Part shown: positions 1-64,000 of the stretch, in pieces
Position numbering within the stretch: position 1 is the stretch's first letter
Layout: each line of letters starts with the position of its first letter
Source: Natronomonas salsuginis
GTDB lineage: Archaea > Halobacteriota > Halobacteria > Halobacteriales > Haloarculaceae
Assembly (NCBI RefSeq): GCF_005239135.1
Contig: NZ_QKNX01000002.1
Coordinates: forward strand, 372,001 to 436,000
DNA: 64,000 bases
Direction: 5' to 3'
Translations under genes and position numbers: made by a program
Notes under the pieces: generated by a model
Told to the model about the DNA's origin: nothing
The model's input: the letters and a program-made list of their open reading frames with translations, nothing else
Databases searched by the model: none

Positions 1-1
1 G

Positions 2-187
2 CAGATCGCCACGCGGACGATCCACGAGTGTCTCGTGTTGCACGGCCACTACGGCTACTCGAAGGACTTCGGCATCGAGAAGCGACTTAGGGACACGATA
101 GGGCTGGAGATCGGCGACGGGACGCCGCACGTTCAGAAGCTGATCGTCGCCCGCGAGACGTTCGGCGCGGAGTATCTCCCCTACTGA
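2..187 (+). CDS. acyl-CoA dehydrogenase, C-terminal fragment (5' end outside window)
   Basis: Only the last 61 codons lie in the window; the reading frame is open from base 2 to a TGA at 185-187. The fragment matches the C-terminal helical domain of acyl-CoA dehydrogenases, with the HGHYGYS segment and the LIVARE segment near the end. FAD-dependent alpha,beta-dehydrogenation of an acyl-CoA is the family role. At the place where medium-chain enzymes carry the catalytic Glu (YEGT) this protein reads GDGT, so Asp replaces Glu. It ends 45 bases before the 3' end of the convergent ligase gene. Confidence 0.85.
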   Translation, partial: QIATRTIHECLVLHGHYGYSKDFGIEKRLRDTIGLEIGDGTPHVQKLIVARETFGAEYLPY

Positions 188-232
188 CGGAGGAATACGG
201 AAAACGGTTCGTTCGGCGACGCTATCGGCGGC

Positions 233-1759
233 TCAATCGCGGTACTGATACCGCTGTTTCTTGCCGGTCGCCGTCCGTTCGAGCGAATCGACGAAGTGGT
301 ACTGCCGGGGCCGTTTGTAATCGGCCAGCGAGTCGTGGTCCGCGCAGTACGTGTCGAGTTCGTCGGCCGAGGTGTCCCCCACGACGTACGCGGTGACGAG
401 CTGGCCCCACTCCTCGTCGTCCTCGCCGACGACGACGGCACCTTCGACCGACTGGTGCTCCTCTAAGATCTCCTCGACCTCGATCGGGGAGACGAGTTCG
501 CCCCCGCTGAGGATCATGTCGTCGGCGCGGCCGGTGACCGTGAGGAAGCCGTCCTCGTCGACGACGCCGAGATCGCTCGTGTAGTACCAGCCGTCCCGGA
601 TGGAGTCTTTGGTCTTCGTCTCGCTGCCGAAGTAGTAGTCCATCACGGAGGCCCCCGAGACGATGATCTCGCCCTCCTCGCCGTGCGGCACGGTGGCGTC
701 GGGATCCGCGGTCCCGCCCTGTCGGTACTCGATGAGTCGCATCTCGGTATCGTGGGTAGGCTGGCCCGCCGCGCCCGCCTTCTCCGGGAGGTCTTCGGGT
801 CTGAGGACGCTGTCGAGCAGCGTCTCCGTCGTCCCGTACCCGTTGAATACGTTCGACGTGATGACCTCCAGCAGCGTCTCCGCAAGCCGTTTCGACAGCG
901 GGGACCCCATGCACAACAGGCACTCCAGACTCGACAGGTCGCGATCGTCGATGTCGTCCAGCTCCGCCATCCGCTGGGCGACGGTCGGGACGCCGACGAT
1001 GTGGGTGATTCCCTTCGCCTCGACGAGGTCGGCGACGGGTTCTGGCTCCCAGTTTTCCGTCACGATGATCGTCCCACCGGCCTCGATCGTCGGGTGGACG
1101 GTCAGGTCGACCCCGCCGGCGTGGAACCACGGCGAGACCTGCAACGCGACACTGTTCTTCGAGAGGCCGAGACACCGCGACCCCTCCTGTGCGCGGTTCG
1201 ACGCCGTCTCGGTGGTGAACGTCACGCCCTTCGGCGCGCCCGTTGTCCCGCTGGTGTAGAGGATGTACGCCGGGTCGTCCGCGCGAACCGGGACCTCGGG
1301 CGGTGCCGCGGCGTCACCCTCGGCCGCGAGCGACTCGAACCCCTCGTCGGCGGCCGGGCACGAGCCGACGCCGATCCGACGGGCCGGCACGTCCGCGCGC
1401 TCCAGCGACGCTTCGACGTCCTCGGCGACGGTCTCGTCGTAGACGACCGCCTTCGGGACGACGTCGTCGAAGATGTACGCGAAATTGTCGCGCGCGAGCA
1501 TGAAATTGATCGGGACGGGAACGGCGCCGATCTTGTAGCACGCGTACAGCGTTATCGGGAACTCGGTCGTGTTGAAAAGCACCATCGCGACGCGGTCGCT
1601 CTTCCGGATGCCGCGATCGGCGAGCGCGTTCGCGACCCGGTTCACCTCGGCGTCGAACTCCCCATAGGAGTACGATTCGTTCGATTCGATGACTTCGAGG
1701 GCGGTCTCGTCACCACGCCACGTCGCATTCCGTTCGAGATACGTTCTGTGGGAGATCAC
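233..1759 (-). CDS. AMP-forming acyl-CoA ligase
   Basis: A 508-residue member of the ANL adenylate-forming family, which activates a carboxylic acid with ATP and CoA. The P-loop-like motif YTSGTTGAPKG is at residues 168-178, an NGYGTTET segment follows in the middle, the hinge region contains TGRADDMILSGGE, and the C-terminal TATGKK motif has the catalytic Lys at about residue 500. Length is normal. The start is a GTG (1759-1757) about 30 bases after a TATA-like box, and it aligns with the N-terminus of its close paralogue at 9440-10984. The substrate cannot be read from sequence; medium-chain or cyclic acids are plausible. Confidence 0.93.
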   Translation of the reverse strand: MISHRTYLERNATWRGDETALEVIESNESYSYGEFDAEVNRVANALADRGIRKSDRVAMVLFNTTEFPITLYACYKIGAVPVPINFMLARDNFAYIFDDVVPKAVVYDETVAEDVEASLERADVPARRIGVGSCPAADEGFESLAAEGDAAAPPEVPVRADDPAYILYTSGTTGAPKGVTFTTETASNRAQEGSRCLGLSKNSVALQVSPWFHAGGVDLTVHPTIEAGGTIIVTENWEPEPVADLVEAKGITHIVGVPTVAQRMAELDDIDDRDLSSLECLLCMGSPLSKRLAETLLEVITSNVFNGYGTTETLLDSVLRPEDLPEKAGAAGQPTHDTEMRLIEYRQGGTADPDATVPHGEEGEIIVSGASVMDYYFGSETKTKDSIRDGWYYTSDLGVVDEDGFLTVTGRADDMILSGGELVSPIEVEEILEEHQSVEGAVVVGEDDEEWGQLVTAYVVGDTSADELDTYCADHDSLADYKRPRQYHFVDSLERTATGKKQRYQYRD

Positions 1760-1783
1760 GAATGCGGATAGCTAACGATACTA

Positions 1784-1794
1784 CATAAATATAC
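1784..1794 (-). promoter_or_regulatory. TATA-like promoter of ligase 233-1759
   Basis: On the minus strand the sequence reads TATATTTATG, centred about 30 bases before the GTG start. This spacing fits a leaderless haloarchaeal transcript and supports the GTG as the true start. Confidence 0.65.
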
Positions 1795-1859
1795 CTGCCA
1801 GCGATTCGCACGGGCGAGAGGCGCGACCGACTATCGGTCGAGACGGCTGGACGTGGCGC

Positions 1860-2999
1860 TTACAGCAACCGATCGGCGATGATGTTCTTTTGAATCTCGC
1901 TCGTCCCCTCGTAGATCTTCGTGATCCGGGCGTCGCGGTAGTAACGCTCGACGGGGTGGTCGGAGACGTAGCCTGCGCCGCCGTGGACCTGGATCGCCTC
2001 GTCGGTCACGTCGACGGCGTGCTCGGAGGCGAACAGCTTCGCCATGCTGGCGAACTTCGCCGCGAGTTGATCGTGGCCACCATCGACGGTCGAGGCGGCT
2101 CGATACGTGAGCGCGCGCGCCGCCTCGACGTTCGTCGCCATGTCGGCGAGTTTGTGCCGGATCGCCTGGAACTCGCCGATCGGCTGGTCGAACTGCTCGC
2201 GTTCGCCGGCGTACTCGAGCGCCGCGTCGAGGGCGGCCTGGGCGGCCCCGACGGCCTGGGCGGCGACGCGGGTCCGGCCCTGTGCGAAGAAGTCCATCAA
2301 CTGGTAGAACCCCTCGTCGACCTCGCCGACGACGTTCTCCTCGGGGACGCGCACGTCTTCGATGACGACCTCCGCGAGGTCCGACGCCCGGATACCGAGT
2401 TTGTTGTCGATCTTCTCGGTCCGGAAGCCCTCCGTGTCCGTCGGAACGAGAAAGGCGGTGATTCCCTTGTGACCGGCGTCGGGCGTCGTCTTGGCCATCA
2501 ACACGCCCACGTCCGCGACGGTCCCGTTGGTGATCCACATCTTGTTGCCGTTGATCACCCACTCGTCGCCGTCTTTTTCGGCGCGGGTCTCCATCCCGGC
2601 GACGTTGGAGCCGTGCGCCGGTTCGGAGATCGCGGAGTACGAGGCGGCCTCGCCGTCGGCGATGGCTGGCAACCACTCCGATTTCATCCACTCGTCGCCG
2701 TACTCGACGATCATGTTCGTCCCGAAGCCGGCGCTGCCGACGGCGCTGCCGATGCCGGGGTCGGCCCGCCACAACTCCTCGACGACGATGACCGACGAGA
2801 GCAGATCCATGCCCGCACCGCCGTACTTCGCCGGGATGTGCGGCGCGACGAGGTCGAACGCTGCGGCCTCGCGCCGGAGTTCCTCGGGATATTTCGCCGC
2901 CTCGTCGTGTTCTCTCGCGACGGGGCCGATCTCGTTCGCACCGAACTCGCGGACGGCCTGCCGGATCGCGCGGTGCTCGTCCGATAGCTGAAACGCCAT
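1860..2999 (-). CDS. acyl-CoA dehydrogenase
   Basis: A 379-residue flavoprotein that would oxidise an acyl-CoA to the 2-enoyl-CoA, passing electrons to ETF. Visible family features are the N-terminal helical domain, the middle beta domain with NGNKMWITNG, the FAD-contact region [21 protein letters not shown] and the C-terminal [11 protein letters not shown] with the catalytic Glu. An upstream in-frame ATG at 3098 is rejected because a TATA-like element (3021-3030) sits 22-31 bases before 2999 and the residues before MAFQL do not resemble the family. It is encoded on the same strand as the ligase at 233-1759, about 100 bases upstream of that gene, so the two may be used together. Confidence 0.93.
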   Translation of the reverse strand: MAFQLSDEHRAIRQAVREFGANEIGPVAREHDEAAKYPEELRREAAAFDLVAPHIPAKYGGAGMDLLSSVIVVEELWRADPGIGSAVGSAGFGTNMIVEYGDEWMKSEWLPAIADGEAASYSAISEPAHGSNVAGMETRAEKDGDEWVINGNKMWITNGTVADVGVLMAKTTPDAGHKGITAFLVPTDTEGFRTEKIDNKLGIRASDLAEVVIEDVRVPEENVVGEVDEGFYQLMDFFAQGRTRVAAQAVGAAQAALDAALEYAGEREQFDQPIGEFQAIRHKLADMATNVEAARALTYRAASTVDGGHDQLAAKFASMAKLFASEHAVDVTDEAIQVHGGAGYVSDHPVERYYRDARITKIYEGTSEIQKNIIADRLL

Positions 3000-3156
3000 A
3001 TTGGGTACACGCACACGGCGTTTGAAATACTTCCGGTGGACCGCGTCCCACCGGGGGTTGTAAATGAATGAAGTAAAATATATTAGTTTAAATAACATTT
3101 GAATAGTGTGTAAAAATGTGGCCAGCTGTATATCATTTAAACCTTAGAGCGCGTTC

Positions 3157-3185
3157 ATACGAAATATTGTAGAAAATTTTCGTAT
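3157..3185. repeat. inverted repeat, candidate operator
   Basis: Arms ATACGAAA (3157-3164) and TTTCGTAT (3178-3185) are perfect reverse complements separated by 13 bases. It lies in the AT-rich divergent spacer before the IclR-type gene, which suggests a regulator binding site. No binding evidence can be drawn from sequence alone. Confidence 0.4.
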
Positions 3186-3260
3186 ATAATTTAAATACAA
3201 TTGTGTAAAGTACATGTGTTTGTAAGGCTTGTGGCGACCGAGAATAATATATCAATTTTG

Positions 3261-3277
3261 TATACATATATTGTATA
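3261..3277. repeat. 17-base palindrome, candidate operator
   Basis: Arms TATACA (3261-3266) and TGTATA (3272-3277) flank a five-base spacer. The 6-5-6 design is the same as that of palindromes at 14212-14228 and 54650-54666, although the arm sequences differ. AT-rich composition makes chance occurrence easier here. Confidence 0.35.
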
Positions 3278-3442
3278 TTACTAATACGTAAATGATGCGC
3301 GTTTCCGAATCGAGAGCGGGGGCGCGGCAGTCGACGGTCCGTGCTCGCCATCGAACCGGTGTACGGCGCACGGACAGACACGCGATTTTCCTGTCATCCG
3401 AGATATCCGAACGTTTTTGATCGATCGAAGCCCAGAGGGACC

Positions 3443-4204
3443 ATGCAACGGACGGATCCGCCGCTTCGGACGGTCGCGCGAGCCTTCGACGTGATCGAAC
3501 TGCTCTGGGAGTCGAACGGGGCGACGCTCGCCGAGGTCACGCGCCGACTCGACCTCCCGAAGAGCACCGTCCACGACTACCTCCGCACGCTCGAGATGGT
3601 CGGCTACGTCACGCGGATCGACGACATCTACCAGGTGAGTTACCGATTCCTGACGACCGGGGGGCGACTCCGAAACCGCAGCCGGTTCTTCCAGACGGCC
3701 CGTCCCGTCGTCCACCGGTTAGCCGACGAGACCGGCGAGGTCGCGAGCATCGGCATCGAGGAGGACGGCGAGTGCGTCATCCTCCACGCGATGCGCGGCG
3801 AGCAGTCGTTGGAGTTGGGGATCTATCCGGGGCTTCGAATCCCGATGCACGCGCACGCGACGGGGAAGGTACTCCTCGCACATCTCCCGGAGGCGTACGC
3901 CGAGGAGGCGATCTTCTCGGGGGGGCTGGAGGCCGTCACCGACCACACGATCACGGACGTCGACCGAATGAAGCGGGAGCTGGAGACGATCCGCGAGCGG
4001 GGATACGCCGCCGACTGGGACGAGCAGATCCTCGGCATGGGCACGGTGTCGGTCCCCATCGTGATCGACGACGAGCTCATCGGCTCGATCTCGGTCTCCG
4101 GGCCGACCGGCCGGATCGAAGACGACGACTACCGCGAGGAACTACTCAAGCGCGTTCGCGAGGCGGCGAACACCATCGTGGTCGGCTATCAGTACGGCCA
4201 CTGA
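3443..4204 (+). CDS. IclR-family transcription regulator
   Basis: A 253-residue DNA-binding regulator. Residues about 8-65 form the winged helix-turn-helix (segment ATLAEVTRRLDLPKSTVHDY), and residues about 80-250 form the IclR effector domain, recognisable by HAHATGKVLLAHLPE and by SVSGP near the C-terminus. IclR proteins usually control catabolic operons and respond to a pathway metabolite. The start at 3443 (MQRTD) is chosen because the upstream codons do not match the family. The gene is divergent from the acyl-CoA dehydrogenase and its upstream spacer carries two palindromes, so self-control and control of the neighbour are likely. Confidence 0.92.
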   Translation: MQRTDPPLRTVARAFDVIELLWESNGATLAEVTRRLDLPKSTVHDYLRTLEMVGYVTRIDDIYQVSYRFLTTGGRLRNRSRFFQTARPVVHRLADETGEVASIGIEEDGECVILHAMRGEQSLELGIYPGLRIPMHAHATGKVLLAHLPEAYAEEAIFSGGLEAVTDHTITDVDRMKRELETIRERGYAADWDEQILGMGTVSVPIVIDDELIGSISVSGPTGRIEDDDYREELLKRVREAANTIVVGYQYGH

Positions 4205-4222
4205 ACGCGTCGATTTCGGGCG

Positions 4223-4963
4223 TCACAGCGGAAAGCCGCCGTCGATCCGGATCCTCTCGCCGGTCACGAACGACGCCTCGGGCGAGGCGAGAAAGACGAC
4301 CGTGTCGGCGACCTCACCGCGCTCGGCGTACCGCGACAGCGGCGTCCCCTTGTGAATCGCCTCGCGAATCCTCGGCGTTTCGAGCTCGGTTCGGTTCTGT
4401 CGCGTCTCGACGTACCCTGGCGCGACGGTGTTCACGCGGATGTCGTAGTCGGCGTACTCGACGGCGAGGTACTCGCCGAGCGTCCGAACCGCCGCCTTGC
4501 TCGCGGCGTAGTGGCCGAGACCGTTCATCACCGTGTCCTCCGAGATCGAGCCGACGTTCACGATCGACCGGTGTTCGCCCGTCAGATACGACGGGGCGAG
4601 GCGGACGGCGTTGAAGACGCCGGTCAGATTCACGTCGAGAACCGTCGCCCACTCGTCGTCGTCGACGTCCGGTACCGGCTTCGCGTCGGGGACGTAGCCC
4701 GCGCAGTTCACCAGCGTGTCGATGTCACCGTACGTCTCGGCGACCGCCTCGAAGAGAACTTCCACCTGATCGGCGTCGGTCACGTCGGTCGGTTCGACGA
4801 GATCACACTCAACCGCCTCCGCGGCCTCGCGGACGCTCGTTTCGGTTCGGCTCGTCGGCACGACGCTCGCGCCCGCCGCGTGCAGTTCCTCGGATATCGC
4901 TCGGCCGATACCGGTCGTGCCGCCGATGACCACGGCGGTCTGGCCGTCGAGACGTGTTTCCAT
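4223..4963 (-). CDS. short-chain dehydrogenase/reductase
   Basis: A 246-residue Rossmann-fold oxidoreductase. The cofactor motif GGTTGIG is at residues 14-20, and the catalytic Ser139, Tyr152 and Lys156 are all present (GSISEDTVMNG, HYAASK). Family members oxidise hydroxy groups or reduce ketones with NAD(P). It is a close paralogue of the SDR at 35401-36168: both share an unusual stretch beginning VVPTSRTE near residue 35. The start at 4963 follows a CATATG-like box at about 4988-4993. It is convergent with the IclR gene, leaving an 18-base gap. Substrate unknown. Confidence 0.9.
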   Translation of the reverse strand: METRLDGQTAVVIGGTTGIGRAISEELHAAGASVVPTSRTETSVREAAEAVECDLVEPTDVTDADQVEVLFEAVAETYGDIDTLVNCAGYVPDAKPVPDVDDDEWATVLDVNLTGVFNAVRLAPSYLTGEHRSIVNVGSISEDTVMNGLGHYAASKAAVRTLGEYLAVEYADYDIRVNTVAPGYVETRQNRTELETPRIREAIHKGTPLSRYAERGEVADTVVFLASPEASFVTGERIRIDGGFPL

Positions 4964-5087
4964 CGTGCCGACGAGTGACACCCCGCGCATATGAGCGTTG
5001 CGTGCGAACGGTCGAGAGAGACGATGAGGCGGGGAGCTGATGGCGCGAGCCGAAGCTTTATTACCAGCTGTGGGAAATCCACGTGTG

Positions 5088-5858
5088 ATGCGTGAACAGA
5101 TAGATTTTAGCGGAGACTCGGTTATCGTTACCGGGGCGGCATCGGGCATCGGACAGGGCGTCGCCGAGGGGTTCGCGGCGGAGGGGGCGAACGTCGTCAT
5201 CGCCGACATCGACGAGGAGCGCGGCCCGTCGGTCGCCGAGGAGATCGCCGACGAGCACGGCGTCGACGCGGAGTTCATCTACACCGACGTGAGCGATCAC
5301 GACTCCTGTGGCGAGACCGTCTCGGACACCGTCGACGCGTTCGGGAGTCTCGACGTGCTCGTGAACGTCGCCGCCGGCGGCCTCCAGAACGCGAAGGACC
5401 TGAACCAGCCGTTCATCGAGGAGACGCCCGACAACTGGGCGCCGCACATCCACGTGACGCTCAAGGGACCGATCAACATGACGCACAACGCCCTCCCCGT
5501 GATGAAAGAGCAGGGCGGCGGCTCGATAATCAACTTCGCCTCTGACTCCTACCAGGGACAGGATCCCAATCTGACGATGTACGCGACCGCGAAGGCCGGC
5601 GTCGTCACGTTCACGAAGTCGCTGGCGAAGGAGGTCGGCGAGTTCGACGTCCGCGTCAACTGCATCTCCCCGAGTACGACGTGGACGCCGTCGACCCAGG
5701 AGTGGCTCGATGAGTACGGCGACAAGGTCGCCGAGAACTATCCGCTCGGACGGCTCGGCTACCCCGAGGACCACGCCAACGCTGCGATCTTCCTCGCGAG
5801 CGACGCCTCCGATTGGGTCACGGGGCAGGTGCTGAGCGTGAACGGCGGCTTCATCTAA
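5088..5858 (+). CDS. short-chain dehydrogenase/reductase
   Basis: A 256-residue SDR with cofactor motif TGAASGIG (15-22) and catalytic Ser152, Tyr165 and Lys169. The usual NNAG motif reads NVAAG. The C-terminal DWVTGQVLSVNGG segment is typical for 3-oxoacyl-ACP-reductase-like members. The ATG at 5088 lies 24-32 bases after a TATA-like box at 5056-5064, which decides the start over an upstream in-frame ATG. It is convergent with the hydratase at 5878-6648 and separated by only 19 bases. A role in oxidising a hydroxyacyl-CoA is plausible but not proven. Confidence 0.9.
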   Translation: MREQIDFSGDSVIVTGAASGIGQGVAEGFAAEGANVVIADIDEERGPSVAEEIADEHGVDAEFIYTDVSDHDSCGETVSDTVDAFGSLDVLVNVAAGGLQNAKDLNQPFIEETPDNWAPHIHVTLKGPINMTHNALPVMKEQGGGSIINFASDSYQGQDPNLTMYATAKAGVVTFTKSLAKEVGEFDVRVNCISPSTTWTPSTQEWLDEYGDKVAENYPLGRLGYPEDHANAAIFLASDASDWVTGQVLSVNGGFI

Positions 5859-5877
5859 AACGGGCGTTCGGCGGTTT

Positions 5878-6648
5878 TTACTGGGGCCAGTTCGGCTCGC
5901 GCCCCTCGAGTTGCGCGTCGACGCCCTCGGGATGGTCCGGGTCCACCCGGACGCTCTCGACGGCGATCCGTTCGATGTGGTCGCGGCCGCTGCTCGGCGA
6001 CATCTCGAGGCTCGCGTAGATCGACTCCTTCAGTTTCTTCATGATCCGCGGCGGCTTCGACGTCAGGGTGTCGAGGATCGTGTCGACCTCGTCGTCGAGG
6101 TCGTCGGCCGGAACGCAGCGTGTGATGAGCCCCATCTCGGCGGCCTCCTCGGCGCTCAGCGTCTCGCCGAGCATCATGATCTCCAGCGTCTTCCGGAGCC
6201 CGACCATCCGGTGGAGCAGCGGCGGCGAAAAGTGGTTGACCAACCCGAGGTTGATCTCCGGCTGACCCAGGACGGCGTCGTCGGAGGCGACGACGATGTC
6301 GGTGTGCAACGCGAGGTCGAACCCGCCGCCGAGCGCGTAGCCGTCTACTTTCGCGACGGTCGGCTTCCCCAGATCGTGCATCAGCGTGAACAGCTCGTCC
6401 CACCCCTCCGTGAACGGTATGAGCTGATAGTCCATCTCGTAGACCTCCTGGAGATCGCCGCCGGCACAGAAGGCGCGATCCCCCTCGCTCTCGAAGAGGA
6501 CGGCCCGCACCTCGCCGTCGTCGCGATACGCCTCCAGGCGGTCGATGATCTCGGTCTTCGTCGGGAGATCGATCGCGTTGAGCTTCTCGTCGCGTTCGAG
6601 CCGAACGCGGCCGACGCCGTCGGTCACAGTGAAGGATGCGTTCACCAT
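5878..6648 (-). CDS. enoyl-CoA hydratase/isomerase-family protein
   Basis: A 256-residue crotonase-fold protein. The oxyanion-hole segment RAFCAGGDL is present. Of the two hydratase glutamates, the one in GQPE is kept (E131), but the other, usually in GGxE, is Asp111 (GGGFD). The following LVNHFSP segment differs from the usual GxxPGxGG loop. The protein at 38040-38816 has the same length class and the same substitutions, so they form a distinct paralogous pair. Classical hydration of 2-enoyl-CoA is possible, but isomerase or hydrolase activity cannot be excluded. A TATA-like CTATTTGTAG lies about 25-30 bases upstream. Confidence 0.88.
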   Translation of the reverse strand: MVNASFTVTDGVGRVRLERDEKLNAIDLPTKTEIIDRLEAYRDDGEVRAVLFESEGDRAFCAGGDLQEVYEMDYQLIPFTEGWDELFTLMHDLGKPTVAKVDGYALGGGFDLALHTDIVVASDDAVLGQPEINLGLVNHFSPPLLHRMVGLRKTLEIMMLGETLSAEEAAEMGLITRCVPADDLDDEVDTILDTLTSKPPRIMKKLKESIYASLEMSPSSGRDHIERIAVESVRVDPDHPEGVDAQLEGREPNWPQ

Positions 6649-6722
6649 ACCCTACGACTTCCCGGTGTCTACAAATAGCTTGCGTCGAGGTGTCGAATCA
6701 CACGCCAGCCGGGGGACCGAGA

Positions 6723-7172
6723 TTACGGCGCCCCCCGGCGTCGGACCATACTCAACGTCACGTACGACATCGCGACCGACCCGTCCGGTTTGGTGATGGT
6801 GATCTCGAAGTCGACGTTCCCGCGCGTGTCCCGCAGGCCGTCCTCGGGTTTCGCGACGACCTCGGCCGCGCCCGAGAGCGTCTCGCCGGGATAGATCGGA
6901 CGGTGCCACCGGAGATCGTCGATGCCGCGGCCGCCCATGATCGCGATGTCGTCGAAGGCGTGATCGACCAACAGCCGCATCGAGATCGAGGCGGTGTGCC
7001 ACCCGCTGGCGACGAGTTCGCCGAAGACCGAATCTGCCGCCGCCTCGGCGTCGAGGTGAAACGGCTGGGGGTCGTATTTGCCAGCGAACGCCCGGATCTC
7101 CTCGTCGGTGACGTCGTACTCGCCGAACCGAAACCGATCGCCGACGGACAGGTCCTCGTAGTATTTCGTCAT
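6723..7172 (-). CDS. MaoC-family (R)-specific hydratase-like protein
   Basis: A 149-residue single hotdog-fold protein of the MaoC type. The hydratase signature is visible as DPQPFHLD (residues about 38-45) followed by SGWHTASI. Such proteins hydrate 2-enoyl-CoA with R stereochemistry. The start MTKYYEDL at 7172 follows a TTTATT box at about 7195-7203. It is a clear paralogue of the truncated gene starting at 63674. The gene is on the same strand as the neighbouring crotonase gene at 5878-6648, 75 bases upstream of it. Confidence 0.9.
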   Translation of the reverse strand: MTKYYEDLSVGDRFRFGEYDVTDEEIRAFAGKYDPQPFHLDAEAAADSVFGELVASGWHTASISMRLLVDHAFDDIAIMGGRGIDDLRWHRPIYPGETLSGAAEVVAKPEDGLRDTRGNVDFEITITKPDGSVAMSYVTLSMVRRRGAP

Positions 7173-7289
7173 GTTCGCTGGGAGGAACACGCGGGGAATA
7201 AACGTATCGTCCGGTCGCCGGGATGGTACCGAAACCGCGGCGGACCCCGCACAACAGTTAAGCAGGTGGGTTCGAGTGCAGTAACCGTC

Positions 7290-8354
7290 ATGCGCGCCGC
7301 CGTCTACCACGGGCCCGAAGACGTCCGAATCGAAGACGTTCCGCAACGACCGCTGGGGGCGACCGACGTCCGGATCGGCGTCGCGGCCTGCGGGATCTGC
7401 GGCTCCGATCTCCACGAGTACCGGTCGGGGCCGATGTTGATCCCCGAGGAGCGCCCCCACCCGATCACGGGCGCGACGCTCCCGCTCGTCATGGGCCACG
7501 AGTTCGCCGGCGAGGTCATCGAGTGCGGGGCGGACGTGTCCGGCGTCGAGCCGGGCGACCGAGTCACCGTCAACCCGATCCTCTACTGCGGCGACTGTCG
7601 CTACTGCGATCGGGGCGCGTACCACCTCTGTTCGAGCGGCGGCTTCCTCGGGCTGACCGGTCGCGGCGGCTTCGCCGAGACCGCCGTCGTCTCGGCCGAC
7701 AGCGTCGTGAAACTCCCGGACGGCGTCGATTACGCTGGGGGCGCGCTGATCGAGCCGCTGAGCGTCGCTGTCCACGCGATCCGGCAGTCCGGGCTACAAC
7801 TCGGCGACACCGTCGCCGTCCTCGGGGCGGGGCCGATCGGACTCGCGGTCGTCGCCGCGGCGCGCGCGGCAGGCGCGCGAACGATCGTCGCCTCCGAACC
7901 CCAACCCGACCGCCGCGAGCTCGCCGTCGAGTTCGGGGCTGACGTGGCCGTCGATCCGACGACCGACGACGCGGTCGACGTGGTTCGCGACCACACGGAC
8001 GGCGGTGCCGACGTCGCCTTCGAGGTCGCGGGCATCGAGGCGACGTTCAATCAGGCCATCCGGGCGACGGCAAAGAACGGGACGGTGGCGGCGGTCGGCA
8101 TCTTCGAGGACGACGTGACCATGGGCGCGCGGACGGCGATCCCCGGCGAGCGAGCGGTCGTCGGCACGCTCGGCTACGAGGGCGGACCGCTGGCTGCGCT
8201 CGATTTCAAGCGGACGCTCGCCCTGCTGGAACGCGGCGCGTTCGACCCGTCGACGTTCGTCACGGCCCGGATCGGTCTCGACGAGATCGTCGAGGCGGGG
8301 TTCGAAGCGCTCCTCGACGGCGGCGAGCACGTGAAGGTCCTCGTCGAACCTTGA
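7290..8354 (+). CDS. zinc-dependent medium-chain alcohol dehydrogenase
   Basis: A 354-residue MDR enzyme. Catalytic-zinc ligands Cys37, His70 and Glu71 are present, and the structural-zinc cysteines are at 100, 103, 106 and 114. The Rossmann motif GAGPIGLA follows near residue 180. The overall pattern resembles 2,3-butanediol, sorbitol or threonine dehydrogenases. It would oxidise a secondary alcohol or polyol with NAD(P). The start at 7290 is 27 bases after GTTAAGC and is used instead of a much longer upstream frame overlapping the MaoC gene. Confidence 0.9.
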   Translation: MRAAVYHGPEDVRIEDVPQRPLGATDVRIGVAACGICGSDLHEYRSGPMLIPEERPHPITGATLPLVMGHEFAGEVIECGADVSGVEPGDRVTVNPILYCGDCRYCDRGAYHLCSSGGFLGLTGRGGFAETAVVSADSVVKLPDGVDYAGGALIEPLSVAVHAIRQSGLQLGDTVAVLGAGPIGLAVVAAARAAGARTIVASEPQPDRRELAVEFGADVAVDPTTDDAVDVVRDHTDGGADVAFEVAGIEATFNQAIRATAKNGTVAAVGIFEDDVTMGARTAIPGERAVVGTLGYEGGPLAALDFKRTLALLERGAFDPSTFVTARIGLDEIVEAGFEALLDGGEHVKVLVEP

Positions 8355-8372
8355 CGCGCGCGAGTCGCAGTT

Positions 8373-9269
8373 TCAGAGGTCGAACAGTTCGACGGCGTTC
8401 TCTTTGAGCACGCGGCGGCGCGTCTCGTCGCGGAGGTCGAGCTCCTCGAACTCCGCTCTGTGTCGGCCGAGATCCAGCCCATTCGTCGCCCACAGGACCT
8501 TCTCGCGGATGCGGCCCGAGTCGATGAACTCGACCTGCTCGTCGGGCATGAACTCGGGGTAGTACGCGCCGACGTTGCCGTAGACGTTCGGGTGTCGCCA
8601 CAGCATCGAGCACCACTCGCTCGTCCACGGCCAGCCGGTGTGCGAGAGCACGAGTTCGAGTTCGGGGAAGTCGATGGCGACCTCGTCGGCGTACATCGGC
8701 CGCCCCGGTTCGCTCGTCAGTGGTTCGGCCGACTGGCCGGTCTGGATCGTCACCGGCACGTCGAGTTCGACGCACTTGCTGTACAGCGGGTAACACTCGC
8801 TGTCGCTCGGTTTGAGCCCCCACGACATCGGGTGGAACCAGACGTACTTGAAGCCGAGGTCCTTGACGGCGCGTTCGAGCCGTTCGATGCTTTCGGTGAT
8901 CCGGTTTGGATTGTATCCAACGCCGGGGACGATCCGACCGTCGGATCGGTCGGCCATCTCGGCGAGCTCCTCGACGCTCGCGGCCGTGATCAGCCGCGAA
9001 TCGCGCTGGGACCAGAGCATGTTCTGGTCCATGAACATGTACTCGACGCCGACCTCGTCCATCTCCTCGACGGTCGCCTCGAGGGAGTCGTTGCCGAGAA
9101 CGGTGAGGACCTTCCAGAGCTCGTCATCGCCGAGACCCATCTTCTCAGTCAGGCCGCCGAAGGTGGTCTTCGCCAGCACCCGGTACTCGTAGGCCTCGAA
9201 GAGGCCCTTGGCCATCTCGGGGTCCGCGTACTGCGGCCGGGACATCGTATCTATGGCTCGAAAGCTCAT
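8373..9269 (-). CDS. amidohydrolase-2 family protein with degenerate metal site
   Basis: A 298-residue TIM-barrel protein resembling the ACMSD / resorcylate decarboxylase group of amidohydrolases. The later features of the family are visible: LVLSHTGWPW with a conserved His and an ILWAT-like strand (VLWATNGLD) near the C-terminus. The usual N-terminal HxH metal motif is not seen; the corresponding stretch reads AIDTMSRP. It may bind no metal or have a changed site. The start at 9269 is set by a TTTATTAT box at 9294-9301. It is convergent with the zinc dehydrogenase upstream. Confidence 0.8.
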   Translation of the reverse strand: MSFRAIDTMSRPQYADPEMAKGLFEAYEYRVLAKTTFGGLTEKMGLGDDELWKVLTVLGNDSLEATVEEMDEVGVEYMFMDQNMLWSQRDSRLITAASVEELAEMADRSDGRIVPGVGYNPNRITESIERLERAVKDLGFKYVWFHPMSWGLKPSDSECYPLYSKCVELDVPVTIQTGQSAEPLTSEPGRPMYADEVAIDFPELELVLSHTGWPWTSEWCSMLWRHPNVYGNVGAYYPEFMPDEQVEFIDSGRIREKVLWATNGLDLGRHRAEFEELDLRDETRRRVLKENAVELFDL

Positions 9270-9293
9270 TACACCGAACGATCGGCGTTGCGG

Positions 9294-9301
9294 ATAATAA
9301 A
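9294..9301 (-). promoter_or_regulatory. TATA-like promoter of amidohydrolase gene
   Basis: Minus strand TTTATTAT, 25-32 bases before the ATG at 9269. It decides this start over an internal ATG at 9245 and over the upstream in-frame extension. Confidence 0.6.
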
Positions 9302-9408
9302 GCCACGGACGGCCGCGATCGTGGAGAGGCGAATCGGGGGCACGTGACGACGAACTGGGGGAACGGAGCGACGATCCGCGCGGTCGGGGCGACCGCCTCA
9401 CGGTTAAT

Positions 9409-9416
9409 TATTTATA
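9409..9416 (+). promoter_or_regulatory. TATA-like promoter of ligase 9440-10984
   Basis: TATTTATA, 24-31 bases before the ATG at 9440, fits a leaderless haloarchaeal promoter. Confidence 0.65.
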
Positions 9417-9439
9417 CAGACGGGCGCACCCTGTGAGTG

Positions 9440-10984
9440 ATGATCACGCACAAAGAGTATCTGGAACGGAACGCCGAGTGGCGGAGCGATCGGTCCGCCC
9501 TCCGGATCGCCGAGACGGGCGAGTCGGTGACGTGGGAGGCGTTCGACGAGCGCGCCAACCGGTTCGGGAACGCGCTGGCCGACCGGGGTATCCGCAAGGG
9601 CGATCGGGTCGCGGTCGTGCTGTACAACACCGTCGAGTTCCCGGTCGCCGTCTACGGCTGTTACAAGATCGGCGCGGTTCCGGTCCCGCTCAACTACATG
9701 CTCACGCGGGGCGACTTCGCGTACATCTTCGACGACACGAACCCGCAGGTCGTCGTCTACGACGCGGGGGTCGGCGAGGCCGTCGAGGGAGCGGCCGACG
9801 ACGCCCGCCGGCGTGCCGACCTGATTCGCGTCGGCGACGAAGGCGAAGCGGGGGAAAGCATCGAGGCGTACGACCAACTCCTCGAATCGGGAGCGACGCG
9901 CCGACCCGACGACTACCCCCTGCACGCCGACGAAACCGTCTACATCCTCTACACCAGCGGGACGACCGGCAACCCCAAGGGCGTGACGTTCACCGCCGAG
10001 ACGGCCGACAGGCGAGCCATCGAGATGGCGTCGATGACAAATCTGACCCAGGACAGCACCGCCTTACAGCTCTCGCCGTGGTTTCACGCCGGCGGCATCG
10101 ACAACACCGTTCATCCCTCGGTGACGGGCGGGGCCGAACTGGTCGTCCAGGACGACTTCGGTCCGGAACCGGCGCTGGAGTCGATCGAGTCCTACGCCGT
10201 CACCCACATCTCCAGCGTGCCGACCCTGACAAAGCGCATCGCCGAAACCGAGGGGGTCGACGATCGCAACCTCTCGTCGATCGAGTGTTGGATCAACATG
10301 GGATCGCCGCTGTCGCAGCGGAACGCCGAGACGTTCCTCGAGACGCTGACGCCGAACGTCTACAACAACTACGGAACGACGGAGACGCTGACCGACACCG
10401 TGTTGCGGCCCGAAGACCTGCCCGAAAAGGCGGGAACCGTCGGCCGGCCGAACATCGACAAGCGGGTCCGAACGATCCGAACCGACCGCGGCCGGCGCGT
10501 CGATCCCGACGAGACGGTCCCGGTCGGCGAGAAAGGGCAGGTGGTCGTCTCCGGCGACACCCTCTTCGACGGCTACTTCGGGAACGCCGAGGCGACGAAG
10601 CGGGCGTATAACGACGGGTGGTTCTACACGAAGGACGTCGGCGTCATCGACGAGGACGGCTACCTGACGATCACCGGCCGCGCCGACGACATGATCAACA
10701 GCGGCGGCGAACTCGTCTCGCCGGTCGAGGTCGAGGACGCCTTGGAGTCACACGACGGCGTCGAGGCGGCCATCGTCGTCGGCGTCCCCGACGAGGAGTG
10801 GGGCGAGCGCGTGAAGGCGATCGTCGTCGCCGACGAGGGCACGGACGAGGAGACGCTGGTCGAGTACTGCAAGGCATCCGGCAGGCTCGCGGGCTACAAG
10901 CGACCGCGTCGTTGGGAGTTCACCGACGAACTCGAACGCACGGCGACCGGGAAGAAACAGCGGTTCAAGTACCGACCGGACTGA
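9440..10984 (+). CDS. AMP-forming acyl-CoA ligase
   Basis: A 514-residue ANL-family ligase, closely related over its full length to the ligase at 233-1759. YTSGTTGNPKG lies at about residues 173-183, NNYGTTET in the middle, TGRADDMINSGGE at the hinge and TATGKKQR at the C-terminus with the catalytic Lys. The reaction is ATP-dependent CoA thioester formation. A GTG directly before the ATG is possible as start, but the ATG aligns better with the paralogue. It is convergent with the acyl-CoA dehydrogenase at 11012-12145, 27 bases apart. Confidence 0.93.
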   Translation: MITHKEYLERNAEWRSDRSALRIAETGESVTWEAFDERANRFGNALADRGIRKGDRVAVVLYNTVEFPVAVYGCYKIGAVPVPLNYMLTRGDFAYIFDDTNPQVVVYDAGVGEAVEGAADDARRRADLIRVGDEGEAGESIEAYDQLLESGATRRPDDYPLHADETVYILYTSGTTGNPKGVTFTAETADRRAIEMASMTNLTQDSTALQLSPWFHAGGIDNTVHPSVTGGAELVVQDDFGPEPALESIESYAVTHISSVPTLTKRIAETEGVDDRNLSSIECWINMGSPLSQRNAETFLETLTPNVYNNYGTTETLTDTVLRPEDLPEKAGTVGRPNIDKRVRTIRTDRGRRVDPDETVPVGEKGQVVVSGDTLFDGYFGNAEATKRAYNDGWFYTKDVGVIDEDGYLTITGRADDMINSGGELVSPVEVEDALESHDGVEAAIVVGVPDEEWGERVKAIVVADEGTDEETLVEYCKASGRLAGYKRPRRWEFTDELERTATGKKQRFKYRPD

Positions 10985-11011
10985 CCGCGGGAGCGATTCG
11001 TCTCCGACGAC

Positions 11012-12145
11012 TTACTCCATGACGTTCTTCGCGATGACGTTCTTTTGGATCTCGCTCGTCCCCTCGTAGATCTCGATCCCCTTCGCGTCGCGGAAGAACA
11101 TCTGGACGGGAAACTCCTTCGTGTAGCCGTAGCCGCCGTGGATCTGGACGGCCTCGCTCGCGACGTCGTGGGCGGCTTCGGAGGCGTACAGCTTCGCCAT
11201 CGACGCCTCGGTGTCGAAGGGTTCGCCGTCGTCACAGAGCCGCGCGGCGTTGTAGACGAGGTGCTTGGAGTTCTCGATCTGGACGGCCATGTCCGCGATC
11301 TTGTGCTGGATCGCCTGGAACTCGCCGATCTTTTTCCCGAACTGCTCGCGCTCGGTGATGTATTGTTTCGAGGCGTCGTACGCGCCGACGGCGATACCGA
11401 GCCCGCGAGCGGCGACGGAGACGCGGTTCTCCTCGAGCATCTTCATCGTGTGGTAAAAGCCCCCGTTCTCCTCGCCGAGCAGGTTCTCCTCGGGAACGCG
11501 ACAGTCGTCAAGGACGACCTCGTGAGACTCGGAGGCGTCGAAACCCATCATGTCGATGCCGGGTTCGACGGTGCAGCCGTCGTTGTTCTGCGTCTCGATC
11601 AAAAAGAGGCTGATCCCGCGGTGGCGTTCCGGCTGATCCGTCTTCGCGGTGACGACCATGAGATCGGACTTGCCGGCGTTCGTCACCCACATCTTGCTCC
11701 CGTTGAGGACGTACTCGTCGCCGTCTCTCTCGGCGGTCGTCTCGATGCCGGCGAAGTCGGAGCCGTAGTCGGGCTCAGAGAGGGCGATCGCGTCGACGTA
11801 CTCGCCGGAGCAGAGTTTGGGGAGGTACCGCTCTTTTTGTTCCTCGGTGCCGAACATCCGGAGGTACCGCATCAATCCCTCGTCCATCTTGATGCCCGCG
11901 GAGGGCCAGACGGCCGAAACCTCCTCCATCACGATCGCGTGGCTCAGCATGTCCATCCCGACGCCGCCGTACTCGACCGGGACCATGATCCCGCGCAGGC
12001 CGACCTCGGCCATGTCCTCGACGAGGTCGTAGGGGAACTCGCCCTTCTCGTTGTACTCGCGGTAGATCGGTTTGAGTTCGTTCTGGGCGTACTCGCGAGC
12101 GGTTTTCCGCACGGCTTCGTACTCTTGGCTGACTGGGACCGTCAT
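11012..12145 (-). CDS. acyl-CoA dehydrogenase
   Basis: A 377-residue FAD enzyme with full family architecture: N-terminal helices, NGSKMWVTNAG in the beta domain, REQFGKKIGEFQAIQHKIADM, HGGYGYT and the [11 protein letters not shown] segment with the catalytic Glu. It is the close paralogue of the dehydrogenase at 34123-35253 (both begin MTVP and share [13 protein letters not shown]). The thiolase gene lies 66 bases upstream on the same strand, so co-transcription is possible, although a CTATTATCC box at about 12166-12174 suggests its own promoter. Confidence 0.93.
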   Translation of the reverse strand: MTVPVSQEYEAVRKTAREYAQNELKPIYREYNEKGEFPYDLVEDMAEVGLRGIMVPVEYGGVGMDMLSHAIVMEEVSAVWPSAGIKMDEGLMRYLRMFGTEEQKERYLPKLCSGEYVDAIALSEPDYGSDFAGIETTAERDGDEYVLNGSKMWVTNAGKSDLMVVTAKTDQPERHRGISLFLIETQNNDGCTVEPGIDMMGFDASESHEVVLDDCRVPEENLLGEENGGFYHTMKMLEENRVSVAARGLGIAVGAYDASKQYITEREQFGKKIGEFQAIQHKIADMAVQIENSKHLVYNAARLCDDGEPFDTEASMAKLYASEAAHDVASEAVQIHGGYGYTKEFPVQMFFRDAKGIEIYEGTSEIQKNVIAKNVME

Positions 12146-12211
12146 ACTCGCCGTAGCGGGCGGCGGATAATAGAGATACCGGTCGGACGGGTCGTGGCCC
12201 GCGGGGCGGCC

Positions 12212-13348
12212 CTACTCGACGTGGAACTGGATCGCCACGCCCTGCCCGTAGCCGACGCACATCGTCGAGAGGCCGAGGCCGCCGCCGCGTCGTCCGAGTT
12301 CGTGGATCAGCGTCACCGGGAGGCGGGCACCGGACGCGCCGAGGGGGTGGCCGATCGCGATCGCGCCGCCGTTGACGTTGAACGCGTCGTCGTCGAAGCC
12401 CAGCTCGCGCTGGCAGTACAGCGTCTGGCTGGCGAACGCCTCGTTCAACTCGACGAGATCGTAGTCCTCGGCCGTCGTCCCGGTTCGCTCGTTGAGTTCC
12501 CGGACGGCCGGCACGGGTCCGATTCCCATGATCGTCGGGTCGACGCCCGCGACGCTGTGATCGCCGACGGTCGCCAGCACGTCCAGGCCATGCTCCTCGG
12601 CGAAGGCTCGCGACGTTATCATCACCGCGGCCGCGCCGTCTGAGACCTGCGAGGCGTTGCCGGCGTGGACCGTTCCGCCCTCCTCGAACGCCGGTGGGAG
12701 GTTCGAGAGCTTCTGAGCGGTTGTACCCGGTCGGAGCCCCTCGTCGCGCTCGACGATTCCGTCCCCGGTTTCGATCGGGAGGATCTCGTCGTCGAATCGT
12801 CCCGATTCGGTCGCCTCGACCGCGCGCTGTTGGCTTCTGGCCCCGTACTCGTCTTGGGCCGCCCGCGAGACGTCGAACTCGCGGGCGACCTTCTCGGCGG
12901 TCATCCCCATCGCGAGCGCGTCGGCGTCGTATCGCTCCGCGATGCCCGGAAACGAGCCGATACCGTAGTCGCGCTCGACGCGGGACATGTTCTCGACGCC
13001 GCCCGCAATGATGCACTCGCGTTGGCTGGCGACGATCGAGTCCCTGGCGGTGATGATCGCCTGCGCTGAGGAGCCACAGAGGCGGTCGATCGTCGTCCCC
13101 GGGACGCGCTCGCCGAGGCCGGAGGTGAGCGCGATCACGCGCGCGATGTTGTTCGTCTGCTCTTTGACCTGCTTGGCGCAGCCCCAGACCACGTCGTCGA
13201 CCTCGTCTCCGGAGAGTCCGGTGTCGTCGAGCATCCGGTCGACGAGAGGGACCGAGAGGCGTTCGCTGTGTACGTCCGCGAAGACGCCCCCGTGTTTGCC
13301 CTGCGGCGTTCGAACTGCCTGTACGATTACTGCGTCAGTGGGGCTCAT
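12212..13348 (-). CDS. thiolase (acetyl-CoA C-acyltransferase)
   Basis: A 378-residue thiolase. The nucleophilic Cys91 lies in [11 protein letters not shown], the [10 protein letters not shown] motif with the catalytic His is near residue 335, and the second Cys is in [10 protein letters not shown] near the C-terminus. Degradative 3-ketoacyl-CoA thiolysis is the likely role, since the neighbours are beta-oxidation genes. The start at 13348 (MSPTDAVIV) is set by homology and a CAATATG-like box at 13372-13380. It is the only thiolase in the window. Confidence 0.93.
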
Positions 13349-13666
13349 ATCGTGCCGTCGGCGCGCGGAGTCATATTGTCTTTGGTTCACACGGTCACGA
13401 CGCCGGCGATCGACGCCTCGACACACTGGACGCTGTGATTGCGTACGAATATATCGGATAAAAGGTGCCATACGGCGGAGTTAAATATAACAAGCATAAC
13501 TACGTTAGTTAATTCGGGATAGGTGGGCGTTCCGGCGAGGGATCGCGGGTGCCGACCGATGCGGACATCGATGTTTCGCGGCTTTCAGCGGCGTTCAGTC
13601 GGTTTTAGGTGCTGTCCGAAATACGCGGATAACTACGGGCGAACGGTACGGCGCGCCCAGGGCCGA
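13349..13666. other. intergenic region, no gene seen
   Basis: These 318 bases lie upstream of the thiolase and downstream of the flavin-binding protein. They contain the thiolase promoter and an AT-rich stretch around 13480-13512, including the small palindrome GTTAAATATAAC. I recognise no coding or RNA gene. Confidence 0.5.
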
Positions 13667-14110
13667 TCAGTTCACCTTGCTGAAATCCCAGGCGACGACG
13701 TTCTCCGGTTCGACCTCGATGACGACGCGATCGACGCGCTCGTATCGCTCTTGATCCTTCACTTCGCCCTCGAAGATCTCGTCCATGAGCGCGTCGTGCG
13801 TCATCGTCTCGTGTTCGCCCTCGTCGTAGATCGTCGCTCGACCCTGGATCATCACGCCGCTGAGGGTCTCGTAGTCGTCGCCGGCGGTGCCCTCGTCGAC
13901 GATGCAACAGACCTTGTCGTCGTGGCGGATGTTCGCGGTCTTCTTCGAGCGCTCGTCGGAGGGGAAGTAGACCCGCCCGTCGCGGTAGTGATACCCCACC
14001 GGGACGTTGTGTGGGTAGCCGTCCGAGGAGTTCGTCGCCACGCGCAGCGTCTTGTTGCGTTCGAGGAACGCCTCCCGTTCCTCGTCGCTCATCCGAATCT
14101 TTGGATGCAT
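13667..14110 (-). CDS. pyridoxamine 5'-phosphate oxidase-like flavin-binding protein
   Basis: A 147-residue split-barrel protein of the PNPOx-like family. Typical features are the N-terminal LERNKTLRVAT strand, the DGYPHNVPVGY segment and the central FPSDERSKKTANIRHDDKV segment. Members bind FMN, F420 or haem, and many have unknown roles. Nothing ties it to the beta-oxidation genes except location. A CCATTATCG box lies about 25 bases upstream of the ATG at 14110, followed further upstream by an AT-rich island. Confidence 0.8.
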   Translation of the reverse strand: MHPKIRMSDEEREAFLERNKTLRVATNSSDGYPHNVPVGYHYRDGRVYFPSDERSKKTANIRHDDKVCCIVDEGTAGDDYETLSGVMIQGRATIYDEGEHETMTHDALMDEIFEGEVKDQERYERVDRVVIEVEPENVVAWDFSKVN

Positions 14111-14540
14111 GAAACCACGGTACTCCGTCGGCGATAATGGATGTTTGGATCGGACGAACCGACCCGCGAGCGACGACAGAACAAATAGTTTTAAATAAAT
14201 AGAGAGAAATAAACGTGTTAACCACGTTCAAATAATATTTAAAAATTCTAATTATTATGCCATTTATAAGATACTACTAACGTTTCATCTTAATAAAAAT
14301 TGTTATATGAAGTATTTTTAAAAATAAATTAAAATATTTTGAAAATTATAAAGTAATAGAATTTTACATTATAAATCATTGTGCCGCGCTCGATACACCA
14401 AACAGCGAGACGGAGCGCCGATCAGTCCGCTCGGAACCGGAACGGGTGACTTCGGGGCGTGCCAGGGGGGCGACTGGAACGAGCTCGCGTCCACGCGGGA
14501 ACAAAAAGCCGCCGAAAAAGCCAATCGGCGACGCTGGACC
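14111..14540. promoter_or_regulatory. AT-rich island upstream of flavin-binding protein gene
   Basis: No gene is recognised in these 430 bases. From about 14170 to 14385 nearly all bases are A or T, in contrast to the surroundings. A 17-base palindrome lies at 14212-14228. The island could be a protein-binding region or a relic of foreign DNA; no origin-type gene or repeat supports a replication origin. Confidence 0.55.
14212..14228. repeat. 17-base palindrome AACGTG-n5-CACGTT
   Basis: Arms at 14212-14217 and 14223-14228 are perfect reverse complements around TTAAC. It lies about 100 bases upstream of the start at 14110 and is a candidate operator. Confidence 0.45.
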
Positions 14541-15611
14541 TCACTCCTGCGTGAGCACGAGCTTTCCGTAGACGTCGCGGTTCGCCATCTTCTCGAACGC
14601 CTCGGCGTACCCCTCCAGCGGGTACGTCTCCTGGATGACCGGTTCGAGGTCGTCGCCCCACACCTTCTCGAGCATCTGCGTGAAGTCCGTGTGGCTGTGG
14701 GAGGTGCTGCCGACGACTTCGAGTTGCCGCATGAAGACGAGCCGGAGTTCCGTTTCGGGGTTCGGGCCGGCGGTCGCCCCGGAGACGATCAGGCGGCCGC
14801 CGTTCCTGAGCGCGCGCATCGACGGTACCCACGTGTCGCCGCCGACGGTGTTGAACACCGCGTCGACGCCCTGGCCGTCGGTCAGCTCCCAGACCGCGCT
14901 GTCGAAGGACTCCTCGGCGTAGTTGATCACGTGGTCGACGCCCATGTCGCGGAGGACCGCCGCCTTCTCCTCGGAGCTCGTCGTCGCGTAGAGCGTCTCG
15001 ACATCGAAGACGTTTCGGGCGATCTGGACGGCGTAGGTCCCGACGCCGCCGGTCGCGCCCACGATGAGCAGTTCGTCGGACGGGTGCAGTTCCGCCCGCG
15101 TGGCCAGGGCCCGCCACGCGCAACCGGCGGCGATGGGGACCGCGGCGGCCCGCGTGAAGTCGTACTCGTCGGGGATCGCGTGGAGGTTCCGCTCGGGGAC
15201 GTCCAGGTACTCGGCGTAGCCGCCGCGGCGGTGTTCGCCGTACACCTGGAAGTTCCGACACATGGACTGCTCGCCGGCCAGACAGAGGTCGCACTCCCCG
15301 CAGGCGATCCGGGAGTTGACGAGTACTCGGTCGCCGACGCTCCAGCCCTCGACGTCCTCGCCGAGCGCCGCGATCACGCCGGCGGTGTCGCCACCGCCCC
15401 AGAAGGGGTAGTCGGTGATGTAGTGGTCGAGTTCGCGGACGGCGAAGAGGTCCTGGTGGTTCAGCGCCGTCGCCTTCACGTCGACGAGTACCTCGTCGGC
15501 GTCGATCTCTGGGATCGGGACGTCGAGCAGTTCGAATTGGTCGATGTCGCCGTGTTCGTGGAAGCCGACGGCCGCCATGCTATCGGCCTCGATGGATGCG
15601 TTATCACTCAT
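14541..15611 (-). CDS. quinone-oxidoreductase-like medium-chain dehydrogenase
   Basis: A 356-residue MDR protein. It carries a structural-zinc cysteine set (ACGECDLCLAGEQSMC), but where alcohol dehydrogenases have the catalytic Cys it reads ALNHQDL, and the usual GHE reads GGD. It thus combines a structural zinc site with the NADPH:quinone or enoyl reductase type of active site. The GATGGVGTYA cofactor motif is near residue 180. NADPH-linked reduction of an enone or enoyl-CoA is a fair guess. The start at 15611 follows a GTTTTGATC stretch about 25 bases upstream. Confidence 0.85.
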   Translation of the reverse strand: MSDNASIEADSMAAVGFHEHGDIDQFELLDVPIPEIDADEVLVDVKATALNHQDLFAVRELDHYITDYPFWGGGDTAGVIAALGEDVEGWSVGDRVLVNSRIACGECDLCLAGEQSMCRNFQVYGEHRRGGYAEYLDVPERNLHAIPDEYDFTRAAAVPIAAGCAWRALATRAELHPSDELLIVGATGGVGTYAVQIARNVFDVETLYATTSSEEKAAVLRDMGVDHVINYAEESFDSAVWELTDGQGVDAVFNTVGGDTWVPSMRALRNGGRLIVSGATAGPNPETELRLVFMRQLEVVGSTSHSHTDFTQMLEKVWGDDLEPVIQETYPLEGYAEAFEKMANRDVYGKLVLTQE

Positions 15612-15683
15612 TGACGCTCAAACGTCGGGGCGATGGGATCAAAACGTTTGCGACGCCGGGCGCGTCCGAGCGATCGCAGTGAA

Positions 15684-16256
15684 TCAGTCGCGCTCGAGGT
15701 TCTCGAGCTCCCAGCCGACGAACGGCTCCTCGGTCTCGACGTCGAACGCGCTCAGGATGACGTTCAGGTCGACGTAGACGCCGACCAAGGCGACGATCCC
15801 GGCGACGTCGTCGTCGGGGAACGCATCGCGGAGAGACTCGACGTCCTCGTCCGTGACGCCGTTGCTCGCGGCGGCGGCCGCGAACTCCATCAACAGCGTC
15901 TCGGTGTCGTCGAAGCTCTCGTAGTCGCGGGCCGAGAGCGCTCGGATCTCCTCGGGGGAAATCCCTTCGAGGATGGCGATTCGGACGTGTTGGTGCCACT
16001 CGTACGCCGAGTCGATCTCGCGGGCCACGGACAGCAACACGAGTTCGCGGTCGCGATCGCTGAGCCCGCAGTGCTCCCACGTCGCGCCGATGTGCGCGCG
16101 CAGCGTCTCGACGACCTCGGGGTCGTGGGCGATCGATCGGTAGACGTTTCGGGCGTCCTGTTGGCCGATGTGACTGTACTTCTCGGGCAGCGAGTCTGGG
16201 CGCTGGGATTCGACGAGATCGGGGTCTACGTCCTCCGGAAACGGGATGCGAGCCAT
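15684..16256 (-). CDS. carboxymuconolactone decarboxylase-family protein
   Basis: A 190-residue all-helical protein of the CMD/AhpD-like superfamily. The family region is LSDRDRELVLLSVAREIDSAYEWHQHVRIA. The redox CxxC of AhpD is absent, so peroxidase activity of the AhpD type is not expected. It resembles stand-alone CMD proteins found in aromatic and lactone catabolism. A GTG two codons upstream (16262) is an alternative start; the TTTATC box at about 16283-16288 does not decide between them. Confidence 0.78.
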   Translation of the reverse strand: MARIPFPEDVDPDLVESQRPDSLPEKYSHIGQQDARNVYRSIAHDPEVVETLRAHIGATWEHCGLSDRDRELVLLSVAREIDSAYEWHQHVRIAILEGISPEEIRALSARDYESFDDTETLLMEFAAAAASNGVTDEDVESLRDAFPDDDVAGIVALVGVYVDLNVILSAFDVETEEPFVGWELENLERD

Positions 16257-16352
16257 ACCCACACCGCGGCGCGGGGGCGATAAATCAGTTGCGCTCTCGG
16301 TCGGAAGCGCAGGTGCGCGGTCGGTCGCGCGGTGACCGCGACCGGGCGGTCG

Positions 16353-17258
16353 TCACTCGAGCGGCGTGCCGTTCTCGATCAGATGATCGACCAGCATCTC
16401 GTTCATCGCCGCCGCGACCGGGCCGGCCTCGCCGGCCCCGATCGGGTCGCCGTTGAGATGGGTGATCGCCTTGACGCCGCCGATCGATCCGGTCACGAAC
16501 AGCTCGTCGGCCGTGTACAGATCGTACGGGGTGAGACCCGTCACCTCCGCCTCCCATCGGTCGTCGGCTTCGAGCAGATCGAGGAGCGCAGCGCGCGTCG
16601 TCCCCGAGAGGATCTGCTGATCGTCCGGCGTGAGAACGGTGTCCCCATTGACGACGAAGACGTTCGCCGCCGCGGCCTCGGTGACGTAGCCGTCGTCGTC
16701 GAGGCGGATCGGGACCGAGGCGTCGGTGTCGGCGATCTCCATCTTCGCGAGAATGTTCGGCATATAGTGGTTCGCCTTCACACGGGGGTCGCGAACAACG
16801 GGTGAGGGCGATCGGATCGAGGAGAGCCGAGCGCGCGCCGACGAGAGCGTTTTGAAGCCGCTGGAGCGGTGCAGTTGCGGGATCACGTAGACGTTCGGCC
16901 CGTCGACCTCGCCGTGGTTCGAGATCCCCATCGGCCCCTCGCCGCGCGAGACGAGCGGGCGCAGATAGCCGGTGTCGATCTCGTTTTTCCGCGCCGTGTC
17001 GAGCCATCGTTCGGCCATCTCCTCTCTCGATATCGCGTCTTCGAGCCCGAATCGCGCCCGCTTGGCGGAGCGGTAAAGTCGATCGACGTGCTCGTCAAGC
17101 TTGAGGATCCGCCCGTCGACGACGCTGACGCCCTCGAAGACTCCGTCGCCGTAGACGAACGACCAATCCAGCACCGAGACGGTTGCTTCCGGCCCCTTGA
17201 CGTACTCGCCGTTGATGTTTACCCACGTCTCTTGCCAACTGTCCGCAAACTCTGACAT
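16353..17258 (-). CDS. ilvE: class IV aminotransferase, branched-chain type
   Basis: A 301-residue PLP enzyme of fold type IV. The N-terminal FVYGDGVFEGVSVVDGRI segment, Arg60 region (DEHVDRLYRSAK) and the PLP-binding Lys161 in VKANHYMPNIL match branched-chain aminotransferases; a later EAAAANVFVV and the SGTTRAALL segment complete the active site. It would interconvert Leu, Ile or Val with the 2-oxo acids. D-amino-acid aminotransferase activity is an alternative within the family. A TATA-like AAATAATCC lies 20-30 bases upstream. Confidence 0.85.
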   Translation of the reverse strand: MSEFADSWQETWVNINGEYVKGPEATVSVLDWSFVYGDGVFEGVSVVDGRILKLDEHVDRLYRSAKRARFGLEDAISREEMAERWLDTARKNEIDTGYLRPLVSRGEGPMGISNHGEVDGPNVYVIPQLHRSSGFKTLSSARARLSSIRSPSPVVRDPRVKANHYMPNILAKMEIADTDASVPIRLDDDGYVTEAAAANVFVVNGDTVLTPDDQQILSGTTRAALLDLLEADDRWEAEVTGLTPYDLYTADELFVTGSIGGVKAITHLNGDPIGAGEAGPVAAAMNEMLVDHLIENGTPLE

Positions 17259-17341
17259 ACCAGTACCGTACGACCTGGATTATTTGAAGATTGTGTTTCG
17301 GCCGGCTAACCAGAGCCCCACCCGCGACGCCGGTCGGCACC

Positions 17342-17348
17342 TATTTAT
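17342..17348 (+). promoter_or_regulatory. TATA-like promoter of hyuA
   Basis: TATTTAT, 26-32 bases before the ATG at 17374. It favours this start over the in-frame ATG at 17356. Confidence 0.65.
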
Positions 17349-17373
17349 CCGGCCCATGTCGAGAACCAACAAC

Positions 17374-19425
17374 ATGCGTGCGATAGGTGTTGACATTGGC
17401 GGCACGTTTACCGACACGGTTCTCGTCGGCGACGACGAAATCCACGCGGTCAAGACGTCGAGCACGGCCGACTTCATCGGTGGCCTCTCGGCCGGTATCG
17501 ACGCCATCTGCGAGGCAACTGGAACCGATCCGAACGGCGTGACCGGGTTCAACCACGGGAGCACGATCGCGGTCAACGCGCTGATCGAGCGGACGGGCGC
17601 GAAGACGGCGATCGTCACGACGGCCGGGTTCAGCGACGTGTTGGAAATCGGCGAGGGGTATCGGGGGGCGGACCTCCTCTATGCGCCCTGCAATGACCGG
17701 ACGGCACCGTTGCTCCCGAGGCGGCACCGGTTCGGGGTCGAAGAACGGATCGACGCCGACGGCGAGGTCGTCACGCCGCTCGACGTAGGGGACCTCGACC
17801 GCGTGATCGACGAGATCCTCGCGGCCGACGTCGAAGCCGTCGCCGTCTGTCTCCTCCACGCCTACCGGAACGACGAACATGAGCGCGCGATCGTCGAGCG
17901 GTTCGCCGAGCGCGCACCCGACCTCGACGTGAGCCGTTCGTCGTCGGTGTCGCCGGAGATCCGCGAGTACTCGCGGACCGCGACCACGGTCGCCGACGCG
18001 TATCTCAAGCCGGAGCTGTCGGCGTACCTCGACCGACTGGAGGACGAGCTCGGCGACGCGGGGATCGAGGCCCCGGTCGCGATCATGAAATCCGACGGCG
18101 GACTCGCACGCCCCGAGATCGCCGCGAACCGACCGGTCACACAGGTCATCTCCGGACCGGTCGCGGGGGTGAACGCGGCCACCTACCTCGCCGGCCAGCG
18201 CGGCCTCGAGAACGTCCTCACCTTCGACATGGGCGGGACCTCCTGCGACGTGGCCGCCGTCGCCGACGGGGAGCCGATCGAGGTCGCCCACCGCGAGATC
18301 CAGGGGCTGAAGATCAACGGCCCGTTCACCCACGTCGAGACCGTCGGGGCGGGGGGCGGCTCGATCGCCCGACTCGACGAGGTCGGCGCGCTCAGGGTCG
18401 GCCCCGACAGCGCGGGCGCTGATCCAGGACCGGCGTGTTACGGGCGCGGGGGCGAACTCCCGACGGTGACGGACGCCGATCTCGTCCTCGGGATCTTGAA
18501 CCCCGAGACGTTCGCCGGGGGCGCGGTGGCGCTCGACGCCGACGCCGCCGAGCGCAGCATCCGAGCGCACGTCGCCGAGCCGATGGGGGTGTCGGTCGAG
18601 GCCGCCGCCGCCTCGATCCGCGACGTGATCGACACGAAGATGGCGAGCGCGACGCGCGTCACCGCGGTCAACGAGGGGCTCGATCCCCGCGAGTTCGCGC
18701 TCGTCGGCTTCGGCGGAGCGGGGCCCGTCCACGCCTGCAACGTCGCGGCCGAACTCGAGATCGACGAGGTCGTCTTCCCGAACCGGCCCGGCGTCCTCTC
18801 GGCGCTCGGGCTGCTCGTCTCCGACATCCGCCACGAGCACGTCAGGTCGCTGGTCGAGACCGTCGATCGGGTGGACCCGGGAGAGATCGAAGCGGGGATC
18901 GACGAACTGATCGAGCGGGCGGACAGCGAGCTCGAATCCGAGGGCGTCGCCACGTCGGATCGCGCGTTCGAGGTGTCCTTCGACGCGATGTACGAGGGGC
19001 AGGCGCACTATCTGAACGTCCCGTACCCGAACCGGACCGTCACGGGGGCCGACCTCGACGAACTCGCGGCGGCGTTCGAGTCCGCCCACGACCACCAGTA
19101 CGGGTTCGTCGACGACCGCAATCCGATCGAGCTGGTCAACCTCCGAGTGACGGCCGTGGGGTCGACGCCGACGCCGCCCGCGACGGAGACGGGATCGACG
19201 ACGGCCCGAACGCCTACGCCGGTCGGCCACCGCGAGGTCGTCCTTGGCGCGGACGAACGCGTCGAGACAGCCTACTACGATCGGAACGATCTCGAAGCCG
19301 GACACGAAATAGAGGGGTCGGCGGTCGTCGAATCGGACAACACGACGATCTGGCTTCCGCCGGCGTTCGACGGTACGGTCGACGGATACGGAAATCTGGT
19401 CGCGACGAGAGAGGTGAACCGATGA
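17374..19425 (+). CDS. hyuA: hydantoinase/oxoprolinase-family protein, HyuA type
   Basis: A 683-residue protein with the N-terminal actin-like ATPase motif GVDIGGTFTDTVL (residues 4-16), a middle GPVAGV segment and the FDMGGTSCDV phosphate-binding motif near residue 285. HyuA proteins pair with HyuB in ATP-dependent N-methylhydantoinases, oxoprolinases and acetone or acetophenone carboxylases; the exact substrate cannot be read. Its stop overlaps the hyuB start as ATGA, so the two are translated together. The chosen start is supported by the TATA box at 17342-17348. Confidence 0.93.
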   Translation: MRAIGVDIGGTFTDTVLVGDDEIHAVKTSSTADFIGGLSAGIDAICEATGTDPNGVTGFNHGSTIAVNALIERTGAKTAIVTTAGFSDVLEIGEGYRGADLLYAPCNDRTAPLLPRRHRFGVEERIDADGEVVTPLDVGDLDRVIDEILAADVEAVAVCLLHAYRNDEHERAIVERFAERAPDLDVSRSSSVSPEIREYSRTATTVADAYLKPELSAYLDRLEDELGDAGIEAPVAIMKSDGGLARPEIAANRPVTQVISGPVAGVNAATYLAGQRGLENVLTFDMGGTSCDVAAVADGEPIEVAHREIQGLKINGPFTHVETVGAGGGSIARLDEVGALRVGPDSAGADPGPACYGRGGELPTVTDADLVLGILNPETFAGGAVALDADAAERSIRAHVAEPMGVSVEAAAASIRDVIDTKMASATRVTAVNEGLDPREFALVGFGGAGPVHACNVAAELEIDEVVFPNRPGVLSALGLLVSDIRHEHVRSLVETVDRVDPGEIEAGIDELIERADSELESEGVATSDRAFEVSFDAMYEGQAHYLNVPYPNRTVTGADLDELAAAFESAHDHQYGFVDDRNPIELVNLRVTAVGSTPTPPATETGSTTARTPTPVGHREVVLGADERVETAYYDRNDLEAGHEIEGSAVVESDNTTIWLPPAFDGTVDGYGNLVATREVNR

Positions 19426-21218
19426 CAGACACCGGCGAGACAACTCGACCCGGCGGATCGAACCCCGCCGGCTTCGACATCGACGGTGCCGTCGACATTT
19501 CGGGGGCCGACCCCGACCCGGCGCTCGTCGAGATCGTCCGCAACCAACTGCACGACGTGGCCGAGGAGATGCAGGCGTCGGTGATGAACTCGGCGTACTC
19601 GCCGCTGTGGCAGGAGGCGGGCGACCTCTCGTGTGCGGTCGTCACGCCCTCCGCGGAGATCGTCGGCCAGTCCGAACGGGTCGTCCCGATCCACATCGCG
19701 ACGATGACCTCCTCGATCAGCGCCGCGATCGAGGGGACCGGCGGCCACGACGCGCTCGAACCGGGCGACATCCTCCTGCAGAACGATCCTTACGCGGGGA
19801 ACAATCACCTCCCGGACTTCGTGATGGCACAGCCGATCTTCGTCGACGACGATCTGCTCGGCTTCGCCGCCGTCCGCGCCCACTGGGTCGACATCGGCGG
19901 CTCCTCGCCGACGAGTTACTCCACGGAGACCGGCGAGATCATCAAGGAGGGGCTGCGGGTGCCACCGGCGAAGTTGTACGACGGCGGCGAGCTGAACGCC
20001 GCCCTTCGGAACGTCATCCTCGCGAACACCCGCGACCGCGACGAGCGCGTCGGCGACATGAACGCCCAGATCTCGGGCGTCCGACGCGGCCACGACCGCC
20101 TCGTCGAACTCGCAGGCAAACACGGCGTCGAATCGCTTGCGGCGGCAATGGACACCGTGTTGAGCAACGACGAGCGCCTGATGCGAAACCGGATCGCCGA
20201 GCTCCCGGACGGGACCTACGAGGCGGCGGACTACCTCGACGGCGACGGGATGACCGACGAGCTCATTCGGATCGCCGCGAGTCTCGAAGTCGACGGCGAC
20301 GAGATCTCGGTCGACTTCGCGGGCAGCGATCCGCAGGTCTTGGGCGGCGTCAACTCCCCCATCGCCTGCACGCGCACCGCGACGTACTACGCGGTGAAGG
20401 TGACGCTCGATCCCGGAAAGCCCGGAACCACGGGCTCGTATCGCCCGATATCGGTCAGCGCACCGTCTGGGTCGGTCGTCAACCCCGAGTATCCGGCTCC
20501 CGTCGTCGCCGGGAACCACGAGACCGCGACGCGCGTCCACGACGCGGTGCTGAAGGCGATCGTCGAGATCGACCCCGAACTCGGCTTCGGGGCGGGCGAC
20601 GGGAGTTCGAACGTGTTCAACTACAGTTCCCTCGAAAGCGGCGCGCTCAACTACACCTGCATGGGCGGCGGGATGGGCGCGTGTCCCGGCCGCGACGGGA
20701 TCAACGCGATCCGCTCGGGCGTCGGCAACACCGGAATCCAGATGATAGAGCGCGTCGAGGAGACCTACGACTTCGTCACGGTCGAAGAGTTCTCGCTCGT
20801 CACCGACACTGGCGGCCCCGGCCGGAATCGGGGCGGCTGCACCGTGCGACGGGTGCTCCGGTTCGACGATCCCACGATGGTCGTCACCACCGGCGAGCGC
20901 GCGAAGACGCAGCCATTCGGCGTCGACGGCGGCGAGGGCGGCGCGTCGGCCGTCCACCGACTGTTCCACCCCGACGGCAGGGAGGAAACGCTTCCCTCGA
21001 AGGTGACCCGCGAGGTCGCGCCCGGCTCGCGCGTCCACTTCCAGCCGGCCGGCGGCGGCGGCTTCGGCGACCCGACCGAGCGACCCCCGGAGAACGTGGC
21101 GGAGGACGTTCGGAACGGTTATGTGAGTCTCGCGGCCGCGCGCGAGGCGTACGGCGTCGTCCTCGACGAGGAGACGCTGGAGGTCGATCGGGAGGCGACC
21201 GAGGAACTGCGCGGATAG
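19422..21218 (+). CDS. hyuB: hydantoinase-family protein, HyuB type
   Basis: A 598-residue partner of HyuA. Characteristic are IVRNQLHDVAEEMQASVMNSAYSP near residue 37, EPGDILLQNDPYAGNNHLPD with metal-binding candidates, and the glycine-rich GGGGFGDPTER near the end. It starts in the ATGA overlap with hyuA. Together the pair hydrolyses cyclic amides or carboxylates ketones in an ATP-dependent way. The absence of a small acetone-carboxylase gamma subunit here argues mildly for the hydantoinase/oxoprolinase side. Confidence 0.93.
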   Translation: MTDTGETTRPGGSNPAGFDIDGAVDISGADPDPALVEIVRNQLHDVAEEMQASVMNSAYSPLWQEAGDLSCAVVTPSAEIVGQSERVVPIHIATMTSSISAAIEGTGGHDALEPGDILLQNDPYAGNNHLPDFVMAQPIFVDDDLLGFAAVRAHWVDIGGSSPTSYSTETGEIIKEGLRVPPAKLYDGGELNAALRNVILANTRDRDERVGDMNAQISGVRRGHDRLVELAGKHGVESLAAAMDTVLSNDERLMRNRIAELPDGTYEAADYLDGDGMTDELIRIAASLEVDGDEISVDFAGSDPQVLGGVNSPIACTRTATYYAVKVTLDPGKPGTTGSYRPISVSAPSGSVVNPEYPAPVVAGNHETATRVHDAVLKAIVEIDPELGFGAGDGSSNVFNYSSLESGALNYTCMGGGMGACPGRDGINAIRSGVGNTGIQMIERVEETYDFVTVEEFSLVTDTGGPGRNRGGCTVRRVLRFDDPTMVVTTGERAKTQPFGVDGGEGGASAVHRLFHPDGREETLPSKVTREVAPGSRVHFQPAGGGGFGDPTERPPENVAEDVRNGYVSLAAAREAYGVVLDEETLEVDREATEELRG

Positions 21219-21232
21219 AAGTACCGTAAACC

Positions 21233-21239
21233 TTTATTT
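21233..21239 (+). promoter_or_regulatory. TATA-like promoter of hydratase 21262-22029
   Basis: TTTATTT, 23-29 bases before the ATG at 21262, just after the hyuB stop. It indicates a separate transcript and sets the start. Confidence 0.6.
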
Positions 21240-21261
21240 GTGGCTTTGCGGACCTGATGGT

Positions 21262-22029
21262 ATGGGATTCGAACTCATAGAGACGAGCGTCGAGAACGGA
21301 CAGTACCACGTCGACCTCGCGAACCCGGACAAGCCGAACCCGATCAACGACCAGTTGCAGGCCGAGCTGGGCGAGATCATCGACGAGATCGAAGCCGACG
21401 AGGACGCGAAGGTCCTCACGATCGCGAGCGCGGGCAAGCACTTCGCCGTCGGCGCGGACATCGCGCGGATGAACGAGTGGTTCCAAGAGGGCGAGTGGGA
21501 CGAACTCATCACCTTTTTCGGGGCCGGCCAAGAGCTCATGAGCCGGATCGCCGAGCTCGACGTGGTCACGATCGCCGGCATCAACGGCTACGCGCTCGGC
21601 GGCGGGCTGGAACTCGGACTGGCCTGCGATATCCGCATCGCGGGCGAGTCGGCGACCGTCGGGTTCCCCGAAGTCGACCTGGGCATGATCCCCGGCTGGG
21701 GCGGCACCCAGCGGCTGCCCCGCGTGGCAGGCGAGAGCACGGCGAAGGAACTGCTCGTGACGGGCAGACACGTCGACGCCGACGAGGCGTTCGATCTCGG
21801 CATCATCGACCGCGTCGTCGCGGACGACGGGATCGGCGACGAACTGGCCGAGTACCGCGAGACGCTCGCCGAAAAGCCCGATCACATCCTGCCGTACTTA
21901 CTCGACGCCGTCGAGACGGGCGCGGAGAGCCCGATGGAGACCGGGCTCAGCTACGAGCTCTTCTGCAACACCTTCGCGAGCTTCGACGAGGAGACGAGCG
22001 AGCTCATCGCCGAGTTCGCGGACCGATAA
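21262..22029 (+). CDS. enoyl-CoA hydratase
   Basis: A 255-residue crotonase. FAVGADI forms the oxyanion hole, and both hydratase glutamates are present: Glu117 in GGGLELG and Glu137 in GFPE, followed by the canonical GMIPGWGGTQRLPR loop. Syn-hydration of a 2-enoyl-CoA is therefore likely. The FAVGADIARMNEW stretch resembles, from memory, cyclohex-1-ene-1-carboxyl-CoA hydratase BadK, which would fit the BadH-like SDR 4.5 kb away; this needs an alignment. It is convergent with the hydratase at 22052-22873. Confidence 0.9.
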   Translation: MGFELIETSVENGQYHVDLANPDKPNPINDQLQAELGEIIDEIEADEDAKVLTIASAGKHFAVGADIARMNEWFQEGEWDELITFFGAGQELMSRIAELDVVTIAGINGYALGGGLELGLACDIRIAGESATVGFPEVDLGMIPGWGGTQRLPRVAGESTAKELLVTGRHVDADEAFDLGIIDRVVADDGIGDELAEYRETLAEKPDHILPYLLDAVETGAESPMETGLSYELFCNTFASFDEETSELIAEFADR

Positions 22030-22051
22030 AAAGAGAGATCGAAGCGCCGAT

Positions 22052-22873
22052 TCAGGCGTTGTCGCGGTCGGGCGACGAGCCCATGAACGGGAGCTGTTCG
22101 GCCTCCTCTTTCGCCATGAACGCCTCGGCGCGCTCTTGGAACTCCTTCGAGCGCCAGACAGAGGCGGTGAGTTCGCGCTGGGACTCCCAGCCGAGCATCG
22201 CGATGTTGCTCCACTGTTTCATGATGGACTTCATCACGCGGTAAGCCTGCGGGCTGCTGTTCTCGACGACGTCGAGCATGAGCTCGGTCGCCTCGTCCTC
22301 GACGTCGCCATCGTCGACCAGCCGGTTGATGAGGCCGATGTCGTAGGCCTCCTGCCCGTCGATCAGGCGGCCGGTGAGGAGGATCTCTCGGGCGCGGCGC
22401 TCGCCGACCATGAGCGGGAGCATCTGGAGGCCACCGCTGCCGGCCGTCGAGCCGACGAGGACCTCGGGCTGGCCGAACTTCGAGGACTCGCCGGCGACGA
22501 TGAGATCGCAGCCCATGATGAGCTCTTGGCCGCCTGCGACGCAGGGGCCGGTGACGGCGGCGATCGTCGGTTTGCCGGTATCTTTCAGCACCTCGAGGTT
22601 GTCGTAGTAGGCGTTGAGCCAGCGTGTCCCCGTCTCGAGATCGCTGCCGGCGATCTCGCTGAGGTCAGCACCCGAGCAAAAGATGTCGCCGACGCTGCCG
22701 AGGATGATGCCGTCGACCTCGTCGTCGCGGTCGGCCGTGCGGAGCGCCTCGTTCAGATCGAGGATCGCCTCGAGGTCGAGGACGTTGTTCTTTTCTTCGT
22801 TGTCGATGCGGATGTAACAGATCGTCCGGTCGTCCGAATACTCGACGGAGACCTTGTCGTACTCAGCGGCCAT
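22052..22873 (-). CDS. enoyl-CoA hydratase/isomerase-family protein
   Basis: A 273-residue crotonase with FCSGADLSEI, Glu117 in GGQE and Glu137 in GQPE, so both catalytic acids are kept. The loop after them reads VGSTAGSGGLQMLPLMVG; the LPLMVG part recalls ring-opening hydrolases of the 6-oxocyclohexene-carbonyl-CoA type, although the rest is hydratase-like. The start at 22873 (MAAEYD) is favoured by a CTTAAG box about 27 bases upstream. The C-terminus is extended and acidic, ending DRDNA. Confidence 0.87.
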   Translation of the reverse strand: MAAEYDKVSVEYSDDRTICYIRIDNEEKNNVLDLEAILDLNEALRTADRDDEVDGIILGSVGDIFCSGADLSEIAGSDLETGTRWLNAYYDNLEVLKDTGKPTIAAVTGPCVAGGQELIMGCDLIVAGESSKFGQPEVLVGSTAGSGGLQMLPLMVGERRAREILLTGRLIDGQEAYDIGLINRLVDDGDVEDEATELMLDVVENSSPQAYRVMKSIMKQWSNIAMLGWESQRELTASVWRSKEFQERAEAFMAKEEAEQLPFMGSSPDRDNA

Positions 22874-23003
22874 CGTGCGCCAATCGACCGGACAGCTTCT
22901 TAAGTCTTTACAGCGCTCTCGGGGCGAGAGCGATCCGAGGCGACGCCGGCCGAGCGCCACGAACGGGGAGACAATTTAAGACGTCTCCGGGGAAGGTTTG
23001 GAC

Positions 23004-24380
23004 ATGGCAGACTCAGAGACAGCCGACGCGGTAGTCGTCGGTGCCGGCATGGCCGGCCTCGTCGCCGGACTCGAACTAGCCGAATCGGGCGCGGACGTGA
23101 CCGTCCTCGAGAAAGCACCGACGCCGGGCGGCTCGATGCGGATCTCGAACGGCATCGTCTGGACGTACGGCTCCTTCGAGGAGCTTCGCGAGCGCTCGCC
23201 CGACGGGGAGCCGGCGCTGCAGCGGCTGCTCGTCGATCGGATCGAGGACGACCTGGCGTGGCTCGAATCAGTCGAAGCGGACCTGGTAACGCCGGAGTTC
23301 GACGTTCCCGGGCCGGGAAAGACGATCGATCCGCCGGCGTTCACCGACCACATGGTCGAGCGGATCGAGGCGGCGGGCGGCTCGGTGCGACTCGAAATGC
23401 CCCTCGACTCGCTGGCAGTCGAAGACGGGACGGTTGTCGGCGTCGAGGCCACCGGCCCCGACGGGAAGCGCGTGACGATCGATGCCGACGCCGTCGTCGT
23501 CGCGACCGGCGGCTTCCAGGGCAACGAACAGCTCGTCGAACAGCACGTCACCGACGCGACCGAGAATCTCTATCTGCGCTCGAACCCCTGGAGCACCGGC
23601 GACGGCCTGCTCGCGGCGACCGAGGTCGGTGGAAAGACGACGGCCGGGTTGGGAACGTTTTACGGACACACGATGGCCGCACCGCCCGCCGACATATCGC
23701 CGGACCGGTTCGCGGACGCGACGCAGTACTACGGCTTCGCGGCGGTCGCGCTCGACCGGACGGGCGAGCGGTTCACCGACGAGTCCGAATCGGCGCTGGA
23801 GGAGACGCTCACACAGGACATCGCGACCGAGACCGACGGCCGGGCGTACTACGTCTTCGACGAGACGATCGCGGACCGGGTCTTCGGCTCGAAGACCGCC
23901 GACGAGATATTCGAGACCGCTGGCGAGCTGGGCGGTCGAACCGCGCTCGTCGACTCGCTCTCGGAACTCGGCGCGACGCTTGACGAGTGGGGCGTCGACG
24001 GCGACCGGGCGATCGAGACGGTCGAGGCGTTCAACGACGCGATAGAGGGAGACGAGCGGTTGCACCCCTCCCGCGAGAACGAGCGTATCCCGATCGACGA
24101 GCCCCCCTACCGACTGGTCGAGGTCCAACCGAGCATCACGTTCACGATGGGCGGCGTCGCCGTCGACGAGTCGATGGCCGTCAAGCGGCGCTCCGCATCA
24201 CCCTCTGGGATGGCGATCGGCGCGGACGATGCCGCGGACGGGACGGTCGAGGGACTGTTCGCGGCCGGCTCCGACGTCGGGGCCATCCACCGTCGGCGCT
24301 ACGTCGGCGGGCTGGCGGTCGGACTCGTCAGCGGCCGGATCGCCGCGCGGAGCGCGCTCGAGCGGATCGGAAACGCGTAA
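23004..24380 (+). CDS. FAD-dependent oxidoreductase, fumarate reductase / 3-ketosteroid dehydrogenase type
   Basis: A 458-residue flavoprotein. The FAD-binding motif VVVGAGMAGLVAGLELAE is at the N-terminus, VVVATGGFQGN marks the second dinucleotide-contact segment, and GLFAAGSDVG closes the FAD site. The pattern fits the FrdA / Kstd-like family that adds or removes hydrogen across C=C bonds next to a carbonyl. A second, distant member lies at 59746-61179. The ATG at 23004 is 25 bases after TTTAAG. Substrate unknown; an unsaturated ring or side chain is conceivable. Confidence 0.87.
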   Translation: MADSETADAVVVGAGMAGLVAGLELAESGADVTVLEKAPTPGGSMRISNGIVWTYGSFEELRERSPDGEPALQRLLVDRIEDDLAWLESVEADLVTPEFDVPGPGKTIDPPAFTDHMVERIEAAGGSVRLEMPLDSLAVEDGTVVGVEATGPDGKRVTIDADAVVVATGGFQGNEQLVEQHVTDATENLYLRSNPWSTGDGLLAATEVGGKTTAGLGTFYGHTMAAPPADISPDRFADATQYYGFAAVALDRTGERFTDESESALEETLTQDIATETDGRAYYVFDETIADRVFGSKTADEIFETAGELGGRTALVDSLSELGATLDEWGVDGDRAIETVEAFNDAIEGDERLHPSRENERIPIDEPPYRLVEVQPSITFTMGGVAVDESMAVKRRSASPSGMAIGADDAADGTVEGLFAAGSDVGAIHRRRYVGGLAVGLVSGRIAARSALERIGNA

Positions 24381-24836
24381 AACGGGTGAAGCCAGCCGGC
24401 CGATCGCGGAGCCGTATATAAATGCGATCGGGGTTCGACCACACACGTATATAAACGCCGTCGGGTGGAGCGAGGAGAGATGTATACGCAGTCGGCGGGC
24501 AGATCGCGGATCAGCGTCGATAAACTATTTAAAAGCACACGGTGGCGCGCGCTCGGTGGCCGCCGTGAGCGACGGCGAGCGGCGGCCACGGACCCACGTG
24601 CGAGGGATGAGCGACGCGGAACGGCCAGTTCCGCGAGCGAATCGGCTAGGGAGGCGTGAGGCGGGGGCGGTCGCGGTCCGTGGATGTATATAAATACGCG
24701 CCGATAATATATAAACCCGCAAGAAGAGTTTATAAATACCGGACGATCGCGGCCACGAGAGCCATATATAAACGACCCACAAACGCCGCCCGTCGCGGGA
24801 GAATATCTATTACCCCTCGCCCGAGTGTGATAGGAC
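24381..24836. repeat. cluster of TATATAAA-like motifs in intergenic region
   Basis: No gene is recognised in these 456 bases. TATATAAA-like motifs occur at 24415-24423, 24448-24456, 24687-24695, 24708-24716, 24729-24737 and 24765-24773, with weaker AT motifs near 24483 and 24526. The spaces between them are GC-rich. Within the two sub-clusters the motif-to-motif distances are 33, and then 21, 21 and 36 bases. Only the last AT element (24804-24811), which differs in sequence, sits at promoter distance from the next gene at 24837. A similar cluster lies at 47001-47246. Confidence 0.75.
24804..24811 (+). promoter_or_regulatory. TATA-like promoter of DapA-fold gene
   Basis: ATATCTAT, 26-33 bases before the ATG at 24837. 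Confidence 0.5.
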
Positions 24837-25745
24837 ATGACGATCGATCTATCCGGGGTCAACCCGGCGAACGTCGTCCCGATGACCGAAGACGGGGCGG
24901 CGATCGACGAACCGGGACTGAAACGGCACCTCGACGAACTCGCCGCGCTCGACTGCGTCGACGGGATCGTGACCAACGGCCACGCGGGCGAAGTGTACGC
25001 GCTCGACTCAGAGGAGCGCGCCCGCGTCACCGAACTGGCCGACGAGGCGACCGACGACGACACACCCGTCGTCTCCGGCGTGGTCGGCGGCTCAACGGCC
25101 GACGTGATAGCGGCGGCCGATCGGATGGAGGCCGCGGGCGCGGACGGCCTGCTCGTCGTGCCGCCGCACACCCCGATCCACACCCGCGAGGACGCCGCGA
25201 TCGGCTTCTTCGAGGACCTGTCGGCGGGCACCGACCTCCCGCTCGTCATCTTCCAACACCCCCACTGGGCCGGCGGGAACTATCCGCCCGAACTGCTCGG
25301 GAAGCTCGCGCGGATCGACGGCGTCGCCGCGGTCAAAGACGCCGTCTGGGACGTCGATCACTTCCAGGAGGACCTGCGCGCGATCCGGGGCGCGGACGTC
25401 CAACTGCTCGTCGCCAACGACGAACATCTCCTGCCCTCCTTCGCGCTCGGCGGCGACGGAACGATCCTCGAACTCGCCGCGGTGATCCCCGAGCTGATCT
25501 CGGAGTTGTTCGAGGCGGTAGAGGATAGTGATATCGCGCGCGCAAGAGAAGCTTACGACCGGATGGAACCGTTCATCGACGCGATGTACGAGCCGCCGGT
25601 CAGCGATTCCCACACCCGGCTGAAGGTCGCCCTCGAGATCCGGGGAACGATCGACAGCGCCGCGCCGCGACCGCCGACCGCGCCAATCGGCGAGGCGGAG
25701 AAAGCGTCGATCGAGGCCGCGATGGATGCCTCGGGGGTGCTGTAA
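24837..25745 (+). CDS. dihydrodipicolinate synthase/N-acetylneuraminate lyase-family protein
   Basis: A 302-residue TIM-barrel aldolase of the DapA family. The Schiff-base Lys is present (Lys167 in VAAVKDAVWD), and TNGHAGEVYAL stands where the family has GGTTGE. The general acid/base Tyr of the YNVP motif is replaced by Phe139 (FQHPHWAG), so classical pyruvate aldol chemistry may be altered. Its stop overlaps the start of the next gene (TAATG), which implies coupled translation with the maleate-isomerase-like protein. Substrate not recognisable. Confidence 0.87.
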   Translation: MTIDLSGVNPANVVPMTEDGAAIDEPGLKRHLDELAALDCVDGIVTNGHAGEVYALDSEERARVTELADEATDDDTPVVSGVVGGSTADVIAAADRMEAAGADGLLVVPPHTPIHTREDAAIGFFEDLSAGTDLPLVIFQHPHWAGGNYPPELLGKLARIDGVAAVKDAVWDVDHFQEDLRAIRGADVQLLVANDEHLLPSFALGGDGTILELAAVIPELISELFEAVEDSDIARAREAYDRMEPFIDAMYEPPVSDSHTRLKVALEIRGTIDSAAPRPPTAPIGEAEKASIEAAMDASGVL

Positions 25746-26464
25746 TGTACGGCTGGCGCGCGCGGATCGGGCTGTTAGTCCCCTCCTCGAACACGACGAA
25801 CGAACTGGAGTTCCAGCGGGTGCTCCCGGAGGGCGTCAGCCTCCACACCGGCCGGCTCCCGCTCGAAGACGTCAACGCCGACGAACTCGAACGGATGGCG
25901 GGGACCGCCGAGCGCATCGGCGAGCGGCTGAAACACGCCGCCGTCGACGTGATCTGCTACGGCTGCACCACCGGTAGCCTCGTGAAGGGCCACGGCTACG
26001 CCGAGGAGCTCGAATCGACGCTCGCGTCGGTGACCGACGTGCCGGCCGTGGCGACGGCGCTCTCGGTCGAGCGCGCCTTAGCGGCGCTCGACGCCGAGTC
26101 GGTGGCCGTCGTGACGCCCTACATCGACGACATCAACGAGCGCGAGCGGCGGTTCCTCGAGACGGGCGGCTTCGAGGTCGAGTCGATCTCGGGACACGGC
26201 ATCGAACGGAACACACAGATCGGAGCGCTGACGCCCGAGGAGGCCTACCGGCAGGCCGTCGGCGCGATCGAGGAGTCGGGAACCGACGCCGATGCCGTTT
26301 TCATCTCCTGTACGAACTACCGGACCTTCGAGGCGATCGAACGGATCGAGGCCGACACCGGCGTCCCTGTCGTCACCTCGAATCAGGCGACGCTCTGGGA
26401 CGCGATGACCAATCTCGAGATCGATCGGTCGGGGATGCCGCTCGGGCGGCTGTTCGAGACATAA
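25745..26464 (+). CDS. maleate isomerase / Asp-Glu racemase superfamily protein
   Basis: A 239-residue protein with two conserved cysteine sites, Cys74 (CYGCTTGSL) and Cys189 (FISCTNYRT), spaced as in maleate cis-trans isomerase and arylmalonate decarboxylase. The N-terminal IGLLVPSSNTTNE is typical of this group. It could isomerise maleate or a related diacid, or racemise or decarboxylate a substrate made by the coupled DapA-fold protein. Start and previous stop overlap by one base. Confidence 0.87.
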   Translation: MYGWRARIGLLVPSSNTTNELEFQRVLPEGVSLHTGRLPLEDVNADELERMAGTAERIGERLKHAAVDVICYGCTTGSLVKGHGYAEELESTLASVTDVPAVATALSVERALAALDAESVAVVTPYIDDINERERRFLETGGFEVESISGHGIERNTQIGALTPEEAYRQAVGAIEESGTDADAVFISCTNYRTFEAIERIEADTGVPVVTSNQATLWDAMTNLEIDRSGMPLGRLFET

Positions 26465-26507
26465 AAGTCGAATCCGAGCCGTTTTTGCTTCGCGTTTTGC
26501 GACCGAT

Positions 26508-27272
26508 TCAGCACATCGTCAGGCCGCCGCTGACGCTGAGGACCTGCCCGGTAATGTAGTCGGCGTCGCCGCTGGCGAAGAAGGCGACGCCGGCGGCGAT
26601 GTCCTCCGGTTGGGCCTTCCGGCCGAGCGGGACCGCGTTCTCCATGCCCTCGTGGATCTTGCGCGCGATTTCGGTTTCGTGTTGCATCTCCTCGAGCAGC
26701 GGCGTATCGGTCGGCCCTGGCGCGACGACGTTACACTGGACATCGAAGCGGGCCAACTCGCGCGCGAGCGTCTTTGTGAAGCCGATGACGCCGGCTTTCG
26801 TCCCGGCGTAGACGGCCTCGCCCGTGCTGCCGACGCGGCCCGCATCGGAGGAGATCCCGATGATCTTGCCGCTCTCTTGGTCTATCATGTAATCGGTGAC
26901 CGCGCGGGCGGAGTTGACCTGCCCCTTGTAGTTGATGTCGATGATCCGGTCCCACACCTCGGGATCGTTGTCCTTGAACAGCTCGACGCGGTCCCAGCCG
27001 GCGTTGTTGACCAGGATGTCGATGCGTCCCTGTTCGTCGACGATATCGTCGACGGTCGACTGCATGTTATCGAGATCGGTGACATCTGCCGGGGCTGCGA
27101 TCGCGTCGTGACCCTCCTCGCGGAGCTCCGCGGCCGTCGTTTCCGCGCGTTCGGCGTCGATGTCGTTGATCGCGACCGTCGCGCCCTCTTCGGCCAGCCG
27201 TGTGGCGATTCCGCGCCCGATACCTCGTCCCGAACCGGTGACTAACGCAACGTTATCGCTAATGCCTCGCAT
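26508..27272 (-). CDS. SDR resembling 2-hydroxycyclohexanecarboxyl-CoA dehydrogenase (BadH-like)
   Basis: A 254-residue SDR with TGSGRGIG (12-19) and catalytic Ser142, Tyr155 and Lys159. Several diagnostic stretches agree with my memory of BadH from Rhodopseudomonas: NNAGWD, SDAGRVGSTGEAVYAGTK, VVAPGPTDTPLL, and the C-terminal YITGQVLSVSGGLTM. BadH oxidises the ring hydroxyl of 2-hydroxycyclohexanecarboxyl-CoA with NAD. The start at 27272 is fixed by a CTATTTATC box at 27295-27303. The gene is divergent from the Liv transporter operon, which could import the substrate. General 3-oxoacyl reductase function remains possible. Confidence 0.88.
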   Translation of the reverse strand: MRGISDNVALVTGSGRGIGRGIATRLAEEGATVAINDIDAERAETTAAELREEGHDAIAAPADVTDLDNMQSTVDDIVDEQGRIDILVNNAGWDRVELFKDNDPEVWDRIIDINYKGQVNSARAVTDYMIDQESGKIIGISSDAGRVGSTGEAVYAGTKAGVIGFTKTLARELARFDVQCNVVAPGPTDTPLLEEMQHETEIARKIHEGMENAVPLGRKAQPEDIAAGVAFFASGDADYITGQVLSVSGGLTMC

Positions 27273-27294
27273 GGTCGAAAAATCGATATCTGTC

Positions 27295-27303
27295 GATAAA
27301 TAG
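27295..27303 (-). promoter_or_regulatory. TATA-like promoter of BadH-like SDR gene
   Basis: Minus strand CTATTTATC, 23-31 bases before the ATG at 27272. The 123-base divergent spacer also holds the livH promoter (TCATATAG, 27367-27374). Confidence 0.6.
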
Positions 27304-27395
27304 GTTATGACATCGACCGCCACACGGTTCTGCCGTCTCGGGTTTCGCCGGACCGCAGAGTTAGATTCATATAGGGACCGGCTGATTGGCATTGT

Positions 27396-28259
27396 ATGCC
27401 GGTTACAGCAGGCGAGATACTGGTTCAACTCCTCAATGGTATATCCATTGGCCTGTCGATCGCGTTGATCGCTGCAGGCCTCACACTCATATTCGGTGTC
27501 ATGGACATCGTCAACTTCGCCCACGGTGAGTTCTACATGCTCGGTGCGTACGGGACCATCGTGATACTCCCGCTCGTTGGGAACTTCTGGCTCGGGCTCG
27601 TGCTCGCGGCCCTCGGCGTCGGGCTGTTCGGGGCGGCGCTCGAACGGCTCACGCTCAAACCGATCCGGGAACGGGATCCGCTCCAGTCGCTCATCGTCAC
27701 GTTCGGATTCATTCTGGTGTTACAACAGCTCATCCTTGAGATCTTCGGGGGCTCCCCCCGAGGGATGCCGACGCCGATCAGCGGCACGATCAACGTCGCC
27801 GGCATCACCTACCCGTGGGTCCGGATCGCCGCGATCGTCGGGGCGCTCGCCGTGCTCGCGGCGCTCTTCGTGTTCCTCTCGAAGACCCGCCTCGGCATCC
27901 ATATGCGCGCTTCCGCACAGGACCTCGACGCCGCCCGGACGCTGGGCGTTCGATCCGACCGAGTGTTCTCGACGAGTTTCGCGATCAGTACCGCGCTGGC
28001 CGCGCTCGCGGCCGGCTTCATGGCACCCATCCGCGGCGTCTCCCCGACGATGGGCGTCGGCGTCATCATCGACGCGTTCATCGTCGTCATCGTCGGCGGA
28101 CTGGGAAGCGTCGTGGGCGCGATCGTGGCGGCGCTGATCATCGGGCTCACGCAGTCGATGACCGTGCTCGTGTTGCCGCCGTACATGTCCCAGATCATCG
28201 CGCTCGGACTGTTGGTGATCGTCCTGCTTGTCAAACCGACCGGTCTCTTCGGAGAGTGA
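27396..28259 (+). CDS. livH: branched-chain amino acid-type ABC transporter permease LivH
   Basis: A 287-residue integral membrane protein with about eight hydrophobic segments. The GLTLIFGVMDIVNFAHGEFYMLGAY segment near residue 27 and GLGSVVGAIVAALIIGLTQ near residue 230 are typical of LivH permeases. It forms the translocation channel with LivM. Liv-type systems import branched-chain amino acids, but also aromatic and alicyclic acids or urea. It is followed at 4 bases by livM. Confidence 0.93.
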   Translation: MPVTAGEILVQLLNGISIGLSIALIAAGLTLIFGVMDIVNFAHGEFYMLGAYGTIVILPLVGNFWLGLVLAALGVGLFGAALERLTLKPIRERDPLQSLIVTFGFILVLQQLILEIFGGSPRGMPTPISGTINVAGITYPWVRIAAIVGALAVLAALFVFLSKTRLGIHMRASAQDLDAARTLGVRSDRVFSTSFAISTALAALAAGFMAPIRGVSPTMGVGVIIDAFIVVIVGGLGSVVGAIVAALIIGLTQSMTVLVLPPYMSQIIALGLLVIVLLVKPTGLFGE

Positions 28260-28263
28260 TACC

Positions 28264-29274
28264 ATGTCAATGAAACAACGTCTCTCGGCGAAAGTTGCAG
28301 CGGTGAAAAACAACCCCCAACGGCTCGCGGTCTACCTGCTCCTCGGGGTGTTGTTCGTCTTCGTGTTGCCGGCCGTACTGCCCAACTCCCGGATCAATCT
28401 CCTGAACCGGATGCTCATCTGGGGACTGTTCGCGATGGCGTACGACTTCATGTACGGATACAGCGGCATGGTGAGTTTCGGTCACGCCGCCCTGTTCGGT
28501 CTCGGGGGGTACTCCGTCGCGATTCCGCTGAAGGAGTTCGGTGAGGTCAGCATCTGGGCGCTGCTCATCCTGGCGATGGTGGTCTCCGGTGTGTACGCGC
28601 TGATCGTCGGTACGATCGCGATCCGAACGCGAGAGGTGTACTTCGCGATCCTGACGCTCGCGTTCGGCGAAATGATCTACATCCTCGTGCTCAACTTTAC
28701 TGATTTCACGGGCGGCTTCGACGGGATGACCATCCTCCTGCCACAGTTGACTGTCATCCCCGGCGTCATGCAGGTCTCGCTGTACGAGGCGGGCACGTAC
28801 TACTACATGCTCATCGCCATCGTCGCGGCGGCGTACTTCATGCTGCGCCGACTGGCGAACTCGCCGATGGGAACGATCCTGCGCGGGGTTCGCGAGAACA
28901 TCGAACGGCTGGAGTACATCGGCATCGACGAGCGCCGATATCGGATCGGGGCGTTCAGCATCTCCGGAGCGGTTTCGGGACTCGCCGGCGCGCTGTACGC
29001 GATCGATCTGAGTTTCATCGGCGCGGAGGCGCTCGAGGTCATCGTCTCCGGTGAGGTCATCGTCTGGACGATCCTCGGCGGCAAGGGGACGCTGCTCGGG
29101 CCGCTGTTCGGCGGCGCGGCCGTCTACGCCATCGAGGAGATCGCGAGCGGCATCATCACGTGGTGGCTCATCCCGGTCGGGATCCTGTTCATCCTGATCG
29201 TGATCTTCCTGCCGGACGGCGTGGCGGGACTGGTCAAGAGCGGTCTCAAGCGCATCCGAAACACCGACGCCTGA
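28264..29274 (+). CDS. livM: branched-chain amino acid-type ABC transporter permease LivM
   Basis: A 336-residue membrane protein with about nine to ten hydrophobic segments and the LivM hallmark YDFMYGYSGMVSFGHAALFGLGGY near residue 60. GEVIVWTILGGKGTLLGP lies in the later part. It partners LivH in the permease. The ATG at 28264 begins four bases after the livH stop, so the genes are co-transcribed and probably translationally coupled. Confidence 0.93.
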   Translation: MSMKQRLSAKVAAVKNNPQRLAVYLLLGVLFVFVLPAVLPNSRINLLNRMLIWGLFAMAYDFMYGYSGMVSFGHAALFGLGGYSVAIPLKEFGEVSIWALLILAMVVSGVYALIVGTIAIRTREVYFAILTLAFGEMIYILVLNFTDFTGGFDGMTILLPQLTVIPGVMQVSLYEAGTYYYMLIAIVAAAYFMLRRLANSPMGTILRGVRENIERLEYIGIDERRYRIGAFSISGAVSGLAGALYAIDLSFIGAEALEVIVSGEVIVWTILGGKGTLLGPLFGGAAVYAIEEIASGIITWWLIPVGILFILIVIFLPDGVAGLVKSGLKRIRNTDA

Positions 29275-29335
29275 ACCGGCGTTTCGTCGCTAAACAGCGC
29301 TTTTTCGGCCGTCGATCGGCGATCCATGCATGTAG

Positions 29336-29343
29336 TTTTATAT
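29336..29343 (+). promoter_or_regulatory. TATA-like promoter of livG
   Basis: TTTTATAT, 25-32 bases before the ATG at 29368. It suggests that the ATPase genes can be transcribed separately from the permease genes, and it decides the livG start over an ATG at 29326. Confidence 0.6.
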
Positions 29344-29367
29344 CACTCCCCCTCATTCGGGAGAGAC

Positions 29368-30117
29368 ATGAGCGCGGTACTGCGCACGGAAGGCTTAACA
29401 AAAGAGTTCGGCGGACTGACCGCGGTCGAGGATGTTGACTTCGAACTCGAGGAGAACGAACTCCACTGCATCATCGGCCCCAACGGGGCTGGAAAAACGA
29501 CGTTTTTCAACCTCATTACCGGTGGGTTGGAACCGACTGAAGGATCCGTCTATCTCAGCGGCGAGGACATCGTCGGAAAGGAGCCGAGGGAAATCGTCGA
29601 TCAGGGGCTCGCACGTTCGTTCCAGATCTCGCAGCTGTTCAACGGACTGACCGTGATGGAGAACATCCGCCTCGCGCTGTTGGGTGCCAGAGAGCGCGGC
29701 TCGATCTTCAAGTTCCTGTTTTCGAACATCGAGAGCGACGAGGAACTGAAAGCGGAGGCGTACGATATCGTCGAGCGCGTACGCCTCGGAGAGGAGGCCG
29801 ACAAGGAGGTCAGTTCGCTCGCACACGGCAAAAAGCGGAACCTGGAGATCGGCGTCGCGCTGAGTACGGGCGCGGATGTCCTGCTCCTCGACGAGCCGGC
29901 GGCCGGACTGACGACGGCGGAGACCGAGGAGCTGATGGACCTCATCCGGGAGATCGGAAAGGATCGGACGATCCTGCTCGTCGAGCACGACATGAATCTC
30001 GTGATGGGGCTCGCGGAGACGATCACCGTGCTGCACAACGGTCGCGTGCTCGCGCAGGGGTCGCCGGATACGATCCGGAGCGACGAGACGGTCAAGGAGG
30101 TGTATCTCGGTGAGTAA
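29368..30117 (+). CDS. livG: ABC transporter ATPase LivG
   Basis: A 249-residue nucleotide-binding subunit. Walker A is GPNGAGKTT (near residue 38), the Q-loop region follows, the signature motif is the degenerate LAHGKKRNLE form usual for LivG, Walker B is VLLLDEPAAGL and the switch His lies in LLVEHDMNLV. It powers the Liv-type importer at the inner face of the membrane. Its 3' end overlaps the GTG start of livF by eight bases. Confidence 0.94.
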   Translation: MSAVLRTEGLTKEFGGLTAVEDVDFELEENELHCIIGPNGAGKTTFFNLITGGLEPTEGSVYLSGEDIVGKEPREIVDQGLARSFQISQLFNGLTVMENIRLALLGARERGSIFKFLFSNIESDEELKAEAYDIVERVRLGEEADKEVSSLAHGKKRNLEIGVALSTGADVLLLDEPAAGLTTAETEELMDLIREIGKDRTILLVEHDMNLVMGLAETITVLHNGRVLAQGSPDTIRSDETVKEVYLGE

Positions 30118-30811
30118 CGATTTCCTCGACGTCAACTCGATCAACACCTACTACGGGGACGCACACGTCATTCACGACCTCTCGCTGGAGGTCGGGGAGG
30201 GCGAGGTCGTCGGGCTCGTAGGGCGAAACGGTGCCGGCAAGACGACGACGCTCAAATCGATCATCGGACTCCAGCCGCCACGAACCGGAGCGATCTCCTT
30301 CAAGGGCGAACAGATCAGTGGGATGGCCCCCGAGGACATCTACCGCAGGGGGATCGGCTACATCGCGGAGGACCGCAGCATCTTCCCGAAGCTCACGGTC
30401 CGCGAGAACCTGATCGTTGGATTGAGCTCGGGACAGGATCCCGAGTTCGACGAGATCTTCGACTACTTCCCGCGTCTCGAGGAGCGGTTGGACCAGAAGG
30501 CGGGCACCCTCTCCGGTGGCGAACAGCAGATGCTCGCGATCGGTCGGGTGCTGGTCTCGGATCCGGAGGTCCTGCTGATCGACGAGCCGACGGAGGGGCT
30601 GATGCCCACGCTCGTCGACAAGATCTCGGAGGTCGTCGCCCAGCTCAACGAGGACGGACAGACGATCCTCCTCGTCGAGCAGAACATCGATCTCGTCCTC
30701 AACAACGCCGACCGGGTCTACGTGATGAGCCACGGCGAGCGGCAGTTCACCGGAACGCCCGAGGAGCTGCGCGAGAACGAAGAGATCATCGACGAACACC
30801 TCGCGGTGTAA
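30110..30811 (+). CDS. livF: ABC transporter ATPase LivF
   Basis: A 233-residue ATPase with Walker A GRNGAGKTT, signature LSGGEQQML, Walker B VLLIDEPTEGL and the switch region ILLVEQNIDL, in which Gln replaces the usual His-preceding pattern as is normal in LivF. The start is GTG at 30110, inside the end of livG. It pairs with LivG as the heterodimeric motor. Confidence 0.93.
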   Translation: MSNDFLDVNSINTYYGDAHVIHDLSLEVGEGEVVGLVGRNGAGKTTTLKSIIGLQPPRTGAISFKGEQISGMAPEDIYRRGIGYIAEDRSIFPKLTVRENLIVGLSSGQDPEFDEIFDYFPRLEERLDQKAGTLSGGEQQMLAIGRVLVSDPEVLLIDEPTEGLMPTLVDKISEVVAQLNEDGQTILLVEQNIDLVLNNADRVYVMSHGERQFTGTPEELRENEEIIDEHLAV

Positions 30812-30975
30812 CCGCCGTCGTACTCGTCGGTGCCGCCGTGATCGCACGCTTTGAATTATAAACCGACCTCTTTGACCGACGAATCGGGTGATTGAGGCCG
30901 CGCCGCCGCGTTATTTTCACAGAACGGTCGTCTTTTGCGAAATGTTTAAGCATAGTTAATGACTAAAGAGGTACG

Positions 30976-32295
30976 ATGCGTCCTACAAACCGTCGAACAT
31001 TCTTGAAAGGAGCAGGCGCGGCAGGAGCGATTACCCTGGCCGGCTGTACCGGTAACGGCAACGGTGGCAACGGCAACGGTGGCAACGGCAACGGTGGCAA
31101 CGGCAACGGTGGCGGTAACGGCAACGGTGGCGGCGACGGCGGCGACACCATCCACATCGGGTTCGTCGAATCGCTGACCGGCCCGTTCGCTGCGCCCGGC
31201 CAACGGCGCCTGTGGGCGACGGAAGCCGCGGTCGACAAGGTAAACGAGGAAGGCGGGATCAACGGCCGACAGATCGAACTGCACGTCGAGGACACCGAGA
31301 CGGACCCCGGCGTCGCGACGACGAAGGCCCAGCGACTGATCCAAAACGAGAACATCGAGCTGATGTGCGGGACGTTCTCGAGCAGTGTCTGTCTGGCACT
31401 CGCGCCGCTGTGTGCCCGAAACGAGATCCCGTACTCGGCCGGCTACTGTGCGACGGACCGACTGACCGGCGCGGACTGCACGCCGTACTCGTTCCGCGGC
31501 ACACGGAACAACCCACCGAGCCAGTGGGCAGGGCTCGGCCCCTACCTCACCGACGAGGGCTACGAGTCTGCATCCATGCTGTACGCCGACTACGCGTGGG
31601 GCCAGTCCGAGCTCAACTACTTCCAGCAGTACTTCGGTGAGGAGGCGGGCGGGGAGATTCTGAGCGAAGTGCCGGTACCGGCCGGGACCTCCGACTTCAG
31701 TCAGTACCTGACGAACCTCGACACGTCCGCTGACATCATGGTGTTCATCCAGGCCGGCGGCGACTCGATCAATCTCCTGCAGGATGTCGGGTCGTTCGGT
31801 CTACAAGAGGAGTTCGATCGCATCGTCACCGTCGGTGCCGGTGTCGGTGAGTTCCTCGAAGAGGGCGGCGTCGACGAAGAGGTCGCCGACTCGCTGTACG
31901 GCATCAACTACTACCCGAAGGTCTTGTCCGGCCCCCTCGACAACCAGGCGAACCGCGAGTTCCACGAGATCTACTCGGAGTACGCCGACGAACCTGCCCC
32001 GACGCGATCGAGCTCGACGGGCTGGGAGGCCATCTGGCTGTTCAAGGCGATCGCCGAGGAGATCGACTACACCGGACCGAGCCAGTCGCGAGACTTCGTC
32101 GACACGTGGCGCGGCTTCGAAATGGAAGCGTCGCTCGAGTTCCCGCAGGGCGACAAGTACTACCGAGAGGACAACCAGACGATGCTCGAGCAGTACGTCT
32201 TCGACAACGACGGCTACACCGAGGAGATCGTCGGTACGATCCCGATCGACGTTGCCGAAGGGACCGAGATCACCTGCGAAGGCGACTGGATCTAA
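30976..32295 (+). CDS. livK: ABC transporter substrate-binding lipoprotein, Liv type
   Basis: A 439-residue periplasmic-binding-fold protein (Peripla_BP_6 type). The N-terminus has a Tat signal (RRTFLKG, residues 6-12) and a lipobox LAGC with Cys24, followed by a flexible NGNGG repeat linker (residues about 27-52). The mature domain begins at about residue 57 with IHIGFVESLTGPFA. It would be exported folded through Tat and tethered by a lipid to the outer face of the membrane to deliver substrate to LivHM. A TTTAAG box lies about 25-31 bases upstream. Confidence 0.92.
   Translation: MRPTNRRTFLKGAGAAGAITLAGCTGNGNGGNGNGGNGNGGNGNGGGNGNGGGDGGDTIHIGFVESLTGPFAAPGQRRLWATEAAVDKVNEEGGINGRQIELHVEDTETDPGVATTKAQRLIQNENIELMCGTFSSSVCLALAPLCARNEIPYSAGYCATDRLTGADCTPYSFRGTRNNPPSQWAGLGPYLTDEGYESASMLYADYAWGQSELNYFQQYFGEEAGGEILSEVPVPAGTSDFSQYLTNLDTSADIMVFIQAGGDSINLLQDVGSFGLQEEFDRIVTVGAGVGEFLEEGGVDEEVADSLYGINYYPKVLSGPLDNQANREFHEIYSEYADEPAPTRSSSTGWEAIWLFKAIAEEIDYTGPSQSRDFVDTWRGFEMEASLEFPQGDKYYREDNQTMLEQYVFDNDGYTEEIVGTIPIDVAEGTEITCEGDWI
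31054..31131 (+). repeat. 15-base tandem repeat encoding NGNGG linker
   Basis: Unit AACGGCAACGGTGGC occurs four times in tandem (31054-31113) and once more after a GGT insertion (31117-31131). The repeat encodes the linker behind the lipid-modified Cys of the binding protein. Near-identity of the units at DNA level suggests recent expansion and possible length variation between strains. Confidence 0.85.
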
Positions 32296-32410
32296 TCCGG
32301 CTCGCGGGCGACCGACACGCACATTTTTATCGCGATCGCAACGGTGTGAGCCGTGGCCGCGTGCGGCGCACGAAGCAAGAGTTTTAGTCCGTCCTCGCCG
32401 AGCATCGACC

Positions 32411-34063
32411 ATGCGACCCGATCGCTGGTCCGAGCAGCTACACGAACAGTTTACCGAAGCGGGACAGTGGGTCGACCGGACGCTTCTCGAGTACGTCGAG
32501 ACGGCCGTCGAGTCGACGCCGGATCGAACCGCCATCGTCGACAGACGCGGGACACACACCTACGTGGAGATGGTCGAAGCCGCCGACGAACTCGCTCAAG
32601 GACTCGCCACGATGGGGGTCGGCACCGACGACGTGATCGCCTCACAGATTCCGAACCGCGCCGAGGGGGCGATTCTCCACCTCGCCGCGCTCAAACTCGG
32701 CGCGGTGTACAACCCGATCGTCTCGATCTATCGCGAGAGCGAGGTCGGCTACATGATCGAGAAGTTGGAAACCACGGTGTACGCGGCTCCGTCGTCGTTC
32801 AGCGGCTTCGAGTACGTCGAGATGGGCCTCGATCTGGCCGACGAACACGACTCGCTCGACCACGTCATCAGCGTCGGCGGCGAGATCGACGACGGCCGCG
32901 TGACGAGCTTCGAGTCGATCCAAGAGCGCGGCGGCGATGCCGACTCGATCGCCGCGTCCGACGCACTCGGACCGAACGATCTCGCGCTCATCCAGTTTAC
33001 CTCGGGGACGACCGGCCAGCCGAAGGCGGCGATGCACACCGAGAACACGCTGTTGGCCTCCCAGAACGGCCAGATCGACCGACTCGGCCTCGAATCCGAC
33101 GACGTCGTGTTCACCCCGTCGCCGATCGGCCACCTCACGGGGATCCAACACGGCTACCGGCTCGCGTTCATGCTGGGGACGACCTGCGTCTTCCAGGAGA
33201 AGTGGGACGCCGAAACCGGGCTCGAGTGGATCGAGTCGGAGGCCTGTACGTACATGGCCGGCGCGACCCCATTCGTCCGTGATCTCTCGCTGCACGAGGA
33301 GTTCGACGCCTACGACACGTCGAGTCTCCGGCGCATCATGACCGCCGGCGCGCCGTGTCCGGCGGAAGTGGTCCGACAGGCTCACGAGAACTTCGAGAAC
33401 GTGACCGTCTGTCGCGGCTGGGGGCAAACCGAGAACACGCTGCCGACGGTCAACCCGCCGGACGCGCCCGCGGAGAAGCTGGAGACGACCGACGGCAAGC
33501 CCTACGGCGGTATGGAGGTCCGGATCAGAAAGCCCGGCGAGTTGGAGGACGCCCTCCCCGGCGAGGAGGGCGAACTGCAGGTCAGAGGGCCGTTCCTCTT
33601 TTTGGGTTACCTCGAGGATCCCGAACGGACCGCCGCCTCGTTCACCGACGACGAGTGGTTCAAGACGGGCGACAAGGCGATCGTCGACGACGACGGCTAC
33701 GTGATGATCAAGGGACGGATCAAGGACATCATCATCCGCGGCGGGGAGAACATTCCCGTCCGGGAGATCGAGGAGTACCTTCACCAGCACCCGAAGGTCG
33801 CCGACGGCGCGATCGTCGCGATGCCGGACGAACGGCTGCAAGAGCGCGGCTGTGCGTACGTCCTCTCGACGGATCCGGACGATCCGCTGACGTTCGAGGA
33901 GATGGTCGAGTACCTCAAATCGCAGGGCATCGCGACCCAGAAGCTCCCAGAGCGGCTCGAGATCGTCGACGAGCTCCCGATGACCGCGAGCGGGAAGGTC
34001 CAGCGGTACAAGCTCCGCGAGGATATCGCCGACAAACTGGGCGTCGATCCGGTCGTCCGATAG
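32411..34063 (+). CDS. AMP-forming acyl-CoA ligase
   Basis: A 550-residue ANL-family ligase, more distant from the pair at 233 and 9440. Motifs: [11 protein letters not shown] near residue 197, [11 protein letters not shown] in the middle, [21 protein letters not shown] at the hinge and [13 protein letters not shown] at the end with the catalytic Lys. It resembles cyclohexanecarboxylate- and medium-chain-CoA ligases in general layout, which fits a role at the entry of the pathway after import by the Liv system just upstream. The ATG at 32411 follows TTTTAGT at 32382-32388; a much longer frame that overlaps livK is rejected. Confidence 0.92.
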
Positions 34064-34093
34064 CCGGACGCGAGGCGGCGACGGGACAGCGAC

Positions 34094-34101
34094 TTTATTA
34101 T
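34094..34101 (+). promoter_or_regulatory. TATA-like promoter of acyl-CoA dehydrogenase 34123-35253
   Basis: TTTATTAT, 22-29 bases before the ATG at 34123; it sets the start well inside a longer open frame. Confidence 0.6.
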
Positions 34102-34122
34102 CCCGAAGTCCCAACGTGTGGT

Positions 34123-35253
34123 ATGACTGTTCCACTCGACGGAGAGTATCGCGCAGTGCGGCGGACAGCCCGCGATTTCGCGGAGAACGAGCTCCGACCG
34201 ATCGTCGACGAATGGGAGGACAAAGGCGAATTCCCGAAGGAGGTCCTGAAGGGCCTCGCTGAGTACGACATGCGCGGCGCGCAGGTCGACTTCGAGTACG
34301 GCGGCGGCGGCATGGACATGCTGAGCCACGCCGTCGTCATGGAGGAGGTATCGAAGGTGTGGCCATCCGCAGGCATGAAACTCGACGAGGGGCTGCTCCG
34401 GTTCATTCGCCTGTTCGGCACCGACGAGCAGAAAGCGCGCTGGCTCCCGGGGCTGTGTTCGGGCGAACTCGTCGACGCGATCTCGCTGTCGGAGCCCGCG
34501 AACGGCTCCGACCTGGCCGGCATCTCCTCGACCGCCGAGCGGGAGGGCGACGGTTACGTCCTCAACGGCAACAAGATGTGGGTCACCGGGGCCGGCGCGG
34601 CCGATCTCGTCGCGGTGTTGGTGAAGACCGACCCCGGCGAGCGCTACCGCGGCATGAGCGTCTTCGTCGTTCCGACCGACAGCGAAGGGTTCGACGTGCA
34701 GGAACCCGAGGACCTGATGGGCTATCGGGCGTCGAACACCCACGAGGTCGTGTTGAACGACGTGTTCGTCCCCGAGGAGAACCTACTCGGCGAGGAGAAC
34801 AAGGGATTCTACCACACGATGGAGATGCTCGAGGAGAACCGGATCGCCGTCGCCGCGCGCGGGCTCGGCGTCGCGGCCGGCGCTTACGAGGCCGCGAAAC
34901 GCTACGTCGACGAGCGCGAGCAGTTCGACCAGAAGATCTCGGAGTTCCAAGCCATCCGCCACAAGGTCGCGGACATGGCCGTGGAGGTCGAAAACTGTAA
35001 GCACCTCGTCTACAACGCCGCGAAGCAGTGCGACGCCGGCGAGCCCTGCGAGACGGAGGCCTCGATGGCGAAGCTGTACACCTCCGAAGCGGCCCGCAGG
35101 GTGTCGAACCAGGCGGTCCAGGTCCACGGCGGCTACGGCTACACTCGCGATTTCCCCGTCGAGATGCTCTATCGGGACGCGAAGGGGCTCGAGATCTACG
35201 AGGGAACGAGCGAGATCCAGCGAAACATCCTCGCGGACAAAGTGCTCGACTGA
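34123..35253 (+). CDS. acyl-CoA dehydrogenase
   Basis: A 376-residue FAD enzyme, the close paralogue of the one at 11012-12145. [42 protein letters not shown] and [11 protein letters not shown] (catalytic Glu) are all present. It follows the ligase at 32411 by 59 bases and precedes an SDR, so ligase, dehydrogenase and SDR may serve successive steps. Electrons would go to an ETF encoded elsewhere. Confidence 0.93.
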
Positions 35254-35301
35254 GGCGGTCGACACATCGCTGACGGTGGGTTTCTGACGGCGAGCATCGG
35301 G

Positions 35302-35308
35302 TTATATG
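35302..35308 (+). promoter_or_regulatory. TATA-like promoter of leader ORF and SDR 35401
   Basis: TTATATG, centred 28 bases before an ATG at 35333. Transcription would begin at about 35333, giving a roughly 68-base leader before the SDR start at 35401. Confidence 0.55.
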
Positions 35309-35332
35309 AGATCCCGTGTAGTAGCCTCGCCC

Positions 35333-35404
35333 ATGTGCGCCGAATTGACTGCCGGAGCGGTATCGACGGGATCGAACGAGGAGAATCGGGAGGCCGACCG
35401 ATGA
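35333..35404 (+). CDS. possible 23-residue leader peptide overlapping the SDR start
   Basis: A short frame starts with ATG exactly where a leaderless transcript should begin and ends with TGA inside an ATGA overlap with the SDR start at 35401. A GGGAGG sequence (35388-35393) lies seven bases before the SDR ATG. Translational coupling is suggested. Alternatively the SDR itself could start at the GTG at 35335, giving a 22-residue N-terminal extension. The peptide has no recognisable homology. Confidence 0.4.
   Translation: MCAELTAGAVSTGSNEENREADR
35388..35393 (+). promoter_or_regulatory. Shine-Dalgarno-like site before SDR 35401
   Basis: GGGAGG ends seven bases before the ATG at 35401. A strong site of this kind is expected for an internal start on a leadered transcript and supports 35401 as the SDR start. 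Confidence 0.55.
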
Positions 35405-36168
35405 CGATCGCCGATCTCGGGATCACGGCCGATTTGGACGGACAGGTCGCGGCAGTGGTCGGCGGCACGACCGGTATCGGGCGGGCGATCGCGGAGGCGT
35501 TGGACGAGGCCGGTGCCGACGTCGTGCCGACGAGCCGAACCGAATCGAGCGTCCGCGAGGCCGCGGAGGCGGTCGACTGCGACGTGGTCTGTCCGACGGA
35601 CGTGACAGACAGGGAGAGCGTCGAGGCGTTCTTCGAGCGCGTCGAGCGCGAGGTGGGCCCGATCAACGTCTTGGTCAACAGCGCGGGCGTCATCCAGGAG
35701 TCCCAACCCGTCGCTGACCTCACCGACGAGGAGTGGGAGCTGATCCTCGACACCAATCTCTACGGCGTGTTCATCGGCTCGCAGTTGGTCCCCGAGTACA
35801 TGCCCGAGGAGGGGAACCGCGCGATCTTGAACGTGAGTTCGATGAATGGCGATCAGGCGGTCAAGGGGCTGACCGCGTACGTCGCGAGCAAGTTTGGCGT
35901 CAAGGGGCTCACCCAGAACTTCGCGCTGGAGTACGCCGGCGACGACATCCGCGTGAACGCGATCGGCCCCGGATACGTCGAAACCAGACAGAACGAGGCG
36001 GCGCTGAACGATCCCGACACCAAGGCGGCGATCCATGGTCGGACGCCGCTGTCGCGCTATGCGAACCTCGACGAGGTCGCCGTGAGCGCGCTGTACATGG
36101 TCTCGCCGGCCGCGTCGTTCATCACGGGCGAGACGCTGCTCATCGACGGTGGCTTCAGCCTGAAATAA
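35401..36168 (+). CDS. short-chain dehydrogenase/reductase
   Basis: A 255-residue SDR with GGTTGIG (21-27), catalytic Ser147, Tyr160 and Lys164, and C-terminal SFITGETLLIDGGF. It is the paralogue of the SDR at 4223-4963, sharing VVPTSRTE, SVREAAEAV and the GPGYVETRQN segment. This makes both likely to act on similar hydroxy substrates in the two acyl-CoA blocks. Translation appears coupled to an upstream short ORF. Confidence 0.9.
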   Translation: MTIADLGITADLDGQVAAVVGGTTGIGRAIAEALDEAGADVVPTSRTESSVREAAEAVDCDVVCPTDVTDRESVEAFFERVEREVGPINVLVNSAGVIQESQPVADLTDEEWELILDTNLYGVFIGSQLVPEYMPEEGNRAILNVSSMNGDQAVKGLTAYVASKFGVKGLTQNFALEYAGDDIRVNAIGPGYVETRQNEAALNDPDTKAAIHGRTPLSRYANLDEVAVSALYMVSPAASFITGETLLIDGGFSLK

Positions 36169-36219
36169 GTACGCTCGCGTCGTCTCTTCTGTGGTGATCC
36201 GGTCGACGGTTCGTCGGAT

Positions 36220-36555
36220 TCAGACCGTGGTACCGTCGAAGACCGGCTCCGGGTCCGTTGGACGAGTCACATCGCAGACACGGATTTTCCCGTCGGCGCG
36301 AACGAAGACGTTCCACGTGTCGATCGTGAAGCTGAGAAGCGCGTTCGTATCTCCGCCGTGGTTGTCGAAGAGATTGTTGAGCGCGTCGGGATCGACGAAC
36401 TCGTACAGCGGCGGAAGATCGAGCGGGTCGACGCCGGCGGCGGTCGCGACCGCGTCGACGACGACTTCGGATGGTAGTTCGTTGTTCGATTTGTCGTACT
36501 CCGTGTCGAGAACCGGTGTGCAGCCACGAAGGACGATCCGGTCTGCCATCGTCAT
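36220..36555 (-). CDS. HalOD1-type domain protein
   Basis: A 111-residue protein consisting almost entirely of the haloarchaeal output domain: SEVVVDAVATAAGVDPLDLPPLYEFVDPDALNNLF is followed by the beta part FTIDTWNVFVRADGKIRV. HalOD1 is usually the output module of response regulators or occurs alone; its partners are unknown. The start at 36555 (MTMADR) is favoured by CTCTTAAC about 25 bases upstream, with 36549 as alternative. It is convergent with the SDR at 35401-36168. Confidence 0.82.
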   Translation of the reverse strand: MTMADRIVLRGCTPVLDTEYDKSNNELPSEVVVDAVATAAGVDPLDLPPLYEFVDPDALNNLFDNHGGDTNALLSFTIDTWNVFVRADGKIRVCDVTRPTDPEPVFDGTTV

Positions 36556-36755
36556 ATCGCGTGATAGCGGGGACTCCGTTAAGAGAATACCGTTCGCGTC
36601 TCGCGAGCCGAAAGCATCGGTAGCACCCGTTTCGGGGCGTATCGGCACTTCTGAGGGGTTCCCATCGTGAACGTCTCGATTGCGGATAGCTCCCGAACAT
36701 CGAGAACGTCGAGCCGAGCGAGGCCTTAATTACCCATCGCACAAAGGGGCAACTG

Positions 36756-37958
36756 ATGACACGACTACCACTGGAAGGCGTTCGCGTGTTGGATCTCACG
36801 CGGCTGCTGCCCGGTCCGTATGCGACCCAGCTTCTCGGCGATCTCGGCGCGGACGTGATCAAGATCGAAGAGCCCCGAATGGGCGATTACTACCGCGAAG
36901 AAGAGCCGAAACTCGCCGACGGCAACAGCCGGATATTCGCGATGCTCAACCGCAACAAACGGAGCATCGCGCTCGATCTGAAGGACGAGCGCGGCCACGA
37001 GGCGTTCATGCAGCTCGCCGAAACCGCCGACGTGATCGTCGAGGGGTTCCGACCGGGCGTGGTCGGGCGGCTGAACATCGACTACGAGTCCGTCAAAGCG
37101 CGCAACGAATCCATCGTCTACTGCTCGCTGTCGGGGTACGGCCAGGACGGCCCCTACGAGCAGTGGGCCGGCCACGACGTGAACTACATCGGCATCGGCG
37201 GGCTGCTCCACATGACCGGCGAACCCGACGAGGACCCGGTCATCCCCGGTATACCGGTCGCCGACTTCGCGGGTGGCATGATGACGACGATCGGCGCGAT
37301 GGTCGGCCTCCGGAGCGCCGAGGCGACCGGCGAGGGCGAGTACTTCGATCTCGCCATGACCGACATCATCGTCTCGTGGCTCACGCTGTACGCCCCCTAC
37401 GTCTTCGACGAGACCGCCTCGCCGCCGGAGCGGGGCGGGACAATGCCCGCCGGCAAGTATCCCTGCTACGCCGTCTACGCGACTGCCGGCGGTGGCCACC
37501 TCACGCTCGGAGCGATGGAGTACAAGTTCTGGGAGGCGACCTGTGAGGCGCTCGGATTGGAGGAGTACGCGAACCCCGACGATCACTTCCCCGAGGGGAA
37601 ACGGAGCGCGGAGATCCGCGCTGCGCTGGCTGAGGCGTTCGCCGAGCGCACCCGCGAGGAGTGGCTCGATCGGCTCGATCCCGAGGCGATCCCGGTCGCC
37701 CCGGTGAACGATGTCGGCGAGGTCTGGGACGATCCACAGGTCCGACACCGCGAGATGGTGACGGAGATGGAGACCGAGGACGAATCCGTGCCCGTCGTCA
37801 ACACGCCGATCCGGCCCGAGGGCGATCACGACTACGTTCGCTCGGAGCACCCGGGGCTGGGCGAGCAGTCCGCGGAGCTGCTCGCGGAGCTGGACATCGA
37901 CGGCGAGACGATCGAATCGATGTTCGAAGACGGCGTGACGACCGAGCCGGAGCGGTAG
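36756..37958 (+). CDS. CaiB/BaiF-family protein, racemase-like (AMACR type)
   Basis: A 400-residue class III CoA-transferase-fold protein. VLDLTRLLPGPYATQLLGDLGADV is the family N-terminus. The AGHDVNY motif followed about 30 residues later by ADFAGG matches the His and Asp acid/base pair of alpha-methylacyl-CoA racemase, rather than the transferase arrangement. Racemisation of a 2-methylacyl-CoA before dehydrogenation is therefore likely. The neighbouring hydratase and ligase genes follow on the same strand. Confidence 0.88.
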   Translation: MTRLPLEGVRVLDLTRLLPGPYATQLLGDLGADVIKIEEPRMGDYYREEEPKLADGNSRIFAMLNRNKRSIALDLKDERGHEAFMQLAETADVIVEGFRPGVVGRLNIDYESVKARNESIVYCSLSGYGQDGPYEQWAGHDVNYIGIGGLLHMTGEPDEDPVIPGIPVADFAGGMMTTIGAMVGLRSAEATGEGEYFDLAMTDIIVSWLTLYAPYVFDETASPPERGGTMPAGKYPCYAVYATAGGGHLTLGAMEYKFWEATCEALGLEEYANPDDHFPEGKRSAEIRAALAEAFAERTREEWLDRLDPEAIPVAPVNDVGEVWDDPQVRHREMVTEMETEDESVPVVNTPIRPEGDHDYVRSEHPGLGEQSAELLAELDIDGETIESMFEDGVTTEPER

Positions 37959-38010
37959 TCGACGCAGCCCCGTATCCGGCGAATCGACCGAGGAGAACGG
38001 GAAAGATGGC

Positions 38011-38018
38011 TTTTTATC
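38011..38018 (+). promoter_or_regulatory. TATA-like promoter of crotonase 38040-38816
   Basis: TTTTTATC, 22-29 bases before the ATG at 38040. Confidence 0.6.
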
Positions 38019-38039
38019 ATTCCCTGCTAACCCCTGTGT

Positions 38040-38816
38040 ATGGTTAACGCCACATTCAGCGTCGCCGACGGTATCGGACGAATTAGCATCGAACGCGAAG
38101 AGGCGCTCAACTCGATCGATCTCGAGACGAAGGAGGCGATCATCGAGCGACTGTCAGACTACGAGGACGATGAGGACGTACGAGCCGTCCTCTTCGAAAC
38201 CGAGGGCGACCGCGCGTTCACGGCGGGCGGCGATCTCAAGGAGGTCGTCGATCTGGACTTCGAGCTCGAACCGTTCACCGAGAGCTGGGATCGGTTGTTC
38301 ACGCGGATGGTCACCCTCGACACGCCGACAGTCGCGAAGGTCGACGGGTTCACCTTCGGCGGCGGCTTCGATCTCGTGTTGCACACCGACATCGTCGTCG
38401 CCGCGGAGGACGTACAGATCGGCCAACCCGAGGTGAACCTCGGTATCGTCAACCACTTCAGCCCCGCCCTGCTGCCGGGGACCGTCGGGCTGAACAAGAC
38501 GCTCGATCTGCTCTTGACCGGCGAGCCGATCACCGGAAAGCGCGCGGCCGAACTGGGGCTCGTCGCCCGCGCCGTCCCGGCCGATGAACTCGACGAGGAG
38601 GTCGAGTCGGTGCTCTCAGCGCTGAAGTCGCACAGCCCCGAGATCCTCTCGCGGATCAAGTCTGTCGTCTACGAGGGCACGGAGATGTCGCCGTCGGCAG
38701 CGCTGACCCACGCCGAGCGGGTCGCCCACGAGACGGGCGAAGGGCCGTGGATGCGTGAGGGCGTCGAGGCGCAACTGGAAAAACGCGATCCCGAATGGGC
38801 CTACGATGGGGAGTAA
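38040..38816 (+). CDS. enoyl-CoA hydratase/isomerase-family protein
   Basis: A 258-residue crotonase, full-length paralogue of the protein at 5878-6648. As in that protein, the first catalytic position is Asp111 (GGGFD), the second is Glu131 (GQPE), and the loop reads IVNHFSP in place of the glycine-rich hydratase loop. The oxyanion segment is RAFTAGGDL. The shared deviations mark a subfamily whose reaction may differ from simple hydration. Confidence 0.88.
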   Translation: MVNATFSVADGIGRISIEREEALNSIDLETKEAIIERLSDYEDDEDVRAVLFETEGDRAFTAGGDLKEVVDLDFELEPFTESWDRLFTRMVTLDTPTVAKVDGFTFGGGFDLVLHTDIVVAAEDVQIGQPEVNLGIVNHFSPALLPGTVGLNKTLDLLLTGEPITGKRAAELGLVARAVPADELDEEVESVLSALKSHSPEILSRIKSVVYEGTEMSPSAALTHAERVAHETGEGPWMREGVEAQLEKRDPEWAYDGE

Positions 38817-38894
38817 CCCGGCGACAGCGGTCGGATGCGACCACCGGAATAGTCAAGTACGAACATACCACCATACACAGACGCACACCCGCAC

Positions 38895-40493
38895 ATGAAC
38901 GTCCCAAACGTCACTCCGTCCTTTCTGGATCGTGCCGAGGAGTACTACTCGGACGTGGTCGGCGTCGTCGCCGACGACGGCACCGAGTACACTTACGGCG
39001 AGCTCACCGAACGCGTCAATCGGCTCTCGAACGCCCTCGCCGAGCTGGGCGTCGAACAGGGCGACCGGGTCGCGGCGATCAGCCCAAACACCCACTGGTA
39101 CATCGAGACGGTGTTCGCGACCCAACAGCTCGGTGCCGTCGTCGCGCCGTTGAACTACCGACTCGTTCCGGACGACTACGAGTATCTGCTCTCCGACAGC
39201 GGGGCGACGGTCGCAATGGTCGACTACGAGTACGCCGACCTGATCGCCGACATCCGCGAAGACGTGCCGACCGACGCGTTCGTCTGCTACGAGGCGGACC
39301 GGGCCGACGGCGAGTGGCTCGACTACGAGGCGCTCCTCGCGGAGCACTCCCCCGAACCGCCCGAGCGCCCCGATATCGCCGAGACGGACCCCGCCGCGAT
39401 CAACTACACCTCGGGGACGACCGGCGATCCGAAGGGCGTCGTCCGCTCGCACCGCACCGATTTCTTGAACGCCGTCAACCACGCGTACAACGCCGAGTTC
39501 AAGGACGACGGCGTGTATCTGTGGACGCTCCCGATGTTCCACGTCCACGGCTGGGGCGCGCTGTACATGGTCACCGGGACCGGCGGGACGCACGTCTGTC
39601 TGCGGAGTTTCTCCGCGGAGAAGGCCTTCGAGCGAATCCGCGAGTACGACGTCTCGTACCTGTCGGGCGCGCCGACCGTGTTGAACCGGCTGCTCGAACA
39701 CAACCGCGAGACGGACGATCTCGTCTCCTCGGGGGCGAACCCGGTGACGATCTCGACCGCCGGTGCGCCCCCGCCGGCCGCGACCATCGAGGCCGTCGAG
39801 GACGACTTCGGCTGGGAGCTGTTCCACTTCTTCGGCCACACCGAGTCCGGCCCGTACACGACGAGTCACTCGCCGCGTCGGATCAAAGAGAAGGGTCGAA
39901 TGCAGATCAAGCCGAAACAGGGTATCCCCGCGATGGGCAACTACATGCGCGTCGTCGACGAGCACGGCGAGGACGTCCCCCGCGACGACGAGACGATGGG
40001 CGAGGTCATCCTGAAGGGCAATCTCGTCTTCGATCGCTACTGGAACAAACCCGAGGAGACTAAGCAGGCGTTCAACGATCGCGTCGAGGGGTGGTTCCAC
40101 AGCGGCGATCTCGGCACCGTCGACGAGAACGGCTTCGTGACGATCAAAGACCGAAAGAAGGACGTGATCATCTCCGGCGGCGAGAACATCTCCTCGATCG
40201 AACTCGAGGACGCGATCTACGACCTCGACGGCGTCTCGAAGGCGACGGTCATCCCCGTTCCCCACGAGGAGTGGGGCGAGACGCCGAAGGCGCTCATCGT
40301 CCTCCAACCGGGCGCGGATCTCACCGAGGAGGCCGTGATCGCCCACTGTAAGTCAGTGCTCGCGAGCTACAAAGCGCCCACCGCGGTCGAGTTCGTCGAG
40401 GAACTGCCGACGACCGCGACCGGCAAGGTCCAAAAGCACGTTCTGCGCCAGCGCGAGTGGGACGACGAGGACCGCATGATCGGCGGCGGATAA
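38895..40493 (+). CDS. AMP-forming acyl-CoA ligase
   Basis: A 532-residue ANL ligase with NYTSGTTGDPKGV near residue 172, FFGHTESGPYT in the middle, VEGWFHSGDLGTVDENGF at the hinge and TATGKVQKHVLR at the C-terminus. It belongs to the medium-chain/fatty acid ligase branch (also called AlkK-like). It follows the crotonase by 78 bases on the same strand. A carnitine- or crotonobetaine-CoA ligase role is thinkable given CaiB-like neighbours but cannot be concluded. Confidence 0.92.
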   Translation: MNVPNVTPSFLDRAEEYYSDVVGVVADDGTEYTYGELTERVNRLSNALAELGVEQGDRVAAISPNTHWYIETVFATQQLGAVVAPLNYRLVPDDYEYLLSDSGATVAMVDYEYADLIADIREDVPTDAFVCYEADRADGEWLDYEALLAEHSPEPPERPDIAETDPAAINYTSGTTGDPKGVVRSHRTDFLNAVNHAYNAEFKDDGVYLWTLPMFHVHGWGALYMVTGTGGTHVCLRSFSAEKAFERIREYDVSYLSGAPTVLNRLLEHNRETDDLVSSGANPVTISTAGAPPPAATIEAVEDDFGWELFHFFGHTESGPYTTSHSPRRIKEKGRMQIKPKQGIPAMGNYMRVVDEHGEDVPRDDETMGEVILKGNLVFDRYWNKPEETKQAFNDRVEGWFHSGDLGTVDENGFVTIKDRKKDVIISGGENISSIELEDAIYDLDGVSKATVIPVPHEEWGETPKALIVLQPGADLTEEAVIAHCKSVLASYKAPTAVEFVEELPTTATGKVQKHVLRQREWDDEDRMIGGG

Positions 40494-40581
40494 TCGTGGC
40501 GGACCGTCGTCGATCGACCGCGCGTGAGTCAGATTTTTCGATCCTCCGTATTTAAGCCGGTGCGCTGGAAACACACGGTCG

Positions 40582-41901
40582 ATGACCGAAACAGACGATC
40601 TCGTCGACCTCGTCGTATCGACCGACGAACTCGACTCGGCGCTCACGGAGCGGTCGATCCGCGCCGTGCGCGATTGGATCGGCGCCGCGATTCGCGGCGC
40701 AACGGGCGACACCGGCGACGTTCTACGGGCGTATGCGATGGCGTCGCCCGCCGATGGAAGCGCAATGACGTTCGACGGAACGACCGCCGGCCCCGAGCGC
40801 GCGTGTTTACTCAACGGCGCGTTCGGCCACACACTCGATTTCGACGACACCTTCTCGGCGTTCCCGCTGCACCCGACGACCGTCGTCACACCGGCGGCGC
40901 TGTCGGCCGGCGAACTGGCCGACGCCGACGGCGAAGCGTTCCTCCGCGCGTACGCGGTCGGCGTCGAGGTGCTCCACCGCGTCGGCAAGAGCGTCTTCCC
41001 GACGCAGTACGGCAGAGGGTTCCACAGCACGGCGGCGGTCGGACCGATCGGGGCGGCCGCTACCGCCGCGGTTGTCCTCGACCTCGACGAGGACGAACTC
41101 CGGAACGCGATCGGTATCGCGGCCTCGTCGGCTGGGGGGCTGCGAAAGAACTTCGGGACGACGACGAAGCCGCTACACGCCGGCTTCGCCGCCAGCGCTG
41201 GACTCAGAGCCGCCTTGCTCGCGCGCGAAGGCGCGACGGCGCACGAGAACGCGCTCGGGGGCGAGAGCGGCTACGGGGAAGCGATGGCCGGCGAGGCGTT
41301 CGATCCGTCGGAACTCGTCGGCGACGAGTTGTCCGGCGTCGCGGACATCGCGCTGAAGCTCTTCGCCTCGGCGCACATCACGCACGGCTCGATGGAGGCG
41401 CTGCGGCGACTGCGCGAGCGCGAGAGACTGTCGCCCGAGAGCGTCGCCTCGATGACCGCGACGATGCACCCGGGCGGTCGCGAGGTGTTGATCCACAGCG
41501 ATCCGGACGACGCGCTCGAAGCCAAGTTCTCCATCGAGTTCTGTCTCGCCGCCGTGTTGCGGTCGGGGAAGGCCGGGCTCGAGGAGTTCACCGACGAGTA
41601 CGTCACGGCCCCCGAGACGCGAGAGACGATGGAAACCGTCGAGGCGGTCTACGACGAAGCGGCGATCGAGGGGCTCGGCCGGTACGGCGGCCGAGTGACC
41701 GTCGAGACGACCGACGGCGAGACGTTCGAGGCGGCCGCCGCCGCCCCCGGAAGCCCCGACAATCCCGCAAGCGAGTCGCGACTCAGGGGGAAGTTCGACA
41801 GCTGCGTCGCCCCGACGAGCGTCGACGCTGAACCGTTGGCGGCGGCGATCGAGGGGCTCGCCGAGGGCGGGAGCGTTTCGGACGTTTTCGACGCGTTGTG
41901 A
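40582..41901 (+). CDS. MmgE/PrpD-family protein
   Basis: A 439-residue protein of the 2-methylcitrate dehydratase / cis-aconitate decarboxylase family. Recognisable are the N-terminal helical region, NGAFGHTLDFDDTF near residue 77, and GTMTKPLHAG-like sequence (FGTTTKPLHAGFAAS) near residue 193. It would dehydrate or decarboxylate a tricarboxylic or related acid. No methylcitrate synthase or lyase is nearby, so the classic propionate pathway is not supported here. A GTATTTAAG box lies 26-34 bases upstream. Confidence 0.88.
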   Translation: MTETDDLVDLVVSTDELDSALTERSIRAVRDWIGAAIRGATGDTGDVLRAYAMASPADGSAMTFDGTTAGPERACLLNGAFGHTLDFDDTFSAFPLHPTTVVTPAALSAGELADADGEAFLRAYAVGVEVLHRVGKSVFPTQYGRGFHSTAAVGPIGAAATAAVVLDLDEDELRNAIGIAASSAGGLRKNFGTTTKPLHAGFAASAGLRAALLAREGATAHENALGGESGYGEAMAGEAFDPSELVGDELSGVADIALKLFASAHITHGSMEALRRLRERERLSPESVASMTATMHPGGREVLIHSDPDDALEAKFSIEFCLAAVLRSGKAGLEEFTDEYVTAPETRETMETVEAVYDEAAIEGLGRYGGRVTVETTDGETFEAAAAAPGSPDNPASESRLRGKFDSCVAPTSVDAEPLAAAIEGLAEGGSVSDVFDAL

Positions 41902-41911
41902 GTTGGACCGA

Positions 41912-42802
41912 TCAGTCGTCGTCCGGTTCGATCCACCGCTGCATGAACTTGTACACCTCGCTCATGTCGGCCTCGCCGCCCAGGTCGGCCTTGGCGTAGC
42001 CGATCATGTTCGAGACGGTGTCGCCGAGCAGAACGGGGGCGTCGGATTCGTCGGCGAACCGCGAGAACAGCTTGATGTCCTTGTGCATGAGCGCGAGCGA
42101 GAAGCCGAGGTCGTAGTGGCCGGGGATGATCTGATTCGGGAACTTATCCTCGACGGCGGCGTTTCGACCGGTCGACCGGCTGAAGATATCGACCATTGTG
42201 TTCGGATCGAGCCCCGCGCGCTCCCCCAGCGCGACGGCCTCCGATGCGCCCACCATCCCGAGAAACGAGAGGTAGTTGTTCAGGAGTTTGACGACGTTCC
42301 CGTCGCCGGGTGAATCGCCCACGTGATAGGGGTCGTCGGCGTACGCCGAAAACAGCTCCAGACACGCGTCGTAGGTCGCGCGGTCGCCGCCGACCATCGT
42401 CGTGAGCGTCGCGTCTTGAGCTCCCGAAACGCCGCCGGAAACGGGTGCGCCGAGCACCGTCACGTCCCGCTCTGCGAGTTCCTCGGCGACGTCTTCCGTC
42501 GTCCCCGGCGTCGAGGTGGTCGTATCGACGAGCACCGATCCGGATTCGATACCGGACGCGACGCCGTCGTCGCCCAACACGACCGCCCGCACGGCGTCCG
42601 GCGTCGGCAGGGAGAGAAAGGTGACCTCGCTCTTCGCCGCCACGTCAGCCGGACGCTCCCCGACCTCGGCACCCGCGTCGGCGAGGGCCGTGCGAGCGTC
42701 GGGATCGAGATCGTAGACCGTCAGATCGTGGCCCGCGTCCAGGAGGTGGTTCGCCATCGGTCCGCCCATGTTTCCGAGTCCGATAAAGCCGACTGAGACC
42801 AT
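41912..42802 (-). CDS. 3-hydroxyisobutyrate dehydrogenase-family protein
   Basis: A 296-residue beta-hydroxyacid dehydrogenase. GFIGLGNMGGPMA is the NAD(P) motif (5-17), APVSGGVSGA the substrate-binding motif, and Lys172 in NVVKLLNNYLSF the catalytic Lys. It could oxidise 3-hydroxyisobutyrate or another short beta-hydroxy acid. The start at 42802 (MVSVGF) follows homology; upstream codons do not fit. It is convergent with MmgE/PrpD and divergent from the crotonase at 42906. Confidence 0.9.
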   Translation of the reverse strand: MVSVGFIGLGNMGGPMANHLLDAGHDLTVYDLDPDARTALADAGAEVGERPADVAAKSEVTFLSLPTPDAVRAVVLGDDGVASGIESGSVLVDTTTSTPGTTEDVAEELAERDVTVLGAPVSGGVSGAQDATLTTMVGGDRATYDACLELFSAYADDPYHVGDSPGDGNVVKLLNNYLSFLGMVGASEAVALGERAGLDPNTMVDIFSRSTGRNAAVEDKFPNQIIPGHYDLGFSLALMHKDIKLFSRFADESDAPVLLGDTVSNMIGYAKADLGGEADMSEVYKFMQRWIEPDDD

Positions 42803-42905
42803 GCCGCACCCACGTCGTGCGGTCGTATGATCCTTTGGATCGATTCCGGTTCGGGGGAGCGGTTCGAGGGCCGAATTTAATAGCCCCCGGGACGGTACCG
42901 CGAAC

Positions 42906-43721
42906 ATGGTAGAATCCGACACACCGTACGTCGATCTGGACCATCGAGGATCGATCGCGATCGTGACGATCAACCGGCCGGATCGGCTCAACGCGTATTC
43001 ACCCTCCATGGCGGCGGCGATCGCGGATCTCTTCGACGATCTCGACGCCGATCCGGACACCAGAGCGGCGGTGTTCACCGGTGCGGGCGAGCGCGCCTTC
43101 TGTGCGGGGATGGATATCGAGACGTACCTCGAGTTGAGCGACGAGGAGGGCGTCGGCTCGGTCGACACGCTCCTCGAATCGACCCACGAAACCCACCGGA
43201 TCGTGAAGACGATTCGGGCGGTCGAGCTGCCCGTCGTCGCCGCGGTCGCCGGCTACGCCTTCGGCGGCGGGATGGATCTCGCCTTGGCCTGTGATTTCCG
43301 GGTCGTCGGCCGAGACGCCGAGCTCGCCCAACAGTACGTCAACGTCGGGTTGGTCCCCGACGCCGGCTGTTACCTCCTCCCGCGGCTGATCGGCGAAGCG
43401 CGCGCGAAGGAACTGATCATGACCGGCGATCCGATCGGCGGCGAGGAAGCCGCGGACCTCGGCTTGGCGCGAGAGGCGATCGACGGCGACGATGAGGCCG
43501 TGCTGTCGGCCGCCCTCGAGTTCGCCGAACGGCTCGCCGACGGCCCGACCGTCGCCATCGGCACCGCGAAGGGGATGGTCAACGAGTCCTTCGAGGTGTC
43601 GATCGAGACGGCGCTGGCCCACGCGATCGACGGCGAGCGGACCTGTCACGAGACGCGCGATCACCACGAGGCGATACAGGCGTTCGACGAGAAGCGCGAG
43701 GCGGAGTTCGTCGGAGAGTGA
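42906..43721 (+). CDS. crotonase-family isomerase-like protein (PaaG-like)
   Basis: A 271-residue crotonase. The oxyanion segment is RAFCAGMDI. The first hydratase acid is Asp124 (GGGMD) and the second position is Tyr144 in AQQYVNVGLVPDAG, so the hydratase Glu pair is absent. The GLVPDAG loop is like that of PaaG and dienoyl-CoA isomerases. Isomerisation of a double bond is more likely than hydration. An AATTTAATAG box lies about 23-32 bases upstream. Confidence 0.87.
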   Translation: MVESDTPYVDLDHRGSIAIVTINRPDRLNAYSPSMAAAIADLFDDLDADPDTRAAVFTGAGERAFCAGMDIETYLELSDEEGVGSVDTLLESTHETHRIVKTIRAVELPVVAAVAGYAFGGGMDLALACDFRVVGRDAELAQQYVNVGLVPDAGCYLLPRLIGEARAKELIMTGDPIGGEEAADLGLAREAIDGDDEAVLSAALEFAERLADGPTVAIGTAKGMVNESFEVSIETALAHAIDGERTCHETRDHHEAIQAFDEKREAEFVGE

Positions 43722-43760
43722 GCGCAGAGTGAATCGCAGAGTGACGGATGGGGGGACGTC

Positions 43761-44963
43761 GTGAGCGGTAGCCATCGGCTCGGCGCGATCGGTGGCCCCT
43801 ACGGGGTGTTGCTCGGGACGTTCCTGCTGTCGCTTTTCGTCTCGGCGCTGCAGATCATGCCCGCGAGCGTGCTGACGCTCATCATGGACGACATCGGTAT
43901 CGGACCGACACAGGCCAGTTGGCTCGTGAGTCTGACGCTGCTGTCGCCGGCGGTCATGGCCCTACCGGTCGGGCTCACGCTCGATCGGTTCGACAACCGG
44001 GTGGTCCTGCTGGCCGGAACGACGCTCGTCGTCGCCTCCGGCGTCTGGAGCTGGCAGACGGCGCTAGATGGAGCCTACGTCCAGCTGACGCTCTCGCGAC
44101 TGTTGATGGGCATCGGCATCGCAATGACGTGGACGGCCGGCGCGACCATCGTCAGCGCGGCGTTCGCGGGCGGACGGGCGGCGACGGCGACGGGGATATA
44201 CACCGCGAGCGCACCGCTCGGATACGTCGTCGGCCAGGCGGTCCCGCCGTTCGTTTCGGGGTATGCGAGTTGGGAATCCAACTTCCTCCTGTTCGGGGCG
44301 GCGACGGGCGCGTCGTTCGTCCTCTTCGCGGTCGCCGGCTACCGCACCGCATCAGTCGCCGAGGCCGGCGAAACCCCCCGACTCAGCGACTTCAGACACG
44401 TCTTCACCCACCGCGGCGTGTGGGTCGTCGCGCTCATGTCCTTCGTCGCCTACTCGTTGAACCTCTTTTTCAACAGCTGGATGCCGACGTACCTCTCCAC
44501 GGAGCTCGGCTTCAGTATCGCGGAGTCGGGGGTGCTCGTCGCCCTGTTCCCGGCGATGGGCGTGCTGGCGCGGACGAGCGGCGGCGTCATCTCCGATCGG
44601 TGGCTGGGCGGCCGGCGACGACCCGTCCCGCTCGGGGCGTTTCTCGTGACGGTGGTGCTCGTCGTCGTCGTCTCGATCGCCCAGACGCCACCCGTACTGG
44701 CCGCGCTCATGGTGCTCTCGGGGTACTTCGTTCAGTTGGGGATCGGTCTGTTCTACACGCACGTCCGCGAACTGGTCGACGACTTCGTGGCGGGCAGCGC
44801 CATCGCCGTGTTGACCATGGCGTCGTTCACCGGCGGCTTCAGCGCCCCGGCGATCGCCGGCTGGCTCATCGAGCGGACCGGCGCGTACCTGCCGACGTTC
44901 GGCTACGCGTTCGGACTGGCCGTCCTCGGCGTCGCGTTGGCGTGGATCGTCCCCGAACCGTGA
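43761..44963 (+). CDS. major facilitator superfamily transporter
   Basis: A 400-residue membrane protein with about twelve hydrophobic segments in two halves. GLTLDRFDNRVVLL between segments 2 and 3 and ISDRWLGGRRRPVPLG in the second half are the MFS loop motifs. The layout recalls the nitrate/cyanate and organic-acid carriers. The start is a GTG at 43761, 40 bases after the crotonase stop, so it may be in the same transcript and carry a pathway substrate. Confidence 0.88.
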   Translation: MSGSHRLGAIGGPYGVLLGTFLLSLFVSALQIMPASVLTLIMDDIGIGPTQASWLVSLTLLSPAVMALPVGLTLDRFDNRVVLLAGTTLVVASGVWSWQTALDGAYVQLTLSRLLMGIGIAMTWTAGATIVSAAFAGGRAATATGIYTASAPLGYVVGQAVPPFVSGYASWESNFLLFGAATGASFVLFAVAGYRTASVAEAGETPRLSDFRHVFTHRGVWVVALMSFVAYSLNLFFNSWMPTYLSTELGFSIAESGVLVALFPAMGVLARTSGGVISDRWLGGRRRPVPLGAFLVTVVLVVVVSIAQTPPVLAALMVLSGYFVQLGIGLFYTHVRELVDDFVAGSAIAVLTMASFTGGFSAPAIAGWLIERTGAYLPTFGYAFGLAVLGVALAWIVPEP

Positions 44964-44975
44964 GTTCGGAGAGGG

Positions 44976-45629
44976 CTACAATCGGCCGACGAAGCGCGCC
45001 TGCGCGCCGTCGCCGTTTCTGATCTTCAGCGGGAACGCGTAGATTTCGAGGCGCTCGCCGGCGACGGCGTCGAGCCCGCCGAGGTGTTCGGCGATCAACA
45101 CGTCGTTTTCGAGCAGCGTCCGGTGGACCGGATACTCCGTCCACCCCTCCTCGCGGAACGGGCTCGCGAGGTCGGGCGTGATCGTGTCGAGACCCATCAA
45201 CTCGACGTCGCGCTCGACGAGGTACTCCGCGACCTCCGTCGACAGCCACGGGTGCGGGTCGTAGTCGTCGTCGCCGTACTTGTGACACCAGCCGGTGTAA
45301 ACGAGCACGATGTCGCCGTCCTCGACGTCGCCGGGTGCGTCCTCAAACTGCTCCAGCGTGATCTCGGTCGGCTCCTCGCGGGAGACGTCGACGACGACGC
45401 CCTCGCCGGCGAACGTCTCCAGCGGCAGCTCGTCGATCGTTTTCCCGCCGGGGACGAAATGCTTCGGCGCGTCGATGTGCGTCCCGACGTGGGTGACCGC
45501 GGTGAACTGCGTGACGTTGAACGTGTCCTCTTCGACGCAGCTGAGCGTCTCGAACGCCGGCGACGGATGGACGACCGAGTGGGGCATCCCCTCGTAGAAG
45601 TCCTGTGAGAGATCGTACCACTGTGGCAT
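44976..45629 (-). CDS. cyclase-family metal-dependent hydrolase
   Basis: A 217-residue protein of the cyclase / kynurenine formamidase-like family. The HxGTHxDxPxH metal motif is complete: His47, His51, Asp53 and His57 (THVGTHIDAPKHF). Members hydrolyse amides or cyclic esters and lactams. The GTTTATTTCCC stretch about 25-30 bases upstream supports the ATG at 45629. It is convergent with the MFS gene, 12 bases apart. Confidence 0.88.
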   Translation of the reverse strand: MPQWYDLSQDFYEGMPHSVVHPSPAFETLSCVEEDTFNVTQFTAVTHVGTHIDAPKHFVPGGKTIDELPLETFAGEGVVVDVSREEPTEITLEQFEDAPGDVEDGDIVLVYTGWCHKYGDDDYDPHPWLSTEVAEYLVERDVELMGLDTITPDLASPFREEGWTEYPVHRTLLENDVLIAEHLGGLDAVAGERLEIYAFPLKIRNGDGAQARFVGRL

Positions 45630-45723
45630 ACCCTAAGCACGTTCTGGACGGGAAATAAACCTTCCTCCGGCGCGGTCGCTCGTGCGGCCAAAGAGGTATT
45701 AGGTGTGGCGGCGAGACGACGAT

Positions 45724-46107
45724 ATGGCGACGGTACTATCCGAAGACTGGTTACGGGACGCGGCACCGCGAGTCAACGACGACGACGGGTTCGGTCGCGT
45801 CTCGGAGGCGTTCGAGGCGACGGTCGTGTTCGGCGTCGACGGCGCGGACACGGCCGCGGCGTTTGCTGACGGTCACGTGACCGTCCTCGGCGATCCGGAG
45901 TACGAGACGTGGGACGTCGCGATGCGCGCACCAGAGGAGACGTGGGAGAAGATGCTCGCGGAGACGCCGCCGCCGAGACACCACGACCTGATCGGCGCGT
46001 GGCTGCAGGCCGACCTCGTTATCGAGGGCGACCTCCGGCTCGCGATGCGACACCTCCGCCCGCTGAAGCGGCTGGTGGCGGCCTTCCGGGAGGTCGAAAC
46101 CAGATGA
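45724..46107 (+). CDS. small SCP2-like protein
   Basis: A 127-residue protein of unknown exact role. The central part, with beta strands followed by APEETWEKMLAETPPP, GAWLQADLVIEGDL and a C-terminal helix, resembles the sterol-carrier/SCP2-like fold that binds lipids or acyl chains. The start at 45724 follows TATTAGG by about 27 bases. Its stop overlaps the start of the alpha/beta hydrolase gene (ATGA), so the two proteins are made together and may handle the same hydrophobic substrate. Confidence 0.7.
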   Translation: MATVLSEDWLRDAAPRVNDDDGFGRVSEAFEATVVFGVDGADTAAAFADGHVTVLGDPEYETWDVAMRAPEETWEKMLAETPPPRHHDLIGAWLQADLVIEGDLRLAMRHLRPLKRLVAAFREVETR

Positions 46108-47000
46108 GCGACCACGAGCCGGGCGCGATCCGCGACCACGGCACCGAGGAACCGATCGAGGGCGGGTACGTCTGGATCGACGTGGACGACTGCCCCCACC
46201 GGATCTACTACGAGCGGGCGGGATCGGGCGAGCGACCGCTCGTCTGTCTGCACACCGCGGGGGCGGACTCCAGACAGTGGCGGCACGTCCTGAACGATCC
46301 CGAGATACTGGATCGGTTCACCGTCTACGCGTTCGATCTCCCGTGGCACGGACGCTCCTTCCCGCCGATGGACGAGCGGACGGACTGGCGCGACGACGCG
46401 TACCGGCTGACGACGGAGGCGTACGCTGACCACATCGTCTCCGTCGTGGAGACGCTCGATATCGAGGAGCCGGAACCGGCGGTGCTCGGATGCTCGATGG
46501 GCGGGGCGATCGTGCTCGAACTCGCTCACGCGCACGCCAACCGGTTCTGCGGCGTCGTCGGCGTCGAATCGACCGCGTTCGCCCCGAAGCGCGATCTGGG
46601 GTATCTGGGCGATCCGTCGATCAACGCCGAGGTGGTCCGCGGCGAGTGGGCCGAGGGGCTGCAGGCCCCGAACAGCCCCGACCGGTTCAAGCGGGAGAGC
46701 TGGTGGGTGTACGCCCAAGGCGGCCCGGGCGTCTACACGGGCGATCTGTACTTCTACGCGACCGACTGGGACGGGCGCGAGAAGATCACCGAGATCGACA
46801 CCGACGCCTGTTCGGTCCACTTACTCACCGGGGAGTACGACTACTCCGCGCTCCCCGAGGACACCCGATCGGTCGCCGAGGAAATCGACGGCGCGACCGT
46901 CGAGATCATGGACGGCCTCGGCCACTTCCCGATGGTCGAAAATCCCTCGGCGTTCCGTGAGTACCTGCTGCCCGCGCTCGAATCGGTCGCCGCGGAGTGA
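46104..47000 (+). CDS. alpha/beta hydrolase
   Basis: A 298-residue serine hydrolase. The nucleophile Ser131 is in GCSMGG, the acid is likely the Asp in GEYDYSALP and the base the His in GLGHFPMVE. VCLHTAGADSRQW holds the oxyanion HG-like segment. Ester, lactone or C-C hydrolysis in ring cleavage pathways is typical for this group. It overlaps the SCP2-like gene by four bases. Confidence 0.9.
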   Translation: MSDHEPGAIRDHGTEEPIEGGYVWIDVDDCPHRIYYERAGSGERPLVCLHTAGADSRQWRHVLNDPEILDRFTVYAFDLPWHGRSFPPMDERTDWRDDAYRLTTEAYADHIVSVVETLDIEEPEPAVLGCSMGGAIVLELAHAHANRFCGVVGVESTAFAPKRDLGYLGDPSINAEVVRGEWAEGLQAPNSPDRFKRESWWVYAQGGPGVYTGDLYFYATDWDGREKITEIDTDACSVHLLTGEYDYSALPEDTRSVAEEIDGATVEIMDGLGHFPMVENPSAFREYLLPALESVAAE

Positions 47001-47246
47001 GCTGCGGTTATAACCGCCATCGAGCGTTTCGACTCGATATATAAGTGTTTCAGGCCGCTCTGAGCGCCGATGGACGGCGTTCAGTTATAAATGATCGAGC
47101 GTCGCTCGCTCGTTTCTCGCGTCGCGTCCGCGCCCCATATATAAACGAGCCACCGTCGAGACCCGATCGACGCGGTTCTCTGAGGCACGTTTATAAATGG
47201 GCAGCTCGTTCGCGGAGCCCCGCCGCCGTTTATAACCGACCGAGTA
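47001..47246. repeat. second cluster of TATATAAA-like motifs, between convergent genes
   Basis: The 246-base spacer lies between two gene 3' ends, so promoters for the flanking genes are not expected. Motifs: GGTTATAACC 47006-47015, TATATAAG 47038-47045, TTATAAAT 47085-47092, TATATAAAC 47138-47146, TTTATAAAT 47190-47198 and TTTATAAC 47229-47236. One copy shares the 13-mer CATATATAAACGA (47136-47148) with the first cluster (24763-24775). Confidence 0.75.
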
Positions 47247-48128
47247 TCACTCGTCGCTCCAGAGTTCGCTCACGCCGACCGCCTCGCCGTCCTCCCAGAC
47301 GTAGAATCCCTCGCCGGACTTCTTGCCGGTCTCGCCGGCGCGGACCTTCTGCTTGAGGATCTGCGGCGGTCGGAACCGGTCGCCGAGTTCCTCGGAGAGG
47401 TATTCGAGGATGTCAAGTCGAACGTCCAACCCGACGACGTCGGTGAGCTTCAGCGGCCCCATCGGGTGGTTGTAGCCGATCTCCATCACCGTGTCGATGG
47501 CCTCGGGTGAGGCGACGCCCTGTTCGACCATCCGCATCGCCTCGACGCCCAGCGTGACACCGAGTCGCGAGGACGCGAAGCCGGGAAAATCGCGGACGAC
47601 GGCCGGCTCTTTGTCCATCTCCTCGACCAACGCGATCGCCGTCGCGAGCGTGTCGTCGTCGGTCTGGGCCGCGACGACGACCTCGACGATCGGCATGATG
47701 TGGACGGGGTTGAAAAAGTGGATGCCGACGGCGCGCTCGGGGCGATCGAGTACCGACGCGATCTCGGTGACCGAAAGCGACGACGTGTTCGTCGCGATGA
47801 TCGCGTCGTCGTCGACGATCGCCTCCACGTCGGAGAACGTGTCGCGTTTGAGCTCCATCCGTTCGGGGACGGCCTCGATGACGAGGTCCGCGCCGCCGCA
47901 GGCGTCCTCGAGATCCGCCGTTCCGGAGAGTCGGTCGAGCGTCGCCTCCATCGTCTCGCGGTCGACGCCGTGTTCGAGCCCGTCCTCGAGGTTCGCCTCG
48001 ATCTGTTCGAGCCCGTCCTCGACGAATTCCGATTCGATGTCGTAGAGGACGACCTCGTGGCCGGCCATCGCGCTGACTTGAGCGATACCGTGACCCATGG
48101 TCCCGGCACCGAGAACTGCTATCTGCAT
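47247..48128 (-). CDS. 3-hydroxyacyl-CoA dehydrogenase
   Basis: A 293-residue NAD enzyme of the HAD family. GAGTMGHGIAQ (7-17) binds NAD, Ser117 (NTSSLS), His137 (GIHFFNPVHIMPIVE) and Glu149 form the catalytic set, and the helical C-terminal domain is complete. It oxidises L-3-hydroxyacyl-CoA, the third step of beta-oxidation, and is the only member of this family in the window. 3-Hydroxybutyryl-CoA could be the substrate. Confidence 0.93.
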   Translation of the reverse strand: MQIAVLGAGTMGHGIAQVSAMAGHEVVLYDIESEFVEDGLEQIEANLEDGLEHGVDRETMEATLDRLSGTADLEDACGGADLVIEAVPERMELKRDTFSDVEAIVDDDAIIATNTSSLSVTEIASVLDRPERAVGIHFFNPVHIMPIVEVVVAAQTDDDTLATAIALVEEMDKEPAVVRDFPGFASSRLGVTLGVEAMRMVEQGVASPEAIDTVMEIGYNHPMGPLKLTDVVGLDVRLDILEYLSEELGDRFRPPQILKQKVRAGETGKKSGEGFYVWEDGEAVGVSELWSDE

Positions 48129-48197
48129 ACGTCTCGATACTTTCCGTACGGGGACAAAACCTTTTTCGTCAGCGGCCGGCGGCGTTCGGGTCGCCGA

Positions 48198-49121
48198 TCA
48201 GTACCCGCCGTAGGACTCATCGACGTGCTCGCCGGCTTCGATCAGCTCGTCACTCTCGAAGAGCTTCGCGACGGCGACGGCGTCCTCGTCGCCGTATCCC
48301 TCCGAGATCGCTTTCGTGTACAGCTGATAGATGATCGCGGTGACCGGCATCGAATGGTCGGTGTCCTCGCCGGTGTCGAGGGCGAGCCCGATGTCCTTGC
48401 GGGCGAGCGAGACGGGGAACCCGGGGTCGAAGTTTCGGTTGAGCGCGCGCGGCATCCGCTTTTCGAACTGGTTCGAGGACCCGCCGCCGTTTCGAAGCGC
48501 CTCGAGGAGCCGTTCGCCGTCCAACCCGCGCTCGGTCCCGAGCGAGACGGCCTCCATCGCCAACATGAGGTTGCCCATCGACATCACGTTGTTGAGCAGT
48601 TTGGCGGTGTGCCCGGCTCCAGACTGGCCGACGTGGAACGATTTGTTCGAGATCGCATCGAGCACTGGTTTGGCCGGCGGACTCGAAACGGCGTCGTCGG
48701 CACCGCCGACGAAGATCGTCAGCGTCCCCGACGCGGCACCCTCCGGACCGCCCGAAACCGGCGAATCGATCAGCGTGACGCCCCGTTCGGCCGCCACGAG
48801 TGCGACCTCCTCGGTCGTCGCCGGATCGATCGTACTCGCCTCGATCGCCACGAGGTCGTCCGCCCCCGCAGCGATCCCGTTCTCGCCGAGGTAGCTCTCG
48901 CGGACGGTGTCCGGGTTCGGGAGCGACGTGAGGACGACGTCGCTCGCTGCGGCGAGGTCGGCCGCGCTCGGATACGGTTCGATACCCCCTTCGGCGGCCC
49001 GCTCGCGAGCCTCCGGGACGACGTCGTAGCCGCGAACGTCGAATCCCGAATCGAGGAGGTGGCCGGCCATCGCGCTGCCCATACGACCCAGCCCGACGAC
49101 TCCCACGGTCGGTTGTGACAT
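48198..49121 (-). CDS. 3-hydroxyisobutyrate dehydrogenase-family protein
   Basis: A 307-residue beta-hydroxyacid dehydrogenase with GVVGLGRMGSAMA (7-19), DSPVSGGPEGA and catalytic Lys174 in HTAKLLNNVMS. It is a distant relative of the protein at 41912-42802. Tartronate-semialdehyde reductase or 3-hydroxyisobutyrate dehydrogenase activity are the usual options. A CTTTATCC box lies about 23-30 bases upstream of 49121. Confidence 0.88.
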   Translation of the reverse strand: MSQPTVGVVGLGRMGSAMAGHLLDSGFDVRGYDVVPEARERAAEGGIEPYPSAADLAAASDVVLTSLPNPDTVRESYLGENGIAAGADDLVAIEASTIDPATTEEVALVAAERGVTLIDSPVSGGPEGAASGTLTIFVGGADDAVSSPPAKPVLDAISNKSFHVGQSGAGHTAKLLNNVMSMGNLMLAMEAVSLGTERGLDGERLLEALRNGGGSSNQFEKRMPRALNRNFDPGFPVSLARKDIGLALDTGEDTDHSMPVTAIIYQLYTKAISEGYGDEDAVAVAKLFESDELIEAGEHVDESYGGY

Positions 49122-49176
49122 GGATCTGCTTGCTTACGGTGGAGGATAAAGATTCGCCTGCGACGCGACGGAATCC

Positions 49177-50328
49177 TCAGAGCAACTCCGAGAGCAGTTC
49201 GAGGGCGTCGTCGACGTCCATGGAGCGGGGGCTGGCGCGGAGGTGTCGTTCGGAGGCGAGTGATGCTTCCGCGAGCGCGTCGAGATCGCCCTCCGCCGCG
49301 CCGAGTGCAGTGAGGTCGCCGTCGAACCCGACGTCGTCGCGCAGGGATCGGACGCCGGCGACGAACGTCGCGGCGCGGTGTCGCCTGGAGCCGGACGCGT
49401 CGTACAGGCGGTCGCCGAGAGAGGCGAACCGATCGAGCGCGGCGGGCGCGTTGTACTCGAGCACCGCCGGCATGACCGCGGCGATGGCTTCTGCGTGCGG
49501 GACGTGGTAGAGCGCGCCGACGCCGTAGGCGACCGAGTGGATCGCCGACTTCCCGCCGTTGACGCGGCCCAACATCGCCAGCGTGGCGGCCATCGACATC
49601 CCGACGCGCGCCTCGGGAGCATCGCCGCCGTAGAAGGTGGCATCACGGAGGTGCGTCTCGACCAGGTCCATCGCCCGCAGACACAGCGCGTCGGCGAACT
49701 CGTTCGAATCGGTCGAGATGTACGAACCGACCGCGTGGGCGAACGCATCGAGGCCGGTGCCGGCGGTCAGCCGGGACGGCAACTGCATCGAGAGGTCGGG
49801 ATCGACGAGGGCGACGTCGGCGAACAGTACCGGATCGATGAGCCCTCGCTTCTCGCCGTCGTCGTCGAACAGGACGGCGGCCGGCGACACCTCGCTCCCG
49901 GTTCCGGACGTCGTCGGCAGCAAAATCGTCGGCGCGCTGTCCGCGAGCGGATCGTCCGATTCGAGCAGTTCGAGGAGGGAGCGATCGGACGCGACGGTCG
50001 CGGCGGCGGCTTTCGTCACGTCCATCGGGCTCCCGCCGCCCAGCCCCACTATGACGTCGGATTGGGCGGCCGCCTCGGCGGCGGCATGCGCGACCGAAAC
50101 GGACGGGTCGGACTCGATCCCGTCGAAGATCTCGACGTCCAGTCCGGCGGTTTCGAGCGAGTCGACGACCGACTCGGCCAGCCCGGCTGCCCGAACGCCG
50201 GGATCGGTCACGAGCAACGCCCGGTCGCCGAATCGCGCGGCGCAGTCGCCCGTTTCCGCCACCCGTCCACGACCGAAGCGGAGCGCGTCCGGACCGCGAA
50301 GGTCGAACGCCTGGTCAAGCAGTGACAT
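49177..50328 (-). CDS. iron-containing (class III) alcohol dehydrogenase
   Basis: A 383-residue protein with the GGGSPMDVTKA cofactor motif near residue 98 and the metal ligands of the Fe-ADH family: Asp and His in GTGLDAFAHAVGSY and two His in HSVAYGVGALYHVPHAEAIA. It would interconvert an alcohol or hydroxy acid and an aldehyde, ketone or semialdehyde. The start at 50328 (MSLLDQ) is chosen by homology; an in-frame ATG at 50355 is possible. Confidence 0.87.
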   Translation of the reverse strand: MSLLDQAFDLRGPDALRFGRGRVAETGDCAARFGDRALLVTDPGVRAAGLAESVVDSLETAGLDVEIFDGIESDPSVSVAHAAAEAAAQSDVIVGLGGGSPMDVTKAAAATVASDRSLLELLESDDPLADSAPTILLPTTSGTGSEVSPAAVLFDDDGEKRGLIDPVLFADVALVDPDLSMQLPSRLTAGTGLDAFAHAVGSYISTDSNEFADALCLRAMDLVETHLRDATFYGGDAPEARVGMSMAATLAMLGRVNGGKSAIHSVAYGVGALYHVPHAEAIAAVMPAVLEYNAPAALDRFASLGDRLYDASGSRRHRAATFVAGVRSLRDDVGFDGDLTALGAAEGDLDALAEASLASERHLRASPRSMDVDDALELLSELL

Positions 50329-50423
50329 ACGTTCCGGTGGGATCCAGACGGGCATAGTGGTTACTGTCCGGGCGTCGACGACGAGAGCGATCATCGTCTG
50401 GGGCGAAGCGGTCGACAGGTGGA

Positions 50424-50431
50424 TTTATTTT
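50424..50431 (+). promoter_or_regulatory. TATA-like promoter of Gfo/Idh/MocA gene
   Basis: TTTATTTT, 22-29 bases before the ATG at 50453. It sets the start inside a longer frame that runs antisense to the Fe-ADH gene. Confidence 0.65.
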
Positions 50432-50452
50432 CGACGGCGAAGACGAGCTACC

Positions 50453-51562
50453 ATGTCGCAAACGAAAGTCGGCTACATCGGCGTCGACCACCATCACCGG
50501 GACCCCTACCTCCAGCTGTCCGCCCAGCTGCCGGTCGAGATGGTGGCGCTGTGCGAGCCGGGGAAGGAGTACACGGCGGCGGACATTCAGCCGCACACCG
50601 ACCGGCCCGACGAGATCGCCACCGACGGCGCGGACATCGGCGAAATCGCGGACCGAGCGGCGATCTACGCCGATCCGACGGAACTGATCGCCGACGCCGG
50701 CGTGGACGTCATCTGGGTGACCTACCGAAACGACGAGGTGCCGGGCTTCATCGACGCGGCGATCGACCACGGCGTCGACGTGATCTGTGAGAAACCGCTG
50801 GCCCGAACCGCGGCCGACCTCCGGCCGCTGGCCGAGCGCGCCGACGAGGCCGACGTGACGATCGGCGTCAACTACATCTACCGCTACGCGGCTGCCGCCC
50901 AAGCCCTCAAAGCGCGGGTCGACGACGGGTTCTTCGGCGATATCTGGTCCGTCGACGGGCGCTACATCGGGAGCAAACTCGACTACCGGAATCGGTCGCA
51001 CTACATCTACGACGACGCGATCAGCCGCGGCGGCTCGCTGCAGTGGATCGGGCTCCACTGGATCGACCTGTTCATGTACGTGTTGGGCGAGCCGATCACG
51101 TCGGTGTGTGCGCGGTCGAGAACGCCCGCAGACGGCGACATCGACGAGGGGATGGCCGTCCAGTTCGAGACCGAGTCGGGGATCATGGGCACCTTCCAGA
51201 CGGGGTACTATCTCGGCGAACCCGAGAAGGACACGCGGTTCGCGGTCTACGGCGAGAACGCAACGGCGGACACGCCGCTCCACCACAACCGCGCGCGCCG
51301 ATCGACCGTCCCGCTCGACATCGTCTCGGACGGTGACGCCTGGGCGACGGCTCCGAAACGCGGCACCGAGTTCGAGTACGGCTACGAGCGGTTCCCAGCG
51401 TGGGGCGACTACGTCTGGAAGTTCTTCGCCCACTACTTCGAGGGGCGCGAGTCCGGGGCGATTCCGGCGGACGTTCACGACGCGGTTCGGGTCCTGTCGG
51501 TGTTGGATGCGGCCTACGAATCCGCGGCGGGCGGCGGTTGGGTCGCGGTCGAGGACGTCTGA
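50453..51562 (+). CDS. Gfo/Idh/MocA-family oxidoreductase
   Basis: A 369-residue NAD(P) oxidoreductase. The N-terminal Rossmann domain has VGYIGVDHHHRDPY in place of the usual glycine-rich motif, and the family EKP motif is ICEKPLARTA near residue 110. The C-terminal alpha/beta domain includes GGSLQWIGLHWIDLF with the catalytic-type His. Such enzymes act on sugars, inositols or other polyols. The HHH stretch in the cofactor loop is unusual. Confidence 0.87.
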   Translation: MSQTKVGYIGVDHHHRDPYLQLSAQLPVEMVALCEPGKEYTAADIQPHTDRPDEIATDGADIGEIADRAAIYADPTELIADAGVDVIWVTYRNDEVPGFIDAAIDHGVDVICEKPLARTAADLRPLAERADEADVTIGVNYIYRYAAAAQALKARVDDGFFGDIWSVDGRYIGSKLDYRNRSHYIYDDAISRGGSLQWIGLHWIDLFMYVLGEPITSVCARSRTPADGDIDEGMAVQFETESGIMGTFQTGYYLGEPEKDTRFAVYGENATADTPLHHNRARRSTVPLDIVSDGDAWATAPKRGTEFEYGYERFPAWGDYVWKFFAHYFEGRESGAIPADVHDAVRVLSVLDAAYESAAGGGWVAVEDV

Positions 51563-51594
51563 ATCGAGCACGAAACTCCACAGTATCAACAAGG

Positions 51595-51601
51595 TTATTA
51601 T
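51595..51601 (+). promoter_or_regulatory. TATA-like promoter of CoA-transferase gene
   Basis: TTATTAT, 24-30 bases before the ATG at 51625. Confidence 0.6.
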
Positions 51602-51624
51602 CGGACGCAAGAGATGTACGACCA

Positions 51625-52836
51625 ATGCCTCTCTCGGACATCAGTGTCGTCGACTTGAGCCAAGCCGTGGCCGGGCCGATCTGCGCCACGTTCATGGCGG
51701 ATCTCGGGGCGGACGTGGTCAAGATCGAACGGCCCTCGGGCGACGTCTACCGGATCAATCGACGCGAGTTCAACGGAAAGCCGTTCAATCCGCCGTTCGA
51801 ACTGTACAACCGAAACAAGCGGGCGCTCGGTCTCGATCTCAAATCGGACGACGGGAAGGAGATCTTCTACGACCTCGTCGAGAAAGCAGACGTTGTCCTG
51901 CAGAATTGGCCCCCCGGCGTCGCCAAGAAGTTGGGAGCGGACTACGAGACGTTGACCGAGTACAACGACGAACTCATCTACGTGCACGTTACCGGGTACG
52001 GCGAGACCGGCCCGGACGCCCGAAAACCCGCGATGGACACGATCATTCAGCACCTCTCCGGGTTTTCGAGCATTCTGGGATACGACGACGATCGACCGCC
52101 AATCCGTTCGCAGTCGTCGCTCGCGGACTTCTACGCAGGATACAACGCGACGATCGCGACAATGGGCGCGATCCGCTATCGCGACAAGGGCAACGGTGGT
52201 CAGAAGATCGACATTTCGCTGCTCGAATCGATGATGCACAACATGGATGGCGCGTTCGAGTACTACACGAACCTCGACGAGGAGCCACAGAAAGGGCGAG
52301 GGAACGCCTTTTTCAATCCGGACATGCTCTACGGCGCGGCGAAGGCCGAGGACGAGTGGATCTGCGTCGCCCTCCTGTTGTACTCCGAGCGCGTGTGGGA
52401 AGGGATGTGCCGAATCCTCGATCGACCGGATCTCTACGAGAAACCCGAGTATGAAGACGACGGCGCGCGCGTCGAGGACGCGGAGTACCTGACCGGACTG
52501 TTCGAGGAGTGGCTGGCGACACAACAGGCCGACGAGGCGGTCGAGACGCTCCTCGAGCACGGCATCCCCGCGGCTCGTCACAACTCGATCAAGGACACGG
52601 CGGAACTCGAACAGGTGGCTGCGCGAGAGGTCTTCGTCGACGTCGAACACCCGCGATACGGTGATCTTACGCTCACGGACACGCCGATTCGGATGTCGAA
52701 GTCCGAGCCGTCGATCGATCGACCCGCACCCTTGCTCGGCCAGCACAACCGCGAAGTCCTCGAAGAACACGGCTACTCCGAGGAGGAGATCGAATCGCTG
52801 ATCGAGCGCGGCGTGTTGGTCTCCGAAGAGCCGTAG
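51625..52836 (+). CDS. class III CoA-transferase (CaiB/BaiF family)
   Basis: A 403-residue protein. VVDLSQAVAGPICATFMADLGADVV is the family N-terminus. Here the region around the catalytic Asp reads KPAMDTIIQHLSG, as in formyl-CoA and carnitine CoA-transferases, followed by SLADFYAGYNATI. So, unlike the protein at 36756-37958, it should transfer CoA between acids through an aspartyl-CoA thioester. It stands before a MaoC gene on the same strand. Confidence 0.9.
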   Translation: MPLSDISVVDLSQAVAGPICATFMADLGADVVKIERPSGDVYRINRREFNGKPFNPPFELYNRNKRALGLDLKSDDGKEIFYDLVEKADVVLQNWPPGVAKKLGADYETLTEYNDELIYVHVTGYGETGPDARKPAMDTIIQHLSGFSSILGYDDDRPPIRSQSSLADFYAGYNATIATMGAIRYRDKGNGGQKIDISLLESMMHNMDGAFEYYTNLDEEPQKGRGNAFFNPDMLYGAAKAEDEWICVALLLYSERVWEGMCRILDRPDLYEKPEYEDDGARVEDAEYLTGLFEEWLATQQADEAVETLLEHGIPAARHNSIKDTAELEQVAAREVFVDVEHPRYGDLTLTDTPIRMSKSEPSIDRPAPLLGQHNREVLEEHGYSEEEIESLIERGVLVSEEP

Positions 52837-52913
52837 GCGATCGTTCACGCCGATAGATCGCGAGAGACGCACCACGAAAGGTTTAGAACGGTATCGGGCG
52901 TTGTTCGGTCCGT

Positions 52914-53468
52914 ATGACGGAAACAGATCACGAGCGGCGTATCGTTGGCGGTTGGGAGGGTCGATACTACGAGGATTTCGAGGTCGGGGACGTGTACAAA
53001 CACCCGTACGGGCGGACGGTGACGGAGACGGACAACGTCTGGTTCACCAATCTGACGATGAACCTCAATCCGATGCACTTCAACGAGCCGTACGCCGCGG
53101 AGACGGAGTTCGGCGAGCGACTCGTCGACGGCACCTTCGTCATCGCGTTGGCGGTCGGGATGAGCGTCATCGACATCACGCAGAACGCGACGGCGAACCT
53201 CGGGTACGACGACATTCGTCATCACGCGCCTGTGTATCACGGTGATACGATCTTCGCCGAGAGCGAGGTGCTCGAAAAGCGCGAGAGCAGCTCCCGCGAC
53301 CACGTCGGCATCGTCACCACGGAACTCCGCGCGTACAACGAGGACGACGAGAAAGTGCTCTCGCTGAAGCGCACGCCGATGGTGCTCAAACGCGAGTTCG
53401 CCCAGCCGTCCGCCGAGCAACCCACCGGCTGGCCAGAAGGCATCGGCACGCAGTCAGAGGACCTGTAA
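52914..53468 (+). CDS. MaoC-family dehydratase
   Basis: A 184-residue hotdog protein with the hydratase signature in NLNPMHFNEPYA (residues about 50-61) and LVDGTFVIALAVG. It resembles mesaconyl-CoA or (R)-enoyl-CoA hydratases more than the short MaoC proteins at 6723 and 63674. A GGTTTAGAACGG stretch lies 25-36 bases upstream. Hydration of the CoA ester made by the upstream transferase is a natural guess. Confidence 0.87.
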   Translation: MTETDHERRIVGGWEGRYYEDFEVGDVYKHPYGRTVTETDNVWFTNLTMNLNPMHFNEPYAAETEFGERLVDGTFVIALAVGMSVIDITQNATANLGYDDIRHHAPVYHGDTIFAESEVLEKRESSSRDHVGIVTTELRAYNEDDEKVLSLKRTPMVLKREFAQPSAEQPTGWPEGIGTQSEDL

Positions 53469-53581
53469 CGGGGAATACGGCTTCCCACATGTCGAACCGG
53501 TAAATTTGAGCCGCTACAGGCTCATATACATCAGGTTAGTCCGTTATCCACTCGTACGGTTCGTCACGGACCGCACACAGT

Positions 53582-53610
53582 CATTCGCGAGGCGCGAATG
53601 GCCATTCGCG
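53582..53610. repeat. three-arm inverted repeat with two alternative hairpins
   Basis: CATTCGCG (53582-53589), CGCGAATG (53593-53600) and CATTCGCG (53603-53610) are mutually complementary. The second arm can pair with the first, or with the third; the latter forms the perfect 18-base palindrome 53593-53610. The site is about 180 bases upstream of the IclR start, outside the predicted leaderless transcript of that gene. Confidence 0.7.
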
Positions 53611-53613
53611 GCA

Positions 53614-53628
53614 CGATCGATTCGATCG
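53614..53628. repeat. 15-base palindrome CGATCGA-T-TCGATCG
   Basis: Seven-base arms around a single T, three bases after the triple repeat. It is a candidate operator; CGATCG-rich sequence is common in this genome, so chance is not excluded. Confidence 0.4.
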
Positions 53629-53760
53629 AGTACCTACGAGACACGCTCAGTGCGTGCATGCCGGTGTAGTGCGGTATATGCGGACTCACTGGGAAACGAT
53701 GGTCGATCTGCGCCGGCTTATCGCGGACAGTTCTGCGAATCTGAATTCGTGAGGCGGGAA

Positions 53761-53768
53761 TTATATAC
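53761..53768 (+). promoter_or_regulatory. TATA-like promoter of second IclR gene
   Basis: TTATATAC, 24-31 bases before the ATG at 53792. Confidence 0.65.
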
Positions 53769-53791
53769 GTGTGCGACGTTATATCACGGCT

Positions 53792-54562
53792 ATGGCAGCA
53801 ACCCCCAACCGCCGAACGCTCGCCACGACCGAGACGTCGCTTCGGGTCATCGAGGCGCTCAAAGACGTCGGCGGGGCCCGCGTGACCGAACTCGCAGAGG
53901 AGATGGATCTGGCCGCGAGCACCGTGTACAGCCACCTCGCGACGCTCGAAGACGCCGAATACGTGATCAAAGACGGTGACACGTACCGCCTCGGATTGAT
54001 GTTCTTGGATCTCGGCGAGCACGTCCGAAAGAGCAACGAGTACTTTTCGCTCGCCGAATCGAAGGTCGAACAGCTGGCGGAGGAAACAGGGGGCCGAGCA
54101 CACTTCATCGTCGAGGAGCACGGACAGGGGGTCTACGTTTACACGAAATCTGGCAAACACGCCGTGAAGACGTTTTCGCGGGACGGTCGGCGGTTGGGGC
54201 TGCACCGGACGGCGGCCGGGAAGGCGATCCTCGCGGCGCTTCCGCGACGTTGCACCGAGGAGATCATCGACAAACACGGGCTGCCGCGGCGGACGAGCAA
54301 CACGATCACCGACCCCGACGTGCTGTTCGCGGAACTCGAAACGATCCGAGAGCGGGACGGGATCGCGTTCAACAAAGAGGAACAGCTCCGCGGCGTCCGG
54401 GCGGCCGGCGCGCCGGTCCGCGGACCGAACGGCTCGGTGATCGGCGCGCTCAGCGTTTCCGGGCCAACCCATCGGATGAAGGACGAACGGCTCCACGAGG
54501 AGGTCCCGAACGTCATTCTCGGGACGGCGAACGAGCTCGAGCTCGAGATCGAGTACGCGTGA
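53792..54562 (+). CDS. IclR-family transcription regulator
   Basis: A 256-residue regulator. The winged helix region is ARVTELAEEMDLAASTVYSHLATLEDAEYV (about residues 29-58), and the effector domain includes LHRTAAGKAILAALP and ALSVSGPTHRM. It is clearly a different paralogue from the one at 3443-4204. It stands between two sets of inverted repeats, upstream and downstream, and probably controls the oxidoreductase genes that follow and perhaps the transferase-MaoC pair before it. Confidence 0.92.
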   Translation: MAATPNRRTLATTETSLRVIEALKDVGGARVTELAEEMDLAASTVYSHLATLEDAEYVIKDGDTYRLGLMFLDLGEHVRKSNEYFSLAESKVEQLAEETGGRAHFIVEEHGQGVYVYTKSGKHAVKTFSRDGRRLGLHRTAAGKAILAALPRRCTEEIIDKHGLPRRTSNTITDPDVLFAELETIRERDGIAFNKEEQLRGVRAAGAPVRGPNGSVIGALSVSGPTHRMKDERLHEEVPNVILGTANELELEIEYA

Positions 54563-54567
54563 TTACA

Positions 54568-54637
54568 AACAAAATTAATATTGTTATAGAAAGGACCAGG
54601 GAAGGACGAAGTTCAAAATAATAGCATTAATTTTGTT
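54568..54637. repeat. 12-base inverted repeat after IclR gene
   Basis: AACAAAATTAAT (54568-54579) and ATTAATTTTGTT (54626-54637) are perfect reverse complements separated by 46 bases. They begin six bases after the IclR stop in a short AT-rich stretch. They could bind a regulator at two sites, form a long-loop hairpin, or be the ends of a small element remnant. Confidence 0.6.
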
Positions 54638-54649
54638 AGTGTTTGCGAA

Positions 54650-54666
54650 ACACGAATGCCTCGTGT
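54650..54666. repeat. 17-base palindrome ACACGA-n5-TCGTGT
   Basis: Arms at 54650-54655 and 54661-54666 around ATGCC. It is located about 70-85 bases upstream of the promoter of the luciferase-like oxidoreductase gene, a good place for an operator. Confidence 0.45.
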
Positions 54667-54692
54667 AAACATATGACGTGATAAGGACACTC

Positions 54693-54712
54693 CCGCTCGG
54701 TCCACCGAGCGG
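54693..54712 (+). terminator. GC-rich hairpin, possible terminator or regulatory stem-loop
   Basis: CCGCTCGG (54693-54700) and CCGAGCGG (54705-54712) form a perfect 8-bp stem with a four-base loop. No T-run follows, so a bacterial-type terminator is not shown. It ends about 20 bases before the promoter of the next gene. Confidence 0.4.
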
Positions 54713-54732
54713 AGACCCGTCCGTTGCCAATC

Positions 54733-54741
54733 AACTATAAG
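54733..54741 (+). promoter_or_regulatory. TATA-like promoter of luciferase-like oxidoreductase gene
   Basis: AACTATAAG, 24-32 bases before the ATG at 54765, which it favours over an in-frame alternative start at 54741. Confidence 0.6.
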
Positions 54742-54764
54742 TGCGAGAGGCCGAAACGACGCGC

Positions 54765-55748
54765 ATGAAGTTCGGGATCTTCCCCACGGAGGGAGGCACC
54801 AGCTGGGAGGGCGTCACTGAGCAATGCCGGACCGCGGAGGCCCTCGGCTTCGAATCGTGCTGGGTCAACGACCACCAGGTGACCGAAGACGACAACTACT
54901 GGCCGGCCCCCCTGATGCGCCTCGCGAGCGTCGGGACGGCGACGAATTTGGAGCTCGTCACCTCGGTGTTGATCCTCCCGCTATATCACCCGTTGCACGT
55001 CGCCCAGCAGGCAGCGATGCTCGATGTCATCTCGGACGGTCGGCTCACGCTCGGTGTCAGTCTCGGCTACGTCGAAAAGGAGTTCGAGGCGCTCGACGTG
55101 CCGATGGACGAGCGTGCCGGTCGGCTGATCGAAGGGGTCCGATTCCTCGACGAGTTCTTCACGGTCGAGGAGTCGATCAGTTTCGAGTGTCCGTTCTTTT
55201 CGATCGATGACTGGGAACCGATGCCGCAGACGGTCCAAAAGCCCCGACCACCGATCTGGATCGGCGGATGGGGCGACAAACAGATCGGCCGCTCGGTGCG
55301 GTTCGGCGACGCGTGGGTTCCCGGCGTGGTCGCGGACCTCGACGAACTCGCGGTTCGCAAGGAGAAACAGCGCTCGCTGATCGGCGACGAGGACGCGTGG
55401 GGCGAGATCGACCATCCGCTCATGAGAGAGGCGGTCATCGCCGAAACCCACGAGGAAGCCGTCGAACTCGGCGAGAAGTACCTCCACACCTCCTACGCGG
55501 CGGAGTACAGCGGCGCGTTCTCGCATCCGCTCTTGGATCCCGAGGACGTTCGCGACTTCGAGCGACTCGCGGAGGAACGCTTCTTCGTCGGTACTCCGGA
55601 GGAGGTGATCGAACAGATCGAGGCGATGCGCGATCGGATCCCGCTCGATCACCTCGCGCTCAGGTTCCACCACAGCGGCATGGACCACGAGACGGTGCTC
55701 GAACAGATCGAACTGTTCGGCGACGAGGTCATCCCGGCGTTCGGCTAG
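54765..55748 (+). CDS. LLM-class (luciferase-like) flavin/F420-dependent oxidoreductase
   Basis: A 327-residue TIM-barrel protein of the bacterial luciferase-like family. MKFGIFPTEGG opens the barrel, WVNDHQV, SDGRLTLGVSLGYVEKEFEAL and PPIWIGGWGDKQIGRSVRFGDAWVPG are typical segments. Haloarchaea make coenzyme F420, so F420-dependent oxidation is likely, but FMN-dependent monooxygenase action is also possible. It is the first gene after the IclR regulator. Confidence 0.9.
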   Translation: MKFGIFPTEGGTSWEGVTEQCRTAEALGFESCWVNDHQVTEDDNYWPAPLMRLASVGTATNLELVTSVLILPLYHPLHVAQQAAMLDVISDGRLTLGVSLGYVEKEFEALDVPMDERAGRLIEGVRFLDEFFTVEESISFECPFFSIDDWEPMPQTVQKPRPPIWIGGWGDKQIGRSVRFGDAWVPGVVADLDELAVRKEKQRSLIGDEDAWGEIDHPLMREAVIAETHEEAVELGEKYLHTSYAAEYSGAFSHPLLDPEDVRDFERLAEERFFVGTPEEVIEQIEAMRDRIPLDHLALRFHHSGMDHETVLEQIELFGDEVIPAFG

Positions 55749-55834
55749 CTCGACAAGTCGCTCACGTGGAGTGAGTGACCGAGCCGAGGCGGGGGAAAGA
55801 CCAATACTTTCCGCGCCTTCAGTGCAGGGGAGTC

Positions 55835-56572
55835 ATGCGAGAAGCCGAAACACCGACACTTCGAGAGTTCGAGACGTGGCTGAGCCTCTTTAGCGACGGT
55901 CCGATTCCGGAGGAACACCGATGGCGGGCGTGGTTCTGCGTCGCCGAGTACGAACTCGACGACTTCGAGGCACTCTCGGAGACGCTCACGAATAACGACG
56001 CGTCTGGAAGCTTCGCGTTTCTGGGCCGCGACGCCGACGAGCAGGCGGCGATCATCGAGACGCTCGACGCCGATAGCCACGAGATCGCCTTTCACTCCCA
56101 CCGCCACCACACCTACGCCGATCTCTCCTACGACGACGCTCACGACGCTATCGCCACCGGCATGACCGCCATCGAGAACGCCACCGGTATCACCCCCGAC
56201 GGCTTCTTCGTCCCGTTTCTGACGGTGAGTGAAGGCGCGGTCACGGCCATCGAGGAGATCGGCTTCGAGTGGATGCTAGGCCGTCCCGAACGCGACCCGG
56301 CGGGCGTCGAGGTGCTCGATCCCGTCACCCCGTTCGACACGAGACGGCTGGAGCGGCACGATCCCGAGGAGGCGCTGGCACAACTCCAAGCGGAGGCCGA
56401 AGCGGGCGACGCCCCGTTCCTGTTCCACCCGCCCGTCGTGGAGTACCACGACGGGCTTGAGGCCTTCGAGGAGTGGATCGAAACCGTTCGGCCGGTCACC
56501 GTCGCCGAGCAGTTGGCGAGCGGCGGGACCGGCGTGGTCCTGGACTGTGTCCGCCCCGTTCGGATCCAGTAG
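55835..56572 (+). CDS. polysaccharide-deacetylase-like protein
   Basis: A 245-residue protein related to the NodB-type deacetylase fold. The metal motif HSHRHHTY (near residue 90) fits the HSxxH pattern, and FFVPFLTVSEGAVTAIEEIGFEW is the following family segment. The usual N-terminal TFDDG motif is not seen; the corresponding region reads WFCVAEYELDDF, so the protein may be catalytically changed. The ATG at 55835 follows CAATACTTT by about 27 bases. No signal peptide is visible, so it should act in the cytoplasm, as purine/pyrimidine-ring allantoinase-like relatives do. Confidence 0.75.
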   Translation: MREAETPTLREFETWLSLFSDGPIPEEHRWRAWFCVAEYELDDFEALSETLTNNDASGSFAFLGRDADEQAAIIETLDADSHEIAFHSHRHHTYADLSYDDAHDAIATGMTAIENATGITPDGFFVPFLTVSEGAVTAIEEIGFEWMLGRPERDPAGVEVLDPVTPFDTRRLERHDPEEALAQLQAEAEAGDAPFLFHPPVVEYHDGLEAFEEWIETVRPVTVAEQLASGGTGVVLDCVRPVRIQ

Positions 56573-56592
56573 GCTGGGACGAAGTGGCATCG

Positions 56593-56600
56593 TTTATTCT
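56593..56600 (+). promoter_or_regulatory. TATA-like promoter of the two DAO flavoprotein genes
   Basis: TTTATTCT, 22-29 bases before the ATG at 56622. The second DAO gene starts seven bases after the first stop and probably shares this promoter. Confidence 0.6.
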
Positions 56601-56621
56601 AATCGGTCACGAAGTGCGCGC

Positions 56622-57752
56622 ATGGACGAGACGGTAACGATCATCGGCGGCGGTATCGCGGGTGCCAGCGTGGCCTATCACCTCAGTGAACACACCGAGG
56701 CGTCGATCACGGTGTTCGAGCGAAACGCCATCGGAGCGGAGACGACCGCCAGATCGACGGCCGTGTTCCGGCAGATGGGCGACTCGGAACTCGATCCGAT
56801 GAAGCGATATGCGATGCGGCTGTACAACGAGTTTCTGGCCGACCCGAGGGCGACGCCGCGATACGATCCGATCGGACGGCTCGAACTGGCGACGGACGAC
56901 GAGCACGCGGCCCCGTTGCGGGCGGCCGAGCCGTCAGTCGGCGCGTACGTCGAGGGCGAGGAGCTAGCAGCCATCACGCCCGTTCCGGAGCTCGAAACCG
57001 ACGCCGTCACCGGCGCGCTGTACGACCCCAACGCGGGGATCTTCAGCCCCGTCGAACTCACCCACGAGTTCGTCGAGCGCGCCCGCGAGAACGGCGTCGA
57101 GTTTCTGTCGAACACCGAGGTCACCGACATCGAGACCGACGACGGTGGCGTGACGGCGGTCCGAACCGTGTCGGAACGACATCCGACGACGCGGGTCGTC
57201 TGTGCTGCCGGTCCCTGGAACCTCGCGCTCGGCCGACTCGTCGGGCTCGAACTCCCGCTCCGACACACGCTCGCGCCGATCGCCCGTCTGGAGCCGACGG
57301 AGGCGCTCCCCCACCCGCTCCCCAACATCAAACACGGCGCGTCGGGGTACTACTTCCTCGGCCAGCCCGATGGCACGGTGTTGGTCGGGCACTCGCCGGG
57401 GAGCTACGCGGACGCGGGCACGGAGTACGACCCGGAGACGGTTCCGGAGACGGTTCCCGAGGAAGTCCGGTCTGGGATGACGGACGCCATCGAGCGGTTC
57501 CTCCCGTCGCTGTTGGACGCCGAGATCGTCGAGGAGTGGGTCGGCGTTCGATCGCTCACGCCAGATGGCCACCCGATCGTCGGTCCGACGGCCGTCGACG
57601 GCTTCTCGATCGTCGCGTTCAATTCCGAGGGGATCCAACTCGCGCCGGCGACCGGTCGGGTGATCGCGGCGAACGTCGCTGACGAAACGCAACCCGGCTA
57701 CGCCGAGGCCGTGTCACCCGCTCGGTTCGACGGCGACTGGACGGGGGAGTGA
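56622..57752 (+). CDS. FAD-dependent oxidoreductase, DAO family
   Basis: A 376-residue flavoprotein of the D-amino-acid oxidase / sarcosine oxidase superfamily. The FAD motif IIGGGIAGASVAYHL is at residues 6-20, VVCAAGPWN lies near residue 190 and the C-terminal DGHPIVGPTAVDGF and EGIQLAPATG close the FAD site. Oxidation of an amine or imino acid is the family role. The neighbour at 57760 is a homologue, so they may form a hetero-oligomer or act on related substrates. Confidence 0.9.
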   Translation: MDETVTIIGGGIAGASVAYHLSEHTEASITVFERNAIGAETTARSTAVFRQMGDSELDPMKRYAMRLYNEFLADPRATPRYDPIGRLELATDDEHAAPLRAAEPSVGAYVEGEELAAITPVPELETDAVTGALYDPNAGIFSPVELTHEFVERARENGVEFLSNTEVTDIETDDGGVTAVRTVSERHPTTRVVCAAGPWNLALGRLVGLELPLRHTLAPIARLEPTEALPHPLPNIKHGASGYYFLGQPDGTVLVGHSPGSYADAGTEYDPETVPETVPEEVRSGMTDAIERFLPSLLDAEIVEEWVGVRSLTPDGHPIVGPTAVDGFSIVAFNSEGIQLAPATGRVIAANVADETQPGYAEAVSPARFDGDWTGE

Positions 57753-57759
57753 TCGACGG

Positions 57760-58911
57760 ATGAACGTACTCGTCATCGGGGGCGGGATCGTCGGCACCAG
57801 CGTCGCCTACCATCTGAGTCGACGTGACGGCGTGGACGTGACGCTGTTCGAGCGAGGCGAAACGCTGGGGTGCGAAACGACCGGCAAGTCGAGTGTTGGG
57901 CTCCGTCAGTACGGCACCGACGAGACGCAGCTTCGGATGAAGCGGTACGGAAAGCGACTCTACAACGAGTTCATGGCCGAGGCGTCGGACATGCGGTACG
58001 AGCCGACGGAGGTCATCCACGTCGCGACGAGCGAGGCGGGACGCGAGACGATCGAGCGCACGCGAGCGAGCGAGCATCCGATGGGGTCGCCCTCGGAGCT
58101 CGTCGAGGGATCGGAGCTTCACGACGTGCTCGTCGTCCCGGAGATCCGAGAGGGGTCGATCGAGTCGGCTCTGTATCGACCGAACGGGGGCTACTTCCGA
58201 TCACCGGAATCGCTCGTCCACGCCTTCGCGGACCGCGCGGCATCCGCCGGTGCGACCGTCGCGACCGGGACGGAGATAACGGATATCACGGTCCGAGAAG
58301 GTCGCGTCGAGGGCGCGGTGGCCGACGGTGAACGGCACGCGGGTGCTGTCGTCTGTGCGGCGGGGCCCTGGAACAACGCGATCGCCGACATGGCCGGCGT
58401 CGATCTCCCCGTCCGCCAGGAGCGACTCCATCTGCTCGAACTGGAACCGTCCGAACCGCTCACCCGGACGCTCCCGAAGATTCGTCACGTCGAAACCGGG
58501 ATCACGTTTCGAGGCCGGCCGAACGGCCGCGTCTTGGTGTATCACGCCGAGCCAGCCGAAGACCCCTACGCCGCCGCGGACGTGGTCGATCCGGACGAGC
58601 CCGCCGAAGTTCCGGAGTCGGTCACGTATTCGATACTCGAGTCCGTCGAGTCGATCGCTCCGACTCTCTCGGACGCCGAAGTCGTCCACGAGGACGTCGC
58701 GTACACCTCTCGGACCCCCGATGGGAACCCGGTCGTCGGCTGGACCGACACGCCCGGGTTCTCGATCGCGGCGCTGCACTCGCGGGGGGTCCAGTACGCG
58801 CCCGCGATCGGCGACGTCATCACCAGACAGCTTGTCAACGACGACCCGACGACGCACTACCCGGACATCTCCATCAGCCGATTCGACGGCTATGCCGACG
58901 ACCGCCCGTAG
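57760..58911 (+). CDS. FAD-dependent oxidoreductase, DAO family
   Basis: A 383-residue homologue of the upstream protein, with VIGGGIVGTSVAYHL (4-18), VVCAAGPWNNA and DGNPVVGWTDTPGF plus RGVQYAPAIG. ATG at 57760 is seven bases behind the previous stop. Both proteins share the MKRY(A/G)(M/K)RLYNEF segment after the N-terminal domain, which shows a tandem duplication. Substrate not known. Confidence 0.9.
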   Translation: MNVLVIGGGIVGTSVAYHLSRRDGVDVTLFERGETLGCETTGKSSVGLRQYGTDETQLRMKRYGKRLYNEFMAEASDMRYEPTEVIHVATSEAGRETIERTRASEHPMGSPSELVEGSELHDVLVVPEIREGSIESALYRPNGGYFRSPESLVHAFADRAASAGATVATGTEITDITVREGRVEGAVADGERHAGAVVCAAGPWNNAIADMAGVDLPVRQERLHLLELEPSEPLTRTLPKIRHVETGITFRGRPNGRVLVYHAEPAEDPYAAADVVDPDEPAEVPESVTYSILESVESIAPTLSDAEVVHEDVAYTSRTPDGNPVVGWTDTPGFSIAALHSRGVQYAPAIGDVITRQLVNDDPTTHYPDISISRFDGYADDRP

Positions 58912-58966
58912 GGCATGGGGCGGTCGGCCACCGTAGGTATTTGTAGAATCCGACCGATTGTGCGGT

Positions 58967-59734
58967 ATGGTCACTATCGATCTGCTCTTGGGCGGTATTC
59001 CTGGGCGAACTGACGAGGGGTATCTCGGGCAGTCCTCGGTCGCGTTGCTCGACGGTGAAACGATCGTCGACACCGGCTCGCTCGCCCGCCGACCGATGCT
59101 CGTCGACGCACTCGAAACGGCGGGCGTCGATCCCGCGGACGTCTCCGACGTGCTGTTGACGCATCTGCACTTCGATCACGTCGACAACGTGGACCTGTTC
59201 TCGAATGCGACGGTACACGTCTACGACCCGGAACTCGAGCGCGCCGAGAACGGGGGGTTCGACTGGGCGACACCCCGGTCGGTCGCTGGACTGCTCGATG
59301 GGCGCGACGTCGTCCGATTCACCGAGGGCGAGGTACTCGACGGTATCGAAGCGGTCCACACTCCCGGCCACGTCGAACACCACGTCTCGTTTATCGTCGA
59401 GGACGGGATGACCTACGGACTGACCGGCGACGCCGTCAAGAACGTCCGGGAGTTCGAGACGCGGAACCCGTTCACCATCTACGACGACGGGATCGGCCGC
59501 GAGACGCTCGACGCGCTGGCCGAGCGCCTCGATTTCGTCGTTCCCGGTCACGATGTTCCCTTCTACGTGACCGAATCGGGCGGAGCCGCCCCCTGCGGGG
59601 ACGTCGACCTCACAGTTCGGCTCCAACTCGGCGCGGACAGCGAGACGCACGTCGGTATCAGAAGCGATCGATCGGACGTTCGAGCGTTACCCGACGGAGT
59701 CCGGGAAGTCGGCTCGAAACAGTCGTTCGAGTAG
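58967..59734 (+). CDS. metallo-beta-lactamase-fold hydrolase
   Basis: A 255-residue MBL-fold protein. The metal-binding motif THLHFDH is at residues 65-71 and a further ligand His135 lies in HTPGHVEHH; TGDA and PGHD supply the later ligands. Glyoxalase II-like thioester hydrolysis or lactone hydrolysis are plausible. The ATG at 58967 follows GTATTTG by about 27 bases. It is convergent with the flavoprotein gene at 59746-61179. Confidence 0.9.
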   Translation: MVTIDLLLGGIPGRTDEGYLGQSSVALLDGETIVDTGSLARRPMLVDALETAGVDPADVSDVLLTHLHFDHVDNVDLFSNATVHVYDPELERAENGGFDWATPRSVAGLLDGRDVVRFTEGEVLDGIEAVHTPGHVEHHVSFIVEDGMTYGLTGDAVKNVREFETRNPFTIYDDGIGRETLDALAERLDFVVPGHDVPFYVTESGGAAPCGDVDLTVRLQLGADSETHVGIRSDRSDVRALPDGVREVGSKQSFE

Positions 59735-59745
59735 CGCCGACTGAA

Positions 59746-61179
59746 TCAGGCGTCGCCGACGCTGTCAGCCGCCTCGATTCCCGCGGTCCGACCCGAGGTG
59801 AACAGCCACAGGTGGTGATGGCCGTGGCCGAATCGGAGCGGACCGGCCGCCGTGTCGCCCACGGCGTACAGCCCGTCGATCGGCGCACCATCCCCATCGA
59901 GCGCCTCCGAGCGCGTGTTCACCGCGACCCCGCCGTCGGTGATGAGCGAGTACGGGTGGATCGGGCCGAGCGCGTAGTACGGGGCCGAGCGGAGTTCGCC
60001 AGCGAAATCCGTTCGTCCGTATCGATCGATGCGTTCGCCGGTCGCGGCGGCGTTGTACTGATCGAGCGTCGCGGTGAGCATGTCGGCGTCCATACCGGCC
60101 TCGTCGGCCAGTTTCGCCGGATCTGTCGCCGAGACCAGATACTCGGTTTCGGCGTAGTCGCCGACGTAAGCGTACGCGGACCCGGGGAACGTCGAGACGT
60201 AGTCGGGCCACGACGAGAACGCGTCGGCGACGTCGGCGTCGAAGACGAGATAGCAGGCACCGTCGGCCGCCAGATGCGTCGACGAGAACAGCTGGTCGTA
60301 GTCGACTAGTTCGTTGACGTACCGGCTGCCGTCGCCGTCGACGAGGATCGCCCCGGCGTCGGTCAGCGCGGGCACGTTTGGCTCCGTCCACAGCGGCTCG
60401 CCGACCCGGAACGACAGCCACTGGAGGTCCATGTTCCGGAGCGCCGCGCCGGCGTCCCTGGCCATCCGGTGGCCCGCGCCGGAGCCGTGCTCGCTGACCG
60501 CCGTCGCGTGGTGGTCCGTCGTGAACGTCCGTCTGAGCTCCCGGTCAGCGACGAAACCGCCGGTCGCCAGCACGACGCCACCTCGCGATTCGACGACGGC
60601 GTCGTCAGTGCGAACGCCGACGACCCTGTCGCCGTCGGTCACCAGTTCCGCGACCGGCGTGTCGGTTCGAACGTCGACGCCGGTCTCGCGGACGGCGGCA
60701 CCCAAAACCTCGGCGTAGGCGTCCGTGTTCGGTTGGACGTTGTGCATCCGCGGGACTCGGTGTGGCGGCTCGGGATACGGCCCCTCGAACCGCAAGCCCT
60801 GCTCGCAGAGCCACTCGAAGGTGTCCGCGCCGCGTTCGACCATCGCCCGTCGGAGCGCGAGGTCGTCCTTTGCGAGCAGGTCGCCCTGCCGGTCGAGGTT
60901 GAGGTGGCGGGGCGATTCGAGCGCCTGCTCGACGAACTTCCCGATATCTTCGACGTGGGCGTCGACGGAGTCAACGATCCCGGCGTCGGCCTGCAGTTCG
61001 GTCCCCGTCGCCGAGTAGCTCCCGATCGACATAGCGGTCGCGCCGCCCAGTTCACCGGTGCGTTCGAGAAGAAGCACGTCAGCATCCGTCTCGCGCGCCG
61101 ACAGCGCGGCCGCCATCCCGGCCCCGCCGCCGCCGACGACGATCACGTCGATCGTTTCCGCTGCACTCGCCTGAGTCAT
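59746..61179 (-). CDS. FAD-dependent oxidoreductase, fumarate reductase / 3-ketosteroid dehydrogenase type
   Basis: A 477-residue flavoprotein with VIVVGGGGAGMAAALSARE at the N-terminus, GELGGATAMS, VVLATGGFVAD and GLYAVGDTAAG. The architecture is that of the FrdA / Kstd family, as in the protein at 23004-24380, though the C-terminus (FGHGHHHLWLFTSG) is different. It could reduce or introduce a C=C bond in an organic acid. The start at 61179 (MTQASAA) is supported by a CTAAG element about 25 bases upstream. Confidence 0.87.
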   Translation of the reverse strand: MTQASAAETIDVIVVGGGGAGMAAALSARETDADVLLLERTGELGGATAMSIGSYSATGTELQADAGIVDSVDAHVEDIGKFVEQALESPRHLNLDRQGDLLAKDDLALRRAMVERGADTFEWLCEQGLRFEGPYPEPPHRVPRMHNVQPNTDAYAEVLGAAVRETGVDVRTDTPVAELVTDGDRVVGVRTDDAVVESRGGVVLATGGFVADRELRRTFTTDHHATAVSEHGSGAGHRMARDAGAALRNMDLQWLSFRVGEPLWTEPNVPALTDAGAILVDGDGSRYVNELVDYDQLFSSTHLAADGACYLVFDADVADAFSSWPDYVSTFPGSAYAYVGDYAETEYLVSATDPAKLADEAGMDADMLTATLDQYNAAATGERIDRYGRTDFAGELRSAPYYALGPIHPYSLITDGGVAVNTRSEALDGDGAPIDGLYAVGDTAAGPLRFGHGHHHLWLFTSGRTAGIEAADSVGDA

Positions 61180-61301
61180 GTCGGACCCAACCACCGAGCG
61201 CACTTAGCTGTGGCCCCGCCGTCGCGATGCGTCGGGCGTCGGACCGACCGTCACCGGCGGCCGGCAGTAGGTTGAAGGGGGCGCGCCACGACGCTTCGCG
61301 C

Positions 61302-62399
61302 ATGACCGACGAACGAACCGGGAAGTTATCGTACATGGTGGAGCCGGAGAACGTCCAGATCAAGGAGTATCCGGTTCCCGATCCGGAGCCGGGCGCGGTA
61401 CTGACCGAGGTCGAACGGGCGAACGTCTGTGGCTCCGAACTCCACATCTGGCGTGGACACCATCCGGAGGTCAAAGACGGCGCGCTCGGACACGAGGCGC
61501 TCTGTCGGATCGAAGAACTCGGCGAGGGCGTCGAGACGGACTACGCGGGGAACCCGATCGAACCGGGCGATCTGGTCGCCCCCGCGTACTTCATCACGTG
61601 TCGAAAGTGTCCGGCCTGTCAGAACGGGCAGTTCAACCTCTGTGAGAACGCGTACAAGCACTGGTCGAAATCGCCCGAGGAGCCACCGCACTTCCACGGC
61701 ACCTTCGGCACGCACTACTACATCAACCCGGACCAGTACTTCTACAAAGTGCCGGAGGGGTTGGACGAGAACATCGCCGCGGGTGCGAACTGCGCGCTGT
61801 CGCAGATGATCTTCGGGATCGACAAGGTCGACCTCTCGGAGGGCGAGACGGTCGTCGTGCAGGGAGCCGGTGGGCTCGGGCTCAACACCATCGCCGTGGC
61901 GAAAGAGCGCGGCGCGAACGTGATCGTCATCGAGGGCGTCGATGGGCGACTGGAGCGCGCCGAGGCGTTCGGTGCCGACCACACGATCGACTTCCGCGAG
62001 TACGAGACCGTCGACGCACGCGCGGAGCGAGTCAAAGAGTTGACCGACGGCGTGGGTGCCGACGTCGGGGTCGAGGTCGCGGGTGTGCCTCCGGCCTTCT
62101 CGGAGGGGATCCATCTCGTCAGGAAGGGCGGTCGGTACCTCGAAATCGGCAACGTCAGCCCGGGCCACACCACGGAGTTCGATCCCGGACTGCTCACTCG
62201 GCGGGCCATCGAGATCAACCCGGTCGTCCGGTACGATCCGTGGTACCTGCGGCGCGCCCTCGAATTCCTCGACGAACACGCCGAGGACTACCCCTACGAT
62301 CAACTGATCGACACGGAGTTCGACCTCTTGGACGTCTCCGAGGCGCTCGAGCGTTCCGATAGCCGCGAGGTCACGCGGGCAACGCTGCTGCCGCACTAA
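61302..62399 (+). CDS. zinc-dependent medium-chain dehydrogenase
   Basis: A 365-residue MDR enzyme with catalytic-zinc ligands Cys43, His64 and Glu65 and structural cysteines at 100, 103, 106 and 114. The cofactor motif VVVQGAGGLGLNTIAV is near residue 187. It resembles zinc-binding dehydrogenases of uncertain substrate. A stretch around residues 122-150, rich in His and aromatic residues (HWSKSPEEPPHFHGTFGTHYY), is unusual for the family. Divergent from the flavoprotein gene at 59746-61179. Confidence 0.88.
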   Translation: MTDERTGKLSYMVEPENVQIKEYPVPDPEPGAVLTEVERANVCGSELHIWRGHHPEVKDGALGHEALCRIEELGEGVETDYAGNPIEPGDLVAPAYFITCRKCPACQNGQFNLCENAYKHWSKSPEEPPHFHGTFGTHYYINPDQYFYKVPEGLDENIAAGANCALSQMIFGIDKVDLSEGETVVVQGAGGLGLNTIAVAKERGANVIVIEGVDGRLERAEAFGADHTIDFREYETVDARAERVKELTDGVGADVGVEVAGVPPAFSEGIHLVRKGGRYLEIGNVSPGHTTEFDPGLLTRRAIEINPVVRYDPWYLRRALEFLDEHAEDYPYDQLIDTEFDLLDVSEALERSDSREVTRATLLPH

Positions 62400-62737
62400 C
62401 CGCCGGTACGTCTCGGTAGACGTGTTTCGCAGTGTCGAACGTGAACTGGAAGCTCGTCTATTGATCCGAAATAAGCGGACAGGGAACGGTTGAAGGGGAA
62501 GTCGGAGACACCGCTCCAGTGGCCGATCCACGGACGGCCGCTCTTTGCACGTGTCGCTCCCGATCGTTCCGAGGCCTTTTTGCAGCACACGCTGTGGTCG
62601 CCGAAAGACGTCTCGACCCGGTCTAGGAACCACTCGTCGTGGTAGACCTGCCCGATCCTACCCCACGAGTGAGCCAGTGAACACGGGCCCGATCGACAGT
62701 GAGAATCCTCACGCACGGCCGCATTTGATGGCGATGT

Positions 62738-62756
62738 TGTCCGAAATGTCCGGACA
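62738..62756. repeat. palindrome TGTCCGGACA with an extra half-site
   Basis: TGTCCG (62738-62743) is followed by the perfect 10-base palindrome TGTCCGGACA (62747-62756). It lies 66-85 bases upstream of the SDR promoter and may be an operator. Confidence 0.4.
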
Positions 62757-62821
62757 CAGAACCCAGTTCGTCCGCAACCCCGACAGACATCAGAATCGCC
62801 GGCACCGAACACGGGGGCACG

Positions 62822-62829
62822 CTTAATAC
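62822..62829 (+). promoter_or_regulatory. TATA-like promoter of SDR 62852-63634
   Basis: CTTAATAC, 23-30 bases before the ATG at 62852, which it favours over an in-frame alternative start at 62834. Confidence 0.55.
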
Positions 62830-62851
62830 GTCGGTGGGCGACCCATCCGAT

Positions 62852-63634
62852 ATGTCGAACGTCACATACGATTTCGACGGAGACACCGTCATCATCACGG
62901 GCGGAAGCTCCGGAATCGGCAGACGGATCGCGCTGGATTTCGGAGCCGCCAGCGCGACGGTGTTGATCGCGGACATCGACGAGAAGCCGGGCGACGGCTC
63001 CGAGCCGACGCACGTCGCGATCGAGGACGCGGGCGGGACCGCAGCGTTCGTCGAGACGGACGTCTCCGATCCGGATCGGATCGCGGCGGTCGTCGAGGCG
63101 GCGCGCGACTACGGCGGCGTCGACGTGATGGTCAACAACGCGGGGACCATCGCCCGTAAGGGCGTCTTGGACGCGACTCCCGAGGAGTACGACCGCGTCC
63201 AGGCGATTAACGCACGAGCCGTCCTCCTCGGTTGTCAGTACGCCGCCGCGGACATGATCGACCGGGGCGTCGAGGGGACGATCCTCAACACGTCCTCGAT
63301 AAGCTCCGAACACTCGCTGCACGATCACATCAGCTACGACGCTTCGAAGGGCGCGGTCCGGATGATCACGCGGACGGCCGCGCTCGATCTCGCCGAGTAC
63401 GGCATTCGGGTGAACGCGATCGCCCCCGGATTCACCGCGACGCAGCTCTCGGCGTCGGGGCCAGAGGGCGTCCGAGAGGCCGTCGAGTCGGGCGAGATCA
63501 TGAAGCCGGTCCCGATCGGCCGGGCGGCCGAGCCCGAGGAGATCGCCGCCGGCGCGCTCTTTTTGTGCAGCGACGCGGCCTCGTACGTGACCGGCGAGCA
63601 GCTCTACGTCGACGGCGGCTACCAGATACTCTGA
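62852..63634 (+). CDS. short-chain dehydrogenase/reductase
   Basis: A 260-residue SDR with TGGSSGIG (16-23), NNAG, catalytic Ser149, Tyr162 and Lys166, and C-terminal SYVTGEQLYVDGGY. It is of the 3-oxoacyl-ACP reductase / glucose dehydrogenase type. It is followed at 39 bases by a MaoC gene on the same strand, so an oxidation and a hydration step may be coupled. Confidence 0.9.
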   Translation: MSNVTYDFDGDTVIITGGSSGIGRRIALDFGAASATVLIADIDEKPGDGSEPTHVAIEDAGGTAAFVETDVSDPDRIAAVVEAARDYGGVDVMVNNAGTIARKGVLDATPEEYDRVQAINARAVLLGCQYAAADMIDRGVEGTILNTSSISSEHSLHDHISYDASKGAVRMITRTAALDLAEYGIRVNAIAPGFTATQLSASGPEGVREAVESGEIMKPVPIGRAAEPEEIAAGALFLCSDAASYVTGEQLYVDGGYQIL

Positions 63635-63673
63635 ACCCCAAGAGCCAAGATTCGGACGGCGCTACGACGGGCA

Positions 63674-64000
63674 ATGACGCTGTATTTCGAGGATCTGTCG
63701 ATCGGCGATCGATACGAGGTCGGCGAGTACACAGTCGCGAAAGACGAGATCATCGCCTTCGCCGAGCAGTTCGACCCGCAGCCGTTCCACACGGACGAAG
63801 AAGCCGCGAAGGACTCGGTGTTCGGCGAACTTGTCGCGAGCGGACTCCACACGCTGTGTCTGTCGGTCCGGCTGTTCGTCGCGGAGTTCGTCAACCGCGA
63901 GGATGGGCTCGCCAACATGGGCGGGTTGGGCATGGACGACCTCCGGTGGCACGCGCCCGTTCGCCCGGGCGAGACGCTCCGCGTCGAGGTGGAGGTGGCC
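63674..64000 (+). CDS. MaoC-family hydratase-like protein (3' end outside window)
   Basis: The first 109 codons are present and the frame runs off the window. DPQPFHTDEEAAKDSVFGELVASG matches nearly position by position the MaoC protein at 6723-7172, as do the N-terminal EDLSIGDRY and the later DDLRWHAPVRPGETL. The two are recent paralogues. (R)-specific enoyl-CoA hydration is the family role. Confidence 0.9.
   Translation, partial: MTLYFEDLSIGDRYEVGEYTVAKDEIIAFAEQFDPQPFHTDEEAAKDSVFGELVASGLHTLCLSVRLFVAEFVNREDGLANMGGLGMDDLRWHAPVRPGETLRVEVEVA

Follow-up and report, generated by a model that had tools for sequence, protein, structure and literature searches.

Genes in the window

The window, that is, the whole stretch of DNA analyzed here, comprises 64,000 nucleotides of the genome of the haloarchaeon Natronomonas salsuginis (2.90 Mb in 12 contigs, 99.94% complete). 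On its minus strand lies an open reading frame with an ATG at position 27272 and a stop at 26508, which encodes an SDR protein of 254 amino acids (P0001); no coding was seen on the plus strand of the same segment (26508–27272). The initial annotation had recognized this gene and had ascribed to its product four non-generic stretches of the BadH type, NNAGWD, SSDAGRVGSTGEAVYA, APGPTDTPLL and TGQVLSVSGGLTM. The gene is real, and all four stretches are found in the protein. An alignment of 15 homologues, which takes in bacterial SDRs encoded beside BadI, has invariant columns at N89-N90-A91-G92-W93-D94, S142-D143-A144, R146-V147-G148-S149, P185-G186-P187 and S248-G249-G250-L251-T252-M253. The Ser-Tyr-Lys catalytic residues (S142-Y155-K159) and an acidic residue after strand 2 (D37) are likewise invariant in the 15 sequences, and D37 would confer a preference for NAD. 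Convergent with the SDR gene is an arylmalonate decarboxylase/EutA-like gene (25745–26464), the product of which is 63% identical to that of a gene in the haloarchaeal cluster L022.

As also described initially, a Liv-type ABC importer (livH-livM-livG-livF-livK; 27396–32295, plus strand) diverges from the SDR gene, with the start of livH at 27396, 123 bp away; livH and livK match Liv/urea-type models, and livM, livG and livF were named by gene order and blast. Directly after livK is a gene for an AliA-like acyl-CoA ligase of 550 amino acids (32411–34063, plus strand). It is the best match in the genome to TIGR03208 (454 bits vs. 236 for the next; cut-off, 792), although the FadK model NF004758 scores higher (477 bits). 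In a quick tree, the comparators of which come almost only from BadH-like loci, it joins ligases of BadI loci with E. coli FadK outside (SH-aLRT 98), a position that favors the AliA-like identity. Two other acyl-CoA ligases have similar affinities: lig3 (38895–40493, plus strand) is sister to ligases encoded directly upstream of BadH-BadI in five loci (L039, L040, L043, L100, L109), and lig1 (233–1759, minus strand) is sister to the ligase of the BadI locus L056 and 67–70% identical to the SDR-adjacent ligase of three haloarchaeal loci (L024, L044, L045).

The left edge of the window (1–187, plus strand) is the 3′ end of a gene for an AliB-like acyl-CoA dehydrogenase, the whole of which (G000:C2:371051-372187) lies mostly outside. 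Its product is the best match in the genome to TIGR03207, which is also its own best model (289.6 bits; next model, 239.4; cut-off, 575), and in a quick tree, again with comparators almost only from BadH-like loci, it joins acyl-CoA dehydrogenases of BadI loci (SH-aLRT 100), such as those encoded between BadI and AliA in Acinetobacter. This gene and the AliA-like ligase gene were missing from the list in the initial annotation. Further genes for acyl-CoA degradation are acd1 (1860–2999, minus strand, start approximate), an acyl-CoA dehydrogenase gene with 83% identity to a counterpart in L044 and 77% to one in L025; acd3 (34102–35253, plus strand), which matches generic acyl-CoA dehydrogenase models and is 78.7% identical to a counterpart in L022; and a thiolase gene (12212–13471, minus strand), which is above the cut-off of TIGR01930 and 75.5% identical to the thiolase of the L045 module.

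Relationship of the SDR to BadH and FabG

Among 213 NCBIfam models, the best for the SDR is TIGR03206 (BadH; 277.6 bits), and FabG comes second (244.1 bits). The equivalog cut-off of TIGR03206 (431.2 bits) is not reached, and the SDRs of bacterial BadI loci likewise remain below it (278–428 bits). With a profile built from 35 bacterial homologues only, the locus of each holding a BadI-like gene, P0001 scores 362.8 bits, whereas E. coli FabG reaches 223.6 and no other SDR exceeds 229. In a tree of 78 rows, a BadH-like clade including the SDR is set apart from FabG and other SDRs by a well-supported split (98/96). This tree lacks BadH of Rhodopseudomonas palustris and is anchored by BadI linkage, as in locus L043, where badI scores 474 bits and exceeds its cut-off, and by the finding that in Rhodococcus BCP1 both cyclohexanecarboxylate and cyclopentanecarboxylate induce badH, the neighbor of a badI homologue (PMC5906575).

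Profile and tree thus agree that the SDR very probably belongs to the BadH-like clade rather than to FabG, and a placement with FabG, which had been set beforehand as the refuting outcome, was not seen. It might still be argued that the protein is a common reductase of the FabG or PHA type, considering that FabG is the runner-up model and that PGAP names the orthologues "3-oxoacyl-ACP reductase family protein" or "glucose 1-dehydrogenase." This is very improbable: the protein lies 139 bits above E. coli FabG in the BadI-linked profile, its clade is separate in the tree, and FabG-like paralogues are encoded elsewhere in the same genome (L002, L003, L005). Assignment of the SDR to FabG was rejected on the basis of profile and tree. 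Like BadH of the R. palustris bad/ali system, the SDR has TIGR03206 as its best model, shares the motifs and catalytic residues and falls in a clade with BadI-adjacent SDRs; unlike it, the SDR is haloarchaeal, scores below the cut-off and has no BadI to accompany it.

The haloarchaeal rows of the tree form one clade (100/98) amid bacterial groups, some of which are BadI-linked, and this nesting suggests a single acquisition by haloarchaea, probably in the direction from bacteria. BadH-like SDRs are also present in many bacterial loci having no BadI nearby, one of them with terpene-type genes, so the clade may include enzymes for other substrates.

Gene neighborhoods in Halobacteria

An orthologue of the SDR was found in 11 of 391 Halobacteria genomes, with identities of 60–85% besides the window's own. 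Its gene occurs in two settings. In the first (L024, L044, L045), a lig1-type ligase, the SDR, an amidohydrolase and an AliB-like dehydrogenase are encoded together, and in genome G057 these four share a single stretch with a thiolase and a Liv importer. In the second (L022, L023, L025, L046, L047, L048, L051), the SDR gene adjoins a gene for an enoyl-CoA hydratase, ech3. The N. salsuginis genome has parts of both settings scattered across about 35 kb. The nearest relative of its SDR (85%), that of L022 in genome G046, belongs to the second setting, and 11 genes of L022 have counterparts in the window in a different order. In G046, ech3 and an AliA-like ligase are present, and no match was found to the AliB-like dehydrogenase or to the amidohydrolase. 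Among bacteria, a Desulfobacteraceae cluster (L056) is similar to the first setting in having a ligase, a BadH-like SDR and an AliB-like gene, with BadI in the place that the amidohydrolase takes in haloarchaea. A BadH-BadI pair was also seen in L080, a contig assigned to a Klebsiella pneumoniae MAG, possibly by mis-binning.

Close relatives of the AliB-like dehydrogenase occur in 5 of the 391 genomes, all five of which have the SDR (hypergeometric, 6e-9); the two genes are physically linked in three of the five and are non-adjacent in G124 and in the window genome. As for ech3, 6 of the 11 Halobacteria genomes bearing it have the SDR (4e-8).

Hydratases and the absence of BadI

The window gene ech3 (22052–22876, minus strand), for which we propose the role of BadK, encodes a protein that keeps both catalytic Glu residues (GGQELIMGCD, FGQPE), and its orthologues adjoin the SDR gene in all seven loci of the second setting, with 82% identity in L022. 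Its neighbor ech2 (21262–22029, plus strand), which had been likened to BadK initially, is a hydratase of the ordinary kind: the two catalytic Glu residues are present, and it is 74.5% identical to the hydratase encoded next to the AliB-like gene in L024.

BadI, the ring-opening hydrolase, had been described as not obvious, and indeed no match to TIGR03210 above its cut-off exists in the window genome or in the 10 other SDR-bearing haloarchaea. The best match to the BadI model in the genome (228 bits) was considered as BadI and rejected, as it groups with MenB in the tree. The three crotonases offered as candidates in the initial annotation (5878, 22052 and 38040) must also be set aside: all five crotonases of the window fall outside the BadI/MenB clade (100/99), and the residues of the one at 22052 are those of a hydratase. 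At the catalytic positions, the proteins at 5878 and 38040 have Asp and Glu, and that at 42906 has Asp and Tyr. The two crotonases at 5878–6648 and 38040–38816, in which Asp replaces the first catalytic Glu, are 58% identical to each other and have no close relative among the fetched loci.

A possible pathway for alicyclic acids

What does the SDR oxidize? The substrate is most likely, in our estimate somewhat better than an even chance, a ring-borne 3-hydroxyacyl-CoA such as 2-hydroxycyclohexanecarboxyl-CoA, and the enzyme would be NAD-dependent. An outline of the corresponding pathway is as follows: the Liv importer would take up the acid, which the AliA-like ligase or lig1 would convert to its CoA ester. 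The AliB-like dehydrogenase would then produce the 1-ene, ech3 or ech2 would add water, and the SDR would form the 2-oxo ester. Finally, a hydrolase other than BadI would open the ring, and ordinary beta-oxidation enzymes would complete the degradation. The archaeal pathway for cyclohexanecarboxylate or naphthenic acids envisaged in the initial annotation becomes more likely because of the AliA-like ligase, the co-occurrence of the AliB-like gene with the SDR and the conserved hydratase partner; the part of it that fails is the ring opening, with BadI absent and the crotonase candidates rejected. Further points stand against a ring pathway: the SDR, the AliA-like ligase and the AliB-like dehydrogenase are all below the equivalog cut-offs of BadH, AliA and AliB, respectively, FadK exceeds AliA among the NCBIfam models for the ligase, and G046 has no AliB-like match.

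Alternatively, the SDR may oxidize an open-chain, alpha-branched 3-hydroxyacyl-CoA that is methyl-branched, terpenoid or derived from an amino acid, in which case a thiolase would finish the process and no ring would be opened. The lack of BadI in the window genome and in the ten other haloarchaea fits this explanation, as do the presence of thiolases alongside the SDR in L045, L025 and L022 and the bacterial BadH-like loci without BadI, one of which has an AtuA-type gene. However, the AliB-like gene follows the SDR across Halobacteria and groups with BadI-adjacent dehydrogenases, and, among the sequences compared, the window ligases are closest to those of BadI loci. We regard oxidation of an open-chain substrate as rather improbable.

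The favored alicyclic pathway resembles the chcpca cluster of Rhodococcus aetherivorans BCP1 (PMC5906575), in which badH occurs with AliA-, AliB- and hydratase-type genes in an aerobically growing organism, but that cluster has a badI homologue and the haloarchaeon has none. In a literature search of open-licence papers, we found no link of haloarchaea to the breakdown of cyclohexanecarboxylate or naphthenic acids. Activity of the module on alicyclic acids would be relevant to what becomes of naphthenic acids in the saline waters of oil fields and evaporites. Because BadI is missing, a defined and testable question arises: which enzyme opens the ring?

Candidate enzymes for ring opening

Hydrolases of the alpha/beta type were rejected as a common ring opener, since those encoded in the vicinity of the SDR across loci are mostly unrelated or distant. 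Another candidate for the replacement of BadI is an amidohydrolase (PF04909; 8373–9269, minus strand), identified by a Pfam match and by its recurrence with the SDR gene. Its close orthologues occur in 4 of the 391 Halobacteria genomes, all four having the SDR, and in three haloarchaea (L024, L044, L045) the gene occurs with both the SDR and the AliB-like gene. Among bacteria, a homologue is encoded next to a BadH-like gene in Dehalococcoidia (L083) and in two Acidobacteria (L087, L110); in L082 such genes lie near each other, and BadI was not found in any of these four loci. The lack of overlap with BadI (0/4) is expected by chance with a probability of about 0.11, or 1 in 9, as calculated by hand from the presence of BadI in 35 of 84 loci, and is not significant alone.

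Two reports on amidohydrolases of other systems favor such a role. According to a review, the amidohydrolase ThnN is the best candidate for the first ring opening of naphthalene (PMC12016498), and bamU, an amidohydrolase gene of Geobacter metallireducens, changes 10-fold on benzoate (PMC1924859). The thn operon of culture N47 (PMC12016498) is similar to the haloarchaeal module in having an amidohydrolase gene among beta-oxidation genes and in the proposal that its product opens the ring, but its substrate is bicyclic and degraded anaerobically, and ThnN, a member of the amidohydrolase superfamily and itself a candidate, is likened here by description, not by sequence homology. The same question about the ring opener stands for ThnN in anaerobic naphthalene degradation.

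Several features argue against the candidate. In metal-dependent PF04909 proteins, strand 1 is followed by an HxH motif and strand 8 carries an Asp; HxH is absent from the window protein (AIDTMSR) and from all eight homologues, and WATNGL of the window protein has Asn at the position of the expected Asp on the last strand. The structural neighbors of its predicted fold (pLDDT 87.5) include decarboxylases and the LigJ hydratase, so the protein could equally be a decarboxylase or a hydratase. In addition, it was not found in G046, the bearer of the nearest SDR. Opening of the 2-oxo ring by this protein, which is a special case of the alicyclic pathway and fully compatible with it, is a tentative and on balance doubtful proposal. 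With slightly more reserve still, one may envisage that haloarchaea share with a few bacteria a module for ring acids, and that a PF04909 protein devoid of the usual metal ligands replaces BadI there in opening the ring of 2-oxocycloalkanecarboxyl-CoA.

In the Acidobacterial locus L110 (4580–5827, 9887–11579), the BadH-like and amidohydrolase genes lie about 4 kb from a gene resembling that for benzoyl-CoA reductase subunit C, which is the best model for this neighbor at 334.7 bits, under its cut-off.
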